Shown piece after piece: positions 1 through 47,581 of a stretch of DNA of 47,581 bases. The notes under the pieces are model-generated. The model had not been told where the DNA came from, did not search any database, and worked only from the letters and a program-made list of their open reading frames with translations. A program made the translations under genes and the position numbers. Source of the DNA: a virus; IMG/VR virus record IMGVR_UViG_3300033141_001371, positions 1 to 47,581 of that record; one strand, 5' to 3'. Numbering within the stretch: the first letter of the stretch is position 1; the number at the start of each line of letters is the position of its first letter.

Positions 1-48
1 GGCTCCTGTCAGCTCTGTATCCATCTAGACAACTGGTTGTTTCCTTAG
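1..48 (+). CDS. Partial copy of the C-terminus of the gene at 47255-47515
   Basis: The last 15 codons and TAG stop (46-48) of the 86-residue protein described at 47255-47515. It is present here only because the terminal repeat duplicates it; on the closed genome it is one gene. It ends in a short tail with a CxxC-like pair (Cys-Gln-Leu-Cys). Confidence 0.85.
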   Translation, partial: GSCQLCIHLDNWLFP

Positions 49-79
49 TCCAGTGATGTACAATAAACCAAAATAAGCC

Positions 80-108
80 TTGAATTTGTTGGTTTGGTTT
101 TGTATATT
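80..108 (+). promoter_or_regulatory. Predicted sigma70-type early promoter inside the terminal repeat
   Basis: TTGAAT (80-85), a 17-bp spacer and TATATT (103-108), 27 bases before the first complete gene at 136. The -10 hexamer and next bases (TATATTGCA) match those of the leftward promoter at 43904-43932. The same sequence recurs at 47547-47575 in the right repeat. It would drive the rightward DNA-metabolism genes. Confidence 0.65.
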
Positions 109-135
109 GCATACACATTATTAAAGGGTAGTTAA

Positions 136-471
136 ATGTCCGACAAGACAATCTGCATAGAATCCAGGTGCGATATTAGAGATATAGCAGTAGCTATTAT
201 CTACCTACGAAAGAAGAACTACACCATAACCACCAAATCAAAGCTTGTATCCGATGTAGTTTCGTCCTTTGCCGAGGCAGCCAGTTCTGTACTCGGAATT
301 AAGAGACCTACATTTACTGAGGCATATGAGACCGTCAGAAGCGTTGGTATAGAGGCTTTCAAGATGAAGACGGGTAGAGAGCTTGCCTCGGCTATGGGAC
401 AGGAGTCTCTACAAGCCGAATCTCCCGACAAAGACGAGATTAACGAGAAGATAAGGAGGCTGTCGGAGTGA
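136..471 (+). CDS. Hypothetical protein, first gene after the terminal repeat
   Basis: A 111-residue soluble protein that I do not recognise. It has an N-terminal segment rich in Ile and Lys, a central helix-prone region and an acidic and basic C-terminus; no membrane segment or metal motif is visible. The ATG lies after AAAGGGTAG and 27 bases after the promoter-like -10 at 103-108, so it is probably the first gene expressed from that promoter. Its stop overlaps the ATG of the next reading frame (TGATG), which suggests translational coupling. Being the first rightward gene makes a host-takeover role possible, but nothing in the sequence shows it. Confidence 0.75.
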   Translation: MSDKTICIESRCDIRDIAVAIIYLRKKNYTITTKSKLVSDVVSSFAEAASSVLGIKRPTFTEAYETVRSVGIEAFKMKTGRELASAMGQESLQAESPDKDEINEKIRRLSE

Positions 472-533
472 TGGAACATAGTATGAGACTGTATCAAGCG
501 TATAAACACCGACGGAAGGATACAATAATATGA
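471..533 (+). CDS. Possible 20-residue coupled mini-gene
   Basis: A 20-codon frame that fills the gap between its neighbours exactly: its ATG overlaps the preceding stop (TGATG) and its TGA overlaps the next start (ATGA). AGGAGG at 455-460 is ten bases before the ATG. The peptide is basic (about six Lys/Arg) and unrecognised. The tight fit argues for translation, if only to carry ribosomes to the next gene; the short length keeps confidence low. Confidence 0.35.
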   Translation: MEHSMRLYQAYKHRRKDTII

Positions 534-754
534 GTGAATACTATCAGGGAGAGTTCCCCGAGTCCTGCCATATCTGTGGCTCTGACATAGTTCAAGAGGC
601 TTTTGTGGAGCTCGTGTATGGAACAGAAGCTATGAAGCTCTGTCCCTTCTGCTACCGTCTCATAGAGAAACACGGTTCGGAAAGTCCAGAGTGGACAGCT
701 CGGAGATACGAGAGGGATTACGGAACGGTACAGAGCTTCGTGGAGGTAGAATGA
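530..754 (+). CDS. Small zinc-ribbon-like protein
   Basis: A 74-residue protein with two CxxC pairs, CHIC near residue 13 and CPFC near residue 38, spaced as in a treble-clef or zinc-ribbon fold. An acidic, Tyr-rich tail follows. Such small zinc proteins are common in phage early regions and bind nucleic acid or host proteins, but the target cannot be told. Its TGA overlaps the ATG of the next gene (ATGA), so the two are coupled. Confidence 0.75.
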   Translation: MSEYYQGEFPESCHICGSDIVQEAFVELVYGTEAMKLCPFCYRLIEKHGSESPEWTARRYERDYGTVQSFVEVE

Positions 755-1365
755 ACCAGACAAACGAAGACAAAGTCGCTGCGGAGAGGGCTATTAGATA
801 TATGATGTTTGCGTTAGGGAGAAATACCAAAGTTCACAATGCCCTTCTAGCATGTAACTTCGGCAGAGCCATAGACGGACTTCGGGAAGCAATAAGTATG
901 TATAAACGGATAGCTGATGGCCTGGAACTACATCTTATCAAGAAAGGAGGTGAAAGAAAAGTGGCTATATACGAACTAAAAGGGGACGACGGTACCGTTC
1001 TGGACACCAGAAATATGTCCTGGAGTTTGGCTGAGGAACTTAACAAAGCCCTTGGTGCGTCCGGCAAGCAATGGATACGGAAAAGTGAACAGCCCCCGGC
1101 ACCGCCACCGCCAGACAGTTTTGATACCACGTCTACACCGACCCCGATAGTCGGTTCTGTATCTACAGCAGAGCAAAGGGGCCGACAAATAATCGATGAC
1201 CTGGAACCTCATCCGGAGGAACGTGCTGAAGTCCCTCCGACGCCACAAGCACCGACGGAGCCTCAGCCAGACGCAGATCCCACTGACGCTCTCGCTAACC
1301 TCAAGCGTGTTATAGACGAGAAGGCACCAGAAGAAGAAGGAGACGAAGATGAAACACCTACTTAA
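751..1365 (+). CDS. Hypothetical protein with proline/acid-rich C-terminus
   Basis: The ATG at 751 is chosen because GGAGGT precedes it and it overlaps the previous stop; an upstream in-frame ATG at 691 has no comparable site. The 204-residue product has a helical N-terminal third, a compact middle (about 71-120) and a long tail rich in Pro, Thr, Glu and Asp that is probably disordered. A perfect Shine-Dalgarno sequence and an in-frame GTG at 961 lie inside the gene (separate entry), so a second product of 134 residues lacking the N-terminal domain is likely. I do not recognise the family. The gene overlaps the tiny membrane gene at 1349. Confidence 0.7.
   Translation: MNQTNEDKVAAERAIRYMMFALGRNTKVHNALLACNFGRAIDGLREAISMYKRIADGLELHLIKKGGERKVAIYELKGDDGTVLDTRNMSWSLAEELNKALGASGKQWIRKSEQPPAPPPPDSFDTTSTPTPIVGSVSTAEQRGRQIIDDLEPHPEERAEVPPTPQAPTEPQPDADPTDALANLKRVIDEKAPEEEGDEDETPT
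943..963 (+). promoter_or_regulatory. Strong internal ribosome binding site with in-frame GTG start
   Basis: AAAGGAGGTGA (943-953) is followed seven bases later by GTG (961), in frame with the gene begun at 751. It matches the 16S anti-Shine-Dalgarno sequence better than most sites here. The same motif AAAGGAGGTGA also precedes the true start at 46100, where it likewise encodes Lys-Lys-Gly-Gly-Glu in the upstream gene. It predicts a nested 134-residue product. Confidence 0.55.
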
Positions 1366-1432
1366 TGCTCTATTTGTATTACTACCGTACATAGTAGTGG
1401 CCGCTCTTGGCTATCTGCTATCAATATTGTAA
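1349..1432 (+). CDS. 27-residue single-pass membrane peptide
   Basis: A short frame starting MKHLLNALF, almost wholly hydrophobic, with one membrane span over most of its length and a Lys-His start that would sit in the cytoplasm. GGAG at 1339-1342 lies seven bases before the ATG, inside the end of the previous gene. Small hydrophobic peptides of this kind appear in phages as lysis modulators, superinfection factors or inhibitors of host membrane proteases; no assignment is possible. A palindromic box begins five bases after its stop. Confidence 0.5.
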   Translation: MKHLLNALFVLLPYIVVAALGYLLSIL

Positions 1433-1436
1433 CATG

Positions 1437-1459
1437 CTTGTTTCGATTATCGAAACAAG
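1437..1459 (+). promoter_or_regulatory. Palindromic box 1 (before the gene at 1484)
   Basis: A perfect 23-bp CTTG...CAAG palindrome with core TTTCGAT-T-ATCGAAA, extended by one G/C pair to 25 bp. It starts five bases after the preceding stop and ends 24 bases before the next ATG, upstream of that gene's AGGAGG. Nine related copies exist in the genome. Confidence 0.8.
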
Positions 1460-1483
1460 CAAATCAAACACATAGGAGGCGAT

Positions 1484-1879
1484 ATGCCAGTTACCACATT
1501 TGGAGTAAAGGGCTTCCCCAGAGACCCGAAAGACCGTAAGATTAAGCTTAGCGACACAGCAGTCAAGGGAGAACTGTCTTACGACTTCGGTGGCAATCTC
1601 GAGGGAGCCGTTGAGAAGTTCGGTGAGGAAGTTGTCTACAGCAACTTCGTAGCCGGCGGAAAGGTAGTCGTTCAAGGCGTCGGCCGTGCAGTTATAGAGG
1701 CTGGCGGTACCATCCAAGAAGCTCAGGAAAAGGTCAATGGCTACAAGCTCGGCATTGCCGTTCAGAGAGTCAAGAAGTCATCTCTGGAAGCGGCAGCTGC
1801 AGAGTTCCAGGCCATGCCCCCAGAGAAGCAGAAAGAGTATCTTGACCGACTCACTGCGTCTATCAAGACCAGCAAATAA
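1484..1879 (+). CDS. Hypothetical protein expressed as its own unit
   Basis: A 131-residue soluble protein with a Gly/Val-rich beta-prone middle (about 20-75) and a helical, Ala/Lys/Glu-rich C-terminal half. I do not recognise it. It is set apart from its neighbours: palindromic box 1 lies immediately upstream, its ribosome site (AGGAGG) is strong, and a long GC-rich hairpin (1887-1946) follows its stop by eight bases. The likely single-strand binding gene at 5630 has the same arrangement, so this may also be an abundant, separately controlled early protein. Confidence 0.75.
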   Translation: MPVTTFGVKGFPRDPKDRKIKLSDTAVKGELSYDFGGNLEGAVEKFGEEVVYSNFVAGGKVVVQGVGRAVIEAGGTIQEAQEKVNGYKLGIAVQRVKKSSLEAAAAEFQAMPPEKQKEYLDRLTASIKTSK

Positions 1880-1886
1880 CGTGAAC

Positions 1887-1946
1887 GGAAGACCGAGTTC
1901 GGTGAAGGTTTTTACCTCCATTTCTCCCTAGCCGTCTCGGTCTTCC
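1887..1946 (+). ncRNA. Intergenic stem-loop of unknown role
   Basis: GGAAGACCGAG (1887-1897) pairs perfectly with CTCGGTCTTCC (1936-1946), an 11-bp stem. Inside it a smaller hairpin AGGT-TTTT-ACCT occupies 1906-1917. No run of T follows the stem, so it is not a classic intrinsic terminator. It fills the gap between 1879 and 1975. It could stabilise the 3' end of the upstream message or bind a protein. Confidence 0.55.
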
Positions 1947-1974
1947 TTCTACCTACTCAAAGAAGGAGACTATA

Positions 1975-2304
1975 ATGGAAAACGAAAACGTAGTAAGACT
2001 CATATCCCTACATCCGAAGTATGTGTCAGCGTGTCTGGACGGCCACTTCGACAGGGCGGTCGAACTTCACCGACAGATACTAGACCTCATATCGGAGGCT
2101 TCCCTGGCTGGTGAGCTGGAGGTAGCTTCTAATAGAGAGGCCGCAAGACTTCTAGGCGAGAGTCTAGCACCGATAATGTTTGTTCTATGTACAGAAGAAC
2201 AAGGACGGGCTGGACACGTATCCAGGATTATGGAGGCAACTATAAGAATGGCATTACACAAGTTGCGCAAGATGATGGACGGCGGGGAGGTGGACAATGG
2301 ATAA
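1975..2304 (+). CDS. Hypothetical helical protein, paralogue of the next gene
   Basis: A 109-residue, probably all-helical protein. It aligns along most of its length with the next protein: a hydrophobic pair followed by Leu-His, a Cys-Leu/Met pair, an Ala-Val position, and a late Leu-Gly-(Glu/Lys)-Ser. The two therefore look like a tandem duplication. AAGGAG lies seven bases before the ATG. The end overlaps the next gene by eight bases. No function is recognised. Confidence 0.75.
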   Translation: MENENVVRLISLHPKYVSACLDGHFDRAVELHRQILDLISEASLAGELEVASNREAARLLGESLAPIMFVLCTEEQGRAGHVSRIMEATIRMALHKLRKMMDGGEVDNG

Positions 2305-2593
2305 GCGAGAAGCAATGTACAGAATCGTGATGCTACATAGAAGGTTCACGTACTTATGTATGAATGGAGATAGCGAGAATGCTGTAAAGACATATAGCAA
2401 GTTCGTCGACGCTGTTGTAGATCTAGACAGTCAGAACTTCGAAATGGATATTCCCGCAACGAACTTGGTAAGGGAGCTTGGTAAGTCTTGCATAGACATA
2501 GCCGAAGTCTTTCTACCTAACAGTACAGATAGATTATCTCTCTACCAAGATATGGCTGGGATATCTGTGAAACTGAGGACAATCCATGACTAA
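2297..2593 (+). CDS. Hypothetical helical protein, paralogue of the previous gene
   Basis: A 98-residue partner of the gene at 1975 with the same helical pattern but well diverged, so the duplication is old. The start is preceded by GGGGAGGTGG inside the upstream gene, and its end overlaps the DNA ligase start by eight bases. The chain 1975-2297-2586 is translationally coupled. This may be an accessory factor produced with the ligase; nothing more can be said from the sequence. Confidence 0.75.
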   Translation: MDKREAMYRIVMLHRRFTYLCMNGDSENAVKTYSKFVDAVVDLDSQNFEMDIPATNLVRELGKSCIDIAEVFLPNSTDRLSLYQDMAGISVKLRTIHD

Positions 2594-3449
2594 ACGAACT
2601 GGCATAATGTTACCGTACCAATATTCTTTGGCTAGACTGTCGAGGTTTGAGCCCCCTTACATAGTTCAGCCAAAGCTGAATGGTGATAGATGTAGAGCAG
2701 TACGGACGGAGAAGCCCTACCGTTACATATTATACTCTAGCCAAGGCAAGGTCAAGGACTTTGGTGTTCCTCATATAGTCTGTCGGCTGGCGGGACTGCT
2801 CCTCCGACACCACGATTACATCGAGCTGGACGGCGAACTCTATGTCCATAATGTATCTCACCAGAAGATACGGAGTATAGTGTCCCGAACTGCCAATCTA
2901 CATCCGCTCTATACCCAGGTAGAATATCATATCTACGACATAATTGTAGATAACGTATGTCAGTGGTATAGAGCTAACATGCTGCATGCGCTCGAGAGAA
3001 GTATCACGGAGCCGTGGCCAATCAAGATAGTTCCTACTTATAGAGTTAAGGACGTAAGTCAGCTCAATATTCTATTCGAGAGCTTCTTACGCCGTGGCTA
3101 CGAGGGTATTATAGTCCGTAATAAAGACGCCTACTACCAACGTAAGCGCACCACCGACCTACTAAAGCTTAAGCCTCGACTCGAAGATACGTTCAAGATT
3201 GTAGGTGCTACCGAAGAGATGTCTATCCACGGCGAACGCAAGCATAGCCTCGGTGCCGTTGTATGTACGACCAGAGCTCGGCGACCAGAACGCTTCAGTG
3301 TTGGTACAGGACCCGTACTCACATTGGAAGGTAGACGGAGCCTCTGGACAACACGAAGTAATCTTATGGGGGCTATAGCTAGAGTAAAGTACCAGGAGTT
3401 ATCGGAACGTGGAGTGCCCATATTTCCGGTGCTCGTGGGTATAGAATAG
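2586..3449 (+). CDS. ATP-dependent DNA ligase
   Basis: This 287-residue protein shows the nucleotidyltransferase motifs of ATP-dependent DNA ligases in order: motif I KLNGDR with the predicted AMP-accepting lysine at about residue 30, ELDGEL near 80-85 (motif III), EGIIVR near 173 (motif IV) and LLKLKP near 191 (motif V), followed by a short C-terminal domain with OB-fold character. It would seal nicks during replication and recombination. The usual Asp of motif I (KxDGxR) is Asn here. The length fits compact phage ligases of adenylation plus OB domain. The start overlaps the preceding stop, and a small membrane gene follows. Confidence 0.9.
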   Translation: MTKRTGIMLPYQYSLARLSRFEPPYIVQPKLNGDRCRAVRTEKPYRYILYSSQGKVKDFGVPHIVCRLAGLLLRHHDYIELDGELYVHNVSHQKIRSIVSRTANLHPLYTQVEYHIYDIIVDNVCQWYRANMLHALERSITEPWPIKIVPTYRVKDVSQLNILFESFLRRGYEGIIVRNKDAYYQRKRTTDLLKLKPRLEDTFKIVGATEEMSIHGERKHSLGAVVCTTRARRPERFSVGTGPVLTLEGRRSLWTTRSNLMGAIARVKYQELSERGVPIFPVLVGIE

Positions 3450-3464
3450 AGAAAGGAGAATAAG

Positions 3465-3653
3465 ATGGAGGACCTAGTGTATCCTCTCGTAGGTCTGCTT
3501 CTAGGCTACGCGGTAGGACGGCTGCTCCTCAAGGCTAACGAGCTTCGGAGACAGAAGAAAGAACATCGGACATTCTTAAACATGGAAAGGGACCTAAAGA
3601 GGAAGATAAGAAAACTCAGACAGGAGATGGACAATGGACATACTCCAACGTAA
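3465..3653 (+). CDS. Small membrane-anchored coiled-coil protein
   Basis: A 62-residue protein with one N-terminal membrane span (about residues 5-23, Gly-rich) and then a strongly basic helix with heptad-like spacing. AAGGAG precedes the ATG. Its last 20 bases overlap the nuclease gene. The topology suggests an inner-membrane anchor exposing a basic helix to the cytoplasm, possibly tethering DNA or replication proteins; that is inference from shape only. Confidence 0.65.
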   Translation: MEDLVYPLVGLLLGYAVGRLLLKANELRRQKKEHRTFLNMERDLKRKIRKLRQEMDNGHTPT

Positions 3654-4581
3654 CTACCCAATTCCTGTCCAACCGACCTGGGACATACACGATGCTACAA
3701 AACTAAATACATTCAAGCTCTGTCCACGTCTGTACTTCTTTGAGTACGTTTTAGGATGGAAGGAAGAGGCCGTTAATCTACATCTGGAGTTCGGTAAGGC
3801 TTGGCACTTGGCTATGAGACATCTGACTATCAATGGATGCTCCAGTAGCTCCATCGCCGAGGCAGCTGCGATGTTCAGCAATCACTACTCAGAATACTTC
3901 AGTACAGAACATGAGGAACAGAATGCACCTAAAAACATGGCCAACGGCATACATGCACTGGCTGAGTATGGTGCTCAGTATCCGAACGACCGTTTCACCG
4001 TGTTATTCACCGAGGTTCCTGGCTCCGTACCACTTGCCGAGGGTAAGACTCTACATTTCAAAATCGATGCTGTGCTTCGGGACGAGAAAGGTATATTCGC
4101 TATGGAGCATAAGACTGGCAGCAGGGACTCAGCGGCCTGGCGGGCTCAGTGGCAGACGGCTATGCAGCCGTCTCTCTACACACATGCCCTCCGCTGCCAT
4201 TACGGAGACAGTGTCTGGGGCTGTATGATTAACGGAACTCTTCTCCGCAAGAAGGGAAACCTACATGTTCGGATTCCTATCAGGAAGTCCAACGAGGTTA
4301 TGCAGACGTGGATGTGGAATACTATCAACGAGCTGGAGATGTTGGACTGGGAGTTCGGGAGACTGTCCACTTGTAAGATATCCGACCCCGTGATGTTCGC
4401 TTTCCCCATGCGGGAAGTGAACTGCACAAAGTGGTTTCCGTGTCCGTTCCTCCCATACTGCACGAGTCCAGAATGGACTAACCCTCTAACAAAGGCGGAG
4501 CAGCCCCCGTCAGGGTTCGTTGTGGACCACTGGAACCCGATGGACAAGAGGGAGGGAGCGGAGAAGACTATGGATTTATAA
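3634..4581 (+). CDS. Cas4/RecB-like PD-(D/E)XK nuclease, likely Fe-S type
   Basis: A 315-residue protein. The N-terminus has a KLCPRLYFFEY segment (Cys near 31) and an FGKAWH helix; the core has a D...EHK active site (DAVLRDEKG...AMEHKTG, near 145-162) followed by a QPSLYTHAL helix, the usual PD-(D/E)XK order. The C-terminus has three cysteines in C-x5-C-x5-C spacing (CTKWFPCPFLPYC). One N-terminal plus three C-terminal cysteines is the iron-sulphur signature of Cas4 and AddB nucleases. It probably resects DNA ends for recombination with the ATPase encoded next. No CRISPR locus is present, so this is a phage recombination enzyme. Confidence 0.85.
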   Translation: MDILQRNYPIPVQPTWDIHDATKLNTFKLCPRLYFFEYVLGWKEEAVNLHLEFGKAWHLAMRHLTINGCSSSSIAEAAAMFSNHYSEYFSTEHEEQNAPKNMANGIHALAEYGAQYPNDRFTVLFTEVPGSVPLAEGKTLHFKIDAVLRDEKGIFAMEHKTGSRDSAAWRAQWQTAMQPSLYTHALRCHYGDSVWGCMINGTLLRKKGNLHVRIPIRKSNEVMQTWMWNTINELEMLDWEFGRLSTCKISDPVMFAFPMREVNCTKWFPCPFLPYCTSPEWTNPLTKAEQPPSGFVVDHWNPMDKREGAEKTMDL

Positions 4582-4592
4582 GGAGGAACAAG

Positions 4593-5462
4593 ATGGTTGA
4601 AACAGCAACAAACGACGTTGCCGTAGCTACACCTGAGCAAGTCCGAGACGAACAGTCTCAGCTTCTGCATGTGAAGACGGCGCTGGATGAAATAGCCGAC
4701 ATATATTCCACAGACCTCAATAGAAATCAATCTACAAACTTCATAATCATAGGAGATATCGGCTCGGGCAAAACGTCCTTGGGTGCTACGGCCCGGCTCC
4801 CCTTACTCATACACTCCTTCGACCCGGGAGGTACTCAGGTGAAACAGCTCCGACCTCTCATACGCTCTAAGGAGAATCCTACCGGACAGGTGATAGTGGA
4901 TACAAGATTTGAGATGGAGAACGCATTCGCTCCGTTTGCCTATAGACTATGGGAGTCCGAGATGCAGAAGCTAGTCCAGGCTGGTGTATTTGCCAAGCTC
5001 GGTACTTATATGATAGACTCTCTGACTACATGGTCAGCAGCTTGTGGGTATGAGTTCCTGAAACAGAAAGGGAAGTTGGCAAGTAGAGATACCAGCTACG
5101 GGTACTTCCGTATTGTACTAGATACTATGGTCAACGAGATGGTAAGGCTGGCTGCGTTACCCTGCGACGTAATCGTAACCGCTCATATAGACTATGACAA
5201 GAACGAGATAACGGGCGAGAAGTTTGCGCACCCTATGGTAGTTGGGCAGTCGAGAGTGCGTATTCCTATAGTATTCGATGAGATCTATTTCGCTATGGTA
5301 TATCAGCAATCGGAGGGTAACAACGTACACTATCTACTGACCCAACACGACGGTATATACAAGGCGGCTAACCGTCTCGGGCTGGACAAGAGAGTAGCCC
5401 CGAACATCAAGGAGCTCTTGAAATCAGTCGGCAGGAGACATGAAGACTTACCTGCGATTTAG
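4593..5462 (+). CDS. RecA-like phage ATPase (Sak4-type recombinase)
   Basis: A 289-residue P-loop protein. Walker A is GDIGSGKTS (about residues 53-61) after a hydrophobic strand, and a Walker B-like YMIDSLTTW strand lies near 138-146. Later, hydrophobic segments of the RecA core include VIVTAHID near 190. This arrangement fits the Sak4 group of phage single-strand annealing ATPases, which act with a dedicated single-strand binding protein. The neighbours fit: a Cas4-like nuclease upstream and a likely ssDNA-binding protein (5630) downstream. An ATPase of another phage NTP-binding family cannot be excluded. AAGGAGGAAC precedes the ATG. Confidence 0.8.
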   Translation: MVETATNDVAVATPEQVRDEQSQLLHVKTALDEIADIYSTDLNRNQSTNFIIIGDIGSGKTSLGATARLPLLIHSFDPGGTQVKQLRPLIRSKENPTGQVIVDTRFEMENAFAPFAYRLWESEMQKLVQAGVFAKLGTYMIDSLTTWSAACGYEFLKQKGKLASRDTSYGYFRIVLDTMVNEMVRLAALPCDVIVTAHIDYDKNEITGEKFAHPMVVGQSRVRIPIVFDEIYFAMVYQQSEGNNVHYLLTQHDGIYKAANRLGLDKRVAPNIKELLKSVGRRHEDLPAI

Positions 5463-5469
5463 GCAGGTG

Positions 5470-5563
5470 CGGGACAGGGGTTAACGGCCCGGGGTCTAGC
5501 CTTCCTCGTTAGATAATAGCCCTGGCTGGTACATTGGCCGTATAAACCGCCAGCCATGTCCCG
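5470..5563 (+). ncRNA. Structured intergenic segment, candidate RNA element
   Basis: The 167-bp gap between 5462 and 5630 is GC-rich and folds on itself: CGGGACA (5470-5476) pairs with TGTCCCG (5557-5563) as a closing stem; GGCTGG (5524-5529) pairs with CCAGCC (5550-5555); TCTA/TAGA (5495-5498 and 5510-5513) could pair between them. The result resembles a multi-branched RNA. A TATAAT at 5564-5569 and palindromic box 2 follow at once. No coding frame with a ribosome site is present. The role is unknown: leader, 3' stabiliser or regulatory RNA. Confidence 0.45.
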
Positions 5564-5575
5564 TATAATCAATCC

Positions 5576-5598
5576 CTTGTTTCGATTTTCGAAACAAG
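5576..5598 (+). promoter_or_regulatory. Palindromic box 2 (before the ssDNA-binding gene)
   Basis: Left arm CTTGTTTCGA and right arm TCGAAACAAG with centre TTT instead of TTA. The outer left flank is AATCC and the right flank CAAA. A TATAAT stands six bases before it (5564-5569), so a transcript could begin within the box; no good -35 is placed for it. It ends 31 bases before the ATG. Confidence 0.78.
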
Positions 5599-5629
5599 CA
5601 AAATTCAATAACTTAACTAGGAGGAACTT

Positions 5630-6052
5630 ATGAGTTTCTTAGACTGTAATCTTCGTGATGCTAAGGTACTCCATACTGTAGAACCAGGTAAGGAGTACAG
5701 ACTCCGGATTGTGGGAGCTGAGGAGAAAACAAGCGAATCAGGGCGTCGGTACATCAACGCCCGAGCCATATTTGTGGACTACCCTTCTGCTCTGCCAATC
5801 TGGTTTCCTATCTTCGGCGTTAGCCCCGACCAGGACGACTATGCCAGAGCAAGGGCGGAGTCCGACCTGAAGACTCTTGCGTTGGCTCTCAACTACCCTG
5901 GCGAGGATGGGATAGACGCAGACATGCTCAAGGGTCTGGAAGGTACGGCAATCGTAGGTATCAGAGAGTATGAAGGAAGGGAACAGAATACGATAACCAG
6001 ATGGGTAGCGTCGACAGCCCCGCCCCCAGTGCCAGGAGTGCCATCAGCCTAA
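5630..6052 (+). CDS. Probable single-stranded DNA-binding protein (DUF669-like)
   Basis: A 140-residue beta-rich protein. It has an N-terminal EYRLRIVGAEEKTSESGRRYINAR region as in OB-type phage DNA-binding proteins, an acidic middle, and a GREQNTITRWV strand near the C-terminus that recalls the closing strand of DUF669 and related recombination partners. A Pro-rich tail ends the protein. Its place just after the Sak4-like ATPase fits an SSB that loads it. It has a strong AGGAGG, its own palindromic box and a downstream hairpin, as expected for an abundant protein. Family assignment is by pattern and context. Confidence 0.65.
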   Translation: MSFLDCNLRDAKVLHTVEPGKEYRLRIVGAEEKTSESGRRYINARAIFVDYPSALPIWFPIFGVSPDQDDYARARAESDLKTLALALNYPGEDGIDADMLKGLEGTAIVGIREYEGREQNTITRWVASTAPPPVPGVPSA

Positions 6053-6069
6053 ACATTAATGCGGGAATA

Positions 6070-6111
6070 GAGCGGCGGGCTTCTAAAACCACTGAAATTA
6101 CGCCGTCGCTC
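6070..6111 (+). ncRNA. Intergenic stem-loop after the SSB-like gene
   Basis: GAGCGGCGG (6070-6078) pairs with CCGTCGCTC (6103-6111), nine pairs with one G-U, around a 24-base AT-rich loop. It begins 17 bases after the preceding stop. No T-run follows. A second weak fold, CCCTTCC with AGGAGGG near 6113-6131, would partly cover the ribosome site of the next gene. Confidence 0.5.
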
Positions 6112-6133
6112 TCCCTTCCCGAAAGGAGGGACA

Positions 6134-6394
6134 ATGTCCAGACATCGAATCGCTGTAGAATTATCCGACGAACAGTACGAGAAGTTTGTAAGACTAATCC
6201 CTTACGGGGCGATGTCCGAGATCTACTCCATTATCACGGACGACCTCCTCGGGCTGTTAGATACTGCTACTCCCAAGGAACGGCAGATGATTCTTGGAGC
6301 CGTGTCTATGCACAAGCTCGGCCTACGGGAATACTCGCAGCTGTTCAGTCAGTTCAGTAAAAAGAAAGCCAGGAAGTCCCATGGCAAATCTTGA
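6134..6394 (+). CDS. Hypothetical protein
   Basis: An 86-residue protein that begins MSRHRIAVELSDEQYEKF, a strand followed by a helix as in some ribbon-helix-helix or small DNA-binding proteins, then further helices and a basic Lys/Arg tail. AAAGGAGGGA lies directly before the ATG. The stop falls 14 bases inside the next gene. A DNA-binding role is plausible from the N-terminal pattern and basic tail, but no family is firm. Confidence 0.65.
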   Translation: MSRHRIAVELSDEQYEKFVRLIPYGAMSEIYSIITDDLLGLLDTATPKERQMILGAVSMHKLGLREYSQLFSQFSKKKARKSHGKS

Positions 6395-6590
6395 TAATAT
6401 GAAACCGAGTATATCTTCTATGCTCTTGCCTGAGGCTCGAGACCTGGTCTCTACACTCCGCCATAGACGTCGTGAGGCCAAGGCTTTCGGTAAGCCCAAG
6501 AAGGAAGTGAAAAAGAAGGACCCCATACTGAAGATGTCGTTGGAGGATAGGAGAAAACTCTACGTAATGCTAACAGGAGAGGAACCATGA
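6381..6590 (+). CDS. Hypothetical basic protein
   Basis: A 69-residue protein starting at the ATG preceded by AGGAAG within the previous gene; an upstream in-frame ATG at 6294 is buried in that gene and lacks a ribosome site. The sequence is rich in Lys and Arg through the middle (residues 25-50) and ends in a short acidic helix. It overlaps both neighbours by a few bases, so it belongs to a coupled string. Function unknown. Confidence 0.6.
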   Translation: MANLDNMKPSISSMLLPEARDLVSTLRHRRREAKAFGKPKKEVKKKDPILKMSLEDRRKLYVMLTGEEP

Positions 6591-6817
6591 TACAAGACAC
6601 GATACGAGTATCTCGGGAGGTATTCAACATATTAGTAGGCATGTCCGACCAAATAGAAGCGAATAGGGAAGCCGTAACGGCCGTGAGCAACGGCCAAGAT
6701 ACACTGGAAATTATCGGGTCTGTATGTCTGGTAGTGATAGTGATATGTTTAGTAATTCTATTTGTAAAACAATCAAACTTTGAAGAGGTTGAGGAGAATG
6801 GAACTAGCAACGATTAA
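6587..6817 (+). CDS. Small single-pass membrane protein
   Basis: A 76-residue protein: an N-terminal soluble helix of about 40 residues, a clear hydrophobic span (about 42-62, Ile/Val/Leu/Cys) and an acidic tail. It starts at the ATG overlapping the preceding TGA (ATGA), with GGAGAGGAA upstream. Its 3' end overlaps the ParB-methyltransferase gene by 20 bases. Function unknown. Confidence 0.65.
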   Translation: MIQDTIRVSREVFNILVGMSDQIEANREAVTAVSNGQDTLEIIGSVCLVVIVICLVILFVKQSNFEEVEENGTSND

Positions 6818-8144
6818 CATTTCCGATATAGAAGTAGGGGAGCGGTTTCGGGTAGACATAGGGAATCTAAAGGAACTTATGGTGTCCATCCAGGAGGAGG
6901 GACTGATACAGCCCATAGCAGTAGCTAGACAGACGGAGCATAAGTACAAACTTCTAGCTGGCGGCCGTCGTCTCCGTGCCTGCCAGGAACTGAAGATGGA
7001 AAGTATCCCTGCTCGTATCTATCCTAAAGAACTAAGTGAATTGGACTCCAGAAGTGTCGAGCTGGCTGAGAACATCTACCGTAAGAGTCTGCGTTGGTCT
7101 GAGGAGTCCAAACTCAAGGCGGAAATCCATAGACTTCAGATAGCTAAGCATGGCGAGAAAATATCTAAGAACCCCGACGACACAGGATGGACTAAGGAAC
7201 AGACTGGAAAGATATTCGGGATAGGAGCGTCGTCCATAAGTGTCGACCTGGCTCTAGCAGCGGCGTTAAAGACCTTCCCGCAACTAGCAGACGCCAAAAC
7301 CAAGAAGGACGCTATAAAGTTCTTAGAGAAAACGAGTACAGACTATACACGTGCCCAGAAGGCCAGAGAGATAGAACATCGAGATGCCAAGACACCCGAG
7401 GATACTGTCCGAGAGAGGATAGCCGCCTCGTACATACTTAAGGATACGCTTCTCGGTATGTCCGACATTCCCGACAACAGTGTGGACTTTATAGACGCCG
7501 ACCCTCCGTATGCCGTAGGTAAGGAAGGTTCTGGATTACACGGAATAAAGAAGACGTCGGGCGGCGGACTCTCTGGTACGGAGGAATACACCGAGGTGAT
7601 AGACCATACCGAGTACCCTAAGCTTCTGAAGTCCTGGTATAAAGAATGCGGTAGAATACTTTCAGATACTGGCTGGATGATAGTGTGGTTCGGACCTCAG
7701 TGGTTTGACCAGACGTTAGGGGCTATACGCTTCGGAGGTATACAGACCCGTCATATGCCCTGTATCTGGGCGAAGGGCGGCGGACAAACTAACGTACCCC
7801 AGATATACTTGGCCAGTGGATATGAGCCATTCTTCTACGGCCATGGTGGTCGGGGTAATATAATCAAGCAGGGAAGGGATAACGTATTTAGCTTTAAGCC
7901 TGTAACCCCGACTGGGAAGATACATCCGACGGAGAAACCTGTCGAGCTAATGCAGGAGATTCTAGCTACGTTTGTAGAGCCTGGTTCGAGAGTGTTCGTA
8001 CCGTTCCTCGGCAGCGGCAACACCCTATTGGCAGCCAATAACCTCGGCATGTCGGGGTTCGGTTTCGACTTAAGTAAGAACTACCGAGACGCTTTTGTGG
8101 TTCGTGTATACGAAGGTAAGCCCAGAAACTACAGAAGTTACTGA
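6798..8144 (+). CDS. ParB-like domain fused to a DNA methyltransferase
   Basis: A 448-residue protein. Residues 1-100 form a ParB/Srx-type domain (INISDIEVGERFRVD, then LLAGGRRLRACQEL and a VELAENIYRKSL stretch). A linker of about 120 residues follows. The C-terminal half is an amino-methyltransferase with catalytic DPPY near 235 and the S-adenosylmethionine motif FLGSGNT near 402, so motif IV comes before motif I (beta class); KIHPTEKP is typical. It would methylate adenine-N6 or cytosine-N4 in a site chosen partly by the ParB part, probably to protect phage DNA from restriction. The ATG at 6798 has AGAGG nine bases before it; a TTG at 6780 is a weaker choice. Confidence 0.9.
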   Translation: MELATINISDIEVGERFRVDIGNLKELMVSIQEEGLIQPIAVARQTEHKYKLLAGGRRLRACQELKMESIPARIYPKELSELDSRSVELAENIYRKSLRWSEESKLKAEIHRLQIAKHGEKISKNPDDTGWTKEQTGKIFGIGASSISVDLALAAALKTFPQLADAKTKKDAIKFLEKTSTDYTRAQKAREIEHRDAKTPEDTVRERIAASYILKDTLLGMSDIPDNSVDFIDADPPYAVGKEGSGLHGIKKTSGGGLSGTEEYTEVIDHTEYPKLLKSWYKECGRILSDTGWMIVWFGPQWFDQTLGAIRFGGIQTRHMPCIWAKGGGQTNVPQIYLASGYEPFFYGHGGRGNIIKQGRDNVFSFKPVTPTGKIHPTEKPVELMQEILATFVEPGSRVFVPFLGSGNTLLAANNLGMSGFGFDLSKNYRDAFVVRVYEGKPRNYRSY

Positions 8145-8160
8145 CAATTAGGGAGGAAAG

Positions 8161-8454
8161 ATGGACAAAGGTGTTATAGCTGTATTGTGGCTCGTGGTGC
8201 TTCTCGCTATCGGAGCTCTAGGTATAGTACTTCTAGCCCATCACGGTGATATGGAACGTAGTCATAACCTCATTCTCGAGAGGCTGGAGGTAATTGAGCA
8301 GTACGCTAAACCGAGTTCGCATTTGAGTATCGAGACTCTTAAGAGGGCTTCTGGAGTCTCAGCTATCCAACTAAGATACTTACGGGCTCTGGCTCGAGCG
8401 GAGTCAACTTCCGCTGCCAGAAGAAGAATGGCGGTAAAAGATACTTTGAGGTGA
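8161..8454 (+). CDS. Small membrane protein with helical tail
   Basis: A 97-residue protein with an N-terminal membrane span (about residues 5-27) and a helical cytoplasmic part with regularly spaced Leu/Ile and a basic C-terminus. GGGAGGAAAG precedes the ATG. It lies between the methyltransferase and the polymerase genes. It has the same anchor-plus-helix shape as the product of 3465 but no clear sequence similarity. Function unknown. Confidence 0.65.
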   Translation: MDKGVIAVLWLVVLLAIGALGIVLLAHHGDMERSHNLILERLEVIEQYAKPSSHLSIETLKRASGVSAIQLRYLRALARAESTSAARRRMAVKDTLR

Positions 8455-8458
8455 AGCA

Positions 8459-10996
8459 GTGAATATCCAAGTCCCAGGCATAGGCCCTCTCGACGCTTCC
8501 ATTGCTATAGTGGGCGAGGCTCCTGGCGCCGACGAGGTCTACCACCGTAGACCATTCGTAGGACCAACAGGCCAGGAGTTAGACCGTATCCTTCGTGGTG
8601 TCGGTATAGTTCGGGAGGAATGCTACATCACTAATGTTATTAAGGAACGTGTCTCTAAGGACAAGACGGGAGCTATCACCGGATTCATAAAGCTCAAGAG
8701 GTCTGACGCTGATACTACATCGGCGTACAAGGAATATGAGGAGCTACTATACCAAGAACTCAGGGAATGCAGAGCCAATGTTATAGTCCCTATGGGGGGC
8801 ATAGCTCTATGGGCGTTGGCTCGTAAGGTCGGTGTAACTAGATGGAGAGGCTCCATACTACCGTCGGTTTCCTTGTCTCCTTCTCCCAAACGGATAGGTG
8901 AGGGTCTCTCCTCTAGTGATTATGTACGTAAGGTCGTGCCTACTATCCACCCAGCTACAACACTTAAGTACGGCGCGGCGGTGTCCTCGGAGACGGGCAG
9001 AGGGTTCAGTCCATACTTATACAGATACTACATCGCACATGATTTGAAGAAGGCTCTGAGCGAGAGCGGATTTCCCGAGATACAATATAGAGACAGAACA
9101 TACCACATAGCTCCCACAGTGGACGAGGTAAATAGATATCTAGACCTGTGTATGAATGCGGATAGAATAGGCGTTGATATTGAGACTAGCTACGGTCAGA
9201 TAGAGTGCATATCCCTCTCGCTCAACCCTACCAGTAGTATGTCTATCCCGTTTTTCTGGGACGGCCAGGAGTACTTCGATCTGGACACCGAGACCGAGGT
9301 CTGGAGACGCATAGCCAACATTCTCGAGAACCCCAACATTGTCAAGATAATCCAAAATGCTATGTTTGACTGTACTGTACTTCGTTCCCGTTACGGTATC
9401 AAAGTACGTAATATAGATGACACTATGATAGCCCATGCGGTAGCATTTCCCGACCTCCACAGGTCTCTTGAGTTTATGACCAGTGTCTATACCGACGTAC
9501 CGTATTATAAGGACGAAGGTAAGATATATTTCAAGGGTGGATACTCATCTCCGAGGGACTTTGCTATATATAATGCTAAGGATAGTATAGTCCTACACGA
9601 GATTATGGACAGTATAAACCACGACCTCGAACGTACAGCTAACACGGCTGCGTACCGTCAACAGGCGAAGCTAATCGAGCCTCTTATGTACATGGAGGAA
9701 CGAGGCATGAAAGTAGATGTCGAGAGGCTCGAGGTCGAGAAGAAGCGTATGCAGGAGATACTACAAACATCTTCGGATAAGTTCAAGTCCCAATGCGGCT
9801 ACGACATCAACCCTGACAGCCCTAGCCAGGTAATGGAATACTTCTACGAACGAAAGAAGCTAAAGCCATACGTCAAGAAAACCAGCGATGGTACCTGGGT
9901 ACCGACGGTGGATATCAAAGCCCTGAAACGGCTCTCGGCCAGAGGATATAAGGAGGCACACACGCTACTGAAGTTCAGAAAAGCCGCCAAACTCATACGC
10001 ACATACTTCGAGGTTACACTTGACGACGATGGTAGACTACGTAGTAGGTTTAATCCGGCACGCACCGTAAGTGGTAGGCTTAGTTCGTCTACTACCCTTG
10101 AGGGTACTGGTACTAACATACAGAATCTACCTCAAGATATGAGACAGTTTATTATCCCTGACGATGGGTATCTGCTGTTCAGCGCCGACCTTAGCTTGGC
10201 CGAGAAACGAGTCGTGGCGTATGTAGCCCCCGAACCCAGAATGATTAAGGCTTTTGAGGAAGGCATAGACCTACACTCACAGACCGCAGCTCTCATCCTG
10301 GGTAAGCATATAGACGAGATTAGCAACGAGTCCCGTTCCTGTTCCATCGGTAACGGCGAGGAGTCCGAGAGATTCTATGGCAAGAAAGCTAACTTTGGTC
10401 TCGACTATGGTATAGGTCCCGCTAGATTTGCCCTCGAACTGGAGATATCTCAGAAGGAAGCCAGGACTCTAATGGACATGTACTTCGCTGCATATCCAGG
10501 GATACTACATTACCATACTTGGGTTGAACGTAAGTTGTCTGAGGACATGACCCTCACCAACTGCATGGGCAGGAAGAGGCTCTTCATGGGCAGATGGGAC
10601 AAGAGTCTACTCGACTCCGCTTATGACTGGATACCACAGTCCACTGTGGCTGGTATTATCAACGAGTATGGACTGGGGGCTATGTACTACGACCAAGACA
10701 CTTTCGGCCCTGTAGAGCTGCTCAACCAGATACATGATAGTATAGTATTTCAGATACCCATATCCATAGGCTGGGAGGAGATGGCCCGAGTTATATGGGA
10801 TGTAAAGAAAAGTCTCGAGGTTACTCTTAAATGGGAAGATAGAGAGTTCGTTATACCCGCAGACTTCGAGGTGGGTCTGAACTTCAGGAAGGGCAGCGAG
10901 GAGAACCCCAAAGGTATGTATAAGATAAAGGTGAATGAGTATTTACCGAAGATATTAGAGGAGAGATATGCGAAGTTACAATCGAAGGCGGTATGA
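8459..10996 (+). CDS. Uracil-DNA glycosylase domain fused to family A DNA polymerase
   Basis: An 845-residue protein from a GTG start. Residues 1-200 form a family 4/5-type uracil-DNA glycosylase domain: GEAPGADE, RRPFVGPTGQELDRIL, YITNVIK, and TIHPATTLKYG near 165. Next is a 3'-5' exonuclease (GVDIETS near 238, NAMFDCTVL near 300, YNAKDS near 373). The polymerase follows: RTVSGRLSS near 540, motif A ADLSLAEKRV near 575, motif B RFYGKKANFGLDYG near 637-650 and motif C QIHDS near 756. It is the likely replicative polymerase, able in principle to act at uracil on the template. UDG-like domains on phage polymerases are known (SPO1), but the fusion is uncommon. Confidence 0.93.
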   Translation: MNIQVPGIGPLDASIAIVGEAPGADEVYHRRPFVGPTGQELDRILRGVGIVREECYITNVIKERVSKDKTGAITGFIKLKRSDADTTSAYKEYEELLYQELRECRANVIVPMGGIALWALARKVGVTRWRGSILPSVSLSPSPKRIGEGLSSSDYVRKVVPTIHPATTLKYGAAVSSETGRGFSPYLYRYYIAHDLKKALSESGFPEIQYRDRTYHIAPTVDEVNRYLDLCMNADRIGVDIETSYGQIECISLSLNPTSSMSIPFFWDGQEYFDLDTETEVWRRIANILENPNIVKIIQNAMFDCTVLRSRYGIKVRNIDDTMIAHAVAFPDLHRSLEFMTSVYTDVPYYKDEGKIYFKGGYSSPRDFAIYNAKDSIVLHEIMDSINHDLERTANTAAYRQQAKLIEPLMYMEERGMKVDVERLEVEKKRMQEILQTSSDKFKSQCGYDINPDSPSQVMEYFYERKKLKPYVKKTSDGTWVPTVDIKALKRLSARGYKEAHTLLKFRKAAKLIRTYFEVTLDDDGRLRSRFNPARTVSGRLSSSTTLEGTGTNIQNLPQDMRQFIIPDDGYLLFSADLSLAEKRVVAYVAPEPRMIKAFEEGIDLHSQTAALILGKHIDEISNESRSCSIGNGEESERFYGKKANFGLDYGIGPARFALELEISQKEARTLMDMYFAAYPGILHYHTWVERKLSEDMTLTNCMGRKRLFMGRWDKSLLDSAYDWIPQSTVAGIINEYGLGAMYYDQDTFGPVELLNQIHDSIVFQIPISIGWEEMARVIWDVKKSLEVTLKWEDREFVIPADFEVGLNFRKGSEENPKGMYKIKVNEYLPKILEERYAKLQSKAV

Positions 10997-11004
10997 ACCA
11001 GCCC

Positions 11005-11027
11005 CTTGTTTCGATTATCGAAACAAG
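11005..11027 (+). promoter_or_regulatory. Palindromic box 3 (before the primase-helicase gene)
   Basis: An exact 23-bp palindrome with centre T, left flank CCC and right flank CAAA. It lies nine bases after the polymerase stop and 20 bases before the GTG start at 11048. A naive frame running through it from a TTG at 11006 gives an N-terminus that is just the box read as protein, so the start was placed after it. Confidence 0.8.
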
Positions 11028-11047
11028 CAAACAATGATGGAGAACTT

Positions 11048-12232
11048 GTGTCGGAACGAAGACTGAACAACTGGCTAGACGGATATTTGGAGTACACTGA
11101 TAATACAGAACCTCCGGAAATCTATAGACTCTGGGTGGGAATCTCCGTTGTAGCCTCCGTTCTACAGCGTCGCTGCTTCCTTCAGTGGGACTCAAAAGTA
11201 TATCCGAATATGTATATTATACTCGTAGGTCCTTCTGGGAAATGCCGAAAGGGTACCGCCATGCGGAGCGGTCTCGGCTTCCTACGGGAGCAGGATGTAA
11301 CTCTAGCTGCCGACGCCACGACCAGAGAGGCTCTCATCAAAGCTCTGAAGAACGCCAAGTACAATGACCAAGATGCGGACGGCCGAATAAGAGTACACTC
11401 GTCTCTAACGATATTCAGCCAGGAACTTACAGTGTTCTTAGGCTATAGAAACAACGAACTTATGTCAGCCCTTACCGCCTGGTACGACTGCGATGACGAA
11501 TGGATATATAGGACGAAGCACCAGGGCGTAGACCACATAGTCAATGTATGGGTGAATCTAATAGGAGCTACTACTCCCGAACTCATCCAGGCTTCTATGC
11601 CGCAGGAAGCCGTCGGTGGAGGTTTGACTAGTCGCATGATATTTGTGTACGCGGCCAGAAAGGGTAAGAATGTACCGTACCCTAAGATGACTGAAAGAGA
11701 AGCGGAGCTCCGACAGCTTCTGAGTATAGACCTGAAGACCATATCTATGATAGGTGGTGAGTTCGCCGTGTCCGACGAATATCTCGATAAGTACGAGACA
11801 TGGTACAGTGAGTTAGAGAAGAACCCTCCGTTCGATGACCCTCGATTTAACGGATATATGGAACGAAGGTCGGTACATTTGAGAAAGCTCGGTCTTATTC
11901 TCAACGCCTGTAGAACGGACTCCAGAGTTCTCGATATTGAGGACTTTGATAGAGCTCTAGAAATTCTCGAGTACACCGAGCGTTCTATGAGACACGCCTT
12001 CGGAGGCGTCGGGCGCAGCGACATATCGGATCTCATGTATAGTATACCTACATATATAGCTAACGAGGGACAGGTGCTGATGTCGCGGTTGCTACGGAGG
12101 TTCGCACTAGACGCTGAGGAGTCGGACGTAATAAAGGTCATAGCCGCTCTTGAGCATATGAAGGAAATAGAGTGGTACTATACGGACGACAAGAGAGATA
12201 AAATAATAAAGTTTATAGGTATGGAGGAATAA
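11048..12232 (+). CDS. Primase-helicase-type ATPase (DUF3987-like)
   Basis: A 394-residue protein with a P-loop GPSGKCRKGT near residue 60 after a hydrophobic strand, a Walker B-like LTIFSQELTVFL segment near 120, and a conserved NLIGATTPELI ... GGGLTSRMIFVYA stretch near 175-205 typical of DUF3987 and phage replicative helicases. The C-terminal third is helical and contains a winged-helix-like end. It probably unwinds DNA with the polymerase encoded just before. The GTG at 11048 has TGGAG six bases upstream. No separate DnaG-type primase is visible in the genome. Confidence 0.75.
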   Translation: MSERRLNNWLDGYLEYTDNTEPPEIYRLWVGISVVASVLQRRCFLQWDSKVYPNMYIILVGPSGKCRKGTAMRSGLGFLREQDVTLAADATTREALIKALKNAKYNDQDADGRIRVHSSLTIFSQELTVFLGYRNNELMSALTAWYDCDDEWIYRTKHQGVDHIVNVWVNLIGATTPELIQASMPQEAVGGGLTSRMIFVYAARKGKNVPYPKMTEREAELRQLLSIDLKTISMIGGEFAVSDEYLDKYETWYSELEKNPPFDDPRFNGYMERRSVHLRKLGLILNACRTDSRVLDIEDFDRALEILEYTERSMRHAFGGVGRSDISDLMYSIPTYIANEGQVLMSRLLRRFALDAEESDVIKVIAALEHMKEIEWYYTDDKRDKIIKFIGMEE

Positions 12233-12235
12233 CTA

Positions 12236-12532
12236 ATGAAACAGGGATATATAAGTATCGATGAGGTTATAGAGAAGATAAGAAAAGCTCATTCTAAATT
12301 CTGTGATACACATGCTGTAAGAGAATTTTATGATGAGTTTGAGAATGAACTCAGGCAAATCCTCAACGACCATTTCATAACGATAGAAGTTGAGGAATTG
12401 ACCAAGAGGATACTTTACTCTATCGGAATAAGCGATAAAGGAGTATCTAATCTTATCGAACAAGCAATTACTGGATTCATATCACCGACTCCAGAACGTA
12501 AAACGGAGGAGAACCAAAATGAAGACAGATAA
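12236..12532 (+). CDS. Hypothetical helical protein
   Basis: A 98-residue acidic, mostly helical protein starting 3 bases after the helicase stop with GGAGGAATA before the ATG. Its codon use is more AT-rich than its neighbours. Two segments near 12421-12433 and 12453-12465 resemble degenerate right arms of the palindromic box but are read as codons. The end overlaps the next gene. Function unknown. Confidence 0.65.
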   Translation: MKQGYISIDEVIEKIRKAHSKFCDTHAVREFYDEFENELRQILNDHFITIEVEELTKRILYSIGISDKGVSNLIEQAITGFISPTPERKTEENQNEDR

Positions 12533-12968
12533 CTTAGATTCTGACAACGCAAAGAACGCCCTCGACTATCTTCTCAGGAACCACAAGATCTCAGAGGAGC
12601 TACTCGAGGAAGCCTTGAACAACGGCCCGGTATGTCTACAGGACGCAGCAGACCTACTACACACCATAGTATGCACTGAGCACGACTCCGAGGAAGGTGG
12701 CCCTTGTAGATACTACATAGATAGCAGCTGGTCTTCACTAGCACGTAAGTACTGGCTCGACGAGGTTCGCAGTCTTCAGAGCCAACTCAGATGCAGCGAT
12801 AGACAGATTCTGGAATACATTCGGGAAGCGGTTGCGTACTACAGAGACCATGTCCAGACACATCAGGAAGCTTTCTATATTCTCGCATATATCCTCGAAC
12901 GTAGACCGTTGGAAATCCCTTATTTCGATAATCGAAACAAGCAAAACAACATAGGAGACTCGGAATGA
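12519..12968 (+). CDS. Hypothetical acidic protein ending in a palindromic box
   Basis: A 149-residue acidic helical protein; the start has GGAGGAG nine bases upstream. I recognise no domain, though two cysteines near residues 40-60 could pair. Its last 17 codons or so run through palindromic box 4 and the ribosome site of the next gene, so the C-terminus is dictated by the regulatory sequence and may be dispensable. Its stop overlaps the next ATG (ATGA). Confidence 0.65.
   Translation: MKTDNLDSDNAKNALDYLLRNHKISEELLEEALNNGPVCLQDAADLLHTIVCTEHDSEEGGPCRYYIDSSWSSLARKYWLDEVRSLQSQLRCSDRQILEYIREAVAYYRDHVQTHQEAFYILAYILERRPLEIPYFDNRNKQNNIGDSE
12919..12941 (+). promoter_or_regulatory. Palindromic box 4 (inside the end of a gene)
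   Basis: Left arm CTTATTTCGAT, right arm ATCGAAACAAG; the central base is A, the opposite of the other plus-strand copies. One mismatch (A facing C on the sense strand). Left flank AATCC and right flank CAAAA match boxes 2 and 5. Ends 23 bases before the ATG at 12965. Confidence 0.75.
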
Positions 12969-13258
12969 CAACAGCACGGACATTGCAGGCTATCTCAAGG
13001 AAACTACAGGAATTAGTCCAGGAATTCAACGACGGAAGCCGAGTCCTTTCTCCAAAGGAACGAGACTGCGTAGAACACATCGAAAGGGCTATCTCGTGGG
13101 TGATACTGGGCGACGACAGAAATAAGCTTATGGAGATGCACAAGGATATAAGGAACTCGGCTCTTGTGTTCGATGACCTACGAAGGAGAATGACGCATAT
13201 AGAGAACAGTATACTCAAGCTGAAATCGGATATCTCTCAGGGATGTACGAGGTTGTAG
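12965..13258 (+). CDS. Hypothetical coiled-coil protein, last rightward gene
   Basis: A 97-residue helical protein with long charged helices and Leu/Ile heptad spacing, ending Gln-Gly-Cys-Thr-Arg-Leu. AGGAGAC precedes the ATG. It is the last gene of the rightward unit; its stop (13256-13258) is only three bases from the stop of the leftward giant gene, and I see no intrinsic terminator between them. Function unknown. Confidence 0.7.
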   Translation: MTTARTLQAISRKLQELVQEFNDGSRVLSPKERDCVEHIERAISWVILGDDRNKLMEMHKDIRNSALVFDDLRRRMTHIENSILKLKSDISQGCTRL

Positions 13259-13261
13259 GTG

Positions 13262-16200
13262 CTACTTAAGCCTTCTATATCTATAGAACGTCGGCAGTCT
13301 GTTTATCACTGAACTTGTTAGTACTTTTCTCTGCATCGGTGTTAGATATCTATACTTTGCCGACTGCTCAAAGCTTTCCCTCGTAAGTCCTAGCACAGCT
13401 GCGTCGTCCCATAGCTCTGCAGGAACCGAGAGGTTGGGCGCCGGAACTACATCAGGGAAGTATTCGGCGCCCTTTTTTCTTGCTTTCCTGAAGAAGCCCT
13501 CACCGAATACATGGTTAAGAATCCTATCCACGCACCTTTGTCTATTAGCCCGTAGCGCCTCGTCCTCTCTAGCCTGTATCTGCAAGAGTAAGTCCTGGCG
13601 AGCTTTCTCCATAGGCTTTGTACCTGCCAAGAGCAGAAGTCTGTCTGGCCAGTCAGCTCTATATACTCGTCTGTTCCGACTATCCTTAGTCCATCCATCA
13701 CTAATACAAGCGTCTATGAACTGGTCCCAATAATATAGTGCAGGCATAACGCCAGTAACTATGTCAGATATCGTCTCTCTTCCCAATACGTACTTATGCT
13801 GTTCGGCTATAGGTTGAATCACTAATTGATATAGCTTATATATGTCGGCTACAAATGGGCCGAAAGACTCTCGTGCTGTCCTTGGAAGTTGGTATATAGC
13901 CGGCGCTGTAATATCCGACTCCAGTACCGCTCCGGTAATTCCTCGTCCGTACTTCGGGAAGTACTTGTCCACCCATTCCTCAACACTTATACTTCCCATA
14001 TTCGGCTCGTCATCACCGCTTGGAAGCAGCCGCCAACCTAGCAGTAGCCCTATGATAGGAATACTCTTTATCATAGCTACAACTCCCCGCATACCGCCGA
14101 TTGTCAGCATGTAACCACCATATCTAGCCCAATGCTTACCGCTGAGCATGGTCATCATCTCTAGTTCCTTCACCGTATAGGTTCTGAACTGCCCAAGTAG
14201 CTTACCTGTAGGACTTCTGAGAATCCTGGGGATGTCAGCCGTATTGTACATGAAGTTCTGAAATCTCACGCCTTGAACGGCTGCCTCTCTGGCAGCGTCC
14301 TCAGACAGACCTTCTCTTCTAGCCATAAGATAATTAGCACACAGACCGACAGTTCTTACCGGCTTCTCAACCGATTGAAACGCCCATAGTGCCGACGTCT
14401 TCTTCAGCGAGCCTCTGTAACCACCTTCCATGACAGCGAACGTCGGAGCCACTCGTGGGAATAGGTCTTCGACGAGTGCCTTACCCTCTGATGTTCGGCT
14501 GAATATAGCCGCATCTCTCATTATCCCTGTCCCTGTCCATACCCATGTATGGTACATACCACTTATGTAGTTAACAAACGCAGCTACTGGTCTGTACCCT
14601 AACTTCATTTTGGCCTCGGTAGTCCTTACCCGCCCTATCCATCTAGAGTATCTCATTCCTCTACCGCCGAACTGATAGTCTACACCTAACTTTGGTAGGA
14701 AGTTATTCAGCCAGTCCTCGGCTGTCTCGACAATTTCATCAAGACGTCTATCACCCTCGTAGTACTTACCCTTAGCATCTTCGAGCTGGGCGAGCATTTC
14801 TTTCTGTAAGTTCGGGAACTCTCGGAATTTAGGGAGTGCCCTCCTCACATCTTCTATAACTGGGTCCAATGCCATCTTCTTGTGTATTGCATAGGAGTAG
14901 GCATACAGAGAATCAAATATATTCTTCTCGCCTTTGAGAACCCCCTTACGTTTCTGTAGAGGGCCAGCCATCTTATACCCTGGCTTAATCCGTGCAACCC
15001 CTCGAAGAGCTTCCTGTATGTCCTCCATATCCTTGTCGAGACTTCTGTAGAGCTTCGTTCTTAGAGCTCTATACGCCGTAGCATTCATCCACTCGGCATA
15101 GTCGCTGTAGCTACTAGTCTTCTCTATAAAGAATTCCTGGTTCTTCTTAATCTTGTGTTCAGCCATAAACTCCTTGATTTTCTGAACTGTCTCCGGCTTT
15201 GTCATAGCATAGCCTATTGTACCTTCCTTAGTACGAATTCTCCAGTTTCCTTTCTCGATGTTAGTAATATAGTCGTCGAGCAGCCAACTATCTATATCCT
15301 TATATCCTTCGAGGGCGGCCTTCAGTTGGTCTCTATGTTTACTACCAATACCAGCCAAGTCCCCCTGCGTAAGTCCTGTATCCAGTGCCTTATCGTATAG
15401 ATCTGCTATAGCCTTGGGCATACGCTTTCTGAACATCGTTCTCTTGTAGTCAAACAGCAGTTCCTTCATATAGTCAAAATAGTTAGCTACTTTACGAGCT
15501 AGTTCCTTAAGAACTGGGTCCTTTACTTCCCTGCCAGCTCTATAGTCTCGACAGGCCTGTCCTGACTGAGCCTTCTGTTCGTTGGTGAGACCTCTCTCCA
15601 TAGCTCGGAACGTAGATTGGTCTAGCGTTTGCATAGCCATAGCGACAGTCTGAGCATCACTAACGCTAAATATATGGTCTACGGCTTCCTGCACCAAAGC
15701 TGCATTCTTCACATCGCCAGCTTTCGCAAGCTTATTGACCAACCTCATAGCCAAGAAATACGGCGATGTCAGAGGAGCGAACATTGATAGTATGTCTTTG
15801 GGCTTTCTGACCTCGGTAATAATGGGGCTGCCGGTGAGTTCGGCCTGGACATTCTCGCCTTCGGGTTTACGCTTGAGACCTACTATGTCGGCCGACGTAA
15901 CTTTCCTCTCGACAGTTACTAAAGTATCATGTCTCTCCCCGCTATGGTTTATTACGAGAACCTCCTCCTTCCTGAACCCTCTACTAGCAGTCATGCCAGA
16001 GGTTTGCCATCCGAAGCTTATGACTAAGCCGCCTGGAGCTACAGCCCGAGCTATAGCGTCCTTTCTCGCCGAGACAGAACCGCGGGCCCTTAACTTAGCG
16101 GAAACCCCGTACGACGTCTTGGCCTGTCTAGCAGAGTACGGAGGGTCATATAAGACGCCGGCTAGCGACTCCCTATCGAAGGTGTTGAGGAAATCTAAAG

Positions 16201-19069
16201 CTTCCATATGGTGAGTCGTAGGTTTCTCGGGGTTGATGTCATTAGTGAACTCGGCTGGACTGTTCTCCCCGGCAAATGGGTCAGCCCATCCACGGCCGCC
16301 TTCGGGCACGTATCTACTGAGAAGTTTCTTCACTGGAGGCATCTTGAACGTATGTTTGGTAGGGAACGCCCAGGCCATCGACATCTTAGGTTCCCAGAAC
16401 GTGGGAGTGTGAGTCTGTCTCTGCTTAATCCACTTTCCTCCTTTCCTGTATGTCGCAACCCGAGCCTTACCTACTTGGCCCTCGCCCTTAAGCCTCTTCG
16501 TTATAGTTCCCTGATAGAACTCCTCACCGAGAATAGTAACTACATCATCGGCCGTGGGCTTGGTGAAGAGATGCTTTACGTACAGCCAGAAGCGTTTGAG
16601 CCAAGCTTCTATATCGGCCTTCATGGTTTTGTTCGAGACTCTATCGGTGAAGTATAGACTGACGGACTTGACAAGGTTCTCCTCCTCTGGGTCGCCTCTC
16701 CTTATCTGTTCCTCAGTTCTGGGCACAAGTCTTATACCCTCCTGAACTATATCAGTACCCTTAAGAGCTCCAATCAGAATATGTGCGAACTCTTCAGGTG
16801 GAGCGGACAGGTCTCCCTCCTTAGCCCATATGGCTATCTTTCTACCTATTAGGGACGCCCCCATCACTTCCTCTATCCGTCCTTCGGTGGGCTTCTCCTC
16901 ACTAAGCTTCGTAACATCTTCTCCCTGCCATGTTACGAATACCTTTTCCCATTCTTCGGTTGCTATGTCTGGATAGAGCTTCCTGAGTCTGGATATAATC
17001 TCCGACTTCAGCTCTGGAAATTCGCTCATCAACCGACCAGCTATGCTAGTTCTTGCGTACGCTATTCCCGAATCTTCTATATCCTGTACATCCTTTGCCG
17101 TAGGCTCTCTCTCTGCTAGTTCTTCTGCCGAAACCTCCGGTGGTACTGCTAGTTCCTCGGCTTCCTCCCACTCTCTCATCATATCTTCCTCAGCTATTCT
17201 CTCAGCTTCCCGGGCCTTAGCTATAGCCACGGCATCCGTTAGGTCCTTATCCTCTTTAGGAATTCTGCCCTCTCGTCGGGCTCGAAGCTTCTCCTGCTCT
17301 AATCTGGATTCCTCCGCCATACCCTTCTGTTCAGTCTCATACATACGTTGTTCTTTCAGAGATGCTACAGTCCTTCTGAAGTCATTGAACTCCTCCGGCG
17401 TATCAAACATGTGTCTAATTATCTTAGGATTCCTGGCCATAACCACCAAGGAATTTAGCTTACTGTTAATCGCAGCTGGACTACCTCCCTCCTCGATAAG
17501 GTCGATGAGTCCCCGTAGTTCGTATTCAGGGTCTAACGTAAGGTCTATGCCGGCGGCTTCGGCCTCTTCGGGAGTGGGTTTGGGAGCTGTAGCTGGGGCA
17601 CCTTTAATCTCCTCGGGCTTCTTCTCGGGAAGGACCTCCGCCGCCGCCTTAGTCGGTTCTGGAACCGTCTCCTCAACCTTGGCGGCCTCGGCCTCTTCCT
17701 GGAGGTTCCTTCGGAGCTGGCTTCTTAGCCTTAGCAGCTTTCTCCGATTCGCTACCTCTGACTTCATCCTCTTTCTGTTCCGGAACATAGCAACAAGTTT
17801 TGCATTATCTGCGGCTGCCAATTCCTTCTCTGTATAGTTGAAGTGCTCTCTCAGCATATCCCTCATCTCCTCGGCAGCCCTCTGTTCACCAGTAAGCCGC
17901 TCCGTCTTTGCTGGTGCCGCCGGAGCTTCCAGAACTTCCATAGACCTAGCTACGTTCTCTGCTTTCGTAGCGGCCTTAGCTCTAGCCGCTTTAGCTTTCC
18001 TCTCCATCATAGCGTTTATTTCGTCTATAACCTCCTGCTTCTCCTGTGGCGACGTGAGCCTTTCATGTATCTTAATACCGCCCCCAATTAGACCTCCAAA
18101 GAGAGCTACATTACCAGTTACGGGCCCGAATTGCTCTAAAAGCACTCCTTTAGCCGTAGGGTACTCCTCCAAGCCTTCCTCGGCCATAAGCCTCTGCTGA
18201 TTGTAGTTAGTGTAAAGTTCTGTTATCTGTTCTGATGTCAGAGTTCCAAGCATTCTCCCGAGAGCTGTTGTCCCTCCTTTGACTATAGCCGGGGCTTTTG
18301 TTACAGCAGGTAACAGAGCTTTCGCAGCCTTCGATAGTGGTTTACCTACCGCACCTTTAAGGATACCGAAGCCTAGGATATTACCTATAGCCTCTGGAAC
18401 CGCCTCGTAAGCTCCCGACTTAGACGCCAGATTCTCGTAGTCGTTGACCTCAACTATTCTACGCCACTCCCTCACGGTTAACGGTACACCACGCTCTTTT
18501 AGAGAAGCTATATTGGCTGCATAGAACAGAGAGTCCAGAACCTGGTCTCTTGTAGCTCTATAAGCTACACCAAACGAGGCTGCAAATGCAGCGGCGGCGC
18601 TTGAGCCCGGGACTGGTATCGGTAAAGTAACGGCACCAGCTCCAAGGGCTGCTCCCGCCGTTGCTAAAGTGTATCCAGAACTTGGAGCCATCTTTGCTAT
18701 GAATTTCATATAGGAAGGGCTCCGTTCCTGGGTATACTTTTTCATGTACTCGGCCTCGCCAGACTGTCCAAAGTCAATAACCCTGTCTATCCAGGAAGTC
18801 GATGTTCTATCTGGGTCTCCACCACGGATAGCTCGACCAAGAGTCTCTACAGCCCCCTTAGCCATACGGACTGGAGTTTCGGCGGCGAACTCTAATGCAC
18901 TGGGAGCTTTCGGTCTAAGCCCCGCGCCCTCCAGTTTGGACTCCACGGCCTCTAGCGAGGGCCCCATGTGGGGCTTCTCGGCCAGTGGCTCCACGGGTCT
19001 GAGTCCCATAGTCTCCAGCTTGGATTCTACGGCCTCCAGCGAAGGACCTTTTCTTTTCTGCTGAAGCAC
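13262..19069 (-). CDS. Giant polyvalent virion protein with embedded DNA methyltransferase
   Basis: A 1,935-residue protein from a GTG with GAGGTG upstream. The N-terminus carries two copies of an 18-residue unit (GPSLEAVESKLE.xGLRP) at about 8-25 and 36-53. A hydrophobic Gly/Ala-rich stretch (about 130-165) and a long charged coiled-coil region (about 340-720) follow. Near 760 is EEFAHILIGAL, like a degenerate metallopeptidase helix of polyvalent proteins. At about 890-1060 lies an amino-methyltransferase with WADPFAGE near 930 and YDPPYS near 976. The C-terminal 500 residues resemble the large polyvalent-protein C-terminal domains. As the last virion gene of a podovirus it is probably ejected with the DNA, where the methylase could mark the incoming genome. 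Subdomain names are inference. Confidence 0.8.
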   Translation of the reverse strand: MLQQKRKGPSLEAVESKLETMGLRPVEPLAEKPHMGPSLEAVESKLEGAGLRPKAPSALEFAAETPVRMAKGAVETLGRAIRGGDPDRTSTSWIDRVIDFGQSGEAEYMKKYTQERSPSYMKFIAKMAPSSGYTLATAGAALGAGAVTLPIPVPGSSAAAAFAASFGVAYRATRDQVLDSLFYAANIASLKERGVPLTVREWRRIVEVNDYENLASKSGAYEAVPEAIGNILGFGILKGAVGKPLSKAAKALLPAVTKAPAIVKGGTTALGRMLGTLTSEQITELYTNYNQQRLMAEEGLEEYPTAKGVLLEQFGPVTGNVALFGGLIGGGIKIHERLTSPQEKQEVIDEINAMMERKAKAARAKAATKAENVARSMEVLEAPAAPAKTERLTGEQRAAEEMRDMLREHFNYTEKELAAADNAKLVAMFRNRKRMKSEVANRRKLLRLRSQLRRNLQEEAEAAKVEETVPEPTKAAAEVLPEKKPEEIKGAPATAPKPTPEEAEAAGIDLTLDPEYELRGLIDLIEEGGSPAAINSKLNSLVVMARNPKIIRHMFDTPEEFNDFRRTVASLKEQRMYETEQKGMAEESRLEQEKLRARREGRIPKEDKDLTDAVAIAKAREAERIAEEDMMREWEEAEELAVPPEVSAEELAEREPTAKDVQDIEDSGIAYARTSIAGRLMSEFPELKSEIISRLRKLYPDIATEEWEKVFVTWQGEDVTKLSEEKPTEGRIEEVMGASLIGRKIAIWAKEGDLSAPPEEFAHILIGALKGTDIVQEGIRLVPRTEEQIRRGDPEEENLVKSVSLYFTDRVSNKTMKADIEAWLKRFWLYVKHLFTKPTADDVVTILGEEFYQGTITKRLKGEGQVGKARVATYRKGGKWIKQRQTHTPTFWEPKMSMAWAFPTKHTFKMPPVKKLLSRYVPEGGRGWADPFAGENSPAEFTNDINPEKPTTHHMEALDFLNTFDRESLAGVLYDPPYSARQAKTSYGVSAKLRARGSVSARKDAIARAVAPGGLVISFGWQTSGMTASRGFRKEEVLVINHSGERHDTLVTVERKVTSADIVGLKRKPEGENVQAELTGSPIITEVRKPKDILSMFAPLTSPYFLAMRLVNKLAKAGDVKNAALVQEAVDHIFSVSDAQTVAMAMQTLDQSTFRAMERGLTNEQKAQSGQACRDYRAGREVKDPVLKELARKVANYFDYMKELLFDYKRTMFRKRMPKAIADLYDKALDTGLTQGDLAGIGSKHRDQLKAALEGYKDIDSWLLDDYITNIEKGNWRIRTKEGTIGYAMTKPETVQKIKEFMAEHKIKKNQEFFIEKTSSYSDYAEWMNATAYRALRTKLYRSLDKDMEDIQEALRGVARIKPGYKMAGPLQKRKGVLKGEKNIFDSLYAYSYAIHKKMALDPVIEDVRRALPKFREFPNLQKEMLAQLEDAKGKYYEGDRRLDEIVETAEDWLNNFLPKLGVDYQFGGRGMRYSRWIGRVRTTEAKMKLGYRPVAAFVNYISGMYHTWVWTGTGIMRDAAIFSRTSEGKALVEDLFPRVAPTFAVMEGGYRGSLKKTSALWAFQSVEKPVRTVGLCANYLMARREGLSEDAAREAAVQGVRFQNFMYNTADIPRILRSPTGKLLGQFRTYTVKELEMMTMLSGKHWARYGGYMLTIGGMRGVVAMIKSIPIIGLLLGWRLLPSGDDEPNMGSISVEEWVDKYFPKYGRGITGAVLESDITAPAIYQLPRTARESFGPFVADIYKLYQLVIQPIAEQHKYVLGRETISDIVTGVMPALYYWDQFIDACISDGWTKDSRNRRVYRADWPDRLLLLAGTKPMEKARQDLLLQIQAREDEALRANRQRCVDRILNHVFGEGFFRKARKKGAEYFPDVVPAPNLSVPAELWDDAAVLGLTRESFEQSAKYRYLTPMQRKVLTSSVINRLPTFYRYRRLK

Positions 19070-19070
19070 C

Positions 19071-20462
19071 TTATTTCACCTCTTCCACCGATGTTATGTC
19101 TTTCCATTCACCAGTTACTGAGTCCACGGCTTTCACCTCGCCTGTGTCTCTATTTATAAAGTACTCGTTACCCTCAGAGTCCTCCCAGAACCTCTCGAAC
19201 CCTGGAGGTATGGCTCCTTGAGTAGTAAGTTGCGGAGCCGCCAACACCTGGGACATTACTCTTGCTACAGCCTCATTCTTATCTACACCAGCCCCTACGA
19301 GCGCAGATATCTGCCTCCTGTAATTCTCTGTGTCCACTCGTTGCTGGTCGCCCAGCTCCTGCCAGATAGCACCTAGTTTCGCCTCACCGGTCTCCATACC
19401 CCTAAGCATATCCATAAAATGTTCATACGCCAGAGCCTCGGCTCCCAGACGCTGCTTATAATTCTCGTATGCAAGAGGAGCCATATACATAGCAACATCG
19501 TCGTCTATTGCGGAGTACATACCAACAGACAAACCCCCTGTTTCGTTCTTAATAGGTTCGCTGTGGTCCTTTAGTTTCTCGAAAGTTCCAGTTTTCGTGT
19601 TCCCAATCCATACCTCGCCACCCGGTAGGAGTATAAACTTGTAGGCTCCTTTGTCCAGCTTCTCCGCTAGTTCCCTATCCAGGGCCTTCTCCGTCGGCTG
19701 TCTGGCTATACTCTCCCGTAGAGCGTTCATGTAACGGGAGTTCTGTATCTGAACTTGCTGTTCAGGAGTTAACATTGTTGCGTCATATGGTTGTCCTGTC
19801 ATGGCCTTACTGAACTCCCTACTACGAGCTACTTGTTCAGAGCCCTCCGCCAACTGATACTGCCATGATTGGGGCTCCCTGGCCATTAGAGCCTTAGCTA
19901 GCTGAGCTAGAACGAACGAAGTTTTACCTCTGTTCTCGGGGGCCATAGCCCGACTGTAGATGTCCCGAGCTCCTCCGAGTGCTCTGGCCAATAGTCCTGG
20001 CTCTGGTGTCGGAGCTGCTGAGGTCGGTGGAGCCACAGGCTCTATTGGCCGGGTAACTGCGCCAGTGGTCGGAGCCGGAACCCTCATTATAGGCACACCA
20101 CGCCCGACGAACTCCGCAGCGTAGTCCCTCGGCTGAACTTCCGGCTGCGTCGGGAGAGCGTACGGAACCTTCACCGTCGGTGCTGGTGCTGGTGCCGGTC
20201 CTCTGATAGCTCTATATATGTTCTCTCCAAACTCCTCAAGAGTCTGAGGTCTCCACTTCAAGATGGACTCTGGAGACGGCGACAGTCGTACCGGCCGGCC
20301 CACCTGGGCCGAGGGCTGCGCTTCAGCCCTCATCCTCTCTCCAAAACCCTTCCCAGAACCCTTCAGGGCCTCAATAAGAGCATCCCAGTAGGTTTTGTCC
20401 TCCTCGAACCCGCTTGTTCCAGGAGTGGTGTAGTAACTAGTTACCTTCTTTCCATTAGGCAT
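19071..20462 (-). CDS. Probable internal virion protein
   Basis: A 463-residue protein with a Pro/Ala-rich, probably disordered region (about 75-150) between a basic N-terminus and a helical middle and C-terminal part. The C-terminus has a short beta repeat-like stretch (FWEDSEGNEYFINRDTGEV). I recognise no family. GGAGG precedes the ATG and palindromic box 5 lies upstream. Its stop overlaps the start region of the giant polyvalent gene. Position between the two other large internal proteins suggests an ejection or core protein. Confidence 0.65.
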   Translation of the reverse strand: MPNGKKVTSYYTTPGTSGFEEDKTYWDALIEALKGSGKGFGERMRAEAQPSAQVGRPVRLSPSPESILKWRPQTLEEFGENIYRAIRGPAPAPAPTVKVPYALPTQPEVQPRDYAAEFVGRGVPIMRVPAPTTGAVTRPIEPVAPPTSAAPTPEPGLLARALGGARDIYSRAMAPENRGKTSFVLAQLAKALMAREPQSWQYQLAEGSEQVARSREFSKAMTGQPYDATMLTPEQQVQIQNSRYMNALRESIARQPTEKALDRELAEKLDKGAYKFILLPGGEVWIGNTKTGTFEKLKDHSEPIKNETGGLSVGMYSAIDDDVAMYMAPLAYENYKQRLGAEALAYEHFMDMLRGMETGEAKLGAIWQELGDQQRVDTENYRRQISALVGAGVDKNEAVARVMSQVLAAPQLTTQGAIPPGFERFWEDSEGNEYFINRDTGEVKAVDSVTGEWKDITSVEEVK

Positions 20463-20490
20463 TTACAAAACACCTCCATATATTCGTTTG

Positions 20491-20513
20491 CTTGTTTCGA
20501 TTATCGAAGCAAG
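20491..20513 (-). promoter_or_regulatory. Palindromic box 5 (before the gene ending at 20462)
   Basis: Read on the minus strand: CTTGCTTCGAT then ATCGAAACAAG, one mismatch (C facing A). TATAAT stands directly before the CCCTTG flank on the same strand, as near box 2. It lies 28 bases before the ATG and 15 bases after the previous stop. Confidence 0.78.
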
Positions 20514-20528
20514 GGATTATATAATCAA

Positions 20529-21986
20529 TTAAGATCCGAGAGCAGCTTCCAACGCCGGCCTGGTAGCCGCCAACGAAGCTCCTTCAGTCATCGGAGCTGC
20601 TGCTATAGATGCCACGGCAGCTACACCTGCTATAGCCTTCTGCCATCCAGATGCCCTCGGAGGATTTTGTCCGATTCCAGCACCAGGGCTTACGAACCCC
20701 TGAAGCGCCTGAAACACATTTATCTCCCAAAGAGCGTCGTTAGTATCGAGCTCTAGATTCACACCCTTCTCGGCTATCTTCGCTGATATCTCCGCGGTAT
20801 TTATCTTATCATACATCCCTACCTTAGTACCCTCAGCCGCTATCTTAGTACGATTGACACCCTGTAATGTAATTACACTCTGCAGAAACGAATTCAATCT
20901 GTCCCTAAATACATTAAGGAACACCGTCTGTTGGGACTGTAGATACCTACCCGCATCAGTCTGCATTATAAGCGTTCCTTGTAGAAGTGAGTTCAATCTC
21001 TCCTTAAATACGTTGAGAAATACTGTCTGCTGAGATTGCAAGTATCTACCTGCGTCGGCCTGTATAGTTGCTAAGTGAGCCGTTATAGTTTGTTTCATAG
21101 TTTCCATGTAAGTAGCTATACCCTGTTGTACAGCCTGTAGATATAGCTTTGACCTGAAGTCCCTAACACCTTTGTTCCTCTGCCCTTCAGTAACAGCATA
21201 CGCTAACGGAAACATATGAGTAGCGTTGTTGAACGCTACAATAGATGATACTCTATTCAGTGTCTTCCGATGCTGGTCATCTTCCTGTCCCTCGAACTCC
21301 GCAACCACATCCCCGATTGGAGTCCCGTCTACCATCTCGACTGCTTTACTTATAGCCTCTGTTACGGCAGTACCAGATGCTGACACAGCTTTATCTACAG
21401 CCTCGGCTATAGCTTCACTGGCGGAGTCCCTAGCCAACGATGACGAGCCACTAACTACATTGTCCGTGGCCTCCGTAGCCTTCTCCAGAGCATCCTCCAC
21501 TATCTTCCCAACTTGCTCTCCCATAATATCTGCTGTCTCAGCTATAGTTCCTCCAGCAGAATCTCTGGCTGCTTCCGACGCTTTGTCAGTTACATCACCC
21601 GCAGCTTCTATGGCTTTCTCCAGTGCGTAATCCACAGCTTGCTGAACCTGCTCCTCAATGGTGTCAGTCGCCTTATCCACAGCTCCCTGCCACAGCTCCT
21701 CAATACTAAGGTTATCTATAAGACCCGCAAAGCCGTCTACCTTGTCCCTAGTATCAGCCAGCATCTCGTCAGGGTTGTAGGCAGTCTCGTTTAGATAAGG
21801 GGAGTCCGCCTCTGCAACTTCTACCACAGCTCCCATTAGACCCTTTACAGCAGACCCCTCATCCAGACCACTAGCCTCCGACCAATGGAACTGGGGGTCG
21901 CCTGGATAGTCCAAACCCAATGTCATAGCGTGTGCCATCTGTACATGCTCAGGATAACTAACTCCACCTGCATGTCCTCCTGCCAT
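20529..21986 (-). CDS. Probable internal virion protein with tandem repeats
   Basis: A 485-residue protein. Residues 70-235 are a long Ala/Glu/Lys/Asp-rich amphipathic helix region with repeating ALEKA(I/T)EA, ARDSA and similar units. Near 305-370 a 29-residue unit (QxDAGRYLQSQQTVFLNVF...) occurs twice in tandem. The C-terminal 40 residues are Ala-rich and hydrophobic. The amphipathic helices suggest membrane insertion or a trans-envelope channel during DNA ejection, as for podovirus core proteins; this is inference from composition and position. AGGAGG precedes the ATG. Confidence 0.65.
   Translation of the reverse strand: MAGGHAGGVSYPEHVQMAHAMTLGLDYPGDPQFHWSEASGLDEGSAVKGLMGAVVEVAEADSPYLNETAYNPDEMLADTRDKVDGFAGLIDNLSIEELWQGAVDKATDTIEEQVQQAVDYALEKAIEAAGDVTDKASEAARDSAGGTIAETADIMGEQVGKIVEDALEKATEATDNVVSGSSSLARDSASEAIAEAVDKAVSASGTAVTEAISKAVEMVDGTPIGDVVAEFEGQEDDQHRKTLNRVSSIVAFNNATHMFPLAYAVTEGQRNKGVRDFRSKLYLQAVQQGIATYMETMKQTITAHLATIQADAGRYLQSQQTVFLNVFKERLNSLLQGTLIMQTDAGRYLQSQQTVFLNVFRDRLNSFLQSVITLQGVNRTKIAAEGTKVGMYDKINTAEISAKIAEKGVNLELDTNDALWEINVFQALQGFVSPGAGIGQNPPRASGWQKAIAGVAAVASIAAAPMTEGASLAATRPALEAALGS
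20880..21065 (-). repeat. Two 87-bp tandem coding repeats
   Basis: Units at 20979-21065 and 20880-20966 (99-bp period) encode 29-residue segments that differ at only about five positions, while many third codon bases differ. The duplication is therefore old and the protein repeat is maintained by selection. Confidence 0.8.
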
Positions 21987-21998
21987 TTCTTACACCTC

Positions 21999-22433
21999 CT
22001 ATATTGGTATCCTTCCGTAGACTGTAGCTATGGAGCCCCCAGCTAAAAGTACGAGCTCCTTAAGCCTTTCTACGTCAGTATATAATGTTATCTCCGTACA
22101 GCCCTGGCCTCTGCCGTACTTAGCTAGAGCCGAGAGGGCTTCCATCCAAAGACTGTCAGCAATTGGCTCATCGGACGTCCTAACGAGAGCTTCTATAATC
22201 AAGGACTTCCTCCTGGTTAGGTCTTCTCTAGCCATCATCGTTAAGCCTATGGCGACAGTCTTGTTCTCATGCTCCAGGCTCCAGCACTGCATAGCCTCAG
22301 ACAAGATAAGCTCCGCTATATTAGCCATAATACCGTCCGTCTTCTCGTAGTGCGACAGTAACCCTATTCTCAGAGGCTCAGAGATAACGCTCCAGTTTCT
22401 GAGCGCCTGTTCTGGCTGTAGGAGGATTAACAT
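21999..22433 (-). CDS. GNAT-like small internal virion protein
   Basis: A 144-residue protein with the pattern of acetyltransferase-fold (GNAT) proteins: a WSLEHENKTVAIGLTMM strand pair in the middle and a late helix plus TEITLYT strand, followed by a VYGRIP end. T7-type podoviruses carry a similar small GNAT-like internal protein (gp13) next to the tube and core genes, and the position here agrees. The motifs for acetyl-CoA binding are poor, so it may be structural only. The ATG at 22433 has AGAGGTGA just before it; a GTG two codons upstream is possible. Overlaps the previous gene by 56 bases. Confidence 0.5.
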   Translation of the reverse strand: MLILLQPEQALRNWSVISEPLRIGLLSHYEKTDGIMANIAELILSEAMQCWSLEHENKTVAIGLTMMAREDLTRRKSLIIEALVRTSDEPIADSLWMEALSALAKYGRGQGCTEITLYTDVERLKELVLLAGGSIATVYGRIPI

Positions 22434-23982
22434 ATTCACCTCTTATTCCACGTTTATCTACTAATTTCCATCTAACTATAATGTAATCTATATCTAACTC
22501 CGAGTACGGACTACCTCGTACCTTGACTCTGAACTCCAGAGCCGTGATAGGTCTCTGAGATATTCCTTCCTTGTTTACCTTGACCCACTCTGTACTTCTG
22601 TATGCGTCCTCGCCGGCATATCTAAAGTCTATAGCAGTCTCCATCGGAACTTTAGACGAGCCGACGACCTCGACGGAGTCTATGGTTTTGAGAGCCCGAA
22701 TGCCGAAGTCGAACTCCTCAGTAGTAACTCTCCACGAGGTATCTCCCTTAGCCTCAAATACACCCTTTAATAAGCCGTCTATTCTGTACAAACTTGTAGG
22801 CAGCTCCGACACCTGACCAAGGCCGCCTTCGGTAAGTACATACCCAGCGTCTTCATCACTGAAATAGAACTCTCTGTGCTCGGGGTCGTAACAACCGACA
22901 ATGTAGTTGCCGTTGTCTATGGCTGTCTGGAACCACTCCTCATATCCCAGTCTGGTAAGCTTCAAGCTTCCGTCGACATGCCAGACAGCACCTGTAGTAT
23001 CCACAAAGGCGTGCTGCTTGTCATCGCCAGCTACGGCGCTTCTGCTGGCTATACCCACGTCCAGCAAAACATCTGGACTGTACATAGAGGGTGCATAGTA
23101 TCTATCCTGCTTCAGTGTCAGAGCCACAACGCAGCTGTCCGTATATGCTATGACATTCATACCAAGAGACTTTACACATCTGACAGTTCCCTGCGTAGGC
23201 ATAGGGATGAGTCCCATCTCGCCACTGGTAAGGTCCTCCAGCCATTTGGGTCTGCTATTGCTAAAGCCACCACCGGATAAGAAACCTGACTGTGCTACGT
23301 CTGGATACAGTAGCCAGTATAAGTCCCCAGCTCCTCCACCTATAGAACTATACATCACAAAGTTACTTCCTACGTCTATATCCTTGGACCAACCAGACGG
23401 AAGTCTGGACATAAGAGCTTGTAGGTTCGTAGTCCAGGTGCTCGACCAGAAGTTGGTAGAGTCAAACCCAGCCAGGATACTTCTACCCCGATGTACACAA
23501 CCAGTCTGTATAGTTATGTCGTCCTGGAGTAGATACTTATCTACACCGCCCACAAGAGCTGTATTGGCCTTGAATACCTGACAGGAACCGTTCAGTAGTA
23601 TCCAAGAGTTACCGAAGTCCATAAAGTGCCAAGGACCTCCAGCGACTACAGCGTCCTCGACATCAGTGTTGTCGTATTCGTATAACGTTAGCTCAGTCTT
23701 CGTCCAGTCGCTCTCGTCTACAGTATACACCTTATCACTGTCAGCCAACAACGTTACTTCCCGTCCCCGAAACAGCTGAGGATACGGAAACGCTATAGTC
23801 AGGCCCGAGAAGGGGTTCGTGAAGCTCTCATGAGGTATGAGCTTCCTCAAATTTAGAACTCTGTCCGACAAGTGGGGTTTGGTGTTCATACACTCCACGA
23901 GCCCCATCGGACCTTCGACACTTCTTGGCGACCGTCTTAGACCGTTAACTATCGTTCTTATAGGGAACTCGAACTGCTTCAT
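22378..23982 (-). CDS. Tail tube (nozzle-like) protein
   Basis: A 534-residue beta-rich protein starting MKQFEFPI at the ATG that overlaps the previous stop (ATGA). It opens like podovirus tail tubular/nozzle proteins (T7 gp12 type): NGLRRSPRSVEGPMGLVECMNTKP, then many short beta stretches with DSDKVYTVDESD and WHVDGS elements consistent with a propeller-like fold. It sits after the adaptor and before the internal proteins, the usual order. It likely forms the lower short tail. The assignment is by N-terminal pattern, length and context. Confidence 0.65.
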   Translation of the reverse strand: MKQFEFPIRTIVNGLRRSPRSVEGPMGLVECMNTKPHLSDRVLNLRKLIPHESFTNPFSGLTIAFPYPQLFRGREVTLLADSDKVYTVDESDWTKTELTLYEYDNTDVEDAVVAGGPWHFMDFGNSWILLNGSCQVFKANTALVGGVDKYLLQDDITIQTGCVHRGRSILAGFDSTNFWSSTWTTNLQALMSRLPSGWSKDIDVGSNFVMYSSIGGGAGDLYWLLYPDVAQSGFLSGGGFSNSRPKWLEDLTSGEMGLIPMPTQGTVRCVKSLGMNVIAYTDSCVVALTLKQDRYYAPSMYSPDVLLDVGIASRSAVAGDDKQHAFVDTTGAVWHVDGSLKLTRLGYEEWFQTAIDNGNYIVGCYDPEHREFYFSDEDAGYVLTEGGLGQVSELPTSLYRIDGLLKGVFEAKGDTSWRVTTEEFDFGIRALKTIDSVEVVGSSKVPMETAIDFRYAGEDAYRSTEWVKVNKEGISQRPITALEFRVKVRGSPYSELDIDYIIVRWKLVDKRGIRGEYVNPPTARTGAQKLERYL

Positions 23983-24338
23983 AATCTCACCATCACCTCG
24001 AAGGCTATCCATACATCAGATACTGGAACAGACGACACTAGAATAACTCTATCTCCGAGGCCCACTGGTATAGTACCTGGAATGTCGAGATGCCCCTGAG
24101 CTACAGGAAAGGAGTACTCGGTCAGTCTGTTGTTTCTGGCAATTACATCCACTATGAACTCGGCTCCCTTCGGGACGGCTCCTCCTATATACACATGTCC
24201 TCTCCTAATAACTCCTTCTGAGGTAGACAGGAACCTGACCAGTGGGGTGTGAACGTCTGCCGTGCCTTCTACGTACCAACTATATGGAATACCTGTAAGC
24301 TTTCGCTGTTCCCTTTTGGGCTTTATCACTCTAGTCAT
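23979..24338 (-). CDS. Hypothetical virion protein (tail-associated)
   Basis: A 119-residue beta-rich protein with GAVPKGAEFIVDVIARN and DIPGTIPVGLGDRVILVSS stretches, resembling small phage tail or head-tail completion proteins that form beta barrels. The ATG at 24338 has GAGGGG seven bases upstream; the frame extends five codons further to a TTG. It sits between the adaptor and tube genes and overlaps the latter by four bases. No family is certain. Confidence 0.6.
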   Translation of the reverse strand: MTRVIKPKREQRKLTGIPYSWYVEGTADVHTPLVRFLSTSEGVIRRGHVYIGGAVPKGAEFIVDVIARNNRLTEYSFPVAQGHLDIPGTIPVGLGDRVILVSSVPVSDVWIAFEVMVRL

Positions 24339-24342
24339 ACCA

Positions 24343-25074
24343 TCACCCCTCAATTTGAGTTATTCCAGCAGACTCCTCATCTGCCAGATTGCGGTCTATA
24401 CCAGATACTCGAGACGCAATGACTCTCATCCAGTCTCTCACTCCCTCGGTGTTCCGGTGGAACTCTTCTAGAGCCATATACGTAGCCTGTATCAGAACCT
24501 CAGGATATCTTACAGTCCAGAAAGTCTCATCGGTGTCCTCCGAGAGTTCCTTTGAGAACCACTTGGCCTTTACACTTATGGTATATATACCATCGGCCGG
24601 TGGCATAAACAAGATTCCAGAGTACGCAAAATGGCTGCCAAACATAATCCCGTCGGTATCGTAAGTATAGTCGTCGTCGTAGTTGTCTTCTGTAAGGTCC
24701 GCCTGCTCCGGGGCCAGACCCATAACTAAGGGAGCAAAGTACCTTGGTTGCCCTCGAGTCTCGTCTGCGGCGGCCTTGTCATAGATCTCCCTCAGCCACT
24801 TTAGGCTCTTCTTAGCAAGCATAACTCTACCGTCGGCATTCGCCAGCCATACTTCCTCAATGGCTCGAGTATTCTGAAAGGTTAACGTTATGTCTCCGGC
24901 GGCTATGTCCTTTTTAAGCCAGGCAGAGGACTTAGGGCTGTCCTGTAGACTGTCTAAGTATCTCTGCCCAGCATTAATCAGGAAATTTGCGCCGTTGTCA
25001 ACATTCTTAGCCTTAACCAGATGTTCGTATCCACTAAGAGCTATGAACTTAGCTCTTACCTCTCCCAGATTCAT
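24343..25074 (-). CDS. Head-tail adaptor (tail tubular A-like) protein
   Basis: A 243-residue protein starting MNLGEVRAKF, with an N-terminal helix, an INAGQRYLDSL helix near 30-45, and a C-terminal ...ALEEFHRNTEGVRDWM helix pair, as in podovirus adaptor proteins that connect the portal to the tube. It follows the capsid genes and precedes the tube protein. The start at 25074 is favoured by spacing from AAGGAGGTC; an ATG at 25080 is only three bases from that site. The ribosome site itself is formed by the flank of palindromic box 6. Confidence 0.65.
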   Translation of the reverse strand: MNLGEVRAKFIALSGYEHLVKAKNVDNGANFLINAGQRYLDSLQDSPKSSAWLKKDIAAGDITLTFQNTRAIEEVWLANADGRVMLAKKSLKWLREIYDKAAADETRGQPRYFAPLVMGLAPEQADLTEDNYDDDYTYDTDGIMFGSHFAYSGILFMPPADGIYTISVKAKWFSKELSEDTDETFWTVRYPEVLIQATYMALEEFHRNTEGVRDWMRVIASRVSGIDRNLADEESAGITQIEG

Positions 25075-25087
25075 TGACATCGACCTC

Positions 25088-25110
25088 CTTGTTTCGATTA
25101 TCGAAACAAG
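25088..25110 (-). promoter_or_regulatory. Palindromic box 6 fused to a ribosome binding site
   Basis: An exact 23-bp palindrome. On the minus strand its right arm continues as CAAGGAGGTC, so the Shine-Dalgarno of the adaptor gene overlaps the box and the ATG lies only 7-13 bases away, the closest spacing of all copies. Anything binding the box as RNA would block initiation. Confidence 0.8.
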
Positions 25111-25115
25111 CAATG

Positions 25116-25847
25116 TTATCGTTTCAGCGCCTCGACCATATACTGGACTCTCAGAGAACCCGAGTATGTAGCGTCGGTACCAGCTGTATCTATAGACGTA
25201 GTTCTGAATCTGATAACACACCCTCTTGCAACCGGGAGGTGTATTTCACGTCTGAACCAAGATACGTCGGTCCCGTCGGTTGTCTTCATAGTATCCAGCG
25301 TTGCGTCGCTAACGTATTCAGCTCTAACATAGCTTCCTATTGTCTGGTAATTTGACACACTCAAAGCACCAGACGAGTTAGACCATCTGTTAGACAGTGT
25401 TGCTGGAGCGGCTTCTACTATGATATCGCGCTGCTTGTCCTTTGTCGTCTGCGAAGCCGTATCAGTTCTTACCACAACCACCAAAGGAATGTAGTATTCA
25501 TCTTCGACATTCCTGGTAGTGGTTATAGATTTTGCTAAGTTAAGGACAGCTACCTTGAATGCCAGAGTATCCAGGCTATTCGCTGTACCTATCCCGGCGG
25601 TGTCGTCCCCCGCCATGGTAACGTTGTAGTCTGCAGAGTCCGACATAAACGCCACGCAGTCGTCGAGTCTGAAAGCAGCCCAAGCGGTGTCCAACTTTCC
25701 GCCTGTACCTGCCGAGGCTTTATTCGTCAGGACGAGAGCGTTGCTGTTAGTCCCGTCCTTAACTACTTCCAGACCCTGCGCCATCGCTCCAGTAGATATA
25801 AGGAGCGAAAGCGAAACAATGAGTAATCCTAACATAAAGCGTTTCAT
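25116..25847 (-). CDS. Virion-cluster protein with a signal peptide
   Basis: A 243-residue protein starting MKRFMLGLLIVSLSLL with a classic signal peptide: basic start, hydrophobic core, and Ala-Met-Ala before Gln (cleavage near residue 23). The mature part is beta-rich and rich in Thr, Asp and Ala (TAGTDATYSGSLRV), as in surface or decoration proteins. AAGGAGATG precedes the ATG at 25847. It lies between the major capsid gene and the adaptor gene, a place for head or decoration proteins, where a signal peptide is unexpected. The mature function is unknown. Confidence 0.7.
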   Translation of the reverse strand: MKRFMLGLLIVSLSLLISTGAMAQGLEVVKDGTNSNALVLTNKASAGTGGKLDTAWAAFRLDDCVAFMSDSADYNVTMAGDDTAGIGTANSLDTLAFKVAVLNLAKSITTTRNVEDEYYIPLVVVVRTDTASQTTKDKQRDIIVEAAPATLSNRWSNSSGALSVSNYQTIGSYVRAEYVSDATLDTMKTTDGTDVSWFRREIHLPVARGCVIRFRTTSIDTAGTDATYSGSLRVQYMVEALKR

Positions 25848-25860
25848 TTTCTCATCTCCT

Positions 25861-27171
25861 TTATCCACCGTTTCTCTGGTTAAATCCCTTCAGGTAAGCC
25901 CATCCTTCAGGAAAATGGAACTCCCATCCGCCTTCAGTTATCCACTCCTCCTTGGTACCGTCGATACCAATACTTCCTGCCTTCTTCTCTGAGTCGTCGG
26001 GCTTGAAGAAAGTATCGTCAATATACCGGAACTCAATTTCCTTAGGTTCAAAGATAACCATAGAGTACCGGTCGATTGGGTCAAGGCTCATAAGTGGATG
26101 AGTCTTCAGGGCTATAGTTCCGAAGGGGGTGAACCACTCTACAACCGCCAGGCCGTAGGCAGTGGTCTTCGGGGTTATTTGCATATTTCCAGACTTCATG
26201 ACGAGTCTCTGGATACCCAGCAGAGTTCCGCTTCCACAGACGGCGAGCTTGTCGAGAGAGCCATACCGAAAGATGGTCTCCAGTTTATTGTTCAGCCAGA
26301 GTTCACCTTCGTCTTCCCAAGAAGCTCCTGCTGTTACGTCTGTGGTGGTTCTGTAATCGTCAACGTTGTCTGAGGCATACTCTACGATGGTACGGATAAG
26401 ACCTCTAGTGGTACGCAGAGGCTTGTTGTTACTTCCAGTACCTTCGTACAGGTTGCCATAAAGCAGTGCTCGCTCCATAGCAGCACCATGGTCGAACAGA
26501 GCGTCCCGCTTCTGCTCGTCGTAGGACCTACCGTTACCTACCCTCAGGCGTGTCTTCCGTGCCGTACGAGTTATATCGACAGGGTTTCTCCAGATCTGCG
26601 TCAGATTGTATATCTTCGTAGGACCGTAAGCGATAGCTTCAGGGATTGGAGCCCCTTCAGCATTCACATTACCGATTATCTGAATGACGTCAGCATTGCT
26701 CAAGTCGTAGCTATCACTGTTGTCGTCGGCCTCGAGCAACCTAACTCCTATACCGTATCTGCTTCCGTCGGCGATAACCTTAGAAGCGACATAACCTGTA
26801 CAGTCGACACTTGGGTCTCCCGAATATCTCAGTAATACATGGTGGTATTCTCTGAACTTAGCATAGTCAGCGGCGCTCACTTCCATATAAATCATGGAAT
26901 TAGCCGCACCACCGCTGGTATATTCGGTACTCATACCTGAGTTGGTATACCTGCCTGTGATAGTCCCACGATGACTAGGAATACCCTTCGTGAACCAGTA
27001 GAACTCAGGGTCATCTACTGGTCTGGACTTCATCATGCTAGTTATCCCGAGAATGGGCATATTCCCATTAGGCTCGAGTCGGAACAGGGTATTCCTCCAG
27101 TGCTTGGGGCGTAGGTCGGAATCCCATGCGTCCCAATCACCTGTACCCATCATTCCTAAGTATGTACTCAT
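25861..27171 (-). CDS. Major capsid protein (DUF5309-like)
   Basis: A 436-residue protein of the right length and place for a HK97-fold capsid protein, directly after the scaffold gene. Its N-terminus and middle (NPVDITRTARKTR, RTTRGLIRTIVEYASDNVD, then KLETIFRYGSLDKLAVCGSG) match the DUF5309/SU10-like capsid family as I know it, and the TKEEW...GGWEFHFPEGWAYLKG C-terminus is typical of that group. AGGAGGTAG precedes the ATG, and palindromic box 7 lies upstream, fitting strong separate expression. Confidence 0.8.
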   Translation of the reverse strand: MSTYLGMMGTGDWDAWDSDLRPKHWRNTLFRLEPNGNMPILGITSMMKSRPVDDPEFYWFTKGIPSHRGTITGRYTNSGMSTEYTSGGAANSMIYMEVSAADYAKFREYHHVLLRYSGDPSVDCTGYVASKVIADGSRYGIGVRLLEADDNSDSYDLSNADVIQIIGNVNAEGAPIPEAIAYGPTKIYNLTQIWRNPVDITRTARKTRLRVGNGRSYDEQKRDALFDHGAAMERALLYGNLYEGTGSNNKPLRTTRGLIRTIVEYASDNVDDYRTTTDVTAGASWEDEGELWLNNKLETIFRYGSLDKLAVCGSGTLLGIQRLVMKSGNMQITPKTTAYGLAVVEWFTPFGTIALKTHPLMSLDPIDRYSMVIFEPKEIEFRYIDDTFFKPDDSEKKAGSIGIDGTKEEWITEGGWEFHFPEGWAYLKGFNQRNGG

Positions 27172-27206
27172 AAATATCTACCTCCTATAGTACATTGATT
27201 TGGTTG

Positions 27207-27229
27207 CTTGTTTCGATTATCGAAATAAG
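27207..27229 (-). promoter_or_regulatory. Palindromic box 7 (before the major capsid gene)
   Basis: On the minus strand CTTATTTCGAT then ATCGAAACAAG, with one A-C mismatch as in box 4, and a further GC pair outside. It lies 35 bases before the ATG at 27171 and 11 bases after the preceding stop. Confidence 0.78.
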
Positions 27230-27240
27230 CAAATTAATTG

Positions 27241-27579
27241 TTAAGTGTGCTCCATACGGACCTCGAAAATCGCCAGTCCATCACTGTAGAAGAGCGTAGC
27301 ATCATCATCAGCGTCCATGGTTGTCCCCGTAAAGCTCTTAGTCCCAACCTTTGCAGCGAACGAAATATTTCCCGTACCTGCCGTAGGTCCGTGGACAGTT
27401 ATGAACTTTTGAGCCCATAGAGCTGGGTCTAGGAAGGTTATGGTAACTCCACTATCATTCTCAGCTATAATAACCTTGTCCCCTGGCTGCTGAGTATACG
27501 TGGTGTCGGTTACCAGCGTCGGTGTTACTCCCCCAACCTTACCTTCCGAGAAGAGCTGGTGTATTGCATGTCCGGGCAT
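27241..27579 (-). CDS. Small beta-rich virion protein, possible head decoration
   Basis: A 112-residue protein starting MPGHAIHQLF. The middle has regular beta strands with Gly and Thr (ENDSGVTITFLDP, TAGTGNISFAAKVG, SFTGTTM), like small trimeric decoration or fibre-knob proteins. GGAGGTGAG precedes the ATG. It sits between the scaffold and capsid genes, a usual place for head decoration proteins, which favours that role. Confidence 0.55.
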   Translation of the reverse strand: MPGHAIHQLFSEGKVGGVTPTLVTDTTYTQQPGDKVIIAENDSGVTITFLDPALWAQKFITVHGPTAGTGNISFAAKVGTKSFTGTTMDADDDATLFYSDGLAIFEVRMEHT

Positions 27580-27593
27580 GTAGTCTCACCTCC

Positions 27594-28556
<963 letters not shown>

Positions 28557-28559
28557 TAC

Positions 28560-28862
28560 TTAGTCCTCCTTAGTTGTTATATCCTCACCTTTGCTTTCGT
28601 CTTCCTCTCTCTGTAATAACTCCTCCAGAATTCTGTCTGGGACCTGTAAATAGTCCCTCAGACCTCTTATCTCTCCCTGCTTGAATCTGTACTCCCGGTC
28701 GTCCGTCTCGACTGCTAGCTCCTGCATGATAATGAAGATTCTATTGTTCACAATCATCTTTACGTCTTCCCAAGCACGAGATGCTAAGAAGTCCTGCACG
28801 TCCTGTATAGAGGACTGAATCTCCTCCTCCCGGACGTCTATCAGTTTCCCATTGTTAGACAC
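28560..28862 (-). CDS. Hypothetical protein between portal and scaffold
   Basis: A 100-residue acidic, helical protein from a GTG start; GGAGGAGG lies eight bases before it, inside the end of the portal gene, and the start overlaps the portal stop by eight bases. The middle has a long helix and an LLQREEDESKGED acidic tail. Many podoviruses have a small acidic protein here that helps head assembly, but no family is recognised. Confidence 0.65.
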   Translation of the reverse strand: MSNNGKLIDVREEEIQSSIQDVQDFLASRAWEDVKMIVNNRIFIIMQELAVETDDREYRFKQGEIRGLRDYLQVPDRILEELLQREEDESKGEDITTKED

Positions 28863-30843
28863 CTGGCGTACCTCCTCCTATTGGTTTTATGTTACCCCTT
28901 GCCTTCTCCAGTTCCACCTCCTGGTCGCTTACTATAGTCTCATCTATCTGTCCACCCTTCAAAAGGAACTGCTGAACATTTCTTGCTCCAGCAAGTCTGG
29001 CTATATGCTGAAATACTCTTACCATATCAAACTTTCTAGCCAGCTGAGGATTAGCAGACAATATACGAAACAGCTCCACCCATGTATCGGCATACTCCGT
29101 ACTGGGTACCGAACCGTCCTTAGCTACAATGTCATAGCCGACGGATATATCCTCCGGCGTAACCCGTACAACCTGTTGGTCTCCATACTCTTGAGCCAGA
29201 ACCTTAGGCCAGTCGCCAGTACTTTGAATCCAGACATCTTCGCTCATAAACTGTTGGAGATGAGAAGCAAACATTCTGGCTATATCCGTATGGACCTGTA
29301 TACTGGCCACCTTAGCCAGCTTCTCAAGCCTGGACAAAGCACTGCTCTGAACTCCTCGAAACTCGGTCGCCGTAACTCGTTCCCCACTCTTCCGTCTTAT
29401 ACCTTGTACAGAGTCCTGAGCTCCACTCGCCTGAAACATAAGCTCAGACATCGCTTGTGCAAAGCCTGGATGCCCTTCGGTAACATTCTTCACGTCCAGC
29501 TGATGTATAGCGTCCTTGGCAGATACCCTACCGAAGGCCGACAACCTCAGACGTACCAGCTTCCCAGGCTTTGGGTCCTTTAAGTCAGCGGTATTCACCA
29601 TCGACGGGTCGTAGACTATAACGTCATGTAAGACCTTGCGTACACTTGCAACATAGGTGTTCATCATCCAGTCTACAACCCCCTGTATCGGTTGGACTAT
29701 CTCAAGCCGAGAGATTGGAGAAACTGAATATCCGTCGAAGTCAGGAGCACAAACCCTTACGGGCTTCTTTCTGTGGTTCAGTCTTACTTGTTTAGCCTTA
29801 ATAATCACTCCTTCACCAGCTATCTGAAACAGCCAGAGCTCTGGCCTACGCTCCCGACCGAGCTTCCACTCCTCTGGAACAAGGTCTACGTACATGGTAG
29901 TACGGTGAACGGTATTGGAAGTCTGTGAGTCCCTGGACACCACAGGGGTATCCGTAATACCTCTGTATCTGGCGCTCGTCTGGTAGTACTGACTGGTGGC
30001 CGACAACTGTCTTAGATACTGTACATTGAAAAGCTCATCGTCGGTCTCCTCGTCAACCATAAGATGGTATTTGTTATCGGAATCCATCCAGCCAACAAAC
30101 TCACCTTCGTGAGCCTTATGTACGGGAACGTTCGGGTCTGGCAGAAACATGAACGGGTCGATGTTCTCGAGTTTGTTACCCTCGAAGGCTACGGCCTCCT
30201 CAATCTCCTGAGTAAACTGGCCAGTCTCTACGTATCTGAATTGTGTGAAGTTATATCTCTTCTTGGGCTTCCTTCTCGTACGTAGCTCCACTTCCCTAAC
30301 CCAACCTGGTATCACAGGGCCTATACCTACGGACAGGGAATCTCGCCACATTGTGTGCAGAGCTAATGGCACCTTAGACTGGACACAATGCAAAGCTATT
30401 ACCTTCTCCATAAGAGCAGCTCCGATGTCGTCCTCGGGCCCCTGGCCTACATAGCGGAATATAGGGTCCTCGAGAAAGGCAGCTACGAAGTACGTCAGCA
30501 GAGTGTCCAGTACAGCATAGGAACTAGGAATTACTATAGATACAGGCTTCCTTGGGTCTGTCTGCTTGATAAGTTCTTCTTCCTCATCATGTCGAATGAA
30601 CGCAGTCAGGGAATCCTGTATCTCCTTCCAGTCAGAATAACGCTTACTGATGGCACCGTGGCTAACCCTGACACGGTCTAACAACATCCCAAGTACGTGC
30701 TCATGTACCTCGGACTGGGGTCTGAAGTCCAGTCCGTTCGGATACCGAGCTTTGTAGTGCGGATAGTTTACACCGTCCAGACTAACAGCTCGCCTACCAC
30801 CTCGGCTGGATATACCGTCTACTGGTACAGAACCAACTGGCAT
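28855..30843 (-). CDS. Portal protein
   Basis: A 662-residue protein at the head of the capsid genes with the portal pattern: a helical N-terminal part (KEIQDSLTAFI), a stem/wing region (YAVLDTLLTYFVAAFLEDPIF near 105-130), a long beta/helix core with QPIQGVVDWMMNTYVASVRK near 375, and a C-terminal helical barrel-like end (SALSRLEKLAKVASIQVHTDIARMF). It would form the dodecameric ring through which DNA enters. It precedes scaffold and capsid genes, as usual. AGGAGGTAA lies before the ATG. Confidence 0.8.
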   Translation of the reverse strand: MPVGSVPVDGISSRGGRRAVSLDGVNYPHYKARYPNGLDFRPQSEVHEHVLGMLLDRVRVSHGAISKRYSDWKEIQDSLTAFIRHDEEEELIKQTDPRKPVSIVIPSSYAVLDTLLTYFVAAFLEDPIFRYVGQGPEDDIGAALMEKVIALHCVQSKVPLALHTMWRDSLSVGIGPVIPGWVREVELRTRRKPKKRYNFTQFRYVETGQFTQEIEEAVAFEGNKLENIDPFMFLPDPNVPVHKAHEGEFVGWMDSDNKYHLMVDEETDDELFNVQYLRQLSATSQYYQTSARYRGITDTPVVSRDSQTSNTVHRTTMYVDLVPEEWKLGRERRPELWLFQIAGEGVIIKAKQVRLNHRKKPVRVCAPDFDGYSVSPISRLEIVQPIQGVVDWMMNTYVASVRKVLHDVIVYDPSMVNTADLKDPKPGKLVRLRLSAFGRVSAKDAIHQLDVKNVTEGHPGFAQAMSELMFQASGAQDSVQGIRRKSGERVTATEFRGVQSSALSRLEKLAKVASIQVHTDIARMFASHLQQFMSEDVWIQSTGDWPKVLAQEYGDQQVVRVTPEDISVGYDIVAKDGSVPSTEYADTWVELFRILSANPQLARKFDMVRVFQHIARLAGARNVQQFLLKGGQIDETIVSDQEVELEKARGNIKPIGGGTPGV

Positions 30844-30856
30844 ATATATTACCTCC

Positions 30857-33637
30857 TTAATTGTCTAAAGTATCTATTACAACTACTTCCATTCGATGAA
30901 GTCTATTGTCTGCTGCCCGATGTAGAATAGAGATGGTGTCTCCTTCACACTCCGCACCTGCACCTCCAGCCCCTGTTGTATCGGGAAGTCCTACATGGAG
31001 ACTATCGGACACATAAGCGCCTAGAGAGTCCCAGTTACTTATTGGTCTTACACGAAAGTAGTTAAGAGCATGTTTTCTAACTCCTCGAAGCTTTACAGAG
31101 TCCCAGTCAGCGGCGGAGTAGAAAACGCTATCCTTCCTGGTGAAGCCCGTGGTATCGAACCACACAAATAGACTCTCAGCGAATATATAATACGCAGCAG
31201 ATACATTGTCTGCCTCGTCTATCTTTATTATAGTCCAGCTACTATCCTCATTAATAACATAGGAGCTCAGACCGTCCGGAGCCTCGGGGAGGGTTACTCC
31301 CATATCGGCGCTAGACCAACCTATAGCACCACCGGAGTCCACAGTCGCTACCTTCACATATAGACTATCGGCAGGTCTTGCCAGAGCGATTCTATAGTCA
31401 GTAGACGCTGACTTGGCGGAGTCCCACTTCACAAACGTACCTCCGCTGGTATGACAAGTATCTATCCGATAGCCAGTAGGGACAACTCCATACTTCCCTC
31501 TATATCCTCGGTTAGCTGTGCTATAACTACCCGTCAGACCTCCCGTAGACTTAGTTCTTACTCTATAGTATCTGCCTGCTCCGTCAGCGGTAGTACCAGC
31601 ATTGAACTGCACTGTAATAGAATCTACGAAGGACTTTCCATCGGCAGCTACAGTACTAGGACCTATGGCTGTACCAGCTGGAGCAGCCGTATCCTGGTAC
31701 GGAGTAGACTGGTCACTGGCGAGGTCGCTATAGTCGGCATCAGAGTCCCCAGCCGAGCGTTGTATCTTGTAACCGTTAGGGTCGACAGTATCATCTCGGT
31801 AGCCTCCGTCGTAGTTGGAGAAGCCACTCGTACTCCCGTTTTTCTTGGACTTCAGTTTATAGTATTTAGTCGCCCCCTGAGTTATCGAGGCCCCAGACCA
31901 AGAAACTAATACATAGTCCTTCCACGTACCGTCCGTGGCGACTACAGTAGGAGCAACTGGAGTCGGGGCCGGAGCAGTTGTACTATTGTAAGTAGCCACA
32001 TCACCGACACTAGTCAAGAGACTATATCCACTGGTGGAACTGCTCGACCAATGTATCTCGTATCCCGTAGCGCCGCTGGCCTTAGTCCATGTTACCACTA
32101 CCTTATCGTAGTAAGTACCATCTGTAGCAGCTACATTTGTAGGAGGGTCAGGAGGGGGAGTATAAGTAATATATAATGTCGTAGCAGCATCTGTGTTCCA
32201 ACCATGGAAGCCAGTCGGCGTTATATAGTCATAATCATATTTATTTAGACCAACAATAAAAAAGTCTCCACCTGCAGCAGCTTCTATAGCCGCCCTCCCT
32301 GTAGCATTAAAACTAATATTTTTTGTACCTGTTCCACCGGGGTCAAAAGCACCAGACCACTTAGTAGTAGTATATGGAGTTGAACCAGACTGCCAACCAG
32401 GAAAACCATCAAAATCCCCTCCATCAAGAGTCCCATAATCAAATCCCTCACAAATATACGTATCACTCGCACCTTTATACTGCGTAACACTAACCTGTAA
32501 ATACGCCTCCGAAACAGCACCTCCACCCCATCCACTTAAATCATATTTTGCAAAACCTCTCCAGACCCCCCATTCTGAACTAGATGCCTTACGGACAATT
32601 GCTTCAAACCAGTCAGTTCTATAGCCTCCAGTTGTAGCTGACCGTGCAGCCAACCAAGTAGAACTCACCCAAGTTTCAACCTGTCCGTAAGATGTCTCGC
32701 CGACATTAAAACTACTGTCAAGAACAAATCTTCCAGGGTAGGTCTCAGTATCTTTTAAAATTTCTACAGGAATATAAGTCAGAACAATATTCTTCCCTCC
32801 CACCAGGTCGGTATACCTCTTCATCTTTATATCTTCAGAACCTCCAAGACTATAGGCCTTACCCTTAGTCAGAAATAGATTCTCTCCAACAACAATGTCC
32901 TCTCCATCAACAGCCCTCATTCCATCGGCAAAAGTCCCTTGTAGAATCGTCCGTCCCACTCTAACACTAAAATTAGTTTCAAGTTCTTCAACCACAGCAA
33001 TGGCAGTATAACCCAAAGGAGGAGACAGATTCTCCCTGACTTCCTCAGAAAGGACCACTTCCTGCTTTGGCCCTTGCAACGTTTGAAGATAAACTACGTC
33101 TATACCAGAGTAAACCTCTTTGTAGACGACAGCATTGTTATAAGATTCAGGGTTTGATGAACGTCTACTATCACGCAAACCTATACTCCTAACCGAAGCC
33201 AAATTAAGATGTTCAAACATCTTGTAATCGCCTGTGGTAGTGTTTAAGTAAGCCAATCCCTTGAACCTATAACTGACTTTGGTACCTTTTTGGTGTATAT
33301 ACAAAATAGGCTCAGCCAAAGTCCCAGGAAAAAATGTCATAACTTCAGCATGGATAACTCCAGTATCATACCCATCAAAACGCTTTGGTACCAAATCGGT
33401 ACGTACAGAAGTATCAGTTTTACGCCAGACACCGATACTATCTCGGTAGTTTATATAACCATTAGAGATAACAGCTTGCCTCTGACCATTCAGTAAGTTA
33501 ATAATAGTAGTAGTATGAGAGACACGAAGTGTGTCCTGGGCAAAAAGCAACATAGGGCACAATATTATCATAGATAATATTATCCAACTTATTGCTGCAA
33601 TCACAACTATTTTATGTTTATCAGAATGAGACAACAT
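30857..33637 (-). CDS. Large secreted-type adhesin or fibre protein with FN3 domains
   Basis: A 926-residue protein. Residues 1-33 form a long signal peptide (hydrophobic core, Leu-Phe-Ala before Gln). The next 450 residues are beta-rich and resemble bacterial DNRLRE-type surface proteins (SIGLRDSR, YSGIDVVYLQ, FAKYDLSGW). Fibronectin type III-like domains follow (PPDPPTNVAATDG ... TWTKASGATGYEIHW near 495-530), with repeats of the form (T/A)DG...D.(V/I).V.(W/F). DNA for the N-terminal half is AT-richer with different codon use. The protein sits in the virion cluster just upstream of the portal gene. It may be a host-derived adhesin captured as a fibre, or an exported factor. Confidence 0.7.
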   Translation of the reverse strand: MLSHSDKHKIVVIAAISWIILSMIILCPMLLFAQDTLRVSHTTTIINLLNGQRQAVISNGYINYRDSIGVWRKTDTSVRTDLVPKRFDGYDTGVIHAEVMTFFPGTLAEPILYIHQKGTKVSYRFKGLAYLNTTTGDYKMFEHLNLASVRSIGLRDSRRSSNPESYNNAVVYKEVYSGIDVVYLQTLQGPKQEVVLSEEVRENLSPPLGYTAIAVVEELETNFSVRVGRTILQGTFADGMRAVDGEDIVVGENLFLTKGKAYSLGGSEDIKMKRYTDLVGGKNIVLTYIPVEILKDTETYPGRFVLDSSFNVGETSYGQVETWVSSTWLAARSATTGGYRTDWFEAIVRKASSSEWGVWRGFAKYDLSGWGGGAVSEAYLQVSVTQYKGASDTYICEGFDYGTLDGGDFDGFPGWQSGSTPYTTTKWSGAFDPGGTGTKNISFNATGRAAIEAAAGGDFFIVGLNKYDYDYITPTGFHGWNTDAATTLYITYTPPPDPPTNVAATDGTYYDKVVVTWTKASGATGYEIHWSSSSTSGYSLLTSVGDVATYNSTTAPAPTPVAPTVVATDGTWKDYVLVSWSGASITQGATKYYKLKSKKNGSTSGFSNYDGGYRDDTVDPNGYKIQRSAGDSDADYSDLASDQSTPYQDTAAPAGTAIGPSTVAADGKSFVDSITVQFNAGTTADGAGRYYRVRTKSTGGLTGSYSTANRGYRGKYGVVPTGYRIDTCHTSGGTFVKWDSAKSASTDYRIALARPADSLYVKVATVDSGGAIGWSSADMGVTLPEAPDGLSSYVINEDSSWTIIKIDEADNVSAAYYIFAESLFVWFDTTGFTRKDSVFYSAADWDSVKLRGVRKHALNYFRVRPISNWDSLGAYVSDSLHVGLPDTTGAGGAGAECEGDTISILHRAADNRLHRMEVVVIDTLDN

Positions 33638-33651
33638 TAGCTACCTTACCT

Positions 33652-35391
33652 TTAGTATATCTCCGCCTCGATTATGAATATCCGAAACTTACTTCCCACC
33701 TTTACAGCCAACTGCTGGTAGACCTTGCCAGACGCAGTAGACTCCACAGTATCACGAGAGTACCTGTCAGAGCCTACAAAGATTTTGCCATCGGCCAGAT
33801 CCCCCATTCTGTAGCCAGTAGTATCCAACCAACCACCGCAAACAACGTAAACGGAATCGCCGACGAACATATCGGTTGCTATACCAAGTACGTTCTCGCT
33901 AGAGTCCTGGTCATTACTGGCAGGCGTTATAGTACCATTAGTATCTATGTTTACCCACATAGCAGTCTGGATACCAGTACCTGAGGTATCCAACCACACA
34001 CCTACAGGGGAAATTCTTGCGTAACCCGAGTCGGCCTTGCCACAAGCTGCCAACTGAGTTAAGGTGGCCTTTGTAGCAAGACTATCATTTAAACCGATAA
34101 TCTCATCTACTTCATCGTGTGTTAACATAGTATCGTAAGCAGCCACAGCTGCAGAGTCATAAACATCAGTTCTTAACAAGTACTGCGGATGGTCGTCGTC
34201 CGTAAGGCCAGCTGACTCACCATGGTCAGCCACAGCTACAGCACCGCTGGCAGTACCATGTATCTCTCTTACGTCGGTCAAGACAGCATTTGAAAAGTCA
34301 TGTCCCTCCTGGAATACCAGCCAATAAAGTCTCAAAGCGTGGTCTCTGTTATCTGTGTTTATAGGCGGAGGGTCCTCAACTTGAGCTCGAGCCGCAGTAT
34401 TGCTCTGAGAAGCACTGTTCGCCATCTGAACAGCCATATTTCTGCCATTCAACCAAATAAGAGCTTTATACCACTTGTTACTTACAGACGCTACTTTTTG
34501 ATTACTCGCATAATCAAAGACACTATCCGTCGGCATCTGCATAGTATGAGAGGTACTGTCATTTCCAGCGCCTACTCCCCAATGTAGAACTAACGTACTA
34601 TCACCGAACGCCGTGGTGTCGGTGTAGGTGTAGACCGAGTCTACATCCTCGTGATATAATCCATAATGTATATACCCTAAGGACATACGGAGCTCCCTAC
34701 GGCTCGCCTCAGGGATAGTAACTTCACATCCAGATATAATATAATGGTCATGGACGGCTCTCTCATAATGATAGAGCTGCCCCCACCTATCCGCTGTACT
34801 TGTAGGCTGTAGATACAAACGGACGCTGTTGCCGTCAGTATAAAATTCGCCCAGAACCACTACATAGTCCCGAATAGCAGAATCAAAATCCAGTGGGTCA
34901 GAGTCCGTCTCGGTTACGTTCCTTGTAGAATCCCTATGTGTATATAACCAAACGTGGCTATCAGCGGACAGTGTTATGTCCCGAGCAGACAAAGTGTCCA
35001 TTCTACCGTTAAACATGACCGAGCATATCGGCATACTCACCGTCAAATCGGTATCGTAGACATCCGTAAAGGCAAAGTCATTTGAGGCTATGCCCCTACC
35101 GTCAGACAACTTCAGCCTATCGTGTAGAGTAAAGTGGTCGCCGGACTTGCCGTCCAGCTTGAACTTCAGACTCGTAGCATCTCTGTTGGACAGAACGGAG
35201 TCTATCATTACGATGATAGTATCCTTTAGTCCTGTAGCATCTACCAGCGTATCTATGTCCACAACCTCATACTCGCCGTTAGCTCGTACACCCATTACAC
35301 GAATCTCCTGAGCACATGCATCTGCTCCGCGGAGAACAAGTATATAGGCTATGAGCAGCCAGAAAATCCCTATCAGTATCCTGTATCTCAT
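33652..35391 (-). CDS. Tail-fibre-like protein with a signal peptide
   Basis: A 579-residue protein. Residues 1-27 form a signal peptide (basic start, hydrophobic core, Ala-Cys-Ala before Gln). The mature part is rich in Asp, Ser and Thr beta segments. Near 400 it has GLTDDDHPQYLL, a motif common in phage fibre and virion adhesin proteins, followed by a helical trimer-like region and a C-terminal domain (VLGIATDMFVGDSVYVV...) that resembles the end of the neighbouring 175-residue protein. A phage fibre with a signal peptide is odd; export to the periplasm or cell surface is implied. The start overlaps the previous stop (TGATG). Confidence 0.7.
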   Translation of the reverse strand: MRYRILIGIFWLLIAYILVLRGADACAQEIRVMGVRANGEYEVVDIDTLVDATGLKDTIIVMIDSVLSNRDATSLKFKLDGKSGDHFTLHDRLKLSDGRGIASNDFAFTDVYDTDLTVSMPICSVMFNGRMDTLSARDITLSADSHVWLYTHRDSTRNVTETDSDPLDFDSAIRDYVVVLGEFYTDGNSVRLYLQPTSTADRWGQLYHYERAVHDHYIISGCEVTIPEASRRELRMSLGYIHYGLYHEDVDSVYTYTDTTAFGDSTLVLHWGVGAGNDSTSHTMQMPTDSVFDYASNQKVASVSNKWYKALIWLNGRNMAVQMANSASQSNTAARAQVEDPPPINTDNRDHALRLYWLVFQEGHDFSNAVLTDVREIHGTASGAVAVADHGESAGLTDDDHPQYLLRTDVYDSAAVAAYDTMLTHDEVDEIIGLNDSLATKATLTQLAACGKADSGYARISPVGVWLDTSGTGIQTAMWVNIDTNGTITPASNDQDSSENVLGIATDMFVGDSVYVVCGGWLDTTGYRMGDLADGKIFVGSDRYSRDTVESTASGKVYQQLAVKVGSKFRIFIIEAEIY

Positions 35392-35918
35392 CAGAAACCC
35401 TTTAACACAGCATTCATTAAAGTGTTTATAAATATCTTGTCCGTGTCGGTTGCTATACCGATGAAGTAGCTATAGTAACCAGAGCCAGGTGGGCCTATCA
35501 TAATCTTGGAATTGTCGCCCAGAAATATCAGATCGTCCGGCGTTAGATTCCAATTGGAATTTGTTACCTCACCGAAACATGTAATTACGCCTTCAGCAGC
35601 CTCACTTATAGCAGACTCGGCAATACCAAGGACCCTTGATTTGGCCTTATCAGTGTAGTCGCACGGTAGTACTACATTGTTGCCGGATACATACACTAAA
35701 TCCCATTGAGATACACCGCCTGTTCCAGCAGTCTTCCTGACCTTACCAGGAACATCAGTAACAGTACCACCAGAGACTACACCAGTAGATAGGTCGAGGA
35801 TAGCTATGGGTTGGATGGTTACACCGTAGAGCGCATGCCCTACGGGAACATCGTAAGTATCTGTATCCTCGTACAGAAAAGGTCCCAGAGACCCTATCCA
35901 GACTTCTTTCTGAGCCAA
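35391..35918 (-). CDS. Small beta-rich virion protein
   Basis: A 175-residue protein from a TTG start with AGGTGG nine bases upstream; palindromic box 8 lies 45 bases before it. It has no signal peptide. Gly/Val/Thr-rich strands (GHALYGVTIQPIAIL, TAGTGGVSQWDLVYVSG) and a VLGIAESAISEAAEGVITCFGE module recall DUF2190-type decoration proteins. The C-terminal module matches that of the next fibre-like gene, so the two may share a docking domain. The role is unproven. Confidence 0.55.
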   Translation of the reverse strand: MAQKEVWIGSLGPFLYEDTDTYDVPVGHALYGVTIQPIAILDLSTGVVSGGTVTDVPGKVRKTAGTGGVSQWDLVYVSGNNVVLPCDYTDKAKSRVLGIAESAISEAAEGVITCFGEVTNSNWNLTPDDLIFLGDNSKIMIGPPGSGYYSYFIGIATDTDKIFINTLMNAVLKGF

Positions 35919-35963
35919 CTAAAACACCCACCTAAATACAGACATCACTCGATTTCAATTATC

Positions 35964-35986
35964 CTTGTTTCGATTATCGAAACAAG
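35964..35986 (-). promoter_or_regulatory. Palindromic box 8 (before the gene ending at 35918)
   Basis: An exact 23-bp palindrome between the terminase stop (35994) and the TTG start at 35918. The spacing of 45 bases to the start is the longest of the set. Outer flanks are AT-rich (AATTAATTG and ATAATTG). Confidence 0.78.
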
Positions 35987-35993
35987 CAATTAA

Positions 35994-37526
35994 TTAAATA
36001 CCTGGTATTCTCCAGCCAGTCAACGGCCTGCCATAGTCGGCCTCGACAGCTGCGTATTCAGCTTCCTCGTCCACAGTCTCCTGCTCTTCAGAGTACTCTT
36101 CCATAGTCTGAGGAAAGAAATACCTTCCTCCTATTTCAGACATCTCAATTATATAAGCCAAGGCATCCATACAGTCCCACCGTTTAGCTCTAGGGAACGA
36201 CAGCAACTGGGCCTCAAGCGGGCCCGTAACCAATCTATTATGGTATATCAAGCCCTGACGATAGTACGACGCCAGGCCCGATACCCTATATTCTTTGGAA
36301 CTTCTAGGGTTAAGCTGTACAAGTTCGTAGTGCTTACCTTCCATTCTTATCTGGTTGTTTATAGGCCCCACTATAAACTCGTTCAACGAAGTAACCTCGA
36401 TACCAATAGCCCGAGCATGGTAAGTATCGGCCATACGAAAGATAACGGAGTAGAGTTCGTCTGGATACATCCGCTTAGCTACGAGGTCCCGAACGTAGAA
36501 ACGTCTGTTCTGTCTATCTATACCCACACAGACTACGGCAGACTCAGCACTATGCATTTTAACGGTCTTCGCTGGGTCGACAATAACAACGCTCTCAATA
36601 CTTCTATCCTCCCATAACTTCGCTGTGTCTTCGTCATAGAACTTGAAGTACTCAACTCTGAATACAGCATCCCTCGAAGCTATATGCCTGCCCATATATT
36701 CGCGGTAGAACAAATCCAGCTCACCCTGAGCTTCGTGCTCCCGCACCATCTTCATAATATCACTGTCGGAATAAAGGCTCGGCCAGTTACTTTTATAATT
36801 ATCGTCGCAGATAGCAATCTCTACACTGTGCCACGTCGGGTCTTCCATAAGGTTCATCAGTAGGGAGTCCTCGTGCAGCGGTGTACCTACGAACATAACC
36901 CGCCATCTATGGCGGTGCTTATCCACAGCGCCCATAAGACTACCGAGAAACCACTTCTTGAGTTTGGACCTCTGGTCTTCGTTCAACACATTCTCGTCGT
37001 TCTCCAGGTCATCTACTATAATAAGTCCAGGCCGATAATGGCCGAACTTGATACCACGAATACGCTGGCCAGCCCCTCGGGGCAAGACCATAGTACCAGG
37101 AGTACCCTCTGCAGTGTACATAATCCACTGGCTCTTCGAGAAAGCATTCCGAGGGTCTACCTTTCGTGGCTTCTGAGGGCCAAAAATTTCCTGTACTCGC
37201 TCGTTGGACAAAAGCTCGTCCTTCAAAGTCTCGGTATCCAGCTCCGCCTGAGTGGCTGAGTCCTCAACCGTAACTATGAACTTCTCATCCCGATACAGAA
37301 TAGCCTTCGCAGGAGCTAAGAAGCTGAATATTGTGGACTTACCGAACCCTCGAGGTGCGGATATAACAGCCTTCTGTATAGAACTATCGTCCATGATACG
37401 AAACATCTCGTCATGGCCTTTACAGAACGGCATATAGAATACCTCGGGGAAGAAGGTCTGAGCAAAGTACTTGCTAGACCGACAGCCCTTCACCAGAATC
37501 TCTTTTGTGTCGCTGTCGATATCCAT
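35994..37526 (-). CDS. Terminase large subunit
   Basis: A 510-residue protein with an ATPase and a nuclease half. Walker A is SAPRGFGKST at 56-65; Walker B is GLIIVDDLEND near 175-185, with the coupling motif RVMFVGTPLHED near 220. The C-terminal nuclease has VVIVDPAKT near 290 and AIGIEVTS near 350-360, fitting an RNase H-like DNA-cutting domain. It packages DNA through the portal. Its separation from the small subunit gene by lysis and fibre genes is unusual. The ATG has only a weak ribosome site and lies four bases from the preceding stop. Confidence 0.9.
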   Translation of the reverse strand: MDIDSDTKEILVKGCRSSKYFAQTFFPEVFYMPFCKGHDEMFRIMDDSSIQKAVISAPRGFGKSTIFSFLAPAKAILYRDEKFIVTVEDSATQAELDTETLKDELLSNERVQEIFGPQKPRKVDPRNAFSKSQWIMYTAEGTPGTMVLPRGAGQRIRGIKFGHYRPGLIIVDDLENDENVLNEDQRSKLKKWFLGSLMGAVDKHRHRWRVMFVGTPLHEDSLLMNLMEDPTWHSVEIAICDDNYKSNWPSLYSDSDIMKMVREHEAQGELDLFYREYMGRHIASRDAVFRVEYFKFYDEDTAKLWEDRSIESVVIVDPAKTVKMHSAESAVVCVGIDRQNRRFYVRDLVAKRMYPDELYSVIFRMADTYHARAIGIEVTSLNEFIVGPINNQIRMEGKHYELVQLNPRSSKEYRVSGLASYYRQGLIYHNRLVTGPLEAQLLSFPRAKRWDCMDALAYIIEMSEIGGRYFFPQTMEEYSEEQETVDEEAEYAAVEADYGRPLTGWRIPGI

Positions 37527-37529
37527 AAA

Positions 37530-37766
37530 CTAATCAGCCTGATATGTCCAATCAACGAGAGCCAGGTGCGTATCGAGACGACCGTCGAGGTCGGTGCCAT
37601 CGTCAAGAATCTCCTGAGCAACAGTAGCCACAGTCTCCGCAGAAGTTCCGTAACTCAACATCTGCTGCTCCACCTTTCTGGCCCTCTCGTTAGCCTTTAT
37701 CATCTCACTAATAAAGAACTTAACCCGTTCTAAGTATTTCTTTCTGTCCGCATATGTCTGAGACAT
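37530..37766 (-). CDS. Hypothetical helical protein before the terminase
   Basis: A 78-residue protein with long charged helices (DRKKYLERVKFFISEMIKANERARKVEQQ), an Ala/Thr-rich middle and an acidic end. AAGGAG precedes the ATG. It lies directly before the terminase large subunit gene. No family is recognised; small proteins here are often packaging or assembly cofactors, which is only a positional hint. Confidence 0.65.
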   Translation of the reverse strand: MSQTYADRKKYLERVKFFISEMIKANERARKVEQQMLSYGTSAETVATVAQEILDDGTDLDGRLDTHLALVDWTYQAD

Positions 37767-37772
37767 ACTATA

Positions 37773-38201
37773 TCACTCCTTAAAGTCGACTATTGCACCT
37801 AAGGAAACGAAGTCATCTGCACAGAGTATCCCCTTAGGTATTTCTGACAGCCGAAGTTTCAGCTTCGACTTCAGCCCAACTTCAATGCTCCGCAGCTCCT
37901 CCATACCATCGGCGAAAGCCTTAGCCTTCTCGTGGTCCTGGTTGAAAGTGTAAAGGAACCGTCCCTCAGTCCCTACAGGAACCCGAATCAATTCGCCCTT
38001 GTCGTCTCTATCGCCATTAATATCTACGAGTCTCTGTCTCTCGGACTCAAAGAGCTCCAAATGCTTCACGAATTCCTCTCGGAACTTAGATATCTGGAAG
38101 CTCGTCTTTACAGACATCTCCTTACGAGCAACGTCGCTCGTGCTAAGAGCTTCCAAAGGGCCGGCGCATTGTTCTATTACTCTAATAGTTACTTTTATCA
38201 T
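37773..38201 (-). CDS. Hypothetical coiled-coil protein
   Basis: A 142-residue protein with long helices (about 25-60 and 90-120) and a short C-terminal beta part. It begins MIKVTIRVIEQC at the ATG that overlaps the previous stop (ATGA). It sits in a string of three small genes between the fibre and terminase genes. It might be a fibre chaperone or assembly factor because of position; the sequence gives no firmer sign. Confidence 0.65.
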   Translation of the reverse strand: MIKVTIRVIEQCAGPLEALSTSDVARKEMSVKTSFQISKFREEFVKHLELFESERQRLVDINGDRDDKGELIRVPVGTEGRFLYTFNQDHEKAKAFADGMEELRSIEVGLKSKLKLRLSEIPKGILCADDFVSLGAIVDFKE

Positions 38202-38416
38202 GGCATATCCGATATTACGGCCTCCATAGATGTCTTAAGAGCTCGATATTCAGTTACCGCCACTTCCTTCTGCTCTTCGGTAACAGTAATTATATTGTCC
38301 TGAGCAAGGGAACTGAGCCGCTGCCACTCACGAGCAAGAGCAAGCATCTTGCTGGCGAGTGTGCCAAGCTCATTTACTTTAGTGTAGATTGTGTCAATCT
38401 TTTCGTTGAAAGTCAT
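38198..38416 (-). CDS. Hypothetical small helical protein
   Basis: A 72-residue, almost wholly helical protein with Leu/Ile heptad spacing (KIDTIYTKVNELGTLASKML). It starts eleven bases after the fibre gene's stop, with GGAGGAT before the ATG. It is probably a small coiled coil. Function unknown. Confidence 0.65.
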   Translation of the reverse strand: MTFNEKIDTIYTKVNELGTLASKMLALAREWQRLSSLAQDNIITVTEEQKEVAVTEYRALKTSMEAVISDMP

Positions 38417-38426
38417 AAATCCTCCG

Positions 38427-41306
38427 TTATGGTGCTCCGTTATGCCAGCCTGTTGCGTCGAGATAGCCTCGACAGGAACCGCCTATATAGAACACCAGGT
38501 CTGAGCCTACGAGCCTTATATAGCAGTTAGAACCCCCAAACTGAAGCTCGTAGCTAGTATGTATTCTGACATCGCTCCATACGTCCAAGAAAGTACCCTC
38601 ATATTTTATGAGAGAACTATTCGAACCGTCCTGAAAATATATGGAATTATATGTCTGCCTCATATGCTCGGTAGCTGCACTGCGCTTCTTTAGATAGAAA
38701 GCGGACTGGCTGCTAACATCCAATCCCAGTTCCACTATTACTGAACCTCCAGAGTCGTATCCCTTTAGATACGCAGCATACCCGTTCCCAGCCATCTCGA
38801 TTCTAGCACCGCTCGTAGCTCCGACCTCGACGCCAGTAGAATTCAGTATTACATCGCCAGCAGTCAGAGTACCATCGGTGATATTTATACTGGCATCGCC
38901 GAGTAGGGTCAGGCCGTCCGTCCCTATCCCAACCCTCCGTCCTGCATAGTCAGAGCCTCCGAAGCCTCCTGCACTACCCCAAACGCCGTAGACACCACCG
39001 GATAGATATCCCATAGCCGCCTTAAGAGCACTACTAACCCACACGGCAATCCGTGGGACAGAAGTTGAGGCTATCTGCATAACAGCACCGCTGACCGACT
39101 TAGCTATTTGGGAGCTGGATATAGTCCAACCACCTATAGTTCCGCCGGTAGCAGTTAGAGTGTCTGTAGTAAAGCTGCCCGTAACAGCTAACGCACTTCC
39201 ATTCCAAGTAAGCTTATCGCCCGAGGAATTTCCTATGGAGAACTTCGGTGTGCCAGAATCGTCGCCTATCCAGAAACCCACTCCATCGTCGTAGCCCGTC
39301 TGGCCACCTCTGATAGCAGCTCCACCGCTGGCCAGAATTAAGCCTCCGCCAGTTAGAGAAATGCCGCCTTCCACAGCAGTCAGAGTATGGTCAGCATTTG
39401 TAGGAGGTTTGGTTCCCGAAACATCGTCGGTATAATTAGCACTATCCTTCAGAGCTAGGTCTCCAAGACCATCTACCTTATCGTTAGGAATAGTATTTAC
39501 AAGGGTGATATTACCTTGTATAGTCAAAGTACCTTCACTAGCGTCCCACGAGAGACCTCCCGTTTCGCCCACAAGAAAGAAGTCGCCGGCGTTGTCCATA
39601 TAGGTAATCCAGGCATCGTCTCCGTTCCAGTATCCCATACGAGTAGAATTAAGATAGAGTCCAGCTACACTATTTGCCAGTAGAGGAGCAGGTCTACCTG
39701 TTATGGACTCCCACGAGAAGTCTTGGTTTTCTGCTGTGTTATCGGCATTTGCGGGAGGCTTATCTCCAGTTAGAGATTCATAAGCGAAGTCTTGGTTTTC
39801 TGCTGTATTGTCAGCGTTAGGGCCTACATCAGTTATTTCGGAGCTAGAAATCTCATCCACCAAGGCCAGACCTCCAAGACCGTCTACCTTACTGTGAGGA
39901 AGCGTATTTACAAGGGTAATAGTACCCTTAACTATCAAATTGCTGCCAGTGTATTCTATGTAGTTGTTAGGGTCCTTGTAAAACTTGAAGTATCCATCCT
40001 TACTAATGTAAGACCTCCATTCACCGGTAGTATAATATCCTATATAATTAGCAGTGATGTAAAGTCCATCGCTGGGAGTTGCCGCCAATTCAGCTAGATC
40101 TCCAGAGTCCGAAAGATTCCCTAATCCAGAACCTCCTCTTATAGTAACAGTACCTTTAATCTCCAGATTACTACCAGTATACTCTATATAGTTATTGGCA
40201 TCCTTGTAGAATCTGAAGCTTCCGTCAGCCTTGATGTATGTCGAGGTAGCTTCCCAGTTAGTACCGTCATAATACCCCATGTAGTCTACACCGAGATACA
40301 ACCCAGCGGAACTAACATTAGCATTCTCGTCGTTGACGACTCTAGCCAGAATTATCTCGCCAGACCTTATCTGAGTACTTTTAACTTTACTAAACCCACC
40401 GCCGTCAACTATATTACTCAGATTCCCGTAACATGTAGACAGCTTTATATGGCCAGCCTCAAGGTCAGTAACAGATATAACATCCTTACCCTCGCCAATC
40501 TCGGTCTCGCCGTCGTCCTTCACTATCTTGGACAGCATAATCTTGCCGGCGGATATACAAGTACTTTTAACTTTACTAAACCCACCGCCGTCAACTATGT
40601 CGCCTAGATTTCCATAGGTACTCCCCAGCTTTATCTGCCCCGTCTCAGCGTCGAGGTCTATATAGTTTACAAGAGCCTTGCCTTCACCGGCCTGAGTTTC
40701 TCCGTCATCCATCAGCAGAGCTGACAGCTGTATATGGCCATCGGTAATATCGGTCTTCTTTACCTTGTCATAAGTATCGCCCAAGGCTAAGTCGTCGTAA
40801 GTACCATAGAGTCCAGTAATAGTAATCTGTCCAGATGTTATGTAAGTGGACTTAACCTTAGCGTAGGTGTCTCCATCGGGGATATTGTCTATATTCGTTA
40901 TAGCATTACCTTCAGCATCTACAATAGAGCCGAACTCTATATGTCCGTCGACAATGTCGCCTGCTGCTACCCTTTTAAACAGATCTCCATCACCGATGTC
41001 GTCTAGGGTACCAGCCACATCAGCTAAAGTACCTATAGCCTCGGACAAAAGGATAGCTCCTTCTTGTAGAGACTCCAGAGCTATCTTGCCGTAGACAGTA
41101 CCATCAGGAATATCGTCAAGGGTATTGACTGCGATACCAGGGAAATCGCCCGTAGCCTCTACCGATATATCACTACGAATGACCTCTACTGACGTTTGTT
41201 GTTGAGTAACTTCAACAACATTCGTAGTTTCGTCAACTTCCACAGACGTCGGGGATTGAGCAACTTCAACAACAGTCTCGGTCTTTTCAACTTCGACATC
41301 ACTCAT
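38427..41306 (-). CDS. Long tail fibre / host-specificity protein
   Basis: A 959-residue protein with many repeats. The first 50 residues hold short (S/N)VEV(A/T)Q-type repeats. Residues 50-330 contain repeats of the kind (D/S)GxIxLS...DDGET..GEGK and a GGGFSKVKST unit. The middle has GLYLxxxxMGYW and FKFYKDPNNYIEYTGSNL units, and the C-terminal part (about 700-959) is Gly/Ser-rich. This layout is typical of trimeric phage fibres that bind the host surface. The start overlaps the preceding gene by eight bases. The fibre has no signal peptide, unlike the two fibre-like proteins further downstream. Confidence 0.8.
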   Translation of the reverse strand: MSDVEVEKTETVVEVAQSPTSVEVDETTNVVEVTQQQTSVEVIRSDISVEATGDFPGIAVNTLDDIPDGTVYGKIALESLQEGAILLSEAIGTLADVAGTLDDIGDGDLFKRVAAGDIVDGHIEFGSIVDAEGNAITNIDNIPDGDTYAKVKSTYITSGQITITGLYGTYDDLALGDTYDKVKKTDITDGHIQLSALLMDDGETQAGEGKALVNYIDLDAETGQIKLGSTYGNLGDIVDGGGFSKVKSTCISAGKIMLSKIVKDDGETEIGEGKDVISVTDLEAGHIKLSTCYGNLSNIVDGGGFSKVKSTQIRSGEIILARVVNDENANVSSAGLYLGVDYMGYYDGTNWEATSTYIKADGSFRFYKDANNYIEYTGSNLEIKGTVTIRGGSGLGNLSDSGDLAELAATPSDGLYITANYIGYYTTGEWRSYISKDGYFKFYKDPNNYIEYTGSNLIVKGTITLVNTLPHSKVDGLGGLALVDEISSSEITDVGPNADNTAENQDFAYESLTGDKPPANADNTAENQDFSWESITGRPAPLLANSVAGLYLNSTRMGYWNGDDAWITYMDNAGDFFLVGETGGLSWDASEGTLTIQGNITLVNTIPNDKVDGLGDLALKDSANYTDDVSGTKPPTNADHTLTAVEGGISLTGGGLILASGGAAIRGGQTGYDDGVGFWIGDDSGTPKFSIGNSSGDKLTWNGSALAVTGSFTTDTLTATGGTIGGWTISSSQIAKSVSGAVMQIASTSVPRIAVWVSSALKAAMGYLSGGVYGVWGSAGGFGGSDYAGRRVGIGTDGLTLLGDASINITDGTLTAGDVILNSTGVEVGATSGARIEMAGNGYAAYLKGYDSGGSVIVELGLDVSSQSAFYLKKRSAATEHMRQTYNSIYFQDGSNSSLIKYEGTFLDVWSDVRIHTSYELQFGGSNCYIRLVGSDLVFYIGGSCRGYLDATGWHNGAP
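40377..40599 (-). repeat. Direct repeats in the fibre gene
   Basis: A 38-bp stretch at 40377-40414 recurs almost exactly at 40561-40598, about 184 bp away. It encodes the GGGFSKVKST unit. The near-identity, unlike the diverged flanks, suggests recent recombination or gene conversion between repeats. Confidence 0.7.
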
Positions 41307-41688
41307 CGGCGACCCTGGTCACCTCCTTATCGAGTGTGATTACACCCTGGAGAACTCGCTCGGTAGTATTAGGGTCAGCCTCGGTATTTACAAGCTCTAG
41401 GTCATAGACGGCCGTGTCGAAAGCATATGCGGCTGTAACAGTATCAGCTATAGTTAAGGTGATATTGGCGGTGTCCTCGGCTCCAGAAGTCAGAGATATC
41501 TCAGCGCCGTCGCCCTCCGAAGAGAGTTCGTCCACCGCCGTCTCATCAGCTACATTCTCCCGAATGTGCATATAAGCCTTGTAGCCAGAGCTAAGGTCGC
41601 GGATATCTCCGTTAGCGTCCTTGACCTTCCAGGACTCTACGTGAGTAGTGCCTTGTTCTATAGTGAAATTGTATTTACCAGCAGCCAC
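41299..41688 (-). CDS. Hypothetical beta-rich tail or fibre-base protein
   Basis: A 129-residue protein starting at a GTG (AAGKYNFTIEQGTT) that has GGAGGT eleven bases upstream; an ATG at 41736 lies inside the previous gene with no ribosome site. The protein is beta-rich with acidic and Thr stretches (AEISLTSGAEDTANITLTIADT) and ends overlapping the fibre gene. It resembles the small Ig-like or baseplate-type proteins that phages place before fibres; the true role is unknown. Confidence 0.6.
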   Translation of the reverse strand: MAAGKYNFTIEQGTTHVESWKVKDANGDIRDLSSGYKAYMHIRENVADETAVDELSSEGDGAEISLTSGAEDTANITLTIADTVTAAYAFDTAVYDLELVNTEADPNTTERVLQGVITLDKEVTRVADE

Positions 41689-41689
41689 T

Positions 41690-42001
41690 TTAGCTACCCA
41701 CCTCCAGGTCGCCAGCGTTCTTAACCGCTGTACCAAAGGTAATTACCTCATGGTACATCTTGTTCACAATATCACTGCCAGCCTCAATCTCAGCCTTCGT
41801 GAAACTCTTGTCTTTATAGGCTTCCTTATACCACTCAAGAAAGTCTATAGCTCCCTGACCTATAGTAGCCATCTTCAGGAACACTGGCAGAAACCTAACA
41901 ACTTTCCTAAAGACGAACGTGCCTATACCGCCGAGAGCTAGAAGGGCCGTAGCTACTGTAGCTATGACCTCATTCTGAAATAGGTTGGTTAACCATTCCA
42001 T
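41690..42001 (-). CDS. Small membrane protein, holin candidate
   Basis: A 103-residue protein with an N-terminal hydrophobic stretch (about 11-45, Ala/Gly/Val/Phe/Leu in one or two spans) and a charged helical C-terminus. AGGAGGATAAG precedes the ATG. It sits close to an endolysin-like gene together with other small membrane proteins, which suggests a lysis role such as a holin. Which of the membrane proteins here is the true holin cannot be told from sequence. Confidence 0.55.
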   Translation of the reverse strand: MEWLTNLFQNEVIATVATALLALGGIGTFVFRKVVRFLPVFLKMATIGQGAIDFLEWYKEAYKDKSFTKAEIEAGSDIVNKMYHEVITFGTAVKNAGDLEVGS

Positions 42002-42005
42002 TTAC

Positions 42006-42227
42006 TTATCCTCCTAATATGGATTTGTCGATTGAGTAACTTATCCAGATGTATCTACCGCATAGACAGGTATATCCTCGACCGCCCTGTGAATCACGGT
42101 CGAAAAGTATCCACGGTGAGTGGCACACGCTGCAGAAGCCTCCATTCCAGTCCCTTTTCTCGGAGCGATATACCCACCGTATTCCAACGGCAAAGAGGCA
42201 AACGACCAGAAGAGCTACGTAGTACAT
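42006..42227 (-). CDS. Membrane-anchored zinc-ribbon protein
   Basis: A 73-residue protein with an N-terminal span (residues 2-20) followed by a basic turn and CSVC...CLC, a CxxC plus CxC zinc-ribbon-like pair, and a Tyr/Ile end. AGGAGGGT precedes the ATG. It lies inside the lysis cassette. A zinc ribbon on a membrane anchor is not a usual lysis component. Its role is unknown. Confidence 0.6.
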   Translation of the reverse strand: MYYVALLVVCLFAVGIRWVYRSEKRDWNGGFCSVCHSPWILFDRDSQGGRGYTCLCGRYIWISYSIDKSILGG

Positions 42228-42230
42228 AGC

Positions 42231-42491
42231 TTACCCTCCTAACTTACCCTCTATACGTCCGAGCGTAAGAGCTTGCTCATCCAGCTTACTGAATATCTTG
42301 CCTTGAGTATCATGTATACGCTTAAGTTCCTGATTAAGAGCCTCGTGCCTAAGATTGCACATGTCTTTAGTTACTGTATTACTGTTGTTCCTGCTTCTCT
42401 TGAGCCAGTCAAACACTATCTTAGTCATAAGCGTTACCATTCCTCCTGAGAGTATAATGTCTACAACTGTGAAAGACTCCAAACATATCAC
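42231..42491 (-). CDS. Small membrane protein with coiled coil, holin-like
   Basis: An 86-residue protein with one hydrophobic segment (about 9-27) and a charged helical tail with heptads (EALNQELKRIHDTQGKIFSKLDEQAL). It would start at the GTG overlapping the previous TGA; an AGGAGGA also lies just before an internal ATG at 42437, followed by another ATG at 42425. Two starts are thus possible, as in phage holins with a longer antiholin form. The proximity to an endolysin-like gene supports a lysis role. Confidence 0.55.
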   Translation of the reverse strand: MICLESFTVVDIILSGGMVTLMTKIVFDWLKRSRNNSNTVTKDMCNLRHEALNQELKRIHDTQGKIFSKLDEQALTLGRIEGKLGG

Positions 42492-42703
42492 CTCAGACTG
42501 GTTAGTAGTTCCTTGATGGCGTCAGCGAGCTCTGGCGACAATAGTCCGAGACCGACTAGAAGAGCTAAGATAGTCCCGAGAAGTCCGAGAACATACTTCT
42601 TGCTCTTTAGCTTCTCTGGATGTAGTTTTAGGTCTCGCAGAGCTTTAGCCAGCTTCAAGCCTATCCACCAAAGCTTTGGGTTTAAGTACTTTAGGAACTT
42701 CAC
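42488..42703 (-). CDS. Small membrane protein of the lysis cassette
   Basis: A 71-residue protein from a GTG with GGAGGTAAC upstream. It has a basic amphipathic N-terminus (LKLAKALRDLKLHPEKLKSKK) and a hydrophobic stretch near 42-58 (VLGLLGTILALLVGLG). That basic-then-hydrophobic arrangement fits holins or pinholins and also small membrane anchors. It overlaps the next gene by four bases. Confidence 0.55.
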   Translation of the reverse strand: MKFLKYLNPKLWWIGLKLAKALRDLKLHPEKLKSKKYVLGLLGTILALLVGLGLLSPELADAIKELLTSLR

Positions 42704-42718
42704 TGTTACCTCCGATAT

Positions 42719-43135
42719 TTATCCGTAGTGTTCCGATATAGTCAAACGGAACTCATTTACATTCTCAAGGGCTTGCATGAAGCTCCTGAAAGCTTCCTTA
42801 GATGATAAGACGGCTCGCCTGCCGTTTAGTTCTCCGAGCATTCTTCCTAACAATATACATCCAGTAGTGTCGAGCGCTGTATTTCCTGAGTGAAAGAGAA
42901 TGTCGTTCCTGGACGGTACATACTCGACTTTAAAAGTTTCTCCATGTGTCGGAGATAGGAATCTTTTGCAGCCGTATTGCTGAGCTGGGATAGAGCTCTC
43001 AAACGGCCTATTAAGAAGGTCGGGCCGTTCGAGCGTGAAGCATATAGTTCTGGTGTTGACTTGTAGTACACCGAACGTACCATCGTCAGACTCCTCAATT
43101 CTTAGTATACGGACTGAGGCGGCAGGGACTTTCAT
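42719..43135 (-). CDS. Probable endolysin, DUF5675-like
   Basis: A 138-residue protein with the DUF5675 pattern: TFGVL, a CFTLERP strand, SSIPAQQY, SPTHGETFKVEYVPSRNDILFHSGN near 80-105 and DTTGCILLG near 108-116. The conserved His/Cys pair and fold resemble L,D-transpeptidase-like cell-wall enzymes. It is grouped with small membrane proteins, which supports a peptidoglycan-degrading lysis enzyme. It has no signal peptide, so release would need a holin. The start overlaps the tiny gene upstream (ATGA). Confidence 0.7.
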   Translation of the reverse strand: MKVPAASVRILRIEESDDGTFGVLQVNTRTICFTLERPDLLNRPFESSIPAQQYGCKRFLSPTHGETFKVEYVPSRNDILFHSGNTALDTTGCILLGRMLGELNGRRAVLSSKEAFRSFMQALENVNEFRLTISEHYG

Positions 43136-43242
43136 CTTCTATTCCTGCCCTTACCAGTAGTCTGTGTCTTAGCGCAGCCACCACGGCCTCGATTGGCCCG
43201 AGTACCCTTGCCCGAGCCGTCTCGCTTCGGTCTACCTTTCAT
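43132..43242 (-). CDS. Tiny basic Gly/Arg-rich protein
   Basis: A 36-residue, strongly basic protein (MKGRPKRDGSGKGTRANRG...) with one Cys in GRGGCAKT. It is coupled to both neighbours: its ATG overlaps the preceding TGA (ATGA) and its TGA overlaps the endolysin ATG (ATGA). AGGAGAAGG precedes the start. The basic, Gly-rich composition suggests nucleic-acid or envelope binding; it recalls short DUF5320-like proteins. Function unknown. Confidence 0.6.
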   Translation of the reverse strand: MKGRPKRDGSGKGTRANRGRGGCAKTQTTGKGRNRR

Positions 43243-43394
43243 TTCCTTCTCCTGGTTGGTTCCCAGCCATGAGCAACGCCACGTAGTAAGTTCAGTGCCT
43301 TCTTAGCCGCACTCACGCTTCCACAGCGTTGTTTGACCTTCCATTTGCCGCCTACCTTATGGTAAATAACCTTACCTACTCGTTTATTCGGCAT
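43239..43394 (-). CDS. Small basic hypothetical protein
   Basis: A 51-residue basic protein starting MPNKRVGKVIYHKV, with a short beta pair (KVIYHKVGGKWKVKQ) and a helix (AAKKALNLLRGV), ending in Arg/Lys. Its ATG lies eleven bases inside the terminase small subunit gene and its stop overlaps the next ATG (ATGA). The composition fits a small nucleic-acid binding protein. Function unknown. Confidence 0.6.
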   Translation of the reverse strand: MPNKRVGKVIYHKVGGKWKVKQRCGSVSAAKKALNLLRGVAHGWEPTRRRK

Positions 43395-43878
43395 CTTGAG
43401 TCTCCTCAACTTCTATCTCTTCGGCGTCCAATCTTCTGGCCGCCTCCTTGATTTCCTGCAGGGTTTCTCCAGTTACGTGAGCATGGAGATGTCGAGACTC
43501 CATCACATGCTTTTCACCGAAGCCAGCTCTCGCCAGCATAGACTCAGCCGTCTTCGCCCGCAGTGCCAACGAAGCTCCTTCGCCTTCGTTAACACCTTCT
43601 ATAATCTCTCCGAGCAACTTCAAACCTTTAGGCGCTATTTCTTGTATGTGGTTAGCTATGTCGATAGACTTGGCATCTCTAGCGGATTGCATAATGCGGA
43701 GTTGCCGTTTGGTAATTTCGCTGTTTGCTATATTACCTACTGTAGCTGTGGTAATTCCGAGGTCTCGGGCAATATCCACCTTCTTCCTTCCCAGGACTAA
43801 TTGCCGAAGTACCTCGTGGTGTTGCTCTTGTATTCTTTGCAGTTGATATTGCCGTGCTACTCTAGGAAATCGGCCCAT
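43384..43878 (-). CDS. Terminase small subunit-like DNA-binding protein
   Basis: A 164-residue protein. Residues 33-55 form a helix-turn-helix (KKVDIARDLGITTATVGNIANS), followed by long helices and an acidic C-terminus with a Leu/Ala zipper-like part. That fold pattern and its place as the first gene of the packaging and structural unit suit the terminase small subunit, which recognises phage DNA for packaging. A transcriptional regulator role is the alternative. The ATG has GGAGGTTTG upstream. Confidence 0.65.
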   Translation of the reverse strand: MGRFPRVARQYQLQRIQEQHHEVLRQLVLGRKKVDIARDLGITTATVGNIANSEITKRQLRIMQSARDAKSIDIANHIQEIAPKGLKLLGEIIEGVNEGEGASLALRAKTAESMLARAGFGEKHVMESRHLHAHVTGETLQEIKEAARRLDAEEIEVEETQDAE

Positions 43879-43903
43879 AGTACAAACCTCCTTTTACGCC
43901 TGC

Positions 43904-43932
43904 AATATACAGAACAAATCGCAGAATGTCAA
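43904..43932 (-). promoter_or_regulatory. Leftward sigma70-type promoter for the late unit
   Basis: On the minus strand TTGACA (43932-43927), an exact 17-bp spacer and TATATT (43909-43904), 25 bases before the start at 43878 with GGAGG between. The -10 and following TGCA match the promoter at 80-108. It would drive the 30-kb leftward unit of packaging, lysis and virion genes. Confidence 0.8.
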
Positions 43933-44092
43933 GGCTTTGTTAGGCTTTTCTACGTATCTCGTATGTAGTCAGCCATTTGGCTTGTTGTGGAATTGCGGCC
44001 AGAATTTGGATCGGTCAGAACACTACAATTCAATACTTATCTCCCCCTTGGGCGTCAATTTCTATGAAACATCAGCCAAAACATTTTTTTGT

Positions 44093-44121
44093 TTGCATTT
44101 GTGTATTTTATTCTGTACATT
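44093..44121 (+). promoter_or_regulatory. Predicted rightward promoter
   Basis: TTGCAT (44093-44098), 17-bp spacer, TACATT (44116-44121) in AT-rich sequence, 78 bases before the gene at 44199. The leftward promoter at 43904 faces away, so the two would be divergent. TTGACA at 44145-44150 was also considered but has no -10 at a proper distance. Confidence 0.5.
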
Positions 44122-44154
44122 ATATTACATTCAAATGCCGTTCTTTGACAATTG

Positions 44155-44174
44155 TTTCACACCGTGTCCGTTCC
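44155..44174 (+). repeat. Inverted repeat, left copy
   Basis: TTTCACACCGTGTCCGTTCC. Its complement recurs at 44653-44670 as GGAACGGACACGGTGAAA, identical except for a two-base AC gap. The pair encloses the gene at 44199-44627. No target-site duplication is evident outside the pair. Confidence 0.75.
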
Positions 44175-44198
44175 CCATAAAAGAAATGGAGGAACGTC

Positions 44199-44627
44199 AT
44201 GGAAACAAATGGATTTTTTACGTCGGATGAATTGTCATATACATTGACAACACGTCCAAAGAATGCGCCGGACGGTACGGCCGGAACCAAAACACGGGTA
44301 ACAATCACGGGGTTAATGTCGGCAACCGAGGATACAATAAGAGAATATATCGAGCGTGGTTCACGGGTGCCCGTACAATCCAGGATACGCCCCGAAAGTG
44401 TGGATGATACCCCAGCACCAGAAACGTACGAGGTTGACGTAAATACGTTGTTGGGTCGTGGTGCCGTACGGATTGAATATGTACCGTTGACACCCGAACA
44501 ACAGATAGCAGCCCAGAAGGTTGTTATCAAACGGCGAAATCCGAACATTTCCGAGGTCGAATGCCATAATCTGGCGATTAAAGAAATTACCGAGGCATTC
44601 ACAAAACGGAAAAAACAAGAGAAATGA
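44199..44627 (+). CDS. Unrecognised 142-residue protein in an inverted-repeat cassette
   Basis: A soluble protein with a beta-rich N-terminal half (RVTITG, VPVQSRIRPES) and a helical C-terminus with a basic end (TKRKKQEK). GGAGGAAC precedes the ATG. The codons (more GAA, CGG, ACG, GTA) differ from the GAG/AGA-rich neighbours, and inverted repeats bracket the gene (44155-44174 and 44653-44670). It is the first gene right of the divergent region, so it may be expressed early. I do not recognise the family. It may be a moron or mobile cargo gene. Confidence 0.7.
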   Translation: METNGFFTSDELSYTLTTRPKNAPDGTAGTKTRVTITGLMSATEDTIREYIERGSRVPVQSRIRPESVDDTPAPETYEVDVNTLLGRGAVRIEYVPLTPEQQIAAQKVVIKRRNPNISEVECHNLAIKEITEAFTKRKKQEK

Positions 44628-44652
44628 AACAAGAAATGGTAAACCCACACCC

Positions 44653-44670
44653 GGAACGGACACGGTGAAA
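44653..44670 (-). repeat. Inverted repeat, right copy
   Basis: GGAACGGACACGGTGAAA, the reverse complement of the left copy at 44155-44174 less two bases. It starts 26 bases after the stop of the enclosed gene. It could be a transposon-like end, a recombination site, or the two halves of a long-range RNA pairing. Confidence 0.75.
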
Positions 44671-44683
44671 TAACTAAAACAAC

Positions 44684-44716
44684 AATCCCTTGTTTCGATT
44701 GGTGAAACAAGGGATT
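44684..44716 (+). promoter_or_regulatory. Palindromic box 9, extended variant
   Basis: AATCCCTTGTTTC (44684-44696) and GAAACAAGGGATT (44704-44716) pair perfectly over 13 bp around the loop GATTGGT. The central half-site ATCGA is lost on the right while the outer arms are the longest of all. It ends 21 bases before the ATG at 44738 and precedes a GGAGGA. Confidence 0.78.
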
Positions 44717-44737
44717 ATATTTCGGAGGAATGACGTT

Positions 44738-44926
44738 ATGGCTAAGATATACGATACAATACAAGAGGACGTGGTGTCGGTGGACAGCCACGTTCCAGAG
44801 CATGAATGCTCCGAACACTTCCATGGTTGGGGAGCCGTTTTACACACTGAGAATGGTACTCGGAAAAAGATGGGTCATTGTGATATATGTGGAAGGAAGA
44901 TGACCAGGGTGTATCGGAAACATTAA
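44738..44926 (+). CDS. Small Cys/His protein, likely zinc-binding
   Basis: A 62-residue protein. A His/Cys cluster (HVPEHECSEHFH near 18-29) is followed by CDIC near 48-51 and a basic RKH end. The mix of His and Cys ligands suggests one zinc site. GGAGGA precedes the ATG, and box 9 lies before it. The frame can be opened further upstream only by reading through the box. Function unknown. Confidence 0.65.
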   Translation: MAKIYDTIQEDVVSVDSHVPEHECSEHFHGWGAVLHTENGTRKKMGHCDICGRKMTRVYRKH

Positions 44927-44937
44927 CGGGGGTAATT

Positions 44938-45174
44938 ATGGGTAATTGTCCGGAGAAAGGGTGCGACGGTACGATGAAAATGTTGTCGGTGTACTCGTCG
45001 CCGTCCTTATTCGTAGCTACATTTGCATGCGACAAGTGCGGACGTTCTGACGAAGCCCGTACGTGCACACCGATTATTACTCGGTATGTATGGAGAGGGA
45101 TAGAGGTAGCACTGGAGGCAGCAGATATCGATGATAAGAACATCGAGGACGATATAAAAGATATACTGAAGTAA
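44938..45174 (+). CDS. Zinc-ribbon-like small protein
   Basis: A 78-residue protein with Cys-x4-Cys (CPEKGC) near residue 4 and CDKC near 32 framing two strands, a zinc-ribbon pattern, and then an acidic helical C-terminus (ALEAADIDDKNIEDDIKDILK). The ATG has GGGGG nine to ten bases upstream; upstream in-frame ATGs lie inside the previous gene. It ends just before the AT-rich iteron region at 45189. It might bind that region, but this is only proximity. Confidence 0.6.
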   Translation: MGNCPEKGCDGTMKMLSVYSSPSLFVATFACDKCGRSDEARTCTPIITRYVWRGIEVALEAADIDDKNIEDDIKDILK

Positions 45175-45188
45175 TGTTTGCTTGTTAC

Positions 45189-45353
45189 GTTTACATAAAA
45201 TTGTAGGTTTTGTAGGTTTTGTAGGCTAGGTACATTATAAACACATATAATAATATTATTATATATATATATATATACAGGTTTACATAATATAAAAAAT
45301 ATATATTATATATATATGATGAGGGTAGCCTACAAAGCCTACAATGCCTACAA
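45189..45353 (+). other. Putative replication origin: inverted iterons around an AT-rich core
   Basis: Three TTGTAGG units (45201-45207, 45210-45216, 45219-45225) with a 9-bp period face three CCTACAA units (45329-45335, 45338-45344, 45347-45353) with the same period. The arms form a 28-bp inverted repeat (25 matches). Between them lie about 95 bases of nearly pure A/T with long TA runs. GTTTACATAA occurs at 45189-45198 and 45281-45290. The gap has no gene. This layout is typical of iteron origins with a DNA-unwinding element; an RNA or cruciform hairpin is the alternative. Confidence 0.6.
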
Positions 45354-45382
45354 ATTGACACAAATGAAACAAGGGAGGAACA

Positions 45383-45553
45383 ATGGACAAGGACGAGATG
45401 AGTATCGAAGAGTATCTCAACAGCTCGTGCGTGATAGAAATTATGTATCACGTATTGAGAAGAGAGAAGAAGCTATCACATAGGGAAGCAGTAAGGAGGC
45501 TCAAGGCTTGGGTGGATACTGTTACGGGGATAGCACTGTTGGACTACAAATAA
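45383..45553 (+). CDS. Small helical protein next to the iterons
   Basis: A 56-residue charged helical protein starting MDKDEMSIEEYL, with GGGAGGAAC before the ATG and a basic middle (RREKK, REAVRRLK). It begins 30 bases after the last iteron and may have a role in binding it, an inference from location. It is followed directly by the next gene's AAGGAGGAAC. Function unknown. Confidence 0.6.
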   Translation: MDKDEMSIEEYLNSSCVIEIMYHVLRREKKLSHREAVRRLKAWVDTVTGIALLDYK

Positions 45554-45562
45554 GGAGGAACG

Positions 45563-45769
45563 ATGGACAAGTTAGAGATTTATGACATCACCGTGCTTAA
45601 GACAGACGGTACGTATGTGAGACTTACCGGGACGTGGGAACTGTATATTAAGTTCATTAGTATACACGAGTACCACAAGGTGGACGATGAGTGGAAAAGC
45701 TCACAGACTTCCTACATGTTCAACTGGAATTTTATCGACGAGATACGCCGTCGTAGAATTTCGGGATAA
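45563..45769 (+). CDS. Hypothetical small protein
   Basis: A 68-residue protein with a short beta N-terminus (KLEIYDITVLKTDGTYVRL) and an aromatic, His-containing middle, ending in a basic RRRRISG. It shares AAGGAGGAACGATGGACAAG around its start with the previous gene (GGAGGAACAATGGACAAGG), suggesting copied leader sequences. Box 10 follows its stop by eight bases. Function unknown. Confidence 0.6.
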   Translation: MDKLEIYDITVLKTDGTYVRLTGTWELYIKFISIHEYHKVDDEWKSSQTSYMFNWNFIDEIRRRRISG

Positions 45770-45777
45770 CATCATTG

Positions 45778-45800
45778 CTTGTTTCGATTATCGAAGCAAG
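45778..45800 (+). promoter_or_regulatory. Palindromic box 10 (before the gene at 45822)
   Basis: CTTGTTTCGAT then ATCGAAGCAAG: one T facing G, otherwise the consensus, with a flanking GC pair on each side. It ends 21 bases before the ATG at 45822, eight bases after the previous stop. Confidence 0.78.
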
Positions 45801-45821
45801 CAAATTAAACAGGCGGGCACT

Positions 45822-45941
45822 ATGATAATATACTATCTAATCATGATTGTAGGCTCGACGCTGCTGGTTCTTGGAGCTGTGTGTTGGGTGGTTGAGATTG
45901 TGAAGTACATTGTCAGGTTCTGGAAGCGTCGTGATGTCTAG
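45822..45941 (+). CDS. 39-residue membrane peptide
   Basis: A short protein MIIYYLIMIVGS... with one long hydrophobic span (residues 2-30) and a basic end (RFWKRRDV) that would stay in the cytoplasm. The ribosome site is weak, but box 10 lies 21 bases upstream, as for other box-led genes. It overlaps the next gene by eight bases. Function unknown; superinfection or lysis control are guesses only. Confidence 0.5.
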   Translation: MIIYYLIMIVGSTLLVLGAVCWVVEIVKYIVRFWKRRDV

Positions 45942-46137
45942 AAAACACAAATTCGTCTGGGAAGACGACTATGTATTCCTGGAACGTAGGGAGTCCGACT
46001 ACGACAGGCAGCATATAGGGTTTACAGAAGTGTGGTATTGCCGTAGTATGGACTCTCTATGTTTTATCGAAGGTCTAAGAAAGAAAGGAGGTGAGATAGA
46101 TGGTGATAAAAGATGTAAAGGATGTTCGTACAGCTAG
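45934..46137 (+). CDS. Hypothetical small protein with C-terminal Cys pair
   Basis: A 67-residue charged protein, MSRKHKFVWEDDYVFLE..., with aromatic residues and a C-terminal CKGC pair. The start overlaps the preceding stop. The end of the gene contains AAAGGAGGTGAG, the ribosome site of the next gene, which encodes the KKGGE segment. Function unknown. Confidence 0.55.
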   Translation: MSRKHKFVWEDDYVFLERRESDYDRQHIGFTEVWYCRSMDSLCFIEGLRKKGGEIDGDKRCKGCSYS

Positions 46138-46492
46138 GGCGTACTTGGAGGAAAAACCTACCTACACCAGAGCGTGTGCGGTTACGAGACTCGAGAACTC
46201 CTCGAATGCATGGTTCCGCAGACTTCCCTGCGGTTTCTGTGCGCTGGCGTCGATAAAGCCTACCGACAGCCGTCGCCCTTGTTCTAAATGTCCAGCCCTA
46301 CACCCATGCAGTTTGCTCCGAGCAATAGCAATAGAGGTCGGACTGGACATGCGTCGGGATATAGTACTGTTCGGGCTGAGGAAGTTCAGAGCGAAGTTAT
46401 CGAAGGGAATACAGGTAACAGAAGCTGAATGTCGGGAGGCACTGAGGGAGTTCTTCTCAAAGAACAAAGGAGGACAGTATGGTAACATCTGA
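46100..46492 (+). CDS. Cys-rich small protein, possible zinc or Fe-S binding
   Basis: A 130-residue protein with six cysteines in the middle: CGFC (near 45), CSKC (near 62) and CSLL (near 70), between basic helices; the pattern would bind zinc or an iron-sulphur cluster. The C-terminal part is helical with a KFRAKLSKGIQVTEAECREAL stretch. AAAGGAGGTGAG is at a good distance from the ATG. It may be a transcription-type regulator because of the zinc pattern, but that is a guess. Confidence 0.65.
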   Translation: MVIKDVKDVRTARAYLEEKPTYTRACAVTRLENSSNAWFRRLPCGFCALASIKPTDSRRPCSKCPALHPCSLLRAIAIEVGLDMRRDIVLFGLRKFRAKLSKGIQVTEAECREALREFFSKNKGGQYGNI

Positions 46493-46673
46493 CGTACATC
46501 TGGAGATGCTGGAGCTCAGAGAAGAACGGGCTTTGAAGAAGTTAGCTCGTCTGGTTTCGGAGCTCAGTATGGGTTGGGACAATACTGTCAAGAAAACCAT
46601 GAAAGCCCTGGACCTGGCACTCGAGTACGCTAAGGCGTATCACGAAGTAGAAAAATATAAGGAGGGATTATGA
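46479..46673 (+). CDS. Hypothetical helical protein
   Basis: A 64-residue protein, nearly all helix (EMLELREERALKKLARLVSEL), with heptad-like Leu spacing. AAAGGAGGAC is before the ATG. It overlaps the previous gene and the next by a few bases. Function unknown. Confidence 0.65.
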   Translation: MVTSDVHLEMLELREERALKKLARLVSELSMGWDNTVKKTMKALDLALEYAKAYHEVEKYKEGL

Positions 46674-46852
46674 TTACCAAAGAGCATTTCCTGAAGCTCG
46701 AGAAGGAGCTGGAGCGTAAGCTGTACAATACCGAAACAGCTCACGAAAGTTCATCCGTACGTGCGATGGTTAATGCATTCTATAGTATGGAGACCATCGC
46801 GAAGACCTTAGTTGCGATAGGGCAAGTTCTTATCGAAATAAGCAAAGAGTAA
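46670..46852 (+). CDS. Hypothetical helical protein
   Basis: A 60-residue helical protein (HFLKLEKELERKLYN) similar in style to the previous one. AAGGAGGG precedes the ATG. Its last codons (LIEISKE) are spelled by a sequence that resembles a worn copy of the palindromic box (46829-46842). Function unknown. Confidence 0.6.
   Translation: MITKEHFLKLEKELERKLYNTETAHESSSVRAMVNAFYSMETIAKTLVAIGQVLIEISKE
46829..46842 (+). promoter_or_regulatory. Possible degenerate palindromic box
   Basis: CTTATCGAAATAAG followed by CAAA is the right half of the box with a reduced five-bp stem. It sits 21 bases before the ATG at 46864, the same spacing as intact copies. It is also coding sequence, so this could be chance. 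Confidence 0.3.
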
Positions 46853-46863
46853 GGAGGACAGCT

Positions 46864-47097
46864 ATGTCTAATCCATCTATTATCGACAGACTAGGCACCT
46901 GTATAGACCTCGGAGAAGGGATAGCCACGGTGTCGGGTCGTAATGTTGGCTGCGGCCAGCCAGACTGGGAATTGGTAGACGCCCAGATAGAGGGTCTGCT
47001 CATACAACTCGAAGAAGCTCGGGCAGGTCTCAAGGAGCACATAGAGAACCTAGTACGTTACTCGGAACTTCTAAGGAAAGGAGACCAGCAATGCTGA
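46864..47097 (+). CDS. Hypothetical protein
   Basis: A 77-residue protein with a Gly/Val-rich N-terminal part (VSGRNVGCGQ) and an acidic helical C-terminus. AAGGAGGACAG precedes the ATG. Its end overlaps the next start by seven bases. Function unknown. Confidence 0.6.
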   Translation: MSNPSIIDRLGTCIDLGEGIATVSGRNVGCGQPDWELVDAQIEGLLIQLEEARAGLKEHIENLVRYSELLRKGDQQC

Positions 47098-47258
47098 AGT
47101 TTACTGAAACACTAGCGTTTATGAAGCACTGTAAACACAGTGTACGTTATCAGAATGGTGATAACAAGTTCGTAACGAACATCTACATCAGAAACGAAGC
47201 CCTTAATACGATGGCTGTTCCGAACAAAATTAAGATAACTGTAGAGGAGGTAAAATGA
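47091..47258 (+). CDS. Small hypothetical protein
   Basis: A 55-residue protein starting MLKFTETLAFMKHC with two Cys/His clusters early (KHCKH) and a beta C-terminus. AAAGGAGACC is ten bases before the ATG. Its TGA overlaps the next ATG (ATGA). Function unknown. Confidence 0.55.
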   Translation: MLKFTETLAFMKHCKHSVRYQNGDNKFVTNIYIRNEALNTMAVPNKIKITVEEVK

Positions 47259-47515
47259 AAACGGTAATAGGTAGATACGTACCGATAACGGTGTATATCA
47301 AGGACTCTCGGGGCCGCACACGCCGTCGTAGGACGATATCTAGGAAACTAATGAACTACACTGTTCATGTGGAAGGTATGGGGTACAGCCGGCAGACTAG
47401 TATCCTTGTCGTACGGTACCTAAATGGTATATATCCTGTACTTGTTGAGAAAGCCGAACGGTCGGCTGGCTCCTGTCAGCTCTGTATCCATCTAGACAAC
47501 TGGTTGTTTCCTTAG
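47255..47515 (+). CDS. Basic small protein ending in the terminal repeat
   Basis: An 86-residue protein with an Arg-rich segment (RGRTRRRRTISRK, residues 19-31) and a beta-rich middle, ending in a SCQLC pair. The basic stretch suggests nucleic-acid binding. The last 15 codons lie within the terminal repeat and so are duplicated at 1-48. GAGGAGG lies before the ATG. It is the last rightward gene before the early promoter (47547-47575). Function unknown. Confidence 0.65.
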   Translation: MKTVIGRYVPITVYIKDSRGRTRRRRTISRKLMNYTVHVEGMGYSRQTSILVVRYLNGIYPVLVEKAERSAGSCQLCIHLDNWLFP

Positions 47516-47581
47516 TCCAGTGATGTACAATAAACCAAAATAAGCCTTGAATTTGTTGGTTTGGTTTTGTATATTGCATAC
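47468..47581. repeat. Right terminal direct repeat
   Basis: Copy of bases 1-114 (see that entry). It includes the end of the gene at 47255 and a second copy of the promoter-like TTGAAT-17-TATATT at 47547-47575. Removing one copy gives a circular map of 47,467 bases. Confidence 0.95.

Follow-up and report, generated by a model that had tools for sequence, protein, structure and literature searches.

The window considered here, a viral record of 47,581 nt taken as a whole, is circular, with a 114-bp end repeat through which position 47467 runs on into position 1. Its genes form two divergent blocks. The late block is on the minus strand from about 43.9 kb down to 13.3 kb, and the early block is on the plus strand from 44.2 kb across the join to 13.3 kb, coding for a ligase, an exonuclease, a Sak4-like annealing protein, a ParB-methyltransferase, a DNA polymerase and a DUF3987 helicase-like protein. 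The repeat element that a sequence-only reading had singled out as a likely origin of replication is between these blocks, some 1.3 kb into the early one, and leads into the replication genes. That reading placed it upstream of the replication genes on the circular map, and since the record is circular those genes are indeed reached by following the plus-strand early genes across the join. The features relevant to what follows are given here by position in the window.

80 to 108, plus strand: weak sigma70-like promoter, TTGAAT-17-TATATT, picked by eye ahead of the candidate binder gene
136 to 471, plus strand: gene for the candidate iteron-binding protein, 111 aa, with a ribbon-helix-helix (RHH)-like pattern, about 2.2 kb downstream of the element, across the join
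8459 to 10996, plus strand: DNA polymerase, with uracil-DNA-glycosylase domain, 3'-5' exonuclease and family A polymerase in a single chain
11006 to 12232, plus strand: DUF3987 helicase-like protein of the replication module
43384 to 43878, minus strand: small terminase-like gene (TerS), first in the late operon; a synteny landmark, and the binder candidate if the element were a packaging site
44199 to 44627, plus strand: first early gene, 142 aa, upstream of the element, with a weak SSB-like match below cut-off
44690 to 44715, plus strand: terminator-like hairpin CTTGTTTCG..TGAAACAAGG, read from the sequence, before the small-gene block that holds the element
45201 to 45225, plus strand: left iteron array, three TTGTAGG with a 9-bp period (lag 9 significant against shuffles), within the arm 45201-45228
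45229 to 45325, no strand: A+T-rich core, 86% A+T by base composition, a putative unwinding element
45329 to 45353, minus strand: right iteron array, three CCTACAA, inverted relative to the left, within the arm 45326-45353
45778 to 45804, plus strand: second, similar hairpin GCTTGTTTCGATTATCGAAGCAAGC, read from the sequence, after the small-gene block

Several of the surrounding genes merit comment in their own right. The product of the first early gene appears by eye to be of the same family as the relatives' first early gene and a paralog of that of 1484-1879; this unnamed conserved early family (39 genomes) is apparently present in two copies in many relatives, one opening the early block just before the element and the other further down. 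Both hairpins are built on CTTGTTTCGATT, and they bracket the element's small-gene block. The polymerase is a fusion, with a uracil-DNA-glycosylase-superfamily domain N-terminal to its exonuclease and family A polymerase domains, and 6780-8144 specifies a ParB_N domain fused to an N6/N4 DNA methyltransferase, a fusion kept in several relatives. The 1935-aa late protein encoded by 13262-19069 has a weak sulfotransferase-like stretch and matches a PHROG named DNA methyltransferase.

Repeats, arms and core

The three TTGTAGG words of the left array start at 45201, 45210 and 45219 and the three CCTACAA words of the right array at 45329, 45338 and 45347, so that the identical 9-bp spacing noted at the outset is present in both. 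The 28-bp arms, 45201-45228 and 45326-45353, match at 25 positions, again as had been described, and as a spaced inverted repeat the element scores 19, with 13 being the maximum in 30 dinucleotide shuffles of the genome and 11 the score of the genome's next-best. The tandem pair TTGTAGGNNTTGTAGG, allowing up to two mismatches, occurs four times, all in the element (shuffles: mean 0.33, maximum 3). Single TTGTAGG words elsewhere mean little, since the window has 17 copies of the word where 6.9 would be expected. The intervening DNA, put at about 95 bp and TA-rich in the sequence-only reading, is a 97-bp core that includes a short A6 tract at 45294-45299, and the most A+T-rich 100 bp of the genome are at 45217-45316 (87%). 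The gap 45174-45383 holds no credible gene, in agreement with the initial description, and a promoter scan of the window gave no good sigma70-like promoter beside the arrays. Six iterons, a 25/28 inverted repeat and an A+T-rich core are together far beyond chance.

Cumulative GC skew, which had been suggested as a check on the origin, was of no help. Its minimum (44176) and maximum (13261) fall at the two transcription switches; skew here tracks gene strand and transcription and was discarded as uninformative.

The site across related phages

Relatives were gathered by polymerase, terminase and helicase searches, and whole records were oriented and rotated to the TerS gene. They constitute a large phage family, almost all of it uncultivated, plus one annotated genome, that of Desulfofustis phage OP947158. 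Every genome was then put through a de novo inverted-repeat scan that allowed a spacer of 30-420 nt and was blind to iteron sequence. The top inverted repeat was within 5 kb of TerS on its early side in 25 of the 36 genomes with a mappable TerS, where about 4 would be expected, that zone being 10.6% of the sequence (binomial p 8e-17, with the genomes treated as independent though they are partly kin). The arm sequences are unrelated: CTATATT in one genome (G012), TGTTTTCTC-type in the Desulfofustis phage, GTGACTCGC in G018 and CATGTACC-type in G033. A second statistic, local 8-mer clustering, pointed to the same place in many genomes and added three (G023, G036 and G053), and the layout in G020, missed by the scan, was found by eye. 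There are genomes that yielded no clear element, G031, G044 and G046 being examples, and G029, whose perfect 71-bp arms stop exactly at the contig end, was left out because the assembly may have folded back there. The borders of arrays were in part drawn by eye, and several of the contigs are linear. The ends of the linear contigs G021, G030 and G032 meet inside the element core, probably reflecting assembly breaks at the A-tract or inverted repeat.

As judged from these genome comparisons, position and architecture are conserved across the family and sequence is not; such fast turnover of sequence with constancy of layout and place would fit a rapidly evolving replication start site. The iteron word itself was tried as the conserved feature and rejected: a scan of viral contigs for TTGTAGG triplets yielded 60 stretches, none with the layout of the window, and many of them are apparently coding repeats. 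Among contigs so encountered, long TTTGTAGG tandem arrays (L006, L023, L027, L031 and L047) look coding, with Leu-Gln-Asn repeats on the reverse strand, and are unrelated to the element. Non-coding TGTAGGG clusters in both orientations are present in two unrelated viral contigs (L053:6150-6950 and L056), the former having at least three with A+T-rich DNA between. An open-access literature search found no description of the two-sided iteron arrangement.

The anatomy of the site recurs in some detail. A tandem period is significant in the arms of 22 of 27 genomes, usually at 6-10 bp and most often at 9. Proceeding inward from the arrays there is often a C-run on each side and then a core, often with an A-tract, the A-run being longer than the T-run on the early strand in 21/28. 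Of 28 genomes, 10 have sigma70-like promoters no more than 100 bp beyond the right edge of the right array, where the background rate predicts about 1, and strong matches are present at the left array in G027, G036 and G045. The arrays are unequal in length or copy number between sides in G012, G025 and G027, for which reason protein-binding sites fit better than an RNA stem, and in G036 GTAATT hexamers are paired with GTATTT hexamers. A core flanked by two inward-facing iteron arrays is how DNA that melts between protein-binding repeats would be expected to look.

Four distant annotated phages with the same type of helicase again have their top inverted repeat in the early leader, at the following positions.

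40665-40790, Vibrio phage VS-ABTNL-3 (L380): site with clear 7-bp repeats and C-runs
44129-44291, Microcystis phage Mel-JY34 (L381): comparable site
38405-38613, MW202489: comparable site
42319-42422, Pseudomonas phage 119X: less convincing site

The two-sided layout is probably older than the family. An HMM of the RHH-like family described below found no member in these four phages.

A candidate for the binding protein

No initiator is detectable in 44738-45769, where the sequence-only reading likewise saw none. The candidate proposed here is encoded further on, by 136-471. Clustering of early proteins brought together its family from 33 genomes, and with a profile it is found in 37 of 41. 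The family pattern is a short strand ending in Arg and two helices with a Ser-x-Ser-x-Leu turn between them, and in 8 genomes the gene begins 16-100 bp to the right of the right array. The AlphaFold monomer (mean pLDDT 87) has helices at 14-26 and 34-53 after an extended N-terminus and contains no strand; the helices are placed as expected for an RHH monomer, the fold predicted here. Pfam, PHROGs, a PDB sequence search and Foldseek gave no support for that fold. This family is the best candidate for the putative binder of the arrays.

A natural pair of genomes, G017 and G018, bears on what recognizes the iterons. Their terminases, polymerase, helicase and exonuclease are about 90-97% identical (TerS 91.6%, TerL 95%, Pol 89.5%, Hel 96.7%); both arrays have been replaced, though the flanks still align over most of their length and the core in part, and the candidate binder is only 62.3% identical. 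A swap of arrays with near-constant TerS, polymerase and helicase argues against any of these as the recogniser. Family-wide, iteron similarity correlates with the putative contact strand of the candidate (Mantel r 0.20, p 0.002) and equally with the polymerase (r 0.21, p 0.002), so that tracking of the iterons by the contact strand is inseparable from phylogeny and was dropped as evidence for the binder. Glu at the putative contact position goes with TAGG-containing iterons (4/6 versus 1/21, p 0.004), a post hoc link that is a lead only.

Function of the site and its parallels

The segment is most likely a cis-acting nucleoprotein site in which inward-facing iteron arrays surround an easily melted core, and of the roles such a site could have, that of phage replication origin is the most likely, with about an even chance of being right. 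It is favored because arrays and a melting core occur together at the site, because the replication genes follow it, because it is the foremost site of its kind in most of these genomes and because it partly resembles the origins of SPP1 and c2. As in phage iteron-type origins, where clustered repeats are beside an unwinding region, repeats and an A+T-rich core are both present and the early-region location is kept in relatives (25/36); the candidate initiator family (37/41 genomes) is often adjacent to the repeats and changes with the iterons. The original proposal of initiator sites plus an unwinding element is partly supported: the shape it described is real and family-wide, and GC skew adds nothing to it. 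Going by gene order, forks leaving the element would be co-directional with both transcription blocks.

Many of the features counted for an origin would be seen with an operator or a centromere as well. Might the site instead be solely an operator of the early operon, where an RHH-like protein on the arrays would loop out the core and shut down early promoters, that of its own gene among them, with no part in replication? The sigma70-like promoters by the right array (10/28), those at the left array in G027, G036 and G045, and the frequent presence of the binder gene directly downstream would suit such a role, and R1 parC offers a precedent for repression by split arrays with a promoter between them (PMC5016525). 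Yet a plain operator has no need of an A-tract core of 40-300 bp with C and G runs at its borders, or of the two long arrays facing inward that almost all family members have, and the window is without a good promoter beside its arrays. An operator function in addition to that of origin is likely; it may be the only function, though that is rather unlikely. A centromere-like partition or tethering site, with an RHH centromere-binding protein on split arrays in the manner of ParR-parC, omega and ParG, is an improbable alternative. Type Ib and type II partition systems are typified by RHH proteins bound to short tandem iterons with overlapping promoters (PMC5016525), and phages can have segregation-like systems such as AlpAC/alpS (PMC5539076), but neither the window proteins scanned nor the annotated products of the Desulfofustis relative include a ParM, ParA or TubZ-like NTPase, the helicase is without plasmid relatives and no integrase or partition gene was seen.

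Constant proximity to TerS, whose gene is about 1.3 kb away, could suggest a packaging (pac) site bound by TerS. The pac site of phage P1 also has short repeats at both ends. A pac site should change with TerS, however, and G017 and G018 have unrelated arrays despite the 91.6% and 95% identity of TerS and TerL; similarity between arrays is not significantly correlated with TerS identity (Mantel p 0.13) and the site is in the early leader rather than the late operon, so that packaging is very unlikely. No more probable is an RNA element, the inverted repeat acting as a long hairpin in the early leader transcript. The window sequence does fold strongly as RNA (z -7.8), but strong folding is common to any inverted repeat, the arrays of G012, G025 and G027 are unequal, G036 pairs unlike hexamers and no Rfam family scored above threshold. 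Transcription purely as a structured RNA, which the sequence-only reading would have counted against an origin, is weakened as an objection since array lengths and copy numbers often differ between sides in relatives.

Returning to the origin, its operation can be envisaged as follows. An RHH-like phage protein from the early region, encoded a little downstream, would bind the arrays cooperatively and thereby clamp or bend the DNA at either side of the A+T-rich, A-tract core. The core would then melt, giving the DUF3987 helicase and family A polymerase a place to load. Bound beside early promoters, the protein would also regulate its own gene. The fuller proposal, that an RHH-type protein is the replication initiator of a large, mostly uncultivated phage family, acting on a fast-changing two-sided iteron origin of which close relatives carry different and probably incompatible types, is tentative and on balance doubtful. 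Confirmation of the binder would establish a new class of phage initiator. The swapped arrays would then be a natural series in which to follow how initiator and site co-evolve and how superinfecting relatives escape cross-talk. The signature, inward-facing arrays, a melting core and a linked small DNA-binding protein, is independent of sequence and locates the probable origin in dozens of uncharacterised phages; isolates with comparable sites (VS-ABTNL-3 and Mel-JY34) exist and are usable for experiments.

How does the site compare with known systems? P4-type origins have short iterons in both orientations near an A+T-rich stretch. They are bound by a primase-helicase, whereas in G017 and G018 the helicase is nearly unchanged though the iterons are swapped. 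Plasmid R1 parC/ParR shares two iteron arrays, an RHH binder and autoregulation (both predicted here) and a promoter-holding spacer, but its arrays are direct rather than inverted, its spacer holds the par promoter and it requires the ParM NTPase, with none found among the window proteins scanned (PMC5016525). The TP228 parH/ParG and pSM19035 omega sites similarly have RHH proteins, direct and inverted short repeats, A+T-rich stretches and promoter overlap, and differ in serving ParA-type partition, for which no such ATPase was found here (PMC5016525).

Two phage origins also resemble the site in part. In the early replication region of Bacillus phage SPP1, oriL and oriR have repeats next to an A+T-rich unwinding element bound by the origin-binding protein gp38; unlike the present element, the SPP1 repeats are described as direct rather than as inverted arrays on both sides, there are two origins with oriL inside gene 38, and gp38 has as partners a helicase loader and a DnaB-type helicase, neither of which was found in the window phage (PMC6316719). 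The lactococcal c2-type (Ceduovirus) origin is driven by a non-coding transcript without phage proteins, unlike what is proposed above, and the account drawn on describes no inverted iteron arrays (PMC7150918). It is nevertheless non-coding, flanked by early promoters and between divergent early and late blocks, with origin types that are unrelated in sequence within otherwise similar phages, as in the present family, and that in c2 are not interchangeable (PMC7150918).
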